This document shows positions 1 through 64,000 of a stretch of DNA of 64,000 nt, piece after piece (position 1 is the stretch's first letter; each line of letters opens with the position of its first letter). Below the pieces are notes generated by a model, which searched no databases, was not told the origin of the DNA, and saw only the letters and a list, made by a program, of their open reading frames with translations. Source of the stretch: Cladopsammia gracilis (lineage: Eukaryota; Cnidaria; Anthozoa; Scleractinia; Dendrophylliidae); contig JAJGOT010000292.1 of the NCBI GenBank assembly GCA_022457155.1, positions 342,501 to 406,500 of the forward strand. Reading direction: 5' to 3'. A program made the position numbers and the translations under genes.

Positions 1-1261
1 CAGTATCAACTCAGTTGATGAAACCAACTCCCCTACCAACATAGCACCACAGTATCAACTCAGTTGATGAAACCAACTCCTTTACCAACATAGCACCACA
101 GTACCAACATAGCACCACAGTATCAACTCAGTTGATGAAACCAACTCCCCTTACGTTACCAACATAGCACCACAGCATCAACTCAGTTGATGAAACCAAC
201 TCCTTTACCAACATAGCACCACAGTATCAACTCAGTTGATGAAACCAACTCCCCTTCCAACATAGCACCACAGTATCAACTCAGTTGATGAAACCAACTC
301 CCCTACCAACATAGCACCACAGTATCAACTCAGTTGATGAAACCAACTCCCCTACCAACATAGCACCACAGTATCAACTCAGTTGATGAAACCAACTCCT
401 CTACCAACATAGCACCACAGCATCAACTCAGTTGATGAAACCAACTCCCCAACCAACATAGCACCACAGTATCAACTCAGTTGATGAAACCAACTCCCCT
501 ACAAACATAGCACCACAGTATCAACTCAGTTGATGAAACCAACTCCTCTACCAACATAGCACCACAGCATCAACTCAGTTGATGAAACCAACTCCCCTAC
601 CAACATAGCACCACAGTATCAACTCAGTTGATGAAACCAACTCCCCTACAAACATAGCACCACAGTATCAACTCAGTTGATGAAACCAACTCCCCTACCA
701 ACATAGCACCACAGCATCGACTCAGTTGATGAAACCAACTCCCCTACCAACATAGCACCACCTGACAGCATCAACTCAGTTGATGAAACCAATTCCCCTT
801 CCAACATAGCACCACAGCATCAACTCAGTTGATGAAACCAACTCCCCTTCCAACATAGCACCACAGCATCAACTCAGTTGATGAAACCAACTCCCCTACC
901 AACATAGCACCACAGTATCAACTCAGTTGATGAAACCAACTCCTTTACCAACATTGCACCACAGTATCAACTCAGTTGATGAAAACTACTCCCCTACCAA
1001 CATAGCACCACAGTATCAAGTCAGTTGATGAAACCAACTCCCCTACCAACATAGCACCACAGCATCAACTCAGTTGATGAAACCAACTCCTTTACCAACA
1101 TAGCACCACAGTATCAACTCAGTTGATGAAACCAACTCCCCTACCAACATAGCACCACTGTATCAACACAGTTGATGAAACCAACTCCCCTTACGTTACC
1201 AACATAGCACCACAGTATCAACTCAGTTGATGAAACCACTCCCCTACCAACATAGCACCAC
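1..1261. repeat. 49-bp minisatellite with palindromic core
   Basis: About 25 tandem units of 49 bp, some missing or gaining a few bases. Each unit carries the near-palindrome ATCAACTCAGTTGAT, followed by GAAACCAACTC and CCAACATAGCACCACAG. The array starts before the window. No coding potential is seen. It probably lies in a GLG1 intron, upstream of the first exon visible here. Confidence 0.95.
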
Positions 1262-1473
1262 AGTTTCTTTAGGAAGTTACATTGTGTTATTGAAACTTTT
1301 TTATTCAAAGCAGGCTTTTAGCCAGAAGATATTTCCCATCATAAATTTCAAAAAGTGGGCATCCTGAAGATATTTCCCATCATAAATTTTTAAAGGATTG
1401 GGTGCAATTTTCATGAATTTGTTCAAAACGTGGGCATGCACAGGATGCCTGGACACCCTGCTGGCAAAAAGCT

Positions 1474-1757
1474 ACAACCTCGGACAAAACTGTTGAGACA
1501 CTTTTCATCTATTTCTTAATTTTAGGCCCAATTTCCGCGTCAACAAACATAAAGAAATCCCCCCTCCCCACCCCCCCTGCAATGTTGTTTTGTTCTAAAA
1601 ACTGTCTGATTCAAATACAGTAATACCCAAAACAACATTGGAAGGAGGGGGAGGGGAGGGCGCATATTTATATTGTGGTGTGGGAAATTTGTTTCAGAAG
1701 TATACCAAAATGTAAGGGTAATTTCAGTTTGTCTCAACTAGTTTTGTCCGGGGTTGT
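1474..1757. repeat. 284-bp terminal direct repeat, left copy
   Basis: As read, this is identical base for base to 5226-5509. It has its own inverted ends (CAACCTCGGACAAAACT and the complement of CAACCCCGGACAAAACT) and an inner inverted repeat around CAATGTTGTTTTG / CAAAACAACATT, so by itself it looks like a MITE. Its outer edge abuts TA; its inner edge is followed by TC. A 65-codon minus ORF inside it is not considered a gene. Confidence 0.85.
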
Positions 1758-2045
1758 CTATAGACTGTTTTTTATTTCTATGTCGTTGTCAACTTTGAAA
1801 TTACCTTCCTGTTGTTTTTTCTTGTGTGTTTCATTATAGTCGTTATTTTAATACATTTCTTTGTTTGATTGAAACACGAAATAAAAATTGGAGCGGAAAA
1901 TTTCAAGTTGTGGGTGTCGAATTACATAGCTTGTCAACAGGTTCATCGCTGGGAATGCTACAATGAGTACGGCCTGTAAACAAATTGCGCGTCTGTAAAG
2001 TTTTGGAGGTGGAATTTTCAATGTTATTTGGAATCAGTAGTTAAA

Positions 2046-3479
2046 ATGGATCTGTTAAAGTCATATGATAGTGACGAATCATTTTCCGATGATTCAGAAC
2101 CCGCGCGTGTACAACTTGGTGAGAAAGATGTTAGAAGTGTCTATCTGTTAACTTACAGCCAAGCAAATATGGAGCTATTTTCTTCGCGCGAAGATTTTGC
2201 TCTCGCTGTTGTTCGGTCATTCAGCAATGGTAGTGCAAAAATTGTCCAGTGGTGTTGCTGCCGTGAGAGCCACCAAATATCGGGAAAACATTACCATCTA
2301 GCTGTGAAACTAGATCGAAATCAGCGGTGGCTATCGTCGAAAGAATTTTTGCGCAGTGAGTACGGCATCGTTGTAAATTATTCAAGTTGTCATCACAACT
2401 ACTATAGCGCTTGGAGATACGTGACCAAGTCAGACAGCAATTATATAGAAAGCGTTGATCATCCAGACCTAAAAAACAGCCAGGAACCTAGAACAAGTTC
2501 AGCAAGTCGTGCAAAGAGGAGCCTGTGTAAGGGTTTGAGGAAAGCAAAAGAATGTGGTGCTCTCGATGACACAGAAAGTGAGGAGGAAATGGGAGATGCA
2601 GATACGCTCTCCAGTAGAAAAAAAAGAAAGAAAAAGCGGCTATCTGCGTTTGAAGTGTCCGAAATTATTGTCGAAAAGAAACTGGAATCTTTAGTGGAAC
2701 TGCAAGCTCTTGCTTGTGAACAAAAACGCGAAGGGAAAACAGATCTTGCGGAATTTCTTATTAACCGCACGCCTTGTGTGGTGGCGGATATATTAAATTC
2801 TACCTGGCAAATTGAAAACGCACAAGAGAAACTGGCACATTCTAAGAAAACCCGAATGCAAATTTTACAAGAAGCGAGAGAAAGGGAATGCGCAGAAGGT
2901 TGCGGTGGTCAGTGGCAGATTTGTGCGGAAGAAATTCTCAGTAACAATGGAGTTCCTGTAAACGTGTTTCGAGACGCAGTGACAGAGGTTTTGAGTAAGG
3001 GAAGAGGTAAATATCGAAACATCATGATAACTGGCAATGCGAACTGTGGTAAAACCTTTCTGTTGAATCCACTCACTGTGATTTATCAAACATTTTGTAA
3101 TCCTGCAACAGGAAGCTTCGCGTGGGTAGGAGTGGAAAATGCGGAGTGCATTTTTCTTAACGACTTTCGATGGTCGCCTCAAATTATACAGTGGCACGAT
3201 TTATTATTAATGCTTAAAGGGCATGTGGTTAATCTGCCAGCCCCTAAAACGCACTTTTGCAAGGACATTTCCTTAACTTCTGATATCCCGATATTTTGTA
3301 CTGGCAAACACCGTCTCATGTACGTCAAGAATGGCATTGTGGACGAAAGAGAATGCGGAATGATGGATGTAAGATGGAAAATATTTCATTTCACGCATCA
3401 GATCCCGCGGGAGCAACAACGCGAAATCCCCTCTTGTGCAAGGTGTTTTGCTGAACTTGTTATTCCGTCAGGAAGATAA
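2046..3479 (+). CDS. HUH endonuclease Rep with SF3 helicase domain (CRESS-type Rep)
   Basis: A 477-aa protein predicted to nick and unwind DNA for rolling-circle-type replication. The N-terminus is acidic. The endonuclease motifs are in order: motif I VYLLTYS (about 32-38), HUH motif HYH (82-84) and YxxK as YVTK (125-128), which holds the catalytic Tyr. A basic nuclear-localisation-like run RKKRKKKR follows at 191-198. The SF3 helicase has Walker A GNANCGKT (330-337), a Walker B-like CIFLNDF (369-375) and motif C around PIFCTG. The start is the ATG at 2046; the frame is open a little further upstream only through non-ATG codons. The reading frame is intact. The gene is convergent with the transposase. 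The family resembles Rep genes of circular ssDNA viruses and their relatives in animal genomes; its precise nearest relative cannot be set by eye. Confidence 0.85.
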   Translation: MDLLKSYDSDESFSDDSEPARVQLGEKDVRSVYLLTYSQANMELFSSREDFALAVVRSFSNGSAKIVQWCCCRESHQISGKHYHLAVKLDRNQRWLSSKEFLRSEYGIVVNYSSCHHNYYSAWRYVTKSDSNYIESVDHPDLKNSQEPRTSSASRAKRSLCKGLRKAKECGALDDTESEEEMGDADTLSSRKKRKKKRLSAFEVSEIIVEKKLESLVELQALACEQKREGKTDLAEFLINRTPCVVADILNSTWQIENAQEKLAHSKKTRMQILQEARERECAEGCGGQWQICAEEILSNNGVPVNVFRDAVTEVLSKGRGKYRNIMITGNANCGKTFLLNPLTVIYQTFCNPATGSFAWVGVENAECIFLNDFRWSPQIIQWHDLLLMLKGHVVNLPAPKTHFCKDISLTSDIPIFCTGKHRLMYVKNGIVDERECGMMDVRWKIFHFTHQIPREQQREIPSCARCFAELVIPSGR

Positions 3480-3493
3480 TAGCTTTGCCTTTG

Positions 3494-3667
3494 ACGGTTA
3501 ACTTGACATGTAGAATGCAATAGAACATTAAAACGACGGTTAACATGACTTTTCAACGGTTAACAGCTGTTGACACTAATAAGTTAGATATACCATTAGT
3601 TCTTTTTATAAAACGCTGTTAACCGATGTTAACCGTTGAAATGACTATAATCCCTTTTGTTAACCGT
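3494..3667. promoter_or_regulatory. Inverted iteron-like GTTAAC cluster, possible Rep origin
   Basis: Three ACGGTTAAC motifs (3494-3502, 3536-3544, 3556-3564) are followed by three in the opposite orientation (GTTAACCG 3618-3625, GTTAACCGT 3628-3636 and 3659-3667). The inner pairs extend as imperfect arms (TTTCAACGGTTAAC and its complement) around an AT-rich centre near 3590. Rep proteins of circular ssDNA replicons bind such iterons beside their origin. That this cluster serves the adjacent Rep is inference. No nonanucleotide of the TAATATTAC type was seen. Confidence 0.55.
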
Positions 3668-3925
3668 TTTGTAAACGCTATTTCTGTTTTTCAGCGTTTT
3701 TATTCGTATACATAAACACTAGGCTCATTTGTAAAGCATTTTAACGGCTATTTTATTGCAAAAACTTTTTTCGACTGCTTCTGTTAATGCATAATTAATT
3801 CATATTGTCACGCGGTGCGTGATTCTCAAGGCTAAATACAGTCGCGTGACATTGTTTATCTCCTTTTTTCTGTGGTGTTTCCTTCATACATTATTTTACT
3901 GTACTGTTGTTTTATACTTGCTTTC

Positions 3926-5023
3926 TTAATATTTCGTTCTTTGTCCTTTCCCCTTTATTACTAAATTCAGTCGCTGATCCATCGATGCAATTATTTTGTC
4001 AACTACATGAACTGGAATGTTCTTAATTGTTCTAATTACGCGTGAAGTAAATTCGTCGTAACTTTCCTGTGTAATATTCAGTTCCAAAGCTTCTCTTTCC
4101 AGTTCGACTTTAACGACATTAAAAAAATTTTCAATGCAGTGTATATCCCCACTCCTAGGAGGAAGTTTCAATTGTTCCGCCTTCTTGCGACAAACAACCT
4201 TACGTACGCATGCACTATTTTGTACAGGACAGTTGTCCTGAACCCATAAGCGTGATCCATTCTTGTCTGCTTTCCTGAACATTTCGTCAAAATTATTATT
4301 TACAAATGCAGCAAAGTAAGCTCCATCTAATTTTTCATACTTATGACATACAATAGCGCCTTTGCCATAACTTATAGCTACAATTAATTTCAGGACTTTT
4401 CCCCCGCTGCCTACTTTGCTTCCCTTTGCCGAACACCCACGAACTAGTCCTTCGGACTTCTTACGCCAAATACGACCGTGGGGTGCTTTCGCTTGATCTG
4501 CAGGATTTATTTTATACCAAAAACTAACACCATCTAAATAAAAAGCCACAGAATCTTTCCAGACATCTTTTGAATAGTTTTTTTTCATCCGTTTAGCGAA
4601 GGCCATGCGATGTTTAATGTCCTTTTCCGTTAACAAACCTTTCTTCCGTGCTTGAAGAAAGTGGTAGCCATTTTGGTGTAAAAATCGCCGGACTGTCTTA
4701 TTGCTTACATGTTTACCGCTAATTCCAGCCCGGGACATTAATCTAGAAGACGTGAAGTTCCCTTCTTCTTGGCGCAGATGTCTTAAAGTCCTTAATATGG
4801 TTCTCTCTTCTCGCGCACTCAACTTCTTTGGTCGTCCTCCAGCGTGTTTTGTGCGCCTTTGTCTACTTCGCTTCATCCAGGACCCGTTCTTAATGATTCT
4901 GTAGACCGTTGCCCGCGATATATTGCATCTCTTCACGATTTCCGTTACAGATAAATTCATCTCGTTGGCCAAATAAAAAATATACGCCCTTTTGCAAGCA
5001 TCTATTTTACCTTTAAAGGCCAT
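3926..5023 (-). CDS. Tc1/mariner/IS630-type DD34E transposase
   Basis: A 365-aa cut-and-paste transposase. Residues 24-49 form a helix-turn-helix (SVTEIVKRCNISRATVYRI), followed by a GGRPKK hook-like motif (62-67) and a second DNA-binding region to about 120, the usual paired-like layout of this superfamily. The catalytic triad is D164 (FYLDGVSF), D263 (WVQDNCP) and E298 (HCIENFF). The 34 residues between D263 and E298 match DD34E. The frame is complete, with its own ATG and stop. The gene faces the Rep tail-to-tail across 446 bp. It probably acts on the CAACCYCGGACAAAACT ends of the element. The superfamily is certain; the subfamily is not. Confidence 0.9.
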   Translation of the reverse strand: MAFKGKIDACKRAYIFYLANEMNLSVTEIVKRCNISRATVYRIIKNGSWMKRSRQRRTKHAGGRPKKLSAREERTILRTLRHLRQEEGNFTSSRLMSRAGISGKHVSNKTVRRFLHQNGYHFLQARKKGLLTEKDIKHRMAFAKRMKKNYSKDVWKDSVAFYLDGVSFWYKINPADQAKAPHGRIWRKKSEGLVRGCSAKGSKVGSGGKVLKLIVAISYGKGAIVCHKYEKLDGAYFAAFVNNNFDEMFRKADKNGSRLWVQDNCPVQNSACVRKVVCRKKAEQLKLPPRSGDIHCIENFFNVVKVELEREALELNITQESYDEFTSRVIRTIKNIPVHVVDKIIASMDQRLNLVIKGKGQRTKY

Positions 5024-5225
5024 AATTGCTATCTGATTTTCTTAATAGCTTGTTGTTTTACCGCCCTTATTATTGACGTCATAATTTATTGCTTCTAATT
5101 GTTTCAATTATCTCCTTTACACTTTTTCAGAAATTACAAAGCATTTACAACGTCTCTTGAAAATTTGAAAGTGCTCCCATTTTTTAGAGAGAAGTTACAT
5201 CGAATTAAAAAACTTGTCTTCATAG

Positions 5226-5509
5226 ACAACCTCGGACAAAACTGTTGAGACACTTTTCATCTATTTCTTAATTTTAGGCCCAATTTCCGCGTCAACAAAC
5301 ATAAAGAAATCCCCCCTCCCCACCCCCCCTGCAATGTTGTTTTGTTCTAAAAACTGTCTGATTCAAATACAGTAATACCCAAAACAACATTGGAAGGAGG
5401 GGGAGGGGAGGGCGCATATTTATATTGTGGTGTGGGAAATTTGTTTCAGAAGTATACCAAAATGTAAGGGTAATTTCAGTTTGTCTCAACTAGTTTTGTC
5501 CGGGGTTGT
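5226..5509. repeat. 284-bp terminal direct repeat, right copy
   Basis: Identical, as read, to 1474-1757 and in the same orientation. The outer end is followed by TA within GGTTGTA, while the inner end is preceded by GA. Complete identity implies recent insertion or homogenisation of the two copies. Confidence 0.85.
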
Positions 5510-5746
5510 AGATTCAAAGGAAACCCACTTTGGACTGTGCATGCTGATGACAAATTCAATAAATTACATACAGTAGTGATGTGTAATGCAAAACTAAAGA
5601 AACAGGCTGTCCATAAAATAGTAGTGCCCTCCCCAAGGGGCTTTGGGAGAAGCTGAGAAATAGGATCCTCTGCTTCAAACGAGCCCCCTTATTGTTGCTA
5701 TGGTGATGTGACTGTTTCTTTCCTTTTGTTTATTTCTTTTCACAAG

Positions 5747-5882
5747 GCCAACTATCCACTGATGAAAAACTGCATGAAGTTTTATCAGCAATACAGGGAC
5801 AAATATCAGTGTGATAGAGGAAACACAAAACATGGAGCCTTGGCAAACATTCTTTTGTGTTTGGAGAAAGCTGTACAAGATG
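5747..5882 (+). CDS. GLG1: GLG1 exon 1 of window
   Basis: It follows a pyrimidine-rich acceptor ending CACAAG and begins GCC AAC TAT in phase 0. It encodes ANYPLMKNCMKFYQQY and later LLCLEKAVQD, matching a mid-protein GLG1 repeat. It ends GATG before GTGATT, one base into a codon. The donor is weak, but the next exon starts with two bases that complete Glu. The frame stays open past the donor for 35 codons, so an intron-retained reading is possible. Confidence 0.8.
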
Positions 5883-8760
5883 GTGATTATAAATGTTGTG
5901 TGACAATAGCCCAATTTACAGGGTCAAGCCCAAATCATACCGTCCAGAAGGACGTCAGACACCTTATTGAGACTTATATAACGGAGTAACTGGTTAGCTT
6001 TCAGTTGAGGTTGGGGGTAGCAGTTTATATAGTTAAATTTAGGACTATAAGCAACCCGAGCAGCTACAGTGGTACGGTAGGCTATGTAAGCCTAATCCTA
6101 GCTGAGGTCACAGGTTCAATCCTAAGTGGGGATTTTAGATTTTCTTTTTTACACTTAAAAATTTATTGAAAATAAAATTCTAAGAGTCAACATTACGTTA
6201 TATAAGTCTCAATAAGGTGTCTGACGTCCTTCTGGGCGGTATGATTTAACAAACACCAATTTACAGTTGTGTGCTTAGTGACCTGGCCATTGAGTGAGGG
6301 CGAGGCTGAAGTTGACCATGCTTTGATACAAACCTTCCTGTTTTTCATATGTAAATCATTATTGTTCTTATGCTAATTAGTTTTTTGTTGAACATAAATT
6401 ACATATGAGAATCAGGTTTGTTTTAAAACAAAGACAACACCAGCCTCACTTACACTCCAAGCCCAGGCTACTAAGCACACCCAACTGTTAAATGGTCTAT
6501 TGTGCCAGTGGCTAGATAAGTGTGATTCCATGATTCTTGGAAAATATGTTCAACACTCCAAGTTACATGTAACTTTTTTTCTTGGTGGCCATTTGGCCAC
6601 TGACTCTTAAGACTTGGTTGCCAGTGAAAAATTTTAGTCGCCAGAATTAATTAATCAATTAATTAATCGATTATTAATTAACTATTCAATTAATAATTAA
6701 ATACAGTGTATATCCTTATACTTTATTTATTATAACCTTTTCCTGAAACCACTTAAACATTTTTAACTCTCAAACAATTTTTAAAGTGAAATCAAATCTT
6801 TTTATTATAATGATTGATTACTGTACAACGTATTAGCAGCTCATCATAATGAACTTGATATATCATTGGCTTACTTAATAATTAGCTTCAGTTTCAATGA
6901 ATCCTTTACAATGAACTTCGACTTTCGTAGATTTTCAAGATTACAGTTACAGTACATACTTGTTGTAATATCAACCAAAAACAATGGTCAAGATTGAAGA
7001 AATGTCATGCCTTTACTGCCAGTTCAGGAAACCAAATTTTCTGACACTTGTGACCCTTAAGTGGCCAAATGTTTGCCTACATTATTGCTGTGGAAAAACT
7101 GGACACTACCTTCCATATTTGAAAACCTAACAGTTTACCCAAGTGAAGCCACATGATTTGAAGACAAAATGGCAGTGTATTTTCACAAACTAAACAATGA
7201 ACAAAATGTTGTAAAATGAACAAGAAAACATGACATCCTGGCGACATTGTTGCTGTCATGTGCTGGTGCTCTGTTAACTTATCTTTGCATTGATGTACTT
7301 TTTAGCTACATAGGATTTTTGCAAGAAGCACTAGATTTGTTTGAAAAATGGCCATTTTTTCCTGCGAAAATATCGGATGTTAAATGTTTGAATCTTTTGT
7401 CCCCGTTCTGCTTTGTGATTGGTTAACTTTGTCTGGGTGACCCTGGTAACAGTAGCCGCACTGTAAGAATTCACAAAACAAAACACTAGTGTAACTGGTA
7501 TGGTTTATTCAACAATCTTTCGAGAAATGAAACTAAAATCACGCGTATGTCCTGGCGTTATTTACATATTTTTATGCGAAGTGAATGCGAAAAAAATCTT
7601 TCACGTTTGAAGGCAATCGCCAAGACATGATTTTTTGTATCGAAGAAATCTTGAAAAAAGTAAAAAAGTAAATCCTGGTTCGTTCATACAAGTGAAATTT
7701 ATTTGCCGTGGCTTGGCGTAGCCGGTTATGGCTAGACTCGACACACGCGCTTTATTTATACATCCCTTGTTGTCAAAATTGCCTGGCTTTTTCATATGAA
7801 GTATTTTTGCGTCCGCTGTAACAAGACGTGTTTCTGAAATTCATTGTGGATCAATTAACGGTGGAACTTTCCAAGCTTTCGCAGTTCCTTTTATTCTTGG
7901 AGGAAATTTACGAGATTGCGTGTACAGTATCACGCTCAAAGGTAACATTGTCACGTGCTAAAGTTCAGTCAAGCAGAACGAGTACAGTTCGACTCATTCT
8001 GATCGAGAGATAAATCTCCGTTCCTTCTCACGGGTATATTTTATGGATAGAAGTGTTTTGTTTTCATTTACTCAATTTCTGCTGGTTTCAATCGCAAAAC
8101 AAGTATTTTTTTCAAGGTGAATTTGTAACACGTCAGAACGTTCTCTTTTTTTTTACTCGGGCTTCAGATGATTGTCGCTCAAAATTTCGATTAGTCAAAA
8201 TTTTAGGGACGGACCATTTAATTTTTGTGGCGGGGGGGGGGGGTTTGGGCAATTTTCTTCTGAGCATCAATCAATCAATCAATCATCTTTATTTAGTCAC
8301 GGAATCCCATTCATAAAAATGCTCTTCCAGAGAGCCGTGCAAAAATCATGCAATAAAAAATAAATATGGTCATTAAAATTATACTAAATTACAAATATGA
8401 TATAAACGATTTCAGGCTTGTCTGCCCTTTAATAGTATTTGATAGACTATTCCAGAGAACTGCCCCTCTATAGTGGAAGCTATTTTTTCCAGCCTCAGTA
8501 TACGGTCTTGGTACAAATAAATTATATGTTAGGGTTAGGGTTAGGGTTAGAGCATGAATTTTTTTCAGCATCACTATTTGCAAGAATGTTTTTTACCTTA
8601 ATGCTTGAATTTTTTTTAACATGCTTTCTTGTGCACTAATTTTTTTTCTCTTAAATTTCTTCTGCAGGAATTTTTTTTTTGGTAATTGCCCAAACCCCCC
8701 CGCACACAAAAATTAAATAGTCCATCCCTTAGTTGCCAGACTGGCGACTTGGGTTTAAAT

Positions 8761-8802
<42 letters not shown>

Positions 8803-11800
8803 GTGGTCGCAACTTGGAGCGTTGATGTTTGTGGGAATGCTGAAGAATTGAATACATTAGATGGTTTGACATGGGGATCAGTGAATGATAATTCTAGCAC
8901 AGATAAATTATAGCGGTCAACTTCCCTTCCTCCCCCCTCCCTCCCCCTCCCTCTCTCCCTCCCTCCCTCCCTCCCTCCCCCTCCCTCCTCCCTCCCTCCC
9001 TCCCCCCTCCCTCCCTCCCTCCCCCCTCCCTCCCTCCCTCCCCCCCTCCCTCCCCCCCTCCCTCCCTCCCTAAGGTGTACATGTTCATTGTATGTATTAA
9101 CTCTATAAATATTTTGTTTCTCACCAACATCAGAACAAAAAGTCAGTGGTAAATGCCAGGCAGAATTATTTGATCTTCGCCAGCAGCTGATGGCAGATTA
9201 CTCTATTAATCCTGGGATTGTTGCCCAATGTGATTTGGAAATTCAGAATCACTGCAATAGACTACAGACAGAAGGGAAGACGATTGACTGCTTAATGGGC
9301 CTTGCTGAGGAAAATGAGGGCAACAAAGAAGTTATACGACCACAGTGTTTTCAGGCTGTAAGTGGCTGAGTATAGCAAAATACATGAAAAATGTTACAAG
9401 TTGCATGTGAATGAAAGCAGTTGTGACTTTCATACATGTAAAAATGTTTAGAAAAAAATATAATCCCTATAAACACAAAAAGTACATGTAGTGTGAAAAA
9501 GAAAAGAGCAGAGTGAAATTCGTTTAACATTGTTCTCACAAATTCTTGATATGTGACCAGGTGAATTGACCTGAGAATGATGGCTTGAGGAGTGTAGAAA
9601 AACATGTAGCTTAAGTGGTGTCACTCCCACATTGGTACAAAAATATTTAATGAGATGTGGTCAACAAGTGCTGATTCATACATGTAGTCAATAGGGAGCT
9701 TAAGCAACCATGGCAGCAATGCCAAGGAAAACATCACTTCAAAAATACATTCATTGAATAATCACACAATATAATTTTGTCCACAGACTCAAAAGCAAGA
9801 ACACATTATTTTTAGTCCATGGTCCATAGTATAGATATTGAATATTATAATATGACCGTATGGCCCCGCTGACGTAATCCTACAGAAAATAGAATTGCAA
9901 GGTGACGTGAGTGGGGCCAGACGGGTTGAGGTGAGCCAGTCCGGAAAAAGCCGTTCAGCCCCGCTCGAGTTCAAGCGACCTCACACTGCACGACTATTCT
10001 TGTACTTTCTAGTCATATTATAAAATATTATTGACTGAGTTAGGTTGGGCTGGATGGGAAAATTTTTGGCTCTCACTGCGCTCGGTCCGTACGTCATGAC
10101 CTCGAGCGAAACATTTTCCCATCCGGCCCTCCCACTCAATCAATAAGTGCATACTATGTCATTGTTGCATTACTTTTAATGCAGATTAAGACGCTATTGG
10201 TGGAGACAGGAGCTGGAAGTGATTACCGTATTGATTATACCTTGTACATGGCATGTGAACCTGTGGTTCAGACTGTTTGCAAAGATAAAGGCAAAAGAGA
10301 GGAAGATGTCATGTAAGTTGGAAAACTGGTATTTGTCCATTACTGTAGAAGAAGCATTGCATCCTAATCGTGCCTGTCTTGTTTTGTGTAGCTGAAAAAA
10401 AAAGAGTTTTTGTCCAGAATGTTCTTCTGTTTGGGCCAAATGCTGATACCTTAAAATGCAGCTTATAACCTCTGGACCTTCATGGCATTCTTAAGTTTAC
10501 TGTGATGCCAGATATTGAGATTGCAGTGGCTCTTACAATGTATCTTGTTGGCTCAGATTGAATTAAAATGTTGGTTTTTGATGTTGGATTAAAGCCAAAC
10601 TACCCAGAGAATAGCCCTTGGAGCAAGAATGAGTACTTCATTGTTGACTCTTGATTGAAACCCTGCAGCCACAATGGTGGGAGGCGAATGCTGTCTCCAC
10701 TGTGGCATCCCTGCTCTTAACTGAGCACCTCTGTTTAAATATCACTTATAAATAACTAAATAAATAAAAGAACTGTGAGGGTGTTTGCATTGGAGGCCAC
10801 AATGTAGGTCATGATGTGATAATACATGTACTTTTCTTCGTGTTATTTCAAACAGGGTGCTGTCATGCCTTATGGAGAATTTACATACTGATAACATGAA
10901 CCCTGAGTGTGAGGAACAGTTGTTGCATTTGGAGTTTTTCATTGCAAGGGACTTCAAGTAAGAGCAAGCTGCTTAGAGCACAGGGAACCCAGACTCACAA
11001 TGAGAGTCTGAGCACCCTATGCTTTAGAGTGTAATTATGTTGTAGCTCAAAATGTTTCTTTGGTTTGAAAATTTTCAAACCAGTTTGATTTTTGTTTTCC
11101 TGATCTCAGAATATGGTAATGAATCTGAGACAAAGGAAAATCAAAATGAAACTTCAAACCAAAGAGAAATTTGAACAATAACAAACATTTATGTACATTT
11201 ACATGTACATGTATAACAGGCCCCATTTTTATCTCCTGTAAGTTAATGTTTAACTTACAGGAGTTATTGGGGTCTAACCTGCATTATTTGTCGATCCATG
11301 GGTACATTTTTGGCATTTTTGTTAGCTGCATTTTTGTTAGATACTATTAATAGACTTTATTGGACATGAGAGTTGAGTAGCATATATATATTTTTTGGAA
11401 GGGGTTTAGCGAGCGCAGGTTTGTGGCGTGATGAAGCGATATATTCATAACTTGATTTAGTTAACTGAGATTTTAGAGAGCGTTGGAAGAGAGCAATTTA
11501 TTTGGTGATATTTTAGTTTGTAGAGGTCTGAGAAGTATTGAGAAAGGGAAGGGTTTTAAAAGCTCAGAAAGCTTTATTGTAAAATGCGAGGAGCATGAAA
11601 ATGTCTATGTTTTTTAAGTTAATTTATGTATATCTGTTCAATTTTGGGTTTATCTAGTTGTAAAAACCTGTGACTTTTTGCTTTGTAGTTTACGGTATGT
11701 GCATTTTGAATTAACCTTTTAAGCGCCAGTAGTGATCAGTACCAAATTTCTCCTTGTAGAATCAATGTACTATTAAGTACAGAGGCGATAAGTAGTGTAG

Positions 11801-14800
11801 AAGAGGGTGATCCAGCCCCAGCTCCAAAGGCCCGCGAAAACGCTTATTTTGGCAACTCCCGAACGCCCGTGTTAGCAGGCCCCCAGGGCTCATTGCAATT
11901 CGCCCTGGGGGCCTGCTAACACGGGCGTTCGGGAGTTGCCAAAATAAGCGTTTTCGCGGGCCTTTGGAGCTGGGGCTGGATGCACCCTCTTCTACACTAC
12001 TCAGTGCTGCCCAATTGGAGAAATGTTAATCCCTTTGTATATACACCCCCATGGATGCACCACTTAGCTTCGTTAAGAAATCTCAGGGTTGGCGTGGCTG
12101 GCTTCACAGCTATAAAATGACTGTTCCTGATGATTACCCAATTCATGATCTAGATTTATTTTATCAAGAGAACAAACCTGCTATAGTTCGAACTATAGTT
12201 AGAGAGATTACAGACCTCGGCCCCATCAAAGTGAATTTTTCATTCTTAGTTCACTTTTCAAAGGAAGGAGCCGATGGGACACAAAGAATGACCCACTATT
12301 TTAGTCAAAAGAACCCTCTCATAATAACACACTTTTATCAAGCAGCAGTCAATGGACAACTGCAGGCTGTTATCAACTTAAACAAGGAAGAAGTAGCCAG
12401 ATGGGTAAACATGGGTTCAGGCTGGGTTATCGACAGAGTTGAGTACGTCTTTCTTGATTTCTCAAGATATCAAGCCATTAGAGGCGGTTATTATATTCCT
12501 CTCCCTCCAAAGCTCAAAGCAAAAAAGGCAATCATAAACATCAAAAACACAGATAATCAATGCTTTCGATGGGCTTTGCGAGCTGCGCTCTTCCCCACTC
12601 TAGATACGAGACATTCAGACAGGCCAAGCAAGTATCCGACAGAGGATGGCTTAAACTTCACAAACATCTCTTTCCCTACACCCTTACATCAAATATCTGA
12701 AGTAGAAAAACACAATAACCTCGCAATAAACGTCTTTGGCTGGCATAACGGAAACACAACAGTCCTTAGAATTAGTGAAGTACAAGATCCTGAGATAAGA
12801 CGAATCAACCTGATGCTGATAACCAATGAAAACAACACACACTATTGCTACATAACAAGTCTAAGCAGGCTTCTTCATAGCAATTATGAGGCAGGCCGAA
12901 AGATTCATTTCTGCGAAAGATGCCTTCAAGGGTTTTCATCGCAAGATGTTCTCGACAAACATCTGGGTGACTGCAGGGGTATCAAAGGCAGGCCAGTTCG
13001 AACTGAAATGCCCAAAGATGGTAAAAACATCCTGTGTTACGAGGACTACCAGAACCAGATGAAAGCGCCTTACGTTATCTACGCCGACTTCAAAAGTCTC
13101 GTTACAAAAATCGTCACGTGCAAGCCAGACCCAAAAGAAAGCAGCACAACCAAAACATCAGTTCACGTGCCATGTGGGTTCTGTATGATGGCTGTTCGCT
13201 CTGATGGCAAAACAAAAGGCCCATACTTATACAGAGGTGAGGATGCGGTGAAGCAGTTTCTCTACCACATACAACTGTTAGAGAGGGAGATAAGAGACGA
13301 ACTTCATCACAAGAAGCCTGTAACAATGACACGAGCAGACTGGGAAGACTTCAACAATGAAAACTTCTGCAGCATTTGTGATTATTGTCTCTACAAAGAG
13401 AACTTCAAGGACTCTATCGATCTCTACAGTCCGAACACGGGAGCGTACTTAGGTCTTGTTCATCGCAAAACTAACAAATGCTACGCAAAAGCATTTAAAA
13501 CCTTCATCCAAAACGAAGAAACAGGGTGTTTGGAGGAGTTTCCCTTCATAGGTCCAAGAAACAAAAGACAACGAAAAACAAAGCCCATCTTTGAGCAAAC
13601 TGATTGCCTTTTCTGCGAGGAGCCTCTTGTACGAGATTACATGAGAGACGCTGTTTTAGATCACTGCCACATAACAGGCAAGTATCGAGGTGCTGCTCAC
13701 AAAGCTTGCAATCTGAATCACTTCAGAATCAACCCCGAACAAGTGAAAATCCCTGTTGTCTTTCACAACTTGAAGGGCTACGATGCACATCATATCATGA
13801 GCGGCATAGCTGAAGTACAATCTGATCTGAAGTGCATCCCAAACAACATGGAGAAGTACATTTCTTTCTCTCTGGGCAACTTAAGGTTCATTGACAGCTT
13901 GCAGTTTATGTATTCGAGCCTCGATAGCCTGGTTAAATCAAACGAACCAGAGTCCTTTTCAATCATGGCAAACCATCAAAAGGATCCAAATAAACTAAAG
14001 CTCCTTCTGCAAAAAGGAGAGTATCCATACGAGTACATGGACTCATGGGCTCGATTCGAGGAGACCTCTCTCCCACCGAAGGATGCCTTCTACAGCGAGC
14101 TCAAGAAGGAAGGCATCTCAGATAAGGAATACACCCATGCGCAGAAAGTGTGGGAGACGTTCGAATGTAAAGACCTCGGTGAGTATCATGATCTTTACCT
14201 AGAGACAGATGTACTTCTCCTTGCAGATGTCTTCGAGAACTTCAGAAAAACATGCCTCAAACACTACAAACTTGACCCTGCGCATTACTTTACAGCCCCG
14301 GGCCTCAGCTGGGACGCTCTTTTGAAATACACAGAAATTAACCTAGAACTGCTCACAGACATAAACATGCACCTCTTTGTCGAAAAGGGCATGCGTGGCG
14401 GTATTTCAATGGAGAGCAGGCGCTTCTGCAAAGCGAACAACCCCTTTCTTGACGACCACAACCCAGATCAAGAAACCAGATACATCATGTACTTCGATGC
14501 AAACAATCTTTACGGTTGGGCAATGAGTCAACCACTAACTGTTGGCAACTTTCAATGGTGCAGAGTTCATCCAACACAAGACCAAATCATGAAGTGGTCC
14601 CCAAACAGAAAGATTGGCTATATCCTTGAGGTTGATCTAGAATACCCCGAGGATCTGCACGATGAACACAATGCCTATCCTCTAGCACCAGAAAAGCATA
14701 GAGTCGCAAAGTCGTGGATGTCTCCTTATCAAAGGGCATTGATAGATGGGCAGGCAGAGGATAAGACAGAGAAGTTGCTCCTAACTCTCAAGGACAAAGA

Positions 14801-17800
14801 CAGATATGTTCTACATTACAGGAATCTTCAGCTTTATCTCGAGCTAGGCATGAAGTTGAAGAAGATTCATCGAGTGCTCAGATTTGAGCAGAAGCCTTGG
14901 ATGGAGCCTTACATAAAGCTGAACACAGAACTCAGAAAGCAAGCCACTTCTGAGTTCGAAAAGAACTTCTTCAAGCTGATGAACAACTCTGTCTTTGGCA
15001 AGACCATGGAGAACCTCAGAAAACGCATTGATATGAAGCTTGTTCGCGCGAATGAGACAGATAAGTTGAGAAAGCTTATCTCAAACCCACTGTTCGCCAG
15101 AGCAACAGTCTTTGGTGAAAATCTTGCAGGGATTCAAATGCACAAGGACAAAATCTTACTCATACGCCCAGTCTATACCGGTATGTGCATCCTTGATCTT
15201 TCTAAGACTCTGATGTACGACTTCTACTATAAGTACCTCAAGTATAAGTACGGCCCACGCGTTGACCTACTTTACACAGACACAGACAGCCTGCTTCTAG
15301 AGATCAAGACAGAGGATGTTTACAAGGACATGGAGAATCGTCTAGATGAACTCTACGACACAAGCGACTACCCGAAAGACCACTTTCTTCACAGCCAGCT
15401 AAACAAGAAGGTCATTGGCAAGATGAAGGACGAGTGCGCTGGCGCCCCTATCTCTGAAGTGATCTGCCTGCGCTCAAAGATGTACTCAATCATGCTTGGC
15501 AGTCAGAAGAACATCAAGAAGGCGAAGGGCACCACCAAGGCTGTGACGAAGAAGGAGATCACACACCAGAACTACAAAGACTCCCTCTTCAGAAAGGAGG
15601 CCTTCAAACATGGGATGGACATGCTTCGAAGCGTGAATCACCAGATCTATGGCGTTCATCTAAACAAGACAACGCTCTCACCCTTTGACTCCAAGCGCTG
15701 GATAAAAGACGATGGCGTCCATACGCTTGCATATGGTCACAAAGACATCGGAGGCAACTGAGTACCCGACGGCACAACCATCAACTCCTCACGGACAAAC
15801 CCGCGCTTGGGTCCGTCGTACAGATAATACACGACAGGCGCATCTTGCTTGGTGACAGCCTTCTCGATGTTGTAGACTTTCAAAGACCAGATCGGATCAG
15901 TTGCCCGTCGACTACCACCTTCAAGCTCACCGGGGTAATACAGATATCTCAAATTAACCCGAGGTGGGAGCTTCTTTTCCTTCTCACCAACAGGCCTAGC
16001 ATATGGGGTTGCTGGCTTGGCTGAGGTGGCTTTTTCTTTGATTGCTTGAGCGGGTTTCTTGCCAGTCAATCTGGTTACTTCATTGTTCAAGGCCGAGATA
16101 ACATCTGGCAATCTTTTAACCCAAGCGGTCGAACGGCCAGAGGGCAGATTCATTTCAACAGCGTACTGGTAACCAAACAATCGTTCAGCCAGGGTTCTGT
16201 TGAATCTTTCAACAATCCCTTGGTCTCTGTGGATATCAACACGCCCACGACGAATGGTTGTTTTATGGGCCCCAGTCTCTTTAGTCACAGCCCCCATAAA
16301 CTCTGTCCCCGGGTCGACTTGCAACAGTTGTGGCCATTTCAAAGGCCCGCGCCTGTAAATACGTGTAAGCGCCTTCGAAACTTCATCAGACTCTTTCGAA
16401 GTCAAAGGCTCTGCTGCTTTGTAACGGCTAGCCACATCAACAACTGTCAAAGCATATTTGTAAACCTTTCGTCCATGGGGCAGTTTGTCGTGAGGCAAAA
16501 AAAGTAGATCTGCTTGATGTACTGCATTAGGAGTTTGAACATCAAACTTAGGGCGAGGGATGTGGCGTGGTGCAGGGAGATATACTTGCCAAAGAGCTTG
16601 TTTGACGAGCCATTTCTTTGCCACCTCTTCAGATACCTTGGCTGCTGCAGCTAGCTTTTTGACAGCGGCAAGCCCTTTCCAATAGCCTTTGGGGCCGTAA
16701 TAGACCTTTGAGAGTTTCGCCTCCATATACATATACCTATATGTATTTATAAAAAGCGAAACGCTGCATAGCCAAGAGCAAGCGCACTAGTGCCGATAAA
16801 CAAGAGTTCGCCTTGTTTCTGCTGTGGGCCTGGTTTATAGAAGTCAGAGAACTCGGGCTCTTTGGGGAGTGTTATTTGCTGCTCCCGATGTGTTTGGTTG
16901 TAAAGCACTAGAGCTTGGTCAGTGTCTTGAAAGTTGTGTTTCGCTTGATCTTTGATCCTATCGTTGGTTGCAACCCAGTCGAGGAGCTTTGTGCGGTCTT
17001 TCTGATATTTAGCGTAGGCAGCTTGATAGGCTTCTAACGCCTTGTGTCTGATCTTCTCATCCAGAGCGGCTTTCCCACTGTCGCCGGAAAGATATTTTGC
17101 GAGATAGTTGCCTCCAGTGAAAGCAGCGGCATTCAAAATTGCTCCACCAACCATAATAGCGATTGAGGCCATTTCTATATATATATGATTTACATTGAGG
17201 TAGGGAGGATCTTCTGGTCCTCGAGGTATTTCTTGAGAGCTATGCTCCCAGCCATGACGGCAGTGAACTTCACATAGTTCATGAGATTCGAGCTGGGGTC
17301 GGCCGTGAGATTTTCCTTGACGACCTTTTTGCCAATCCAGCCAATACCTGCGACAAGGCCAGTTATTGTGGCCGCATCAAGAACAGCTTTTACGAGTTTG
17401 TTGTCAGCCATGGTGTATATATTACATTTTAATTTTCAGTCTGCTCCTCGTCATGCGTTGTCTCGTTGATCTGTTGTGTTGCTAATCGCCAAACTGTTTT
17501 TAGGGCGATAATGTTGAATTTAAACATAAAAAGAAGAATACCTCCGATTGCAGCCCCGTTTACGAAACTTTGAAAGAAATCTGCCATTGTGTATATATAT
17601 GTTTTTTAATCCATCTCGCGAATTCTTCGTCTCGGTGGTGGGGGAGCTTGAACTTCATTCACCTTTGCTGCCGGCGCAGGGGCAGGGATCGAGGCTTTGC
17701 GTCTAAGTGTATTCATAATGGCCTCACGTTGGTAATAGACGCCCCAAGCGGATATAATCAAACCACCAACACCAAGAATGAGAAATGCTGAGTTGCTGCT

Positions 17801-20800
17801 AGCTTCTTCATTTGTCGAGTTTTGGGGTGCTGAGTTTGGGGCAGACTCATTTGTTGCTATAGAAGCTTGTGCTTGTGCTTGTTTTTTTGCCTCTCTTGCC
17901 AGGCGGTTACGCTCAGCAAGCCTTTTGCCAGAAGCAACACGACCAGGGTTTTTGGCTGGAGCAGTCTTTGGGGCATCAGAGGTAACGTGCGTGTTGGTTG
18001 TAGGTGCTGCTGGCGCGACTGTTTCTTCAGGCACCGTCTTGAGTGGTTGAGCCATCATGTATATATGTAAATTTTATTTCAAACCTTCGTGGTTTCTGTC
18101 AGGTTTCTGCCAGGTTTCTGCCAGGTTTCTGCCAGGTTCCTGTCAGATTATGTGTCAAAAACTTCATCACATGTGTCATCAAAACATTCGTCAACTTCAT
18201 CAAAACCCTCGAGGGGATAACCTTCCCCATCTCTGCTTGGGTGTACAGATAGAGAAGGTAGAAAATATTGCCCTGAATGCTCCAAACGTGACATTACTTC
18301 ATCAAAACCCTCGAGTGGATAACCTTTACCGTCTCTGCTTGGGTGTACAGGTAGAGCAGGTTGATGGGGCAACTCTTCTGCCTCCTTTTTGAAGTCGATG
18401 TGTTTTGTAGTGATCAAAACAGCATTGGCCAAGGCCAAGAATCGCCCACAACGCAGTGCAAGGTTGCCAGCAAGAGATGAAAGTTCGTTGTTAATCATGT
18501 AGTCATTTTTGAGTTCTTTCTGCAGGGTCTTCACATCGTCAATATCAACAACCATGCCGACGCCTTTGGTTGCGAACATTATAACGCTGTCAATCAGAGA
18601 CTCGGTCGTCTTGTTACCGACATAGGCTTCATACCTTTTGTAGTACTTTTCAACCTGTTTATCCGTCAGGCGCTTCACCTGCTCGTGTGTGAGCTGGGCA
18701 CCGATGGCCTCTTTTGATTTGCCGGTTGAAACAAGTACTGCCAGTTTCTCGCGTTGAGCTGGAGTGTCTGGACCTGTCAAGACTTCAGGAATCGCTGATG
18801 GTAAGGAGCTATCAGGGGCTGCCTCTAGCAGCTGCATGATTTCATCGTCTTCTTGGAGGTTTGTTGCCATTGCGTATATATATATGATTTTATTTTTCGA
18901 TAATTCTCTTGATGTCAGGCAAAAGACTTTCAACCTCACATATAAGCCCCGTCATAGTGGCTGGGCACACAGTGAGTTTCAAAGGATAGCGGTTAAGAAG
19001 CATGAGGCGCAGATCGTCCTCGCCAGCGGTTTTGATTATCTGTATTTGCATCTCCTCCGCATGATTCTGCAATTCACCCAGAAGTTGTGAAAAGACCGTG
19101 AGCTTGTGGATACTGGTTGAGGTGTTCATGGTTCAGCGTATATATATGTATATATATTATGTATTTATTTTTTTCACTTCAACCCCATAGGGATGACGCA
19201 GAGAGAAGACTAGGTGAGAAAACTTGTGTCCCTTTAATTTTGCAATCAACTCTTTGTACTCTTGATTTTCAAGCTCCCCGGCATAGTCATCGAATATGGC
19301 CTTCGTTGTTTTGCTTGATGGGGTGTAAAAAAGCACAATCGCTGCAACGTTTTCCCTAAAGGGTTTTGCAATGCTGGTTAACTGTTGGGTTAGCACCCAC
19401 ACTGACAAGCCGCTGTGGCGAGCACTGAAGCCTAGTTTCACAAGTTGACTCGTGCGGCCTTTCACATCCTTCGAAGCAGCACAGTCATCGAGCACAAAGA
19501 GCGTGTTTGTCCCGTCGAAGAAATAACTGGCTAAAGTTAACCATACTTCAATCTCATGCTGCTGACAGTCTATCACGAAAATGCGTGGCTCCTTGTCCAC
19601 GAAACTGTCATATGTCTTGTTGTGGACAAATGTTGGGCAGAAGAGAACAATATAGTCAAACTTGCCCCTGAAGGGCCCGCGCAACTGATTCAGAAGATAT
19701 TGTGTTTTGCCAGAGTTAGTCGGCCCGATAATTAGGGCATTGAATGGCAGCTTTCTTGGGTCCATTATATTTATTGTTTAATACTGAACCGCCTGCAGCT
19801 GTCTGTCTATGATGTTCATCTGTGAGTCGCTGATGGTGTAGATGTGGCAGTGTACATTTCCTGAGCCAGATGCATTTCTTTCGATCTCAAGATGCACACC
19901 ATCCTTTGTGTTGACTAGGCGTTGGCCGTTACCGTGAAGGGTTGTATCAGCCATGAACCGAAGGTCGATAAGGAGGCCGAACTTGTTGCCCGTGAGATAT
20001 TTTGTTAGATTCATGTTGGGCCTGCCATCACCCCTCTTTTTGAAGAGGCGACTGACTTCCCTCCACATGTCGGTCCCGTTGATGCCTTCGTTGTAAATCC
20101 TGTTGGGGTAGCCGTTTATGGTGACATTAACTTTTGTTATGTCTGGGTTGAAGTAATTTTCTGAGTCCCTGGCTCCTGCTGTGTAGGGTTCGATGAATAG
20201 CAGAAGGATGGCTTTCAGTGACCTGCGCTGAGGGTTCACCCTGAGATTCAGCCGTGCGTCTGAACCCTTCGAGAAGGGGACCACTTCCTCTCGCATGATA
20301 TGGTCGTAGGCAAACTCCTTTCCGCTAGAGTATACACTTGCTGCCTCGTCAGCCAGCTGTTTACTTCGGATTGTCTCGTACTCAAGCTGGATATTTGTCA
20401 ACTTGTACACAAGCTTGCTTGTATCCGAACCCTTGACAACTTGAGAAGCAGGGGCGAGCGTAATCTCGAATATCAAATCGTTGTAGAGTGCTTGTGGGTA
20501 CATAACACCGTGGTCTGTTATAATCTGGTGGTCAAGGTTGATGCGATATTTGTTTTTGTAAATGGTCTCCAGCTTTTTTTCCGCATCCACGCCAGAAGTC
20601 TTCTTGTCGCCCGCATTAGAGCGAATCTTGCTCAAGTCTACACTCTGGATGCCCTCGGGGAGCATGTTGTCTCTCTTATCAATAGAAAGGAAAAGGTCCT
20701 CAAAGATTTTGTAAATATCATACCCAACGGTGTCCTGGACAGTGGTGGCGGCAAACTTGACAACGAGTCTGTCAACTAGTGCTCTGGAGACATTTTGTAC

Positions 20801-23800
20801 AAGATAGTTGTTTGCGTGGCCGCCGGCAAGGTCGATGTTAAAGAGCAAGGCAAGCGAGCCCGACACGATAACCTCATGTTCGTTGAGCTTGGGCACCGAA
20901 ACGTACAGGGTCTCGCCGGGCTTGGCTGTAGAGCGCTCAAAGGTGATGCGCTTTACGGTGCGCTCTGCTTTCATAGCACCAAGAATCTTCTCGGCATTCG
21001 TTGGGAGGAGGTTTGCTTGCACGGCCATAGCCAGAGTATATATATATAAATTTATATTTATATACATCATGGCAGAAGGTGGATATGATCAAACTGGCGA
21101 GAACGAAAACCCTTGGGAAGACTGGGGGGTTGACCACGATGGTGACGACGAAGAAGAAGTTGACACAACAACCCCCTTTCAACCGGGCGGCACATCCACC
21201 CCATATCATGGCGGTGAACAACATGAAATGCATGCAATGCCTCACGAACTGAGCGGCTTAGATGAAACTGTCCCTATTCTTGCAGAGGGTGGCAGAGAAC
21301 GGGCCTGGAATGCTATCACGTCACTATATCCAGATGCTAATGCAATAGAACTTGATGCTTATTTTGACCCCAAATCTAAAAGATTAATGATTAAAAAAAG
21401 CGGGGTTGGCAAAAAACCATACCATCTCTACACAAGAGAAAGATTAACTGGCCGTGCAAGAGTAAACCCAAACCTTTCACAAGAAATCAGATTTGCTCTT
21501 GGTAAGTCTGCAGAAGAAAAAATAGTTCAACAACGGCAAGAAACTAGGGAAACAGACCAAAGACTGAAAGAAGCTCAACGACTAGAAAAAACATTAAACG
21601 AAACAGCTGCAAAACAACAGCAAGCGGCTCAAGAAAAACAAGCAAAAGAAGATCAACTTGAACAAATTAACCATCGCATTGCAAATATGGAAAAGGAAGG
21701 AGGTACAGTAATAGAAAGACAAAACGAAACAGACAGACTAAACCGAGAAAAAGCAAAAATTGAAAGAGACATAGAAGAGGCAAAGAAAAAAAGCAAAGAG
21801 TATGCAAAAACTATAATAGATCAAGAAAAAGCTACAAGAGAAGTTGAACGCTTACAGAGAAAACGCGCTGATGAAAAACAAAAAACAAATACCCTCGAAG
21901 CAAGACTGAACTCCACCAAGCCGCTGGATGAGTTAAACGAACAAGAGGCCGATCTTGTATGACAAAACGAGGAAGACAAACGCGTGATAGAGGATGAGAA
22001 CACTTCTCCCTCTGACAGAGAAGCCGCGGAAGCCCGTGTTGCTGAGCGAGAAGAAGAACTGGCAAGACTAAGAACACAAGTTCAGGAAAGAGAAGAAGCC
22101 TTGCCTTTGAGAGAAAGGGTCAAAAATATCTTCAAGAAATATGGCTGGACCCTGCAAGCAGTTGTTCTGGCTGCAGGTCTAGTCATAGGCGCTGTGACGA
22201 TTGCTGCAATGAATGGCTTAAAAGCCGGCACCAAGGCTATTGGCAATGGGCTCAAAGCCCTAGGAAATAAGGTTGCCTCCATCTTGCCAGGCTTGATCGG
22301 CTCGATCGTGAACTTTATCTTCAAAACAGCCGGTCAGGTTATCTCCTTCCTTGGCGAGCACGCCTGGCTGCTGATCCTTGCCGTTGTGGGCTTTATGATT
22401 GAAAGGATCACCAAGCGCAGGAGATAGCCGGTCAGGTTATCTCCTTCCTTGGCGAGCACGCCTGGCTGCTGATCCTTGCCGTTGTGGGCTTTATGATTGA
22501 AAGGATCACCAAGCGCAGGAGATAATTATCTCATCCAGGCAAGAAAGCCTGCCAAAGCAAGCGCACCCACACCAATGAGCGCCTTGTTTACATGATGCGG
22601 CTCGATCTTGGTCTCTTGTGTGGGGTCTGGTGTCGGTGTTGGTGTTGGTGTGGGGGCTAGTTGTGGTGTGGGTACGGGGGCTGGTTTTGGGTCTTTTGGT
22701 GTTATACCTTGTGCCTGTGTCGCCTGTTTATGAATCGGGTTCGATGGGTGGCTGTTTGGTGGATTAATCTTTGTCGGCCCACCGTCCATGGGGCGAAGGG
22801 AGGCTTTTTTTGTAGTCAGATTGACATCATTGTTAACACCAAGCTTCATCCCTTGCGTTGCCTGCATAAGATTGTTATTGTACCCCACCACGCTCTCTGT
22901 GTTGATAACCATGCGTGACGGCATCAGCCAGCTCCCAGGAGCAACTACAAAGTTTAGCCACACTTTCGTTGCTTGGATGGCCTGCTGATAATGTTGTACG
23001 CTCTTAGATATGTCGTTTAGTCTTATGGCGTCCTCTAAGAGCGTGAGGAATACTCTCTGCGTTTCGAACGCCCGACCTCCATTCCCAAGAATGCTGCTGC
23101 GAGTGTTTGCTTGTGCACCCAGAATGCAGTACACAAAGGCCTCGATTGACTGATTCATACGAGCGAGCCCTGGCTGTGTTAGCCCTTGTGCATAATTCGG
23201 CACAAAGTGCTCGAACTGACTAACCGCGCCTTGGTCGTTGCGCACGAAGTAAATGCCGTTTGCGAGATAGTTTGGGTCTTTTCTGTTTGTAATTCTCTCG
23301 TCATCAAACAGGGCTAGATCGGGATCAGGATAGTCGTAATCAGTAGAAAGGGGGCCGCTATATGTGACCCAAATGTACACATTGCCAAGGCCGTGATTCT
23401 TACCGTATGTGAAACGAAAGTCAGAATTGGGGTCTACATCGAATTCTTGGCAAATCCTCTTGTATGCGTCGATGTTGAACTTGTTGTCTTTCTGGTTGAA
23501 TGTGGGGTCGTCTGGCAAAGCACTCACGCTCTGTTCCCCGCCCAGCTTGTAGAGTATTCGTCTTGTTGTGAAATAGACGTGAAACCTGTAAAATGACCGG
23601 AGCTGCGGGGTTAGGGATAGACTGGAGTTCTTATCGAAGAGAATGTCACGCGAGATTCCGCAGCCGGTTGTTGCACACCACAGAGCAAAGTTTAGTTGTT
23701 GTGGCCAGAAACTCATTTGTGGGCTGCCGAGCCACTTTCTCCCATATTTAGCAGTTGTGAATGTAATCTGTGTGTCTCTGAAAATGTTTCTGTATTTTGT

Positions 23801-26800
23801 TGTGAAATAATCAGTTGGCGTGACATAGATCTTTTGCGCTTCGTCGTTCAAGACAGAGCCAATCATCATATCTTTGTCGATTGGGGTGGAGAATTCAACA
23901 GCAGGGATTGGTTTTTGTGTGTTTCGATTTAACATCAACTGATAGGGGAAACCGCCAATATACTCTAAGCCAAGGGCGTCTTTCATGGCTTGTGACCAAT
24001 CCTTGTGCGGTATGTCTGAGGGCCATGAGTCAGGGCCCTTTATGAAAAGCACTTCTCCTGTGGTTTTGTTGTGCTTTTCATTGAAATAAACTTCTGTTGT
24101 AAATCTTGACATATCAGCGTGCGGGAAACGCCTTTTGAAGTCTGAGATTGCTTTCGCTTTGGCCGCTGTAGAGAGTTTTACGGCTTCTGGCGATCTCGCC
24201 CAAGCAAGTTGTGGATCTACTGTGGGGTGTGTTGAAGGTGAGGGCTTTGGTTGGATATACCTTGGTTGATAAATATTAGGGGGACGAGGAAGAAACGGGG
24301 GTGGGGGTCTGTAATCGTGGCCGCCAATGTCTAGACCGAGATTTGAATCAGGATTAAAACCACCAGGGCGTCCACCAAACATGATTATATAAATATATTT
24401 ATAATATATTTATATATACACAATGGTTGTGTTAACAATCGTCGCACATTCGAACCCTCACACCATCTACTTCGATCACCCGCTTCAGAAACCGAGTTAC
24501 ATAAGACTTGTCTCATGTTCACTTTTCAACTTGTGGTTTAATTTGAAAGAAAATGCAATTATTTCAACAACAAAACCTGACTCCAATGGATCAGCACCCA
24601 CCGTGACCTTACCTCCAGGGCATTACACCATTGAAAATCTAGCGAAAGAATTTGATGGCTTAGACACGCATGGGAGAAAAATACAATTATCAGCTACTGT
24701 AAATACACCAGTCGGCTCGATGGTCATTTACAATGGGAATAATGTACAGTTTAGCTACAATCTGGCAAATTTACTTGGCATAAGAGCTGTATTGTTTCTA
24801 GTAACATACGTTAAAGGATTAACATCACCAAGCACTTACTTTATCCACTGCGATTTGGTTGATAAAGAACAGAACCTGTTCAACGGGAAGCCTTCGACTG
24901 TTTTGGCTCGATTTGATCTTCGCGGGAAAGCCTATCAGAAAGTTTTCTATGAATCTACACAGCAAAACATATTGCGTGACGTCTCGTCTGGCGATTATGT
25001 AAACAGCATAACACTGTCTGTAAGGGATGCGAACAATAACCTTTTCGACTTCAATAACATGCCTCTAGAGTTTGAAGTTGAGATCAATTAAAAAATATAT
25101 ATATACAAACGATGAGCTCGGCTAACGTGTTGCCATCAGCTCCTGAATACAGCGAGACTCAAGCGCTTTACCCAGCCTTGCCCCAAAATGGTGAAGACTT
25201 CAGACTCAAGAAAATCTCTGACTTGCAAAAGGAGCTTGAGTCGGAGGCTAATCATTACAGACAAGTTGCTAAGAAATACAAGCGAACACACACCATTGTT
25301 CACGGAGCAGCAGTAAGTTTTGGTTTCATTTCTACAGGCTTGTCTTCAGCCACAATCGCCACAGCTCTTAGCGGAGTTGGGCTCATCGCCAGCCCGGTTA
25401 TTGCCGGCGTGGCAGCTATTACAGGTTTTTCAGCAGCCGGCATCACTTTGTTTAGTAGGCGGCTCGAGAGAAAGATCACGAAACATGAGAAAATATACAC
25501 ACTCGCCCTTGCAAAACGAAACTCTGTCTTTGAGCTGGTTTCAAAAGCTCTAACTGACAAGCGTATCAGCGATTCAGAATTCAAAATAATCCTTCGTGAA
25601 GTTGAGAGCTATTATGAACTGAAGAACGAAATATGCTCTGGTGAAGCAAAACCCTCACAAAACAAACAAACTCAAACTCAAACGCCAGATCTTGACAAGA
25701 TCAGAAAAGAAATCCGCAAGGAAGAACAAGAAAAGATTAAAAAAAAACTCAATCGTCTTACCGCTGTGTCCAAGTCAGATTCGAAAGACTAAACTCGGGT
25801 TTCTCGCTTTATCTAACAAAAGAACGCAATTGCGTGACAAAGCGTGACACATGACGTGACATTGTGCGTGACTGTCACGCGTGACATTGCGTGACACATA
25901 ACGAAAAGGGACAAAACCCTAGTCAGGGGGTGCTCTGGTGGCTGTTTCGTTTTTGCCTAGCCTAGGCTAGGACTTAACTCCGGACAAGGGAGTTGTCGTT
26001 TCCCATTTAGCCTCTGGGAGCGAGGTTGAGTTCTCCTAGGAGATCTCTGTTCGAGCACCCCCCTGTATCAGTTGGGCCGGGGCTGGTTCACCAGGGGGTC
26101 ACTAACTGACGCAGCAACCCCACTACCCCTGGTCTGACATCGCATTAGCCGTAAGCAGGATTCAGTGGGGGCCAGCCACACCTCCCTGAGCTATACCGAA
26201 TTACAGACTTAACATTATATATGGTGCGAACAGGTCTTTTATATTCGAGCGAATTGCCGAGTTTTCACATGTGGTAACTCATAAAGAACTACGCATGCGC
26301 AAATGTGGCCGAAAAGTTATATTTTTCTAAATATGGCCTTTACATAATGATACCGGAAGTCACGAGATAACCCAATTGAAAAAACAATTGTATTGTTCAA
26401 GCATGGCTGACTTCACCGCACGGCTCAATGTACTTGAGAAAGAACACAATTTTGCCATACTTCGCTCGCTATACGGTGGTGATTATAGAAAAGAAATTCA
26501 TCGATTGTGTCTGCCGGAAAAACTTAATCATATCTACGAAGATATGGGGTTGGCAGAGATGGGGAAACAATATCTACAAGAACATTATAACATCAGACAG
26601 CGTGATCGTTGGGCTCGAAGGTTCCTGTATTGTTATGATTGCGGTGGTTCATTTTTGCAATCAATCGATTCGTATGAACTGTATTGCAAAAAATGCGGGC
26701 GTGTGGAAGTACAAGAGGATTATGTTCCGGCATATACGAATCAAAACAATTTTTACAAGCCAAGGCAAAGACAATCGGCACGATTTTATGCATTTGGCTA

Positions 26801-29800
26801 TGCTTTTAACCGACTTATAAAGAAGATCGAATTCCTGCCTGTTGAATTGACTCTAGATCAAATCAATAATGTGAAACGCATTTTCAAACATATAGAAGCT
26901 CAGCTTCCGAGAATCTCTTATACGTTTGTGATCTACAAAATCCTGGACATTACAACGTCGCTTGAAGACCCGCAACGAGCGATTGTAAATTGCCTGAGAC
27001 AACAGATGTCGAACAAGATGATAATTAAAAACGAACATTTATGGGACAATGCTTTTAAAGATCTTGAGTAAGCGCTTTCGCTTTCTCATTCAGAAAGGCT
27101 TCCAACATGGCACTGTCATCACCGATGTTGTCTTCAAAAGTTTTACCAGGTATGGTTTTGTCAAGGTGTTTTTGTTTTGATAAATTTTCATGAAACCGAT
27201 TGATCGATTCGTGAATATTTTCTAAGTAATTTGACTGCTTTGTTTCTCAAATTGTTGTTATGTCTAAAAGTTTCCACGAGAATAAGGCTACTGTTTTATA
27301 ATAGTTTGGGGGCCAAGCTTCACTGAATGTTTCTCTGTTTATTTCCCACAAAAGACCTAAAGCACTTCGTTTTTCAAACTCATCATAACTCATATAAAAC
27401 CAATCACCGCTACACACGAACTCTCCAGATGAAATTCCTTTCATAATTCTTTCAAACATAGCTGTTGATTTTGTTGCGCCGAGGTCAAGTAATTTTGTCT
27501 GACCCGGAAATATTTTTTGTTTGGAAGATAGAAGATAAATACCACATGCACGTGCTGATGGTTTTTTCGTTTTGTGTACAACCCCTTTGTTTAGAAAGGA
27601 ATTATGTTCAAGGCTAAGGCCAAGCTGCTTCAAAGAACACATTCTGAAATAGGCATCTACAAACAAGCCTTTGTTAACTCTCTCTCCGCTGAGAGCAAGG
27701 CCGGTTTGTATTTGATCACGATACTGTTTAGGAATTTTTTTGCATGCGATGTTTCTGGTGTAAGGGCACTTAAACTCTAACAAGACAATTGTCTCGTCTT
27801 TGTGTGAGAAATATCCGTCTGGGCTGAAAGAAACCTTTCCAAAAAGAGGGTGACCCTTTGGAAGATTTATAGAGCTCTTATATCCGAAAACTTTTACAGA
27901 ATGTCTCTTCTCGAAGTATTCACGGACTAGAAACTCAAACAATGTGCCCCAAGCGCAGGCCACATTTTTGCTCATGTCGATGGGGTTTACTTTTTTGCGA
28001 ATTAGACTTGACTGGTTCTCAAATGGCGAAGACCCTGTTAAGGCAGAGATCTCCGAGGCTCCGATTGTATTTTGTCTTGCTTTGACCCATTCTTCGCTCC
28101 TTTGAATCAGACCAGTCTCGCGTGATTTAAGGAAGGCCTTGAAAGCTTTCACGTTCGCCATGTGGGTGGGTATATACAGAAGATATGCTTTCTACAATTG
28201 GCGATAACCCCTGTTGAGGTGGTCTCATGCAGGATCAGCATTCACAAGCACTGTGCCACAAGTTGTTGTGGAGTCAGTCTTTGCGCAGCTTCGATTATAT
28301 ATTGCGATACAATAGGTGGTGGAGGTAGAGGGGCAGGAGATATTTGACCTCGAGTTTGTTGAAAGTGTTTGCAGCCTTCAGATTTTAGATGTGAACATCT
28401 AAAACAAAGAAGATTTCCATGCCTTGAAGTGTTGAATTTTATTCGTTTAAGTGATTGAGTCTCAACACACTTTCTTCCTCTCCCCATTGTCACAATGTGT
28501 GTATATACCTACGGAAGGGGCTTTCTCCAATTGGCGGTCTCGTGCCGGGGCACTTATTATGGGTATTTGTAGAAGGAAAGATAAACATTCTCGATTCTAA
28601 GTAATCTCGAGGCAGGTTTAGCTAACTTTTCAGCTAATTCTCTCGCAAAGCTATCAAAGGCTGCATCAGTTTTACTAATTATTTCAGCCGCATGAGGACT
28701 GGTTACAATAAACTTTTTTGTATCTCCAAGGTCACACGTAACAATGAAAAACTCCCCATCGTACTCGTCTTTAATCTCTCCTCTTAGGCTTAAAGACACT
28801 TTAAAAGGAACACTGTAAGATGTTTGTTTTTGTATCATATTCACGATTTCAGGCCTGTTCTCTATGTAGAACAATAGAAGATCACTTCTTGTTGAGTGAT
28901 ATTTGGGGACATACATTTTATACCCTGCAATCAAATCTTTATACCAGCGCTTATGAAAGCATTTGTCAGGTACTTTTCTCTTGTGAAACCGCAATGCAGC
29001 AACGTGTGCATCCATGGGGGTGTATATACAAAGGGATTAACATTTCTCCAATTGGGCAGCACCGAGTAGTGTAGAAGAGGGTGCATCCAGCCCCAGCTCC
29101 AAAGGCCCGCGAAAACGCTTATTTTGACAACTCCCGAACGCCCGTGTGTTAGCAGGCCCCCAGGGCGAATTGAAATGAGCCCTGGGGGCCTGCTAACACG
29201 GGCGTTCGGGTGTTGCCAAAATAAGCGTTTTCGCGGGCCTTTGGAGCTGGGGCTGGATCACCCTCTTCTACACTACTCGATAAGAATTACGATAATGATC
29301 ACCCAAGATGAATTCTCTTGATCCTTTAACAATTTCTCCTGATTTGCCTTATATGAAATGTATGGGGACCAGTTAAAGAACAATTTGTGTTTTGAGTTGA
29401 ATTAAATATTGAAAGCAAAATGCTCACAGACAGTCGAGTCCACGCCAGAAATCACTGGCCTGAATGAACGAAAGTTCTGGCGCTCTCAGCTTAGACATTC
29501 TTGAGACATTCTTTTAACCTTAAACCGCTTATCTCAATAGAGGTCAATAAACATGTCGATTTTAATTAAATGCGCAAATTCCTATAACGTCTACAACTAA
29601 AATAGAATGATATTTTCAAATGAAAGGAAAATATGAAATGTAATTGTGAAATATAGGTTTGAGTTATTAAAATTCTGAGTTTTTAAGTTTCGGTATTAGT
29701 ACAAAACACGTTTTTAGAGGAAAATATAAGAACATAATGTTATATTCATGACCCAGGATTCATGATAAGTATTAATTGATATCAAAGATGAAATCTGAAC

Positions 29801-32800
29801 ACCAGACATTGTGTTTGTGTGGTTGTTTTGTGAAGTGAAAAATGTTTCTTTCCAAAATGATAAATGGGGAGTTTTAGTGAGTAGAATCCTTTGCATCCCA
29901 TATTTTTCGGGCCGGAAAGTTCGAATTTGGCAGCCAGATCGGAAAGTGTCGATCTCCCATTTTGCACGCGATCAAAACGGTCGTATTAGTAGTGTCATAG
30001 CGAACACGAGGGATTCGAGGAGATCAAGCACTTTACAGTGGCATGTTACCGTTTTATATCGAGCTACAAAAGCACTGGGATCACAAAGTGAGAATAGCTA
30101 TATGTGATTTGTTTCAGGGAGAGGATTAAGGAAAGAAGCGGACGCATTTTGCCTGTGTACACGATTTATGTTCGGTCAACTTTCAAACCGCTTGTGAACT
30201 ACTCTCTAACATGTCATACGCAAACAAAATGTGAAGCTATCCAATTATTGTCAAGGATTTGGAAAAAGGTTCCATTACCACAAAATGGACGATTGTTTCA
30301 TGTAATTCTGTTAATTACTCCCGAATAGTAAGTGTGCAATTTATTTTTGTTTGGGGAAATGGTCAAAACTATTGTACTCGGACAGGACCCACCATTTTAC
30401 AAAAAGACTGGTGGTCTCTTTATGTACCCCCTCTCCCTCGCCTAAAAAGATGGTGTCTTGTTGGTAGAGCCCCCATTCTATCAGGAGTAGAAACTGGGAG
30501 AAAGATAAAAATCTTCCTGTGCCATTTTACTAGCAATGCAAGCTTCATGCACACAGAATATTAAGCTATCATAACTAACGGAAAAATACTGGTCTAGGAG
30601 ATAGTCCACAATTTCCGAACAGATTTTCCGGAAATTATCTGCTCCATTCGACTTTCAACCGAAATTTCTGGATTTTTTGGCAATATGGAATGCGCCCAAG
30701 ATATCCATACAAAGCAAATAAAGTAAGCAAGGCTGATATTGCGTAGAACACTTACTTACAAACTGAAAGTCGATGTAGTATCAGTCTTGCTTACTTTATT
30801 TATGTTCACATTTTTGGCTAATTAGATCTTCTCTTGATCCTACGTACACCAGCAGCATTTCGTGTGCGGACCTTTGCCAATTATTCACTTTTCATACAAA
30901 ACAGCCACGTCTGACAACAACATATTAATTTTCTCACGCTTTCTTGCGTCATTCTCACTATTCGGAAATTCAAGACATTTACGGTATTTTCACCAAACGG
31001 TCCAAAAGCATTCATCATATTATACGGTTTACCCCATTTCGATTGAAAATGACGTGATAACGGCTTAATAATGACATTGTCCCTCGTGATCACTCAAAAT
31101 AACTCCTGGACACTCCTCATCACTAACAGTAACAACAAATGAGGATTTAAACTCAAGAAACCGCGTACCCTTACCTAAATGCCCAATTGTAACATCTAAA
31201 ACAATATTCAGACATAATATGACAGCAATGCATGATGGGAAGAACTTACAGGAGATAGCCCATAGGGCACTTTGATGATAACAGTGTTGATAACAGTTTA
31301 TCATTATTAGAGTAAGTGATCTATCAAACCAAAGTTGGACAATTATTTATACAATTTTAATGTAAGAAATGTAAGGTGAATACCACCGGTATATATTATG
31401 TGTATAATTGAACTCAGTTTTGGCATTTAGCAATATAACATGTACAAAGAACTTTGCTTTCATGTATAATTAATACAATCTTTCAATGATTGTAAGCAAA
31501 ATGTACAAGTCATGGAAAACATGGCAGTTACATACATTGTATCAATCATGAGGAAGACTGTTTCATCAGGATTTCCAAGAAGAAGTTGGTTGAAAAAAAC
31601 AAGGCACAGCCACGTTTTTTGAACCGACTTCAAGGTACAAACGGGTACAGCATCTTCTTGATCATTTGATTAAAATACTGTTGTTGTGTTTTAGGCTTGA
31701 TCCTTTGACAAAGAACTTTGCTTTCATGTATAATTAATACCATCTTTCAATGATTGTAAGCAAAATGTACAAGTCATGGAAAACATGGAAGTTACATACA
31801 TTGTATCAATCATGAGGAAGACTGTTTCATCAGGATTTCCAAGAAGAAGTTGGTTGAAAAAAACAAGGCACAGCCACGTTTTTTGAACCGACTTCAAGGT
31901 ACAAACGGGTACAGCATCTTCTTGATCATTTGATTAAAATACTGTTGTTGTGTTGTAGGCTTGATCCTTTGGTACAGAAAGTTTGTAAAGAGGATGCAAA
32001 AGCAGTTTGTCATGCTTCCTCATTTGACGACCAAGATTCCTATCCCACCAGTTTGGTGATATCATGCCTGTACAGGAATTCTGTCTTGGACACACGAACT
32101 AAGGTCTGTGCATTAGTATACATGTTAGTATTAACCCTTACTGTAACATCCAAGAGTGCCAACCAAACCAAGGATTGGCATGATCAAGAGAATACGACAT
32201 CTATTGCCCCTACAAGCAAGGCTAACATTATACAACAGCCTTATTATCCCTTTGTTTGACTATGGAGAAATCCTTCACAGGGGCATAGCTAGGATTTTTC
32301 AAAGGGGAGTCACACTGTGTCACACCCAGGGTACTTGCCAGATTGTCATGTCAACATCCACGCTGTGTTTTACTAAAATTATATCACAAAGGGGTGGTCA
32401 CAGGCACCCCAGGACCCCCCCCTTCAAAACAAGGCTGCCAAGGTTTTACTGAATCTGCCACCAAGAAGCTCATCTTCATTTGCCCTCAAGAGATTAGATT
32501 TTAAATTACTCTCAAAGAGAAGACACTTCCATCGTTGTGTTTTAATTCAAAAATATCGGGTGTTTCTTGGTGTTGCGGAAGCCATTGTTGGTTAGCTTTT
32601 GTGTTGTGGTGTGGGTATTGTTTAGTGTCTTTTGAATCTTTTGTTTTACGTCATTTGGTGATCACACCATCCGCAACACCAAGAAACTACCCAAATATCT
32701 AAGTGGGGAGTTCGATTTTAATTTTAACATTAACCGCAATGATACTATCCACTCATACAAATTAAAACTCATAGAATGAATGATTTACATCACCCCCGAG

Positions 32801-33305
32801 TACATACTGATTGGGGTAAACAGACTTTTATTTTTCAAGCTGCTAATGACTGGAACAATTTAGAATGATAGTGAAATGAAAGAGACATCCTCCTTATCAC
32901 TTTTTAAAGCCAAACTTAAGGGACTTTTGAAATAATTTTTAATGAAATAGGTTTTACTCTTTTTACAGGGCTCGACACTAACTATGTCTTTTTGGTTTAC
33001 TGGACACATGCAAATAATTCTCAATTAATGTGAAATGTGAAGTCAGTTTTTAAAGAGTTTCTTCAGGCCAAAATGGCCTGTATTCCCAAACTTTTACAGG
33101 CCAAAGTGTGATTTTCACTGGCCAATGTCCAGATGACCATCGTTAGTGTCGAGCCCTGTTTTTACCATTTTTATATTACTTTTTTAACTTTTTTAATGAT
33201 GTTTTTAACTAGGATTTGTATATTTTTTATATACAGTGTAGGTTAAAATTTATTTTTGCAGGGCCCCACTGAAAACCGCCAAGGCGAGTGGGCTCTCTGG
33301 TTAAA

Positions 33306-33357
<52 letters not shown>

Positions 33358-36300
33358 AAAATCAAAATTAAAAAAAAATCCTAAATTTTCATTTTGTAAA
33401 ATATTGCAAAATGAATGGAACCATGCAAAAGTACTACCTACAGTACACTTGTAAGAGGTTTCATTTGAATAGTCACACTGTAGGATTTCCCCCATAGACT
33501 CAAAAGTTAGAACTATGTTACATGTCTGCACTCTGGGAGGGAAGGGTTAAAAAATTGTTCATTCACTCACAAAAAAATAATACAAAAAATAATTGTTTTA
33601 TTGTACAGTATACCGGACCAGTGGAAAGCCATCCCAATAATAATTTTACTTTTTCTGACAAATTGAGGGAAAAACTTGTGTGCAAAACCTAGGACACTGC
33701 TGAGAGGTGTTCGAATACTATCCGAAGTTTGAGTGGCCAATCAGAATGTGATAAATACCAAGGCCCTCTGTGTGATATTTCCAGTATGGCCCTCATGCTT
33801 AGTTAATATAAGAAGTAATTAATAGTATTTAGCATTGTTTTGAAAAGTTACCACTTTCATTTCCACTTGTTTCTCAGGTTTCACCAAAATGTGCTGCCCA
33901 TGTTCAACGAATGATGCATCAAAGAGCTGTTGATGTCCACTTGATGCCTGAGATTCAGATTGCATGTGTCCAGGATCTTGGAAAACACTGCAGTGAAAAA
34001 ATTGAAAAAGGAGAGGTAATAATAAAAATAATCTATACAGTCAAACATGTTTTAAGGTGGCTCCACCACCACTCAATATCAGTTGTTGTTGTTTTTTTTT
34101 CGGGGGGGGGGGACCTCAAGCCTTGCAGGGTACCATGATCTAAATTTGCCTGAGGTCCATGTCGCTTTCCTTAATCTGCCACTCTTCATTAATTTGATGA
34201 TGTCCTTGATAGGAAGTTACAGATGTGTCAGTGCACTCTGCTTGTTGTTGACATTCATTGTCTTGTTTTGTAGGAGATACAATGTTTGCAGGAAAAATTT
34301 GATGAGCTTGATGATAAGTGTAAAGAAGCCATTGCTAACTTCACAGAGGAAGAGGGAGAGGTTTGTGACACTCATCTGCTATTTCACTTGTCTGTCAGCT
34401 TATAATTATTTGCTAATCTGACAAATGAACAGCGTGTTAGACAAGCAAACATGATAACTGCTTAATATCTTTAATATGAATGGTCACACTGAAGGGTTTC
34501 TTCCACAAGCTCAAAAGTTAGAGCAATCCTTGTACAGCATAATAAACAGTACTACAGGAACATACTGCTCAAAAGTTATTAACCCGTTGACACCTGAATC
34601 GCCTGAAACCACCCATAAAAGACTCCACTGCTTTAAAAAATTGCAACTTTTTCAATTGTGTGAACATTGCCTTGTCAGACTAGCAGTTGTGAGCATTGAC
34701 TAGAAAGTCCCTCAAATCGAGATACCCAATAAACACAAAAAAGTCAGCAATTTTTGCAGAATATCAGCGTTTGAATTTGGACAATAACAAAAATGACCGT
34801 TTTTAACGTCATAGAAAAACAACAACAATCACGTTTTTGCCTTTAGTTTCTTTTTATTCAAATTATCGTGACAAACCCAAAAGTCAACATTCACAGCAAA
34901 ATTCAGTCCTAGCCCTAGCTTAGCAGTGAGTTTTTTTGCTTTTATTCATTGCTGCACCTAACTCGCTTCATTGAGAAAGTGGACTCTGAACTACCTTCAA
35001 GCTTTAAATGATGCTCATGAGGCAGCTACTAAACATAAAAATGGCTGTGAACTTACCAAAAATCGCAGATATACCATATTCGGGCCTTTCTTGCAATTCA
35101 ATGAAGCAAAATGACAACGTCACAATGACGTTTCCAGTAAACTCGAGCCTTCAGTGTTTTAGAACAGCAGCACTTTCGATGGTAACCCCAAATATGGAGT
35201 AACGAAATCCTATGGCTCGTTTATATGCAGAAAATCACTAAAAAACTTAAAAATACTCGGGAGTCAATGGGTTAAGAACCACCTTGTACAGCATAATAAA
35301 AAGTACCACAAGAAAGAACTGTTCATTTACATTTAAGCTTTCATTGGATTCCATCCATTGAATCAGTAATTAAAAATAAATAATTGTTGACAAGTTTGTC
35401 TTCTTATTAATCAGATGAAGTTAAGTGATAAAAATAAGTGAAAAGATAGTGGAAATATGGAATGGTGTTTCTGACCTTGTGGTGTTATTATCAAGCTAAA
35501 AATAACGGTCAACAGAACTTTGTATATCCAAAAAACTACGCTCATAAATGGAATAGAATTTGTTTTAGAATAACAGTTACCGGTAAGTGGTCGATCTTGT
35601 GCAATTTTGACAATATTGGTATGTATGTTGTAGTTCAAATTTATCCTTGGTCCAAATTTTATTTTCCTTTGTTTTTGGCCATGGTAATGTATGATAATGA
35701 GTTTTAAACAAAGGAAAATAAAATTTGAACCAAGGATAAATTTGAACTATAACATGTACATCAGTAATAATTACTGATGTCCATTATTATTGTTTTCCTT
35801 ACATTTTCGTGATGTTCACTTTGGGCAAACTTTTTTTACACAAGGACGAAGTCTGTTACCAACACCTTTCACCAAAGTTCAATATTTACCCTTGGCTAAC
35901 ACTAAGATCTTGTTTGAAAACTTAAACCTTATACAATGTACGGACAATTAATATTTTGTGCCGTATTACAGGGGCACTGTCCTGCCCAAGTAACAACATT
36001 TTGCTTACCTTATTTTCATGTTACATAACCAAATGCCACTGAATATACAACAGAATTGGATACAAATATTTTACAGAGCAAAACAGAAGCAGTAGTTAGG
36101 AGAATAAAGTACAAGATTGCCAGAATGGAAGTAAAATTTGATTTCATGACAGGCAGTCAAGAAATCAAAATTACCATTAATATTTATGTAGAATTTTGAG
36201 TTTTTAGTCGTTATTTTGTCTTTGTAGTTAATATTTCTTTGCTTTCATTGCTTGTGGCAATTTTTTCTTCATATTTCAAGAAAATATAACATGCTTAAGG

Positions 36301-39300
36301 CAAGCGCCTGACCATAATCATGAAAACATGATATGCACTGTACAATGTACAGTGTATAAGCAGGTACAGTGTCCCTGTAACACTTTTGATGTTCTTATGT
36401 AGGATTATAAACTTGACAGAACACTGGTTCGTGCCTGCTCTGGTATGGTGACCAAGTTCTGTGTAGATGTTGTTACTCAAGGGGACACCAAGGCAGTTCT
36501 GCCTTGTTTAATTGAACACAAGAACGACCAGGGTATGGATGAGAAGTGCCATGCATCCATTGAGCATTGGCAACTTGTAAGTAAATCTCTGTCTTGTGAC
36601 CTTGCTTAAACCCCAAAAGTGATCAGCATCAAATTTCTCCTTGTAATGTCAATGCTTAATCAATCAAAGAGGTCATGAGAATTACGGACATTATCGCGCA
36701 AGATGAACTTATTCTCTTGATATTAATTTTTATTTTATTTCTGTAAGAAACACATGGGGACGAAAGGAGAAGGTATATTTTGATATTAGGGATTATAGGA
36801 TTAATATTTAGCAATTATTTGTAATACATTTCCTGTAAATGGCAGGGATGGTCATGTGATCGAACTTTGATGTGCTTGTTGTTTTTTTTTTATGCAAGAA
36901 GGCCTGTTTTTGCATAATGCGATGCTTAACAACCTTGTTCTTTTTATTGGCAAATGCATGTTGGAGAAAATGAGCTGATGGTTACTGTTTGCCATAAAAC
37001 ATGTTTTCGTATCACCCATTCTTTCCTGCATCCGTGTTCTTTTCAAAACTATTTCCAAAGTACCCATGTGGTGGTACACTTAAGTGCGAGCAGGACCAGA
37101 AAAAGCCATATGGCCTCACAGTTTAAAATGAAATGAAACAATGTTGTCTCCATATAATTATTGGTCATGTAATAAATACATACTTGCAGTAATTACACTT
37201 GAGAAAACCAAGCCTGCAAATAATTTTCTTCTCTAAGCAAGTCATCTGTTAGTCCAGGGAGAGTATTGACTTGACAAGAAGTCGGTCTGGTCAAACAGTT
37301 TTGTTCCACATGGTTTATGTTGTTGCAAAGTGACTGGTGTTTGGAGCTAACTAAAGAAAGTTTTCCATGTTTCAAAGGGAAAAGATTTTCTGTCTGCATT
37401 TCAATTGTAGCAGAACTACTTGGTTCGGTGTCAGGCCAGGTTAAGCTTTCACCTGTCAAAATACCAAACTTGATGGACGTTTGTCTGATGACAGGTTGTT
37501 ATTTGTAGCCTTCTTGCGATTGTGTTGTGCAGTGACTTGCTGTTTTTTGTAGCCTTGCAGTCATGTTGTGGAGTGACAGGCTGTTATTTGTAGCCATTGC
37601 AGTTGTGTTGTGGAGTGATAGGCTGTTATTTGTAGCCTTGCAGTTGTATTGTGGAGTGACAGGCTGTTATTTGTAGCCATTGCAGTCGTGTTGTGGAGTG
37701 ACAGGCTGTTATTTGTAGCCTTGCAGTCATGTTGTGGAGTGACAGACTGTTATTTGCAGCCTTGCAGTCATGTTGTGGAGTGACAGGCTGTTATTTGTGG
37801 CCTTGCAGTCATGTTGTGGAGTGACAGGCTGTTATTTGTAGCCTTGCAGTCATGTTGTGGAGTGACAGACTGTTATTTGTGGCCTTGCAGTTGTGTTGTG
37901 GAGTGACAGGCTGTTATTTGTAGCCTTGCAGTTGTATTGTGGAGTGACAGGCTGTTATTTGTAGCCATTGCAGTCGTGTTGTGGAGTGACAGACTGTTAT
38001 TTGTAGCCTTGCAGTTGTGTTGTGGAGTGACAGGCTGTTATTTGTAGCCTTGCAGTTGTATTGTGGAGTGACAGGCTGTTATTTGTAGCCATTGCAGTCG
38101 TGTTGTGGAGTGACAGGCTGTTATTTGTAGCCTTGCAGTCATGTTGTGGAGTGACAGACTGTTATTTGCAGCCTTGCAGTCATGTTGTGGAGTGACAGGC
38201 TGTTATTTGTGGCCTTGCAGTCATGTTGTGGAGTGACAGGCTGTTATTTGTAGCCTTCCAGTCATGTTGTGGAGTGACAGACTGTTATTTGTGGCCTTGC
38301 AGTTGTGTTGTGGAGTGACAGGCTGTTATTTGCAGCCTTGCAGTTGTATTGTGGAGTGACAGACTGTTATTTGTAGCCTTGCAGTTGTGTTGTGGAGTGA
38401 CAGGCTGTTATTTGTAGCCTTGCAGTTGTATTGTGGAGTGACAGGCTGTTATTTGTAGCCATTGCAGTCGTGTTGTGGAGTGACAGGCTGTTATTTGTAG
38501 CCTTGCAGTTGTGTTGTGGAGTGACAGGCTGTTATTTGTAGCCTTGCAGTTGTATTGTGGAGTGACAGGCTGTTATTTGTAGCCATTGCAGTTGTGTTGT
38601 GGAGTGACAGGCTGTTATTTGTAGCCTTGCAGTTGTATTGTGGAGTGACAGGCTGTTATTTGTAGCCATTGCAGTCGTGTTGTGGAGTGACAGGCTGTTA
38701 TTTGCAGCCTTGCAGTCATGTTGTGGAGTTATTTACTGTTATTTGCAGCCATTGCAGTTGTGTTGTGGAGTGACAGGCTGATATTTGTAGCCTTCTTGCG
38801 ATTGTGTTGTGGAGTGACAGGCTGTTATTTGTAGCCTTGCAGTCGTGTTGTGGAGTGACAGGCTGTTATTTGTAGCCATTGCAGTCATGTTCTGGAGTGA
38901 CAGGTTGTTATTTGCAGCCTTGCAGTCATGTCGTGGAGTGACAGGCTGTTATTTGTAGCCTTGCAGTCATGTTGTGGAGTGACAGACTGTTATTTGCAGC
39001 CATTGCAGTTGTGTTGTGGAGTGACAGGCTGATATTTGTAGCCTTCTTGCGATTGTGTTGTGGAGTGACAGGCTGTTATTTGTAGCCTTGCAGTCGTGTT
39101 GTGGAGTGACAGGCTGTTATTTGTAGCCATTGCAGTCATGTTCTGGAGTGACAGGTTGTTATTTGCAGCCTTGCAGTCATGTTGTGGAGTGACAGGCTGT
39201 TATTTGCAGCCTTGCAGTCATGTCGTGGAGTGACAGGCTGTTATTTGCAGCCTTGCAGTCATGTTGTGGAGTGACAAGCTGTTATTTGCAGCCTTGCAGT

Positions 39301-42300
39301 CATGTTGTGGAGTGACGGGCTGTTATTTGCAGCCTTGCAGTCGTGTTGTGGAGTGACAGGCTGTTATTTGCAGCCTTGCAGTCATGTTGTGGAGTGACGG
39401 GCTGTTATTTGCAGCCTTGCAGTCATGTTGTGGAGTGACGGGCTGTTATTTGCAGCCTTGCAGTCGTGTTGTGGAGTGACAGGCTGTTATTTGCAGCCTT
39501 GCAGTCATGTTGTGGAGTGACAGGCTGTTATTTGTAGCCTTGCAGTCATGTTGTGGAGTGACAGACTGTTATTTGTAACCTTGCAGTCATGTTGTGGAGT
39601 GACAGACTGTTATTTGTAACCTTGCAGTCATGTTGTGGACTTCATTTCTCAAGGTTATGGTTATGGTTTGAGGCCTGGCATCTGCCGTCATGTTGTTTTC
39701 TGAGACAAGAAACTTTGCTTCACATCATGACATGGTCTCTTTCCAGCCAGGTGTATAAATGGATACCAGTGACATAATGTTGGGGGAAAACTAGCATTCT
39801 GTCCACGCAGGGGAAGAAGTGATACACCTAGTTGTTGGGGGAAACCTTGGGATGGACTAGCATTCTGTCCACGCAGGGAAAAAAGTGATACACCTAGTTG
39901 TTGGGGGAAACCTTGGGATGGACTAGCATTCTGTCCATGCAGGGAGAAGAAGTGATACACCTAGTTGTTGGGGGAAACCTTGGGATGGATTAGCATTCTG
40001 TCCATGCAGGGAGAAGAAGTGATACACCTAGTTGGGAGAAACCTTGGGATGGATTAGCATTCTGTCCACGCAGGGAAAAAAGTGATACACCTAGTTGTTG
40101 GGGGAAACCTTGGGATGGACTAGCATTCTGTCCATGCAGGGGAAGAAGTGATACACCTAGTTGTTGGGAGAAACCTTGGGATGGATTAGCATTCTGTCCA
40201 TGCAGGGAGAAGAAGTGATACACCTAGTTGGGAGAAACCTTGGGATGGACTAGCATTCTGTCCATGCAGGGAGAAGAAGTGATACACCTAGTTGGGAGAA
40301 ACCTTGGGATGGACTAGCATTCTGTCCATGCAGGGAGAAGAAGTGATACACCTAGTTGTTGGGAGAAACCTTGGGATGGATTAGCATTCTGTCCACGCAG
40401 GGGAAGAAGTGATACACCTTGTTGTTGGGGGAAACCTTGGGATGGACTAGCATTCTATCCATGCAGGGGGAAGAAGTGATACGCCTAGTTGTACCATGCT
40501 ACAGAAACCGGTTAGGCTAAGGCCATGTGGACCATCTATGGCTTATGTGTGAATTAACCTGCCTTACACCTTACACCTGAATAACCACTCCCATGATCAA
40601 CAAGCACAAGAGGTTCAAGTTAAATATGTACCTTGAGAAAGTGTATTTTTTATTCATTTCCTCAATAGATTGAAATGAAAGATTTTAAGTTTTCTCCTGA
40701 ATTTAAAAAGGCTTGCAAAAAGGATGCCCAGTCACTATGCAAAGAAGTAACAAACAAGTAAGTTACATGTACTTATAGATACATATAGATTATTGGAAAT
40801 TCATTTTTATTTGTGGGTGCAGGTTCTAGATGAAGATAATTGTTCAGTTGCATAAGATACATTTCAAAATGTTATGTCCAATCTTGTGCATGATGAGTAT
40901 ACTTAGTAGATGCGTCTTCACAATGACTGTTTATCTTGATACTTTTCGCATTAACTCTTTCATTCAGGTATGAACTTGTTGAGTGCCTAAGTAAGAAGGT
41001 GCGTGATGCTGTTATTAAGGAAGAGGAACACATCGTTTCTGAACAATGTCGTCGTCGCTTGAGAGTTGAGAAAGAAGAAGAGGTCAGTTAGTTTATTTAT
41101 TTATTTATTTATCTATTTATCAGCATGTATGCATTTCAAAATGTGCAAAAGTCTAAAAAATAAATTGAAGGAAACAGTATGGAAATAATCTATATTTTCA
41201 TGTGAGTTCGCATATATTGGCCTTTCCTAAAAAGACCTTAATACTCTTTACATACTGTGCAGGTTTATCATCCCATTGACATTATGCACTCAATTATTAT
41301 CTCCTTTATTTTTGTGACACAAGGGATTTAATAGTCTGTCCAGTGTGATCATGTGGGTTATTATGGCTAAACTGACCAATGACAGCAATAACCAGACGTA
41401 TACACCATCAACTGATGATTCAAAATTCACATGACTCTGAAGATGACTTCCGTTCAGGTTGTCCAAATGTCAGTCAATGTCAACAACAACAGTTCTTTTC
41501 AGATTATTACACTAACCCTGAGGATCACACCCAGCAGACTAGTGATACTCCTGTGTTCAAACCATTTACAATATTTTATAAACTGCAATAATTTTACCCC
41601 ATCCTATTATTACGATCACCCCATTAATATAAACATTGTAATATGAATGTATTAATGGGGTTCCATTGTAAAGACGTATATCTGTTCACAATTATGGCCT
41701 CATTCTCTAAATTCACACAGAACGGTTAGCTTTTTCTGTACTAGATACTCTTTGTGCAATACTATTTTAAAAACTCGAAATTTACAAAGAATGTATAGCT
41801 CATTTGCGCATTTTCCACCCACTAAGCAATCTTGCAATTCCTGAAACATTACATGCAAATAGCTAAAATTGCGTAGATGCGCTATGTTTAACAAGTTCTC
41901 TTAACTTTTGAAGTAAGCTTGTATTTAAAACGATGCCTTCTCTGTATAAATTTGTTAACATGATGTCAGCAAACATTTGACTATATAAACACAGGAAGCC
42001 ACCTTACACTGTAAGTATGTTTTTTTTTTCAGTCTGAAGATATCAGGTTCGATCCTTTAATGATTGCCAGTTGCTTGGCAGACATCAAAACATTATGTTC
42101 CAAAACTTCTTTTGGGCAGGCAAAGGTGAGGAATTCTATCTGATTTCTGTTCTTTGTTGTTAAGCTCTAAACATCATACTATGGTACAATGTTATCATGC
42201 AGCAGTTACAGGGCCCGGAACTGACAAAAACTGACCTATCAAGTTTCAAGTCAACAGCTAGAGCGGTTATCAATTGAGTGTCGAAAGTAATTTTACAATT

Positions 42301-45300
42301 TATTGCTTTGGTTTTGCATTGCTCCGCTTTGTGATTGACTAAAAATCTCGCACCACTTTCTTAACCAATCAGAAGTAAAACCAAAACCAATCGTGACTTG
42401 TTCGCTTGCGTTTTCCTACAGTACCAGCTGCATGTATTAGTTTTGAGTTAGAAGTTGTTTTCCCATTTAGACCCAAATAACATAGATATTGTTTGTAGGT
42501 TCTGGAGTGTCTAAGGGATCACAGAAAAGAGTTATCAAAGCAATGTAAAAAAAGTCTTTTCAAGCGCGAGGTAAGAGAATAAAAAGCAAAGAACAACATC
42601 AGGAACAAAATAAATATTCTATTAAACCCTCTTCTTGCATAAGCCCCCTCCCTCTAATAAGCTCCCCCTCCTCTCCTCTCACATAAGCCCCCTCCTTTCT
42701 AATAAGCTCCCGCTTTCTCTCACATAAGCCCCCTCCTTTCTAATAAGCTCCCCTCTCTCACATAAGCCCCCTCCTTTCTAATAAGCTCCCCTCTCTCACA
42801 TAAGCACCCTCCTTTCTAATAAGCTCCCCCTCCTCTCCTCGCACATAAGCCCCCTCCCTATAGTAAGCTCCCGCTTTCTCTTACGTAAGCCCCCTCCTTT
42901 CTAATAAGCTCCCCTCTCTCTCACATAAGCCCCATCCCTCTAATAAGCTCCCTCCTCCTCTCACATAAGCCCCCTCCTTTCTAATAAGCTCCCCCTCCTC
43001 TCACATAAGCCCCCTCCCTCTAATAAGCTCCCTCCTCCTCTCACATAAGCCCCATCCCTCTAATAATCTCCCTCCTCCTCTCACATAAGCCCCTTCCCTT
43101 TAATAAGCTCTCCCTTCTCTCACATAAGCCCCTTCCCTCTAATAATCTCCCTCCTCCTGTCACATAAGCCCCTTCCCTCTAATAATCTCCCTCCTCCTCT
43201 CACATAAGCCCCTTCCCTCTAATAAGCTCCCTCCTCCTCTCACATAAGCCCCATCCCTCTAATAAGCTCCCTCCTCCTCTCACATAAGCCCCTTCCCTCT
43301 AATAAGCTCCCCCTTCTCTCACATAAGCCCCTTCCCTCTAATAAGCTCCCCCTTCTCTCACATAAGCCCCTTCCCTCTAATAAGCTCCCCCTCCTCTCAC
43401 ATAAGCCCCTTCCCTCTAATAAGCTCCCCCCTCCTCTCACATAAGCCCCTTCCCTCTAATAATCTCCCTCCTCCTCTCACATAAGCCCCTTCCCTCTAAT
43501 AAGCTCCCTCCTCCTCTCACATAAGCCCCTTCCCTCTAATAAGCTCCCCCCTCTTCTCACATAAGCCCCATCCCTCTAATAAGCTCCCTCCTCCTCTCAC
43601 ATAAGCCCCTTCCCTCTAATAAGCTCCCCCTTCTCTCACATAAGCCCCTTCCCTCTAATAAGCTCCCCCCTCCTCTCACATAAGCCCCTTCCCTCTAATA
43701 AGCTCCCCCTCCTCTCACATAAGCCCCTTCCCTCTAATAAGCTCCCCCTCCTCTCACATAAGCCCCTTCCCTCTAATAAGCTCCCCCTCCTCTCACATAA
43801 GCCCCTTCCCTCTAATAAGCTCCCTCCTCCTCTCACATAAGCCCCATCCCTCTAATAAGCTCCCTCCTCCTCTCACATAAGCCCCTTCCCTCTAATAAGC
43901 TCCCTCCTCCTCTCACATAAGCCCCATCCCTCTAATAAGCTCCCTCCTCCTCTCACATAAGCCCCCTCCCTCTAATAAGCTTCCCCCTCCTCTCACATAA
44001 GCCCCATCCCTCTAATAAGCTCCCCCCTCCTCTCACATAAGCCCCATCCCTCTAATAAGCTCCCCCCTCCTCTCACATAAGCCCCATCCCTCTAATAAGC
44101 TCCCCCTTCTCTCACATAAGCCCCTTCCCTCTAATAAGCTCCCCCCTCCTCTCACATAAGCCCCATCCCTCTAATAAGCTCCCTCCTCCTCTCACAAAAG
44201 CCCCTTCCCTCTAATAAGCTCCCCCCTCCTCTCACATAAGCCCCTTCCCTCTAATAAGCTCCCCCTTCTCTCACATAAGCCCCTTCCCTCTAATAAGCTC
44301 CCCCCTCCTCTCACATAAGCCCCATCCCTCTAATAAGCTCCCTCCTCCTCTCACAAAAGCCCCTTCCCTCTAATAAGCTCCCCCCTCCTCTCACAAAAGC
44401 CCCATCCCTCTAATAAGCTCCCCCCTCCTCTCACATAAGCCCCATCCCTCTAATAAGCTCCCCCTTCTCTCACATAAGCCCCTTCCCTCTAATAAGCTCC
44501 CCCCTCCTCTCACATAAGCCCCTTCCCTCTAATAAGCTCCCCCCTCCTCTCACATAAGCCCCTTCCCTCTAATAAGCTCCCCCTCCTCTCACATAAGCCC
44601 CTTCCCTCTAATAAGCTCCCTCCTCCTCTCACATAAGCCCCATCCCTCTAATAAGCTCCCTCCTCCTCTCACATAAGCCCCCTCCCTCTAATAAGCTTCC
44701 CCCTCCTCTCACATAAGCCCCATCCCTCTAATAAGCTCCCCCCTCCTCTCACATAAGCCCCATCCCTCTAATAAGCTCCCCCCTCCTCTCACATAAGCCC
44801 CATCCCTCTAATAAGCTCCCCCTTCTCTCACATAAGCCCCTTCCCTCTAATAAGCTCCCCCCTCCTCTCACATAAGCCCCATCCCTCTATCCCTGTAAAA
44901 AGATTGCTTCCGTCATTGGTGCAATTAAACGGATACGGCATCTTATCCCATTTAACATTTTAATCAAAGTTTATAATAGCCTTGCTCAGCCTCACTTTGA
45001 TTATTGCAGTGTGGTGTGGGGAAACTGTAACAAGGGCCTTTCTGAAAAGCTTCAAAGGCTTCAAAATCGCGCAGCCCGCATTTTAATGTCTGCGAGCTAC
45101 GATAGCAATTTGGATGATGTGTTCCGGGCATTAGGGTGGCGTAAACTATGTCATCAAAGATTAGAAATGAAATCTATCATGATGTATAAGACCCTACATG
45201 GGATGACACCAGATTATCTACTATCAAGATTTGTTTATCGCGATAACGTGAATGCTTATCGTTTAAGGAATACCGAAAACAAACTAGTTCTTCCACAACC

Positions 45301-45579
45301 TCGCACTGATTATCTGAAAAGAAGTTTTTCATACAGTGGAGCTCAGTTGTGGAACAACTTACCCACAGAATTAAGACTAGCGTCTTCCTTAAGCGAATTT
45401 AAGACAAAACTAAGTCGCCATAGTTTTTAAGTAAAGTTTTAAATAATATTTTTGAACACGGCCTCCATGAAAAGCAGTTTTTATTTTTTATATTGTACCT
45501 CTTATTTGTAGTTAGGAAGTTAGGTAGTTAGCTGATTATGATAATTTAAGCTGATGGAAATACCGTGTATAAATAAAGT

Positions 45580-45612
<33 letters not shown>

Positions 45613-48600
45613 AAGCTCCCTCCTCCTCTCACAAAAGCCCCTTCCCTCTAATAAGCTCCCCCCTCCTCTCACATAAGCCCCATCCCTCTAATAAGCTCCC
45701 CCTTCTCTCACATAAGCCCCTTCCCTCTAATAAGCTCCCCCCTCCTCTCACATAAGCCCCATCCCTCTAATAAGCTCCCCCTTCTCTCACATAAGCCCCA
45801 TCCCTCTAATAAGCTCCCCCCTCCTCTCACATAAGCCCCATCCCTCTAATAAGCTCCCCCTTCTCTCACATAAGCCCCCTCCCTCTAATAAGCTCCCCCT
45901 TCCCTCACATAAGCCCCATCCCTCTAATAAGCTCCCCCTTCTCTCACAAAAGCCCCTTCCCTCTAATAAGCTCCCCCTCCTCTCACATAAGCCCCATCCC
46001 TCTAATAAGCTCCCCCCTCCTCTCACATAAGCCCCATCCCTCTAATAAGCTCCCCCTTCTCTCACATAAGCCCCCTCCCTCTAATAAGCTCCCCCTTCCC
46101 TCACATAAGCCCCTTCCCTCTAATAAGCTCCCCCCTCCTCTCACATAAGCCCCTTCCTTCTAATAAGCTCCCCCCTCCTCTCACATAAGCCCCTTCCTTC
46201 TAATAAGCTCCCCCCTTCTCTCACATAAGCCCCTTCCCTCTAATAAGCTCCCTCCTCCTCTCACATAAGCCCCCTCCCTCTAATAATAATAGTAGTAATA
46301 ATAATAATAATAATAACCCCCTCCTCAAATAATTACTCCCGCCTCAAATAAACCCCCTCCCACAAATAATCCCCTCCTCTCAAATAAGCCCCCCTCCTTA
46401 AACAGGGAGTCAAGGTTTATTTCAGTTAGAGTTGTTCCTTGTCTGTTGCTGTTAAAAGGTCTTGCACATCATTGGTTACAATAAACATCCCAGAAATTCT
46501 TTTGGCACTCACAGTTTTTCCAGTGACACTAAATATCATTAGGCTGATAGTCATAACTGTCTATAAAGTAGTTAACTATTGTCTTATAATGAACCATTTT
46601 ATTCTGTAGGAGGAACAGATAGAAGACTCTTACTTGGACTACAAGCTGAAGCGAACATGCCGAAAAATGATCAGTGTTAGTTTGCCACTTTTTTACCTGT
46701 TACAATTTTCCCTCTTTTTAAGAGCTGCCAAACTATGCTCTCCTTGTCTGCATATTAGCTCCAGAATATGTTCTCATTGATTCTTTTAGGGCAAATTTTT
46801 TTGGGACATATTCTGGTCATTCTAAAATAAGAATATGCAAACAAAACTATGTTGTTTACATTCTCACACACCAAAAAATAATGTTCAATAACGAAGATAT
46901 GATAATACCGTATTTTCTCATTTAAACGCCTCCGGCGTTTATTTCAAACTTGGCCTAGTGGACCCGGCGTTTCTTTGAATCAGCAGTGTTTTCTCGCCTG
47001 CCTTTTTTTAAGAAAGGGTTATTATTCGTTTTTCTTGGCAGCCTTGTTCCTTGCCCTTAAATATTAAGTTTATTATACCGTAAATAAATGTTTGAGGGGC
47101 TTACTTACAACTTCCTCTTTTATACCCGGCGTTTATTCGGGGCCCGGCGTTTAATCGAGAAAATACGGTACTCAAACTTAGCCCTAACTAGTGGCCCTCT
47201 ATATAAGTTAGCGCATTATCATATCTTTGTTATGTTTGATTTATTAATGGTTTTGTAATAAGAACTGAAATATTATGTTTACTCTTGTTGTTTGTTGTTT
47301 TCTTGTTTATACTTATATTTTAAACTTGATGTTGATGAAGTTTGTTTAATTTGACAGTTTGACAGTTTTTTTAGAATATGATGGAATCTTGATAACTTGG
47401 GTCAATAAAAGCAAATTGCTTGGCGTGAAGTTGTCACTGATTAGTCCTTTCTTGTCTTCTCTGTCCTTACATTTGGTGTACAAAGCAGAAAAATGACTTA
47501 TTTACTCAGGCTCGATTTCCAGCCGTTTTATCTGTCTATATTAATTCTTTGTGTTAACCAAGTCGGTTTCCATCATGAGAGAGGAGTGTGTGAAATGCAA
47601 CACTGCTCAAACCTGAATGTGAATAAGCCTCTAATGCAGACGTCATTGGCTTATCACACAATCTTTCCACATCAGGGAGAAGTGTGTGACACGCAACATT
47701 GTTTATATTTAATGCAGATTGGCCTCTTATGCAGACGTTATTTCAGCTTGTCACACAATCTTTTCCTCCTAATACGACAGAGGAGTGTGTGGCAAGCAAC
47801 ACTGCTCAGATCGGAATGTAAGTTAACCTCCAGTGCAGACATCATTTGGGTTTGTCATGCAATGTCTTTTTACCTTCACATGTGGGTGGAGGCGTGACAA
47901 TGGATGCCTGCTAATGAGATTTAAGATGATTGTTTATGTATTTTTTTATTTCTACTTTCTAGCTATTCTGTAATGAGGTAGAACCGTCAGAAATATTTTC
48001 TTGCCTCAAGAAGAACAAAAATAATCCAGAATTTGAACGAAGGTAATTTTTAAAATTCTGATCTGATATTTCAGCACTCATTCTTTAAGATAAACTGCTA
48101 TTGATGTAATGTTTTTCTGTGCTTGGAGATAAATGTCTTCAATTTATTTTACTAAGTAAACAGTACTGAAATGGTTTTTGTTATGTTTTATTTTAGTTGC
48201 ACTGACATGATCACAAAGAGACAGATAAGGCAGTCTCAAGGTATGCAATCTTTAATAGTCCGTCGTACAGTTCGGACATTAGAGAGCTTAAGTTACGACG
48301 ACAGCAACGGCAGCAAAAACCAAATAATACAATAGGTTTAGTGAGTGAAACAATGCCGTTCCCTGCAAAAGGACAGGTCAAATGATCATTAATTATAGGT
48401 TTTGTTTAGATCGTGAACAATTAATTGGTAACTGGTGGGTAAGAGAAACATGAAAATTTGGTTCCTTCTGTGGGGACCGGGGCACAAATGACGTATGAGT
48501 GGTGGGTAAGAGAAACACGAAAATTTGTTTTCTTCTGTGGGGACCGGGGCACAAATGACATATGACTGGTGGGTAAGAGAAACATGAAAATTTGTTTTCT

Positions 48601-51600
48601 TCTGTGGGGACCGGGGTATGAATGATGTATGACTGGTGGGTAAGAGAAACATGAAAATTTGTTTTCTTCTGTGGGGACCGGGGTACAAATGACGTATGAC
48701 TGGTGAGTAAGAGAAACATGAAAATTTGTTTTCTTCTGTGGGGACCGGGGTACAAATGACGTATGACTGGTGGGTAAGAGAAACATGAAAATTTGGTTCC
48801 TTCTGTGGGGACCGGGGCAGGAATGACGTATGACTGGTGGGTAAGAGAAACATGAAAATTTGTTTCCTGTGGGGACCGGGGTACGAATGACGTATGACTG
48901 GTGGGTAAGAGAAACACGAAAATTTGTTTCCTTCTGTGAGAACCGGGGCACAAATGACGTATGACTGGTGGGTAAGAGAAACACGAAAATTTGGTTCCTT
49001 CTGTGGGGACCGGGGCACAAATGACGTATGACTGGTGGGTAAGAGAAACACGAAAATTTGGTTCTTTCTGTGGGTACCGAAGCACAAATGACGTATGAGT
49101 TGTAGGTAAGAGAAACACGAAAATTTGGTTCCTTCTGTGGTTACCGGGGCACAAATGATGTATGACGGGTGGGTAAGAGAAACACGAAAATTTGGTTCCT
49201 TCTGTGGCGACCGGGACACGAATGACGTATGACTGGTGGGTAAGAGAAACACAAAAATTTGGTTCCTTCTGTGGCGACCAGGGTACGAATGACGTATGAC
49301 TGGTGGGTAAGGGAAACACGAAAATTTGGTTCCTTCTGTGGGGACCGGGGCACGAATGACGTATGACTGGTGGGTAAGAGAAACACAAAAATGTGGTTCC
49401 TTCTGTGGGGACCGGGGCACAAATGACGTATGACTGGTGGGTAAGAGAAACACAAAAATTTGGTTCCTTCTGTGGTTACCGGGGCACAAATGATGTATGA
49501 CTGGTGGGTAAGAGAAACACGAAAATTTGGTTCCTTCTGTGGGGACCGGGCCACGAATGACGTATGACTGGTGGGTAAGGGAAACACGAAAATTTGGTTC
49601 CTTCTGTGGGGACCGGGGCACGAATGACGTATGACTGGTGGGTAAGAGAAACACGAAAATTTGGTTCCTTCTGTGGGTACCGGGGCACGAATGATGTATG
49701 ACTGGTGGGTTAGAGAAACACGAAAATTTGGTTCCTTCTGTGGCGACCGGGGTACGAATGACGTATGACTGGTGGGTAAGAGAAACACAAAAATTTGTTT
49801 CCTTCTGTGGGGACCGGGGTATGAATGATGTATGATTGGTGGGTAAGAGAAACATTGAAATTTGGTTCCTTCTGTGGGGACTGGGGCACAAATGACGTAT
49901 GACTGGTGGGTAAGAGAAACACGAAAATTTGTTTCCTTCTGTGGGGACCGGGCCACGAATGACGTATGACTGGTGGGTAAGAGAAACACGAAAATTTGTT
50001 TCCTTCTGTGGGGACCGGGCCACGAATGACGTATGACTGGTGGGTAAGAGAAACACGAAAATTTGTTTCGTTCTGTGGGGACCGGGGCACAAATGATGTA
50101 TGACTGGTGGGTAAGAGAAACATGAAAATTTGGTTCCTTCTGTTGGGACCGGGGTACAGATGATGTATGACTGGTGGGTAAGAGAAACATGAAAATTTGG
50201 TTCCTTCTGTGGGGACCGGGACACAAATGATGTATGACTGGTGGGTAAGAGAAACATGAACATTTGTTTCCTTCTGTGGGGACCGGGGCATGAATGATGT
50301 ATGACTGGTGGGTAAGAGAAACACAAAAATTTGGTTCCGTCTGTGGGGACCGGGGCATGAATGACTTATGACTGGTGGGTAAGAGAAACACGGAAATTTG
50401 GTTCCTTCTGTGGGTATGACTGGTGGGTAAGAGAAACATGAAAACAAACATGAAACATGAAAATTTGGTTCTATCAATTGAGTTGATAAGGTTAATTGGC
50501 CATTGTAAAGAGATTCAAAAGCTGACGGGGGGAGGGGGGTAAGAGAAACACAAACATTTGGTTCTATCAACTGAGTTTATTAGGTTAATTGGCCATTGTA
50601 AAGAGATTGAAATGTTGATGGGTTGAGCGCTAGCCTTTTGTCAGAGCAAATCAAGGAATTATGGGTTGCGCATGTTTTATGTATCGAATGATGGAGCTAC
50701 GCTATTGGTGGAACATGGTTACGTGAAAAACAAGAATACTGTTTAAGAATACTGTTAAAACAGTGTGACTTTTGCATTACTCTGGCTCCTTAAGATGGTG
50801 TTACAGTTGCATGACGTAGGTTTGTTTCTATTGTATTGCAGATGTCAGACTTAATCCACATTTAGTGCGCTTCTGCAAGTTAGACGTTCCCAGATTTTGT
50901 AAGGGTATTCCTGAGGGAGAAGGCAAAGTCATCGAATGCCTAAAGAAATACTACAAGGTAATATTTTCTATGTATACTGTTAAATTATAAACAAGACAGG
51001 AGAAATTTTGCAATTTTGTTTACTAAGCTGTTTAAGGACAGATAAGTCTACTTCAATTCTGTTGATCATAGTGGTTTATATCCCATTTTGGAAGCATGGA
51101 TGTAGTAGAAGTAAATGTGTTTGTAAATGTTGTTTATAGTGGACCAGCACTTAAGAGCAGTTCTCTGTAAGAATCGAGAAAAGTGGGAAATGAAATTTTT
51201 CACCCCCTTTCATATTTTGCATGCAGGTAGGTCTTCAGGGTAGAATGATGTTCAAAAATGACCTTTGTTAAGGTCGTTTCTTCTTTGTTGCCATGGTAAC
51301 ACTGGATGTTTGTTGGTGCCACTAAATCCAATTTTGACCTCAGAAACTTCCTTAAAAAGTGCAAAATGGTTCTTTCTGCACAGCATATATTTTCTGCACT
51401 AAATTCGGATGTCGAAACCATCTCTTGTGGCTGAGTCTGCTGTTTGTCTTTAGTGGAGGTCCATTAACCATCACAGTGCAAATAATCACATCTTTTGTAG
51501 TACCCGGAAGGTCACCGAAGCTAGCAAGCCGTTGTCGGAAGCTTTGTTCGTCCACGAACATTTCTAATCTGGATTTACGGTATATTTCTCCGTCACCTAT

Positions 51601-54600
51601 CATCATTCGCTCCAAAAGGAGATAGAACGGTATTCTGATTAATACGTTAACGATCAATTACATTAAGCTAAACATTTTACTGTCTTTCTTTCGCCTTTCT
51701 TTCATAGTTCAGGCCATAAGTTCAGGCAAAAACATCTCTGGTCATAACTAGAATACGATTTGACTTCATAAAATGCCAACATGGCGTCCGCATCATATTG
51801 AGGTGCCAGAAAGTATTGTAATTGGAATGCCAGAACTCTTTTTTGTTAGATTTTCTTTCTAGTTACATGAAGATTACATTTTCCATACTCTTCTTTGCTG
51901 ATAAAACGAAAAATTTTATGTGAACAAAAGGTGAACGACTGGATGCTTTCTTCTGATATTATAACTCTTGCTGGCTCTTCTGTAACTGACTTGCGTACAA
52001 TATTTTCATTTTTAGTAAATGACTGTTCTGTGACTCGGTGAGCTGCTTCTTTTATTTATTTATTTATTTTTGCTGCAAAGCAAGGAAAGTACGAGTAGAT
52101 TTGCCATTTCCTTAGAATACTTCAACTGTAAACAACTGAATTTTTGCGTCTTTAACTCCTCTTGGCATTTTCTTCCTTACAGCTTCGATCGCTCGTCCTC
52201 TTTTAGTTGATTTCTCTCTTTGCAAAAACTTGCTTTCAAGAAAGAACTTTTGATTTTCGCTGAATCTACTTTCATCTGGTTTTGACTTTAATGGCCACCC
52301 GACCATCAAAACAAATAAGGGCTAGCGTGCACGCCGCTCAATGCTGCAGCTGTTGCGTTCCGTTTGTCTTTCTAACTTGCATATTCTAGCTTATTCTTGC
52401 CACGACTAACTTTGCGTCACTAACGTAAGTGCCGTAGTTACAGTGTTTCTGAAGTGCATAGTCTCCTGTTTGACAAAATAAATTTGTACACATTTTCTAG
52501 GGGAAGGAGAGTATATAAAATTATTTGCAGTATTAAAATTAGTTGCGCTTTCACAAGGAGATAAGAACCGTAAATCTTCTGTTAAACTCCCCGGGGGGAG
52601 GGGGGGGGGGTTTATTTCATGAGGGTTTGAGGGGGCTTAATACTTATTACACTAAGAGAGAGATGGGGGGGGGGGGGGGGTGTATCGAAACGCAAGCAGT
52701 TCACCACTCTTTTTTTACCACTAAACTTGTATGATACGGATGTCACTCCGCATATCTCAATGTCGGACAGTCATTGCTCTCGTTTAAAAGAGGAAGAAGA
52801 GTACAGTCTAGTCTGTTTCTTTCCAGTTTTTTGCTATACCAAATCGCAACCATCAGAGCGTTTCTCATACATGAATTTGTGCTCAGATTGGTACGGTAAA
52901 AAAAATGTATCGGTACCGATAAGATAAAGGGGAGACCCATAAAACAGACGAACTTGATGGGAACTTTTGAACCTCTGAAAAAGTATACTTTGGTCATGCA
53001 GTAAAGATGAGAAATATCGTATTTGTAGGTGGTTTTCGCATTTTCTGATTAATGCAAAGCTCAATAGAATACAGTCTGCGGCTATTATTTCGTTTTCCGA
53101 CATCATTTGATGATCACTTTTTCGACTGAAATTTTGTTTCTTACATTGAAAAACAGCTGTCAAAGGACAAAGAACGCTCGCCATACGGCAAACTTGTCTT
53201 CAAACTGTTTAATATATTTCTTGCCGGTAGTTGCTCCTTGAGCTGATTCTCTCCTAATACTTAAGATAGTTTTATGCATCTCCGTATGGTTTTCAGCAGA
53301 CACGAAATTCCTCGAATTTTAATTGCGTCGACTTGTAAGATATGCGGCCGAAAATACTGGCCATTCCCTTACAGTCGATTTCACTGTAGTGTGTAGACCC
53401 GGGTTTTTCAGACATGATTCACCGGCTATGATTCGCTCGTCATGAATCGCTTACCATGATCAGATAGCTCTGAATTCACCCATAAACGGAGTTCACAGAG
53501 TAGAAACTGACTTCCTGAAATAGTCCATCACATGGATACCGCCAAAAATAAAACAATAAGCAATACTCATGCCTAATGTTTGGTATTTTATTTTGTTTAC
53601 GTGTCTACGTATCAGAAAACAAAAGAATGGGAATATGTACCCTTAGGCTGCTCAACGTTTTGTACTCAAACATTGCTAACAACAGAATAGAATCGACAAT
53701 TAGTGACAGTGTAATAGGATCATGACGCCGTGTTAAGCACTTTACGAAGGAACATTGCATTTTAGACTCTACCCGCTGACCAGCAGGGCTTTGCCTGAAC
53801 TGGTGACCTTCCGGGTACTACAAAAGCTGTTGTTATTTGCACTGTGATGGGTTAATGGACCTCTACTAAAAAACAAACAGCATGATCGGCCACAAAAGAT
53901 GATTTCGACATCCGAATTTTGTGCAGAAAATGTATGCTGTGCCGAAAGGACGGACACGTTCTTCGCAAGATGAGAACTGCAGAAAACAGTAAAGTAAGCT
54001 TAATTTGGATTGAGATTGTTAAAAAAAAATAGCGGCTATTAGCAGCAAATTTGACCAGACATTGATAGAGTACATGCTCTTCTTTAAGCCTGAAGGCCGA
54101 TTGAGTTTTCTTAAAGGATTTCTGTCGAATAAACGCAATGATAATTTCACCAAAGTTTACAACGAACGATTTTTGAAGGTTTTTCCTCAGTGAACCAAAG
54201 TCCAAAATTATCCCGCCCCGCAGAGATTTTTATAGATTTAGTAACTAGAGTATGTATTTAAACTAGCCACGTTGTTTGAGTTCTAGAATCAGCGTACTTT
54301 TGGAAAAAGGTATTGCTAGTTTTACTTGTCAACTAAAATGGCTGAAACACCATCAAGTTGTTTGACCGTTAAGTTCATGGACAGTTGATGTAACAAAATG
54401 CCACATGCATAAATGTAAACTAGAGTAAAGGTTTTACATCTGGTGAAAGTCTTGATTTGTACAGTTTTAATGGGCTGGGCATTTTGCACTTTTTAAGGAA
54501 GTTTCTGAGGTCAAAATTGGGTTTAGTGGCACCAACAAACATCCACTGTTACCATGGCAACAAAGAAGAAACGAGCTTAACAAACGTCATTTTTGAACAT

Positions 54601-57600
54601 CTACCCTGAAGACCTATCTGCATGCAAAATATGAAGGGGGGGTCAAAAATTTTCAAATTTCCCACTTTTCTCGATTCTTACAGAGAACTGCTCTTAACTA
54701 TCTAGCTAATTCACAGGCATGCCACTGAAATATGAAAACAAATATCGCAAATTGAACATAAATCCCAACTGGCAGAAGGTAGACCAGTTGGTAGGCTCGA
54801 TTACTAGCCGTTTTGTTTGCCCGCGTTCCTTCGCGCACACCAGGGCTGGATCACTGGTCTGCTCTTTTGTATTTTTCGACCAATCAGAAATTCGGGCAGG
54901 CAGATCTTTGATTGGTCAATTCATTCAGCAACAAAGATGGCGGCAATCTCCATTGATTGATTTATTTCGAACCTGCTTGAGAATTCCGTTTCTGAGCTGT
55001 TCAAGATTAGCAAATTTGGCAAATACATCAATAAGCAATAGTTAACTTGTTCAATGGAAAAGATGTGTTAACACCGCCAACGCGACCAGGAAAGTCCATA
55101 TTTTCTGGTGTTGTTATCCGACTGTTTTATATCCTTGTTTGTAAAGCAACTGCTTTCTCCATTTGTGATTTGGCTATTTCTCTTCTCACTACCTTAATGC
55201 AAGATCAGGCCGCATCCTCTACATCAGTGGGAAATGGAGCAGCATTTATCGGTGACAAATGAAGTGAAGATGACGTAAATAAAAAGTATAGAACTGTTTC
55301 CATCAAGTGAGTCCGTTTTGTACATGTCGTGGATTGACGAGTGGCGAATTTAATAATAATAATTTAATTTAGGTCGTGATTTATACTAGGCTCTATGACT
55401 TGTTATTGATGAACTTCACTGAATTTAACGTGGTTACATTAGACTACGAGTAGTCCCTCCTTTTTCCTCAGGTATAGTAGAGCGAGCGAAATGCGAGCGC
55501 GCGTGAAAATCACCCCACGCGAGAAAGGCGAGACGCGCGGCGGGGAGAGAGAAAAAGGAGAGACTACAGACGCGCGTCTCGCCTTTCTCGCGTGGAGTAA
55601 TTTTCACGCGCGCTCGCGTTTCGCTCGCTCAACTATCCCTGAGGAAAAAGGAAGGACTACTCGTAGTCTATGGTTACATTGAAAATTATTTTTTTCTTAT
55701 TTTCTGATTATGTTTTCTTTGGCTATAATAATTATAGTGAGTGTTTCAGATGTGAACATTATGTAGATTTCATCAAAGGCAGGTCAGGTAGCCTGTCACA
55801 GTGTTGGACACTTTCCTTGATACTTGCCACTGCTTTCCTGATATAAATATATGGAGCAATATTATTAAGACTATTTTGGGTTCCAAATTTTTATCAGGAA
55901 CTCCCTTTTGTGTTTCTAATTTCATAACCACTTTAAATTAATTTTACAGCACTGGAAAGTAACATAAGAATTTGCCAATTTGCTGAAACAGGTTTTTGTC
56001 ACCAGTTAGTTTTCAAGTATAGTAGATTTTTATAATGAATATTTTAAAATACAAGAGCTGCTCAATTTTTTACTAAACAGACCAGTGCTGACCTCAGGTT
56101 TTTGGTTGGTTTATTTTTTTTGGAGGCATTTAACCAAAAAAGGAGAGCAAACTGTCTGAAAATAATTATTCTCTGCCAATAAAATATTAATAAAACAAGT
56201 TCTCATTTTAAAAGTGTTCTTGTGACACTCACAACAACAGCTACAAAATTTACCAACGACAAAATTTGTAAGACTCATGCAGAGAGGTGAATAAACATGA
56301 TGTCTCACATTAATATTATTAGAACAGCAGATTGAAAGAGCAGTATACTACATATCCCATCTAGACGTTAATTGGGCCCAGGGTGCCAACCAGACATTAG
56401 GTTTATTCCGCTATTAATAATGAATATGATAACTGGTAGCAATGGTACTGTCAGTGATGGGTTAATTATTCACTGTTGGACTATACAAGTTGTCTCTTGA
56501 GTGATGGCTGTTCTGTGTAGCAGTTGCAAGAGATAATAAAATGGAAGGTGCCAATTTTGAGAGATAAGATGACTGCATCTTCGGTGTGCAGATACTCCAA
56601 TACATGCATACATACATAACTTCATTTCAACTCTATAACTCGAGTTGAAATAAAGTTGTGTATGTTAATGTATAGGAGTACCTGCACTCCCACAATGCAC
56701 GAATTCTTGCACCCCATTTTGTAACTCTTGAACTTGCTATGCCGGATAGCAAAGGGTGCGACAGAATACCTGGTTCCCAGTTGTGAAATTACAGAAAATA
56801 GAATAGCGCTTTCTTAAAGTCTCTGGTTCTCACCAGAGATTTTGCAAAATGATATAGTTTTGAGTGAAACAGTAGCACATGGCATGGGCATCAGTAATAT
56901 GTTCTCACAAAAACACAATGTTAAGGACATCCATGTTATCTCATTTTTGAGTTTGTGAGGCAGAAAACCTGGTAGTTCTATGGCAGTTATACAGTGTGTG
57001 TCAGTCAGTGGTCTGTCTGAGTATGGGGTCTTTGACTCTTACGGACTATCCTTATGGCATTTTTCTTCTGTCTTTTATTGTATTTTTGTAAGTTGCCATT
57101 AAACTGAAATAAATTATAAATAACTGTTTAAAGGAAAGATAATTATTCTCTTACATGTAAGTCATCATTTCCTGCAACAGTAATTTCTGCAATAGAGGGG
57201 ATATCACCTACTGCATTTATTTATTCATTTATTTATTTTAAATGTTTTATTAGTATCTTGAAAAATGTTTACAAATACAAAGTACATATCACAGTAGAGC
57301 TAAGTTACATTATAATAAATTCATTAATTTAATCAAATTATTGATTCTACGTACACAGTTACTTAAAATAGCTTAATTTATTACATTTATTTATTGTGTA
57401 CAGGTATACTCCATGGTTGTCTTGGGAATTATAGATCCAAATATAAATACAAAATCAAAAGTAGCAACCGTAGTCTTCGCAGGAAGCAAACAAAACAACA
57501 CATGTTGATGACATTTTCAAACTGTTTGAACACCAATTCAGACAGTCGGTTGCTTAATTCACTTCGACTCCTCAGCCTAACCAGTTGGCTGAGGAATTGA

Positions 57601-59068: not shown

Positions 59069-60407
59069 GTATGTTGAATTTTGTTTCACCATAGAAAAAA
59101 CTTATTCCTTCCAAAGAGCTAAAAATATGCTTCTGCAAATAGATAACAATGGAATAATTCAAACTCAGCTTAGCAATCTGCTAATCTAATTATCTAAAAT
59201 TATTATTATACATAATAGTAATCCCAAAAGCGCAAGTTGTTCGCTTCACCGCTTTTAAATAAGAATAGTAAATATCATTTCAGGGGTAATAAGATCGAAA
59301 CTCTGCAATTTTGTTCGTATTATAGCGGAGCACTTACTGGGCCGAAGGCCCGGCTGCGCAGCCCCATACTCATAGTACCCATGCTCGTCATTTTTCATGG
59401 TCATGGCCAGCTGAATGTTTCGCGGGCGGCGTCTTTACATGTGTGTCCGTCCGAGCGCTGGGCAGGGCTAATTCTGTTCAACATCCGGGATCTTTGAGGC
59501 TTTGTTTTTCGCGCGGCTACACAGCCATCAGCTCGGTAAACACTTGGTGGCAGGATTTTTTGCTGTTTTTAGCGGAGAATTAAAGTCGTTATTACCCAAC
59601 ATTTTTTTGCGGTTTGCTACTCAAGACAGGATACTAATTAAGGGATACTCAGAATCCGCTTTAGTGGAAAAAGAAGAGCTTTCAGGGATAAAATCTTGCT
59701 TCGAGGAACTTTATACGTTTTTAGCAATGCGAAGAGATGGGTTCATTGTACGGATTTCAGCACCAAAGCGGAGATTTAAAGAATTTCCAAGTACAGTAGT
59801 CGCCGGAGGGACTTAAAGGTAAAACAAATTACATTTTTCGATGGGAATTTATCTTGCTATCAATCTGTGATTGACTTTTTGCAGTTGTGTTCTCGTTAGT
59901 TTTGTAGAATTGTTTATAAACGTGTAGCTTAAATTCAGTTGTATTAATTTCTTGAATTTGATCGAAGACACGGTAATGGTACGCGTTTTGCTTTTAAACA
60001 ACTAATGGAGATTTGAATAAAATTTTTCGAAAGAAGATTACGTTGTCCATTTTTATGGTTTGTTCATTCATTACATAGATTGAAAAGCGATTTTATGTAA
60101 ATAAAACAAGACTTAGATTTTATATTCGCGTCGCCTTATGCAAATATGTTTGTGTATTTTTGCAAATCATTTTATCGGGCATTTTTTGACAAGCAACAAC
60201 TGTATTTTATTCGGAAAATAGTCGTAATAGTTATTCTAGACGGAGAAAAAGTTGTTTTTGTGAACTTTTGTACGGTCTAAATGTACTGTGCAGACGGTCG
60301 GGTAATATTGAGAATTGCTAAAATTGAAAAATAGCCCGGTCGTCAATCTTAATTCTTGTGCTTCCGACCTTTTACCTAAGTTAAGTTCAAAGTCATCTTA
60401 GTTAAGC
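59069..60407. other. Intron 18, left part; no gene seen
   Basis: It includes a GC-rich self-complementary stretch near 59338-59365 (GGGCCGAAGGCCCGGCTGCG) that looks like a dispersed repeat. A 104-codon ORF (59502-59816) has no recognisable domain, splice context or conservation clue, so it is not called. Confidence 0.45.
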
Positions 60408-60790
60408 TTGTTCAGAGGGTGTTCAGAGGGCGACGCTGTTAGGCTAAGGCTAACTATATATGTTATGAAAAATGCGATCAGCTATCGAGGTGCTGTACTT
60501 TGGAACATTGCATCCAGATACTACACTGACAATTTCAAGCAATTTTATGCCAGAGCTAGAAAGGACGATTTTATTAAACAACTGGATTTTAATGCAACCT
60601 CGATTCAAACGCAAAGTAGGAACGTAACGGATTTTAAGTTTTACTAATGTAAATAATTATGTATATAATTATTATTAATTTTAATGTATATAGAAACGTT
60701 TTTAATTAGTGTAGCTAGAAACACGACCCCACAAGCAAGATTTTTGCTTTAACTTTTATCGTGTATAAATAAAGGATGTTGTTGTTGTTT
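60408..60790 (+). mobile_element. LINE 3' remnant
   Basis: It encodes MKNAISYRGAVLWNIASRYY then an Asn/Gln-rich end to 60647, the usual RGAVLWN motif of LINE C-termini. A 3' UTR with GTATAAATAAAGGATG and a TTG repeat tail near 60785 follow. Confidence 0.6.
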
Positions 60791-61007
60791 AAAAAACAGC
60801 TTATTGATAAGTTTATTTATTTATTTATTTATTTACTCAACTTTAATTATACAGATCTTAACATACTATACAAATTAAAGATAAATTAACAATTAAAATA
60901 AATATGAAAAAAACAAGATCTGAATAATTAGGTCAGTTTATACAGAATACAAAGATTCCTTATAAAAAAAAGACTGCCTTAACGTAGCTCAAATAGTAAA
61001 ATATCAT

Positions 61008-61690
61008 GAGTTGTTTGTTTCACTTAAAAAATGCGAAAGTTGTTCGTTTCACTTGAAAAATGTTCATGTTGTTCGCTTCACTGCTTTTAAACAGCTCAAG
61101 CTGTTAGTTTCCCTTGAAAAATGCGCAAGTTGGCCAGAGTTCGGGTTAGGGTTTGAGTTAGGTTTGGGGTTTAAGTTAGGGATAGGGTTTAGGGATAGGG
61201 TTAAGATCTGATGAGTTAGAATAAGGGCTAGGGTTAGAGTTGGGGTTTGAGTTAGCGTTAGGGTTAGAGTTAGCGAAAGTTGTTCCTTTCACTGCTTTAA
61301 AACTGTGAAGTTGTTCGTTTCATTTGAAAAAAAGCGCAAGTTGTTGGTTTCACTGCCTTTGTACAGCTGAAGTTCATTATACTGTGTCTAAATCACTTTA
61401 ACTGTTGGTTTCACTGGCTTTAAACAGCTCAAGTTGTTCGTTTCACTTGAAAAAAGTGCAAGTTGTTTGTTTCACTGCTTTTAAACCGCGCAAGTTGTTC
61501 ATTTCACTGCGGCTAAACCATGTTAGCTGTTCGTTTCGCTTAACAAAAACACGGAAAAAGTACAAGTTGTTCGTTTCACTGCTTTTAACGGCTCATGTTC
61601 GTTTCACTTCACAGAAAAACACTAAAGTTGTCCGTTTCACTTAAAAAAACCACAGGTCGTTTGTTTCAGTACTTCTCAAGTTGTTCTTTT
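61008..61690. repeat. Degenerate repeat with telomere-like stretches
   Basis: About 20 irregular copies of a phrase near AGTTGTTCGTTTCACTTGAA or its CTGCTTTTAAAC variant. In the middle (61139-61275) there are degenerate GGGTTAGGGTTTGAGTTAG stretches. Related words appear at 59232-59260. No gene. Confidence 0.75.
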
Positions 61691-61904
61691 CATCAATAAA
61701 ATTCAAACAAACCCTACTGATCATTTTGTCTTTGCTTACTAGATGTTCCTTGGGATTACTGTTATGAATAATAATAATAATTGTGAAATGATGTATATGA
61801 AATAAATCATATATGAACTGCGGAAATGAAATCAAATGAAGAATGATCCTCGCAGTTGTGAACGCAATTTAAGCAATTGCGAAAAGAAGCCTGAAAAAAA
61901 ATTC

Positions 61905-61956
61905 AAAACTTAACGGGGTTCGAACCCGTGACCTCGCGATACCGGTGCGATGCTCT

Positions 61957-61976
<20 letters not shown>
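61905..61976 (-). tRNA. tRNA-Thr-like (GGT) pseudogene
   Basis: The minus strand reads GGCTTCATAGCTCAGTTGG from 61976. The anticodon loop is CCGGTAT (anticodon GGT) and the T arm ACGGGTTCGAACCCCGT. The 3' acceptor strand is decayed (TAAGTTT instead of TGAAGTC), so it cannot pair fully. Position 33 is C rather than T. Confidence 0.65.
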
Positions 61977-61991
<15 letters not shown>

Positions 61992-62127
61992 AGGTCAATT
62001 GTAGGTTCATATGTTCCCGTGAAAGGAATGAGTGTGAAATGATGTATATGAAATAAATCATATATGAACTGCGGAAATGAAATCAAATGAAGAATGATCC
62101 TCGCAGTTGTGAACGCAATTTAAGCAA

Positions 62128-62364
62128 TAGTCCTTTTTACAGTTGTGTGCTTGATAACCTTGCCTTTGAGTGGAAGCGAGGCTGAAGGTGACCTTGCTTT
62201 GATACAAACCTTTATGCCTTTCATATGTTAATAATGCTTTTCTCATGCTAACTAGCTAAATTTACATCTGAAAAGCTCCAAGGTCTGTATCAAAGCAAGG
62301 TCACCTGCAGCCTCGCTTCCACTCAAAGGCAAGGTTACCAAGCACACAACTGTAAAAAGGACTA
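62128..62364. mobile_element. Foldback MITE, well-preserved copy
   Basis: It starts TAGTCCTTTTTACAGTTG and ends CAACTGTAAAAAGGACTA, with complementary arms of about 80 bp. The flanking AAGCAA and TTGCG are contiguous in the sister repeat at 61871-61881, which marks the insertion point exactly. Confidence 0.88.
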
Positions 62365-62394
62365 TTGCGAAAAGAAGCCTGAAAAAAAAATTCA

Positions 62395-62466
62395 GGACTT
62401 CAACGGGGTTCGAACCCGTGACCTCGCGATACCGGTGCGATGCTCTACCAACTGAGCTATGAAGCC
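62395..62466 (-). tRNA. tRNA-Thr-like (GGT), full cloverleaf, C33
   Basis: The acceptor stem GGCTTCA pairs with TGAAGTC (one G-T). The D arm GCTC/GAGC, anticodon stem TCGCA/CGCGA (one mismatch) and T arm ACGGG/CCCGT with TTCGAAC all form. The anticodon is GGT. The base before it is C, not the usual U33, and the gene sits inside a repeat. It may be a SINE head rather than a working tRNA. Confidence 0.6.
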
Positions 62467-62559
62467 ACTGAATATTTTTTTTCAGGCTTCTTTTCGCAAT
62501 TGTTTAAATTGCGTTCACAACTGCGAGGATCATTCTTTATTTGATTAATAATAATAATG

Positions 62560-64000
62560 TTAGATAATTAGATTAGTCCTGGATTAGCTTGAAATATGAA
62601 GGGCTCGGGGCATAACCGACCTATTCTGAGGTCGTTTTTTATTTTTCTCGCTCAGATTGTCTATTTTTGGCATGTGAACTACAAATTAGTTGCAAAACAT
62701 TGTTCAGATTTTTTTCTGTTGTTTTTCTCCATCGCTTTTAAGAAATAACATATGCAAAAAAACTAAAAAAAAATCTGCATGTCTCCCGTTGAATTCCGCT
62801 TGAAAAAATAAATCCCAAGGTTTACCTGAATTTTTCGATTTTCGCTGATTTTTCACTTCAGATGGCCAAGTTTGGGCCCGTACCGCTAAATCCCACTCAA
62901 GAAAAATAAATTGCGAAGAGCACTTTTATCACCAATAGTCAGATACTTAGATTCGCGCCATCTCCCTTATCCTTACGGACTTCCTTTAGGAAGCACTCCC
63001 GGCTCATAGTCTTTGCCCGCCTTGCTCAATTTCACCCAGCCGCAAGAACCCACTTTGAGCTGCCCAAAGCTGTATTTCAACCTCCCGCGTGACCACGCAA
63101 AGCTTTTCATTGAGCTTTTCGTTGAAATGCAGCTTTTCATTGAAATGCAGTTCAAAAAGAGTGAAAACGTCAAGCAAAACTGCAAAAAAAAAAGAGAAAG
63201 AATAGTACAGCAGTTGTAGCAATACGCACAATAACGATAGACCTGCTAATTAACAGATTATTCCGGTAAGATAGATACTACTAACTAATTGAAGGAGGGG
63301 GTTTTTCGAAATCGTATCTCCAGCTTTCTTTTCAGTAGCATTCAATTTAATGATCATGCTTTGGTCTTTCATCCACACACTGCTCAGTAGATTTTCGTTT
63401 GAATGGTCACAAATAAAAGTGAGAACCACCTTGTACAGCATAACAAACATTAGTTTTCAGTTGGCTCGGTTTTCTTTGTTCTTTTTGGGTGAATATATTC
63501 AAAAGCCCCTGACCATTATTAACTGTCTGAAAAGCTGGTGGCGGCTTTGATTGTAACAGGGAGTGCAGGGCTGAAACAATAACTGATAACAATAGCGAAA
63601 CAATGGAATATATTCCCCTCAACATATTCCCCCAACATATTCCACTTGACTTAGTCCCCTAATAATAGAATAACACAAATGGGAAGACAAAATAGGGCTT
63701 AACAAGGAAACCACACTATCATCAGTCATATTTTTGTTTACATAACAAGACAACATCATCAATCTTATTCCTACATAATTAACTTGCCGGGTCGCGACCA
63801 AACAGTGAAAAATTGATAACATTATACGATGGTATCCTACAGCGATTTAGGTTTCGGGTCTTCAATAGTGTATGACGCCTTGGTTTGCGCTTGAACCTGA
63901 ATATTTTTCCACCGGTTTCCCTTGGAAAACACACCGACATCCACTCCATTGATCTTCGAAAGATGAAGGCGGGCAGTTGGGCCATGGCAAGACTACGAGT
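62560..64000. other. No gene recognised
   Basis: AT-rich sequence with a short tandem at 63106-63151 (GCTTTTCATTGA variants) and a piece of the ACCTTGTACAGCATAA repeat at 63428-63445. ORFs of 60-76 codons have no recognisable features. It probably still lies in a GLG1 intron. Confidence 0.45.

What the first reader, a model, noticed from the sequence alone, without database searches (positions are those of the whole stretch)
1473..5510. Transposon combining a CRESS-type Rep/helicase with a DD34E Tc1/IS630 transposase
Seen: intact HUH (HYH), YxxK and SF3 Walker motifs in one gene, and an intact D164/D263/E298 transposase in the convergent gene. Both lie within one TA-flanked unit with matching inverted ends and identical 284-bp terminal repeats. 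Known: Rep genes belong to rolling-circle replicons and Tc1 elements normally carry only a transposase. Inference: this may be a mobile replicon that integrates by cut-and-paste and can excise to a circle copied by its Rep, or a Tc1 element that captured a viral Rep.
Basis: partly seen in the sequence, partly recalled or inferred. Interest (0 to 1): 0.9.

Follow-up and report, generated by a model that had tools for sequence, protein, structure and literature searches.

The report
Coral transposon carrying a replication gene
A family of coral mobile elements carries both an enzyme that inserts DNA and a virus-like replication enzyme, and its copies are built as if they were copied through a circle, so it may be a jumping gene that doubles as a small replicon.

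Summary
Window 1475-5508 is one mobile unit: identical 282-bp end repeats, an intact HUH/SF3 Rep and a convergent DD34E Tc1/IS630 transposase, flanked by TA. It is not chance nesting: in the same 878-Mb genome 24 of 25 Rep clusters read carry the transposase, across subfamilies with Reps 48-65% identical to this one. Of 23 insertions read at both ends, 22 show a 2-bp duplication inside C..G (18 TA, 3 TG, 1 TT). Also found: the two end repeats differ by no substitution in 13 of 18 elements, and 16 of 27 variable columns are shared by both repeats of each element, as in LTRs. Ten of 61 listed Rep clusters are head-to-tail arrays; the seven read at both ends have one outer duplication. Seven of seven solo repeats lie at CTA..TAG. 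Between the genes lie inverted iterons that change with the subfamily, a predicted origin. Best reading: Rep replicates a circle, and the transposase inserts concatemers at CTAG. No circle was seen; recombination could also make arrays and solo repeats. Nearest precedent: a degraded truffle element with Rep and transposase ORFs. New variant of a known kind; relatives occur in stony corals.

The parts
1473..1474 (.). left copy of the 2-bp target duplication (TA, in the context C-TA)
   Evidence: 22 of 23 insertions read at both ends carry a matching 2-bp duplication inside C..G
1475..1756 (+). left end repeat (282 bp): inverted ends CAACC..TTGAGACA, C-tract, core CAATGTTG-N-CAACATTG, G-tract; transposase end
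2046..3479 (+). Rep gene, 477 aa: HUH endonuclease (about residues 26-141) plus SF3 helicase (about 194-477)
3495..3666 (.). predicted replication origin: six CGGTTAAC iterons, three forward (3495, 3537, 3557) and three reverse (3618, 3628, 3659), around an AT-rich core
   Evidence: (0 of 300 shuffles reach 6 copies of any 8-mer); function inferred
3565..3617 (.). AT-rich core (72% AT) between the inverted iterons
   Evidence: no 6- or 7-mer is shared by all seven subfamily cores compared
3926..5023 (-). transposase gene, 365 aa, DD34E Tc1/mariner-IS630 type
5227..5508 (+). right end repeat, identical to the left one and in direct orientation
5509..5510 (.). right copy of the target duplication (TA, in the context TA-G)

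Best explanation
It is one member of a multi-copy family of integrative replicons. Shown: Rep, transposase and end repeats form one unit that recurs in many insertions; the unit sits at C-TA-G sites with a 2-bp duplication; the two repeats of young elements are alike and share their differences from other elements; head-to-tail arrays are bounded by one duplication; inverted iterons lie between the genes in most subfamilies tested. Inferred: the two repeats are copies of one template; recombination between them (or Rep action) releases a circle of about 3752 bp with one repeat; Rep binds the iterons, nicks near them and drives rolling-circle replication to circles and head-to-tail concatemers; the transposase cuts at the outer ends of two repeats in a concatemer and inserts repeat-genes-repeat, or several units, at CTAG. 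Recombination between repeats leaves a solo repeat with its TA.
For: Co-linkage: 24 of 25 Rep clusters read have the transposase; 81 of 99 listed transposase places have a listed Rep within 3 kb. Seven Rep/transposase pairs sit on database contigs of identical length (six, one by eye), three of them over 10 kb (384268, 14805, 1761352). Co-divergence r 0.744. LTR-like repeats: 13 of 18 pairs with no substitution; 16 of 27 variable columns agree in both repeats of every element. Arrays: 10 of 61 clusters, near-constant unit length; 7 of 7 arrays read at both ends have one matching outer duplication. Iterons follow the subfamily: CGGTTAAC, CGATTAAC, CGAATAAC, CGGTTCAC, CGGTCTAC. Target C-NN-G in 22 of 23. 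Solo repeats: 7 of 7 at CTA..TAG.
Against: No circle or junction read was seen. Arrays and solo repeats can arise by unequal crossing-over, as in LTR elements. Iteron enrichment is weak in subfamilies C (34-35 of 300 shuffles) and E (18-30 of 300), and not seen in L032 (148 of 300). No nick motif is shared; TATTAC in the repeat loop occurs only in subfamily A. In subfamily B all 8 variable repeat columns differ within an element. Inner junctions are not uniform: AGA..TCT in A, C and D, AGA..TCC in E, but CTA..TAG in B, and ATA..TAT in L019 and C802. Rep and transposase trees are not fully congruent (P0081, P0009, P0027). 18 of 99 transposase and 12 of 87 Rep places lack a listed partner. No relatives were found in viral contigs by four protein scans.
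Confidence: 0.68

Rival explanations
1. A cut-and-paste Tc1/IS630 transposon whose Rep is an old passenger with another role (for example helping copy gain during host replication). Repeats are made equal by gene conversion; arrays and solo repeats come from unequal crossing-over.
For: The transposase, TA duplications and inverted ends suffice for cut-and-paste. Arrays sharing end repeats and solo repeats are known by-products of direct end repeats (established for LTR elements). The C751 eight-unit array has a one-base-longer Rep and transposase in the units read, and split frames in all eight listed, so the multiplied units need not be active.
Against: Rep motifs are invariant in the 44 aligned sequences and dN is below dS for Rep in 6 of 6 young pairs. 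Iterons change with the subfamily. Repeats differ within some copies (9 substitutions in L017, 8 of 8 columns in subfamily B), so conversion in place does not always keep them equal.
Confidence: 0.2
2. A parvovirus-like linear replicon: the end repeats are terminal hairpins copied by rolling-hairpin replication.
Against: The 18 repeat pairs that could be delimited align in direct orientation; flip/flop would mix them (one search looked for direct pairs only, and 18 of 21 loci had one). All ten arrays are head-to-tail; one inverted neighbour pair, L010 and L011, lies 6 kb apart on C751. The inward extension of the inverted repeat in the window (57 bp at 86%) is not general. The HUH domain has YxxK and the size of a geminivirus Rep domain.
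Confidence: 0.04
3. Chance nesting: a Rep fragment of an endogenous virus that happened to land inside one Tc1 element.
For: None beyond the single window.
Against: 24 of 25 clusters with both genes, co-divergence, shared ends and shared layout over subfamilies with Reps about 50% identical.
Confidence: 0.01
4. The integrated stage of an ssDNA virus of corals whose capsid is supplied elsewhere; the transposase is its integrase.
For: Rep is virus-like in fold and in weak Pfam matches; spiroplasma ssDNA phages with transposases are a recalled parallel.
Against: Only two long genes are seen in the unit and no relative was found in the viral contig collection.
Confidence: 0.07

Closest known systems
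Geminivirus-like transposon of Tuber melanosporum (Liu et al. 2011, PMC3198968; abstract passage, other passages and the whole of section 8 read)
   Same: A Rep-like ORF and transposase ORFs inside terminal inverted repeats, amplified in a genome.
   Different: There the Rep is interrupted, one transposase interrupted and one truncated, with 37-bp TIRs and no obvious target duplication; no long direct repeats, arrays or iterons are described in the section read. Whether its transposase is of this type was not tested.
Tc1/mariner - IS630 transposons (Sleeping Beauty, Mos1, Tc3; IS630, ISY100)
   Same: Transposase family and DD34E, TA duplication; the CTAG preference is that of IS630 (title of Tenzen and Ohtsubo 1991, seen in the reference list of PMC2170065).
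   Different: Those elements carry a transposase alone between short inverted repeats (established knowledge); here 282-bp hairpin direct repeats, a Rep gene and iterons.
CRESS-DNA virus and plasmid Reps
Parvovirus-like elements of acorn worm, Hydra (DENSOV_HM) and planaria (PMC3198968)
   Same: ssDNA-virus Rep genes multiplied in animal genomes; a hairpin at the 5' end of the acorn worm element.
   Different: No transposase is described for them in the section read; ours has direct repeats and 2-bp duplications.
LTR retrotransposons (structural analogy only, recalled)
   Same: Two end repeats from one template, tandem arrays sharing repeats, solo repeats.
   Different: No reverse transcriptase in the unit; DNA-level replication inferred.
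Helitrons (recalled)
   Same: HUH enzyme in a eukaryotic transposon.
   Different: Helitrons have one Rep-helicase protein, no transposase and no target duplication (recalled).

Membership tests
Tc1/mariner-IS630 transposons | DDE/D transposase with N-terminal HTH and DD34E or similar | tested here: met
   Pfam HTH_Tnp_Tc3_2 1.1e-12, DDE_3 9.9e-9; profile to Sleeping Beauty 1.7e-16, Mos1, Tc3; D164, D263, E298 invariant in 36 sequences
Tc1/mariner-IS630 transposons | TA target-site duplication | tested here: met
   18 TA, 3 TG, 1 TT, 1 none among 23 insertions read at both ends
Tc1/mariner-IS630 transposons | terminal inverted repeats bounding the unit | tested here: met
   28-bp inverted ends; similar ends in the other subfamilies
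Tc1/mariner-IS630 transposons | transposase as the only gene | tested here: not met
   Rep gene in the same unit in 24 of 25 clusters read, which were chosen by their Rep
CRESS-type Rep | HUH and YxxK endonuclease motifs | tested here: met
   invariant in 44 aligned sequences; fold near TYLCV Rep
CRESS-type Rep | SF3 helicase Walker A and B | tested here: met
   K336, N372, D373 invariant; Foldseek and VIA to SF3 helicases
CRESS-type Rep | origin hairpin with conserved nonanucleotide NANTATTAC (recalled) | tested here: not met
   GGGTATTAC in the end-repeat loop of subfamily A only, not in the other subfamilies folded; none shared in the iteron cores
CRESS-type Rep | iterons near the origin | tested here: met
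   17 loci: W, L010, L012, L014, L019, L024 0 of 300 shuffles; L015-L018, L026 1-2; weak in L021, L022 (34-35) and L028, L029 (18-30); not seen in L032; L020 not informative (other repeat inserted)
CRESS-type Rep | replicates a circular genome | not testable with these tools
   no reads or DNA samples; only indirect signs
Parvovirus-like linear replicon | inverted or flip/flop terminal hairpins | tested here: not met
   18 of 18 delimited repeat pairs direct
Tuber melanosporum Rep transposon | homologous Rep and transposase | not tested
   its sequences were not looked for
Helitron | no target duplication, no transposase (recalled) | tested here: not met
   2-bp duplications and a DDE transposase

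The most novel reading that the evidence does not exclude
A distinct class of eukaryotic mobile element that copies itself as a rolling circle from its own iteron origin and pastes circles or concatemers into CTAG with a Tc1/IS630 transposase, so that cut-and-paste chemistry is coupled to an LTR-like copy cycle without RNA.
Probability: 0.55. Interest if true: 0.92.

Novelty: new variant of a known kind. Interest (0 to 1): 0.85.

Why it matters
Cut-and-paste transposons are held to gain copies only indirectly, and how ssDNA-virus Reps became genomic is unclear (general knowledge). Here a Rep with conserved active-site motifs and a Tc1/IS630 transposase share one unit in many insertions, with signs of a single-repeat intermediate. 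If so, this is a natural copy-out, paste-in DNA transposon and a bridge between ssDNA replicons and transposons. Its predictions (circle junctions, subfamily-specific Rep-iteron binding) are directly testable.

Tried and rejected
Nonanucleotide in the repeat loop: GGGTATTAC looked like a CRESS nick site (3% of loop shuffles hold TATTAC, 11% of whole-repeat shuffles), but only subfamily A has it; dropped. AAV D-sequence analogy from the inward extension of the inverted repeat: not general; dropped. Repeat divergence of 25 substitutions in L013 and 8 in L027 came from BLAST borders that overran the repeat; redone with motif borders (L027 2; L013 has only one whole repeat). L014: one search placed the right end two bases too far out and so showed no duplication; the other inverted end fixes it two bases further in, which gives TT/TT. 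Contig-length matching: 6 of the 120 listed transposases share a length with a listed Rep; lengths shifted by 1-30 gave 0-5, so only the matches over 10 kb count as strong. Contigs of 3.6-4.2 kb are frequent in both lists but could be collapsed repeats as well as circles; not used as proof. L001 (one pattern hit in viral contigs) was not examined; chance is likely. Protein scans of viral contigs and prokaryote genomes found no relatives. PDB sequence profile of Rep: no hit. Ten paper searches listed no paper whose title or abstract start describes this family: (the library lacks most subscription papers; Repbase was not searched).
Full report
Check of the observation. The window holds one unit from 1475 to 5508 between TA dinucleotides. 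Its two ends are the same 282 bp (284 with the flanking A and T) in direct orientation, with no difference. Between them lie a Rep gene (2046-3479, +) and a convergent transposase gene (3926-5023, -), both open.

Not chance nesting. The window lies in an 877.8-Mb assembly. Rep has 104 matches there and the transposase 113; both lists are lower bounds. I read 25 clusters, all chosen by their Rep match (the window; L010-L029, 20 loci; the arrays on C751:1-30900, C1052, C1121, C260). 24 carry the transposase, whole or in pieces; L011 is a rearranged copy without it in the stretch read. In the listed places, 81 of 99 transposases have a listed Rep within 3 kb and 75 of 87 Reps a listed transposase. 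One unpaired transposase place, on C1342, has Rep sequence beside it, and one unpaired Rep, C1270:1181922, has a degraded transposase beside it (L025). In the protein database six of 120 listed transposases share an exact contig length with a listed Rep, and a seventh pair appeared; three of the seven contigs exceed 10 kb. Distances of Rep and transposase correlate over 13 pairs (r 0.744, 0 of 20000; 8 of 21 pairs were dropped as near duplicates); with the first 7 pairs r was 0.67 (76 of 5040). The trees are not fully congruent, so some exchange is likely.

Ends and target. Both ends were read for 23 insertions (of 26 fetched; L011, L020 and the long C751 array were not read at both ends). 22 have a matching 2-bp duplication with C before and G after: 18 TA, 3 TG, 1 TT; L019 has none. 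The TT case, L014, rests on choosing the right end by its inverted partner. That TG also occurs on both sides (L015, L029, C1337) shows that the dinucleotide is target, not element. CTAG is the preference reported for IS630 (title of Tenzen and Ohtsubo 1991 in the reference list of PMC2170065; passages of that paper read). The inner junctions are AGA..TCT in subfamilies A, C and D and AGA..TCC in E, but CTA..TAG in B, ACA..TGT in L014, and ATA..TAT in L019 and C802.

End repeats behave like LTRs. In 18 of the 19 loci both repeats could be delimited (L013 has one whole repeat; L011 and L020 were left out). 13 of 18 pairs have no substitution (four of these 13 have gaps: L012, L014, L016, L019), four have 1-3 and L017 has 9. 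Within five subfamilies (15 elements), 27 columns vary; in 16 both repeats of every element agree (A 8 of 8, C 2 of 2, D 5 of 8, E 1 of 1) and in 11 they do not (B 8 of 8, D 3). The B copies have broken transposase frames (L015, L017, L018). A tree groups the two repeats of an element in most cases outside B; L027 is an exception. The simplest reading is that the two repeats of a new insertion come from one template. All 18 pairs are direct.

Arrays and solo repeats. 87 Rep places (17 of the 104 matches, N-terminal pieces, were left out) form 61 clusters. Ten of them are same-strand arrays of 2-8 units with near-constant spacing, e.g. exactly 3752 on C751, one repeat plus the inner part, and 4153 on C1467. 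One inverted neighbour pair, L010 and L011, was seen. Neighbouring units of L010, C1467 and C1337 are identical over 3468, 3827 and 3894 bases. The seven arrays whose two outer ends were read have one matching 2-bp duplication outside; three arrays were not read at both ends. In the window's subfamily the end repeat has 40 scored matches. Seven of them have no listed gene on their contig, and all seven are flanked by CTA and TAG; six measure 281-283 bp, and L048 has a change near its left end. L050 and L051 share flanks, so these are six sites. Recombination between the two repeats would leave this and release a one-repeat circle; transposition of the repeat as a small non-autonomous element is the alternative.

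Predicted origin. The region between the two stop codons holds six CGGTTAAC in the window, three forward and three reverse, around a 53-bp core with 72% AT. Other subfamilies have the same layout with their own word: CGATTAAC (L014), CGAATAAC with CGATTAAC (L015-L018), CGGTTCAC (L019), CGGTCTAC (L021, L022, L024, L026; three or four copies). Shuffles of any 8-mer: 0 of 300 for W, L010, L012, L014, L019 and L024, 1-2 of 300 for L015-L018 and L026; weak for L021, L022 (34-35) and L028, L029 (18-30); not seen in L032 (148); L020 holds another repeat there. Iterons that change with the Rep subfamily are what binding sites of a replication initiator do. No common nick motif was found. The repeats share another core, CAATGTTG-N-CAACATTG (CAAAGTTG in L024) near C and G tracts, in 8 of 8 representatives.

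Selection. dN is below dS for Rep in 6 of 6 young pairs and for the transposase in 5 of 6 (W-L010: 0.008 against 0.004; L012's transposase is a fragment). In the distant pairs dS is saturated.

Mechanism. Shown: composition, target site, alike repeats with shared differences, arrays, solo repeats, iterons. Inferred: one-template repeats, circle formation, rolling-circle replication at the iterons, insertion from a concatemer. A circle with one repeat cannot by itself give an insertion with two; a concatemer can, and then gives arrays too. The chief rival keeps plain cut-and-paste and explains repeats and arrays by recombination; it leaves Rep conservation and the iterons unexplained.

Known or new. 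Ten paper searches listed no description of this family. The nearest precedent is Liu et al. 2011 (PMC3198968; passages and the whole of section 8 read): a degraded truffle transposon with Rep and transposase ORFs, without obvious target duplication. PMC6668415 and PMC10175614 were read in passages only. I therefore call it a new variant of a known kind, with a real chance of a new class if the circle is shown.

Noticed in passing
window 12030-28191: A Polinton/adintovirus-like stretch: 1243-aa ORF (polymerase-like by eye, Pfam only Endonuclease_7), rve integrase ORF (15740-16786, 1.6e-6, below its cut-off), YqaJ ORF (27250-28191, 3.2e-16) and several long ORFs without Pfam match.
   Followed up: partly
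window 1-1264: A 49-bp minisatellite (23 copies) ends about 210 bp from the element; others at 37489-39639 (41 bp), 42627-44889 and 45607-46286 (40 bp, strong C bias) and 48431-50414 (67 bp).
   Followed up: no
window 5932-5983 and 6196-6247: A 52-bp inverted repeat, 98% complementary, 212 bp apart, outside the element.
   Followed up: no
L030, L031 (G000:C751:1-30900): An array of at least eight units in which Rep and transposase are one base longer than in the window in the units read, and split in all eight listed: a broken template seems to have been multiplied.
   Followed up: partly
L033, L041 (G000:C1121): An array with spacing 3445-3480, 257-292 bp shorter than the 3737 of the related C260 array; no internal end repeat was found in the stretch read, so internal hairpins seem lost or left out by the assembly.
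   Followed up: partly
L015-L018, L019, L039-L040: In subfamily B the inner junctions of the end repeats are CTA and TAG, like insertion sites; in L019 and C802 they are ATA and TAT.
   Followed up: no
window 3806-3851 and relatives: TGTCACG or CGTGACA occurs near the 3' end of the transposase gene in 15 of 17 loci (not L019, L032); role unknown.
   Followed up: partly
L019: 171 bp directly outside the left end equal 171 bp directly outside the right end; this insertion has no clear 2-bp duplication.
   Followed up: no
Rep residues 282, 464, 467: Invariant cysteines (CxxCF near the C terminus) in the 44 aligned Reps; perhaps a metal site.
   Followed up: no
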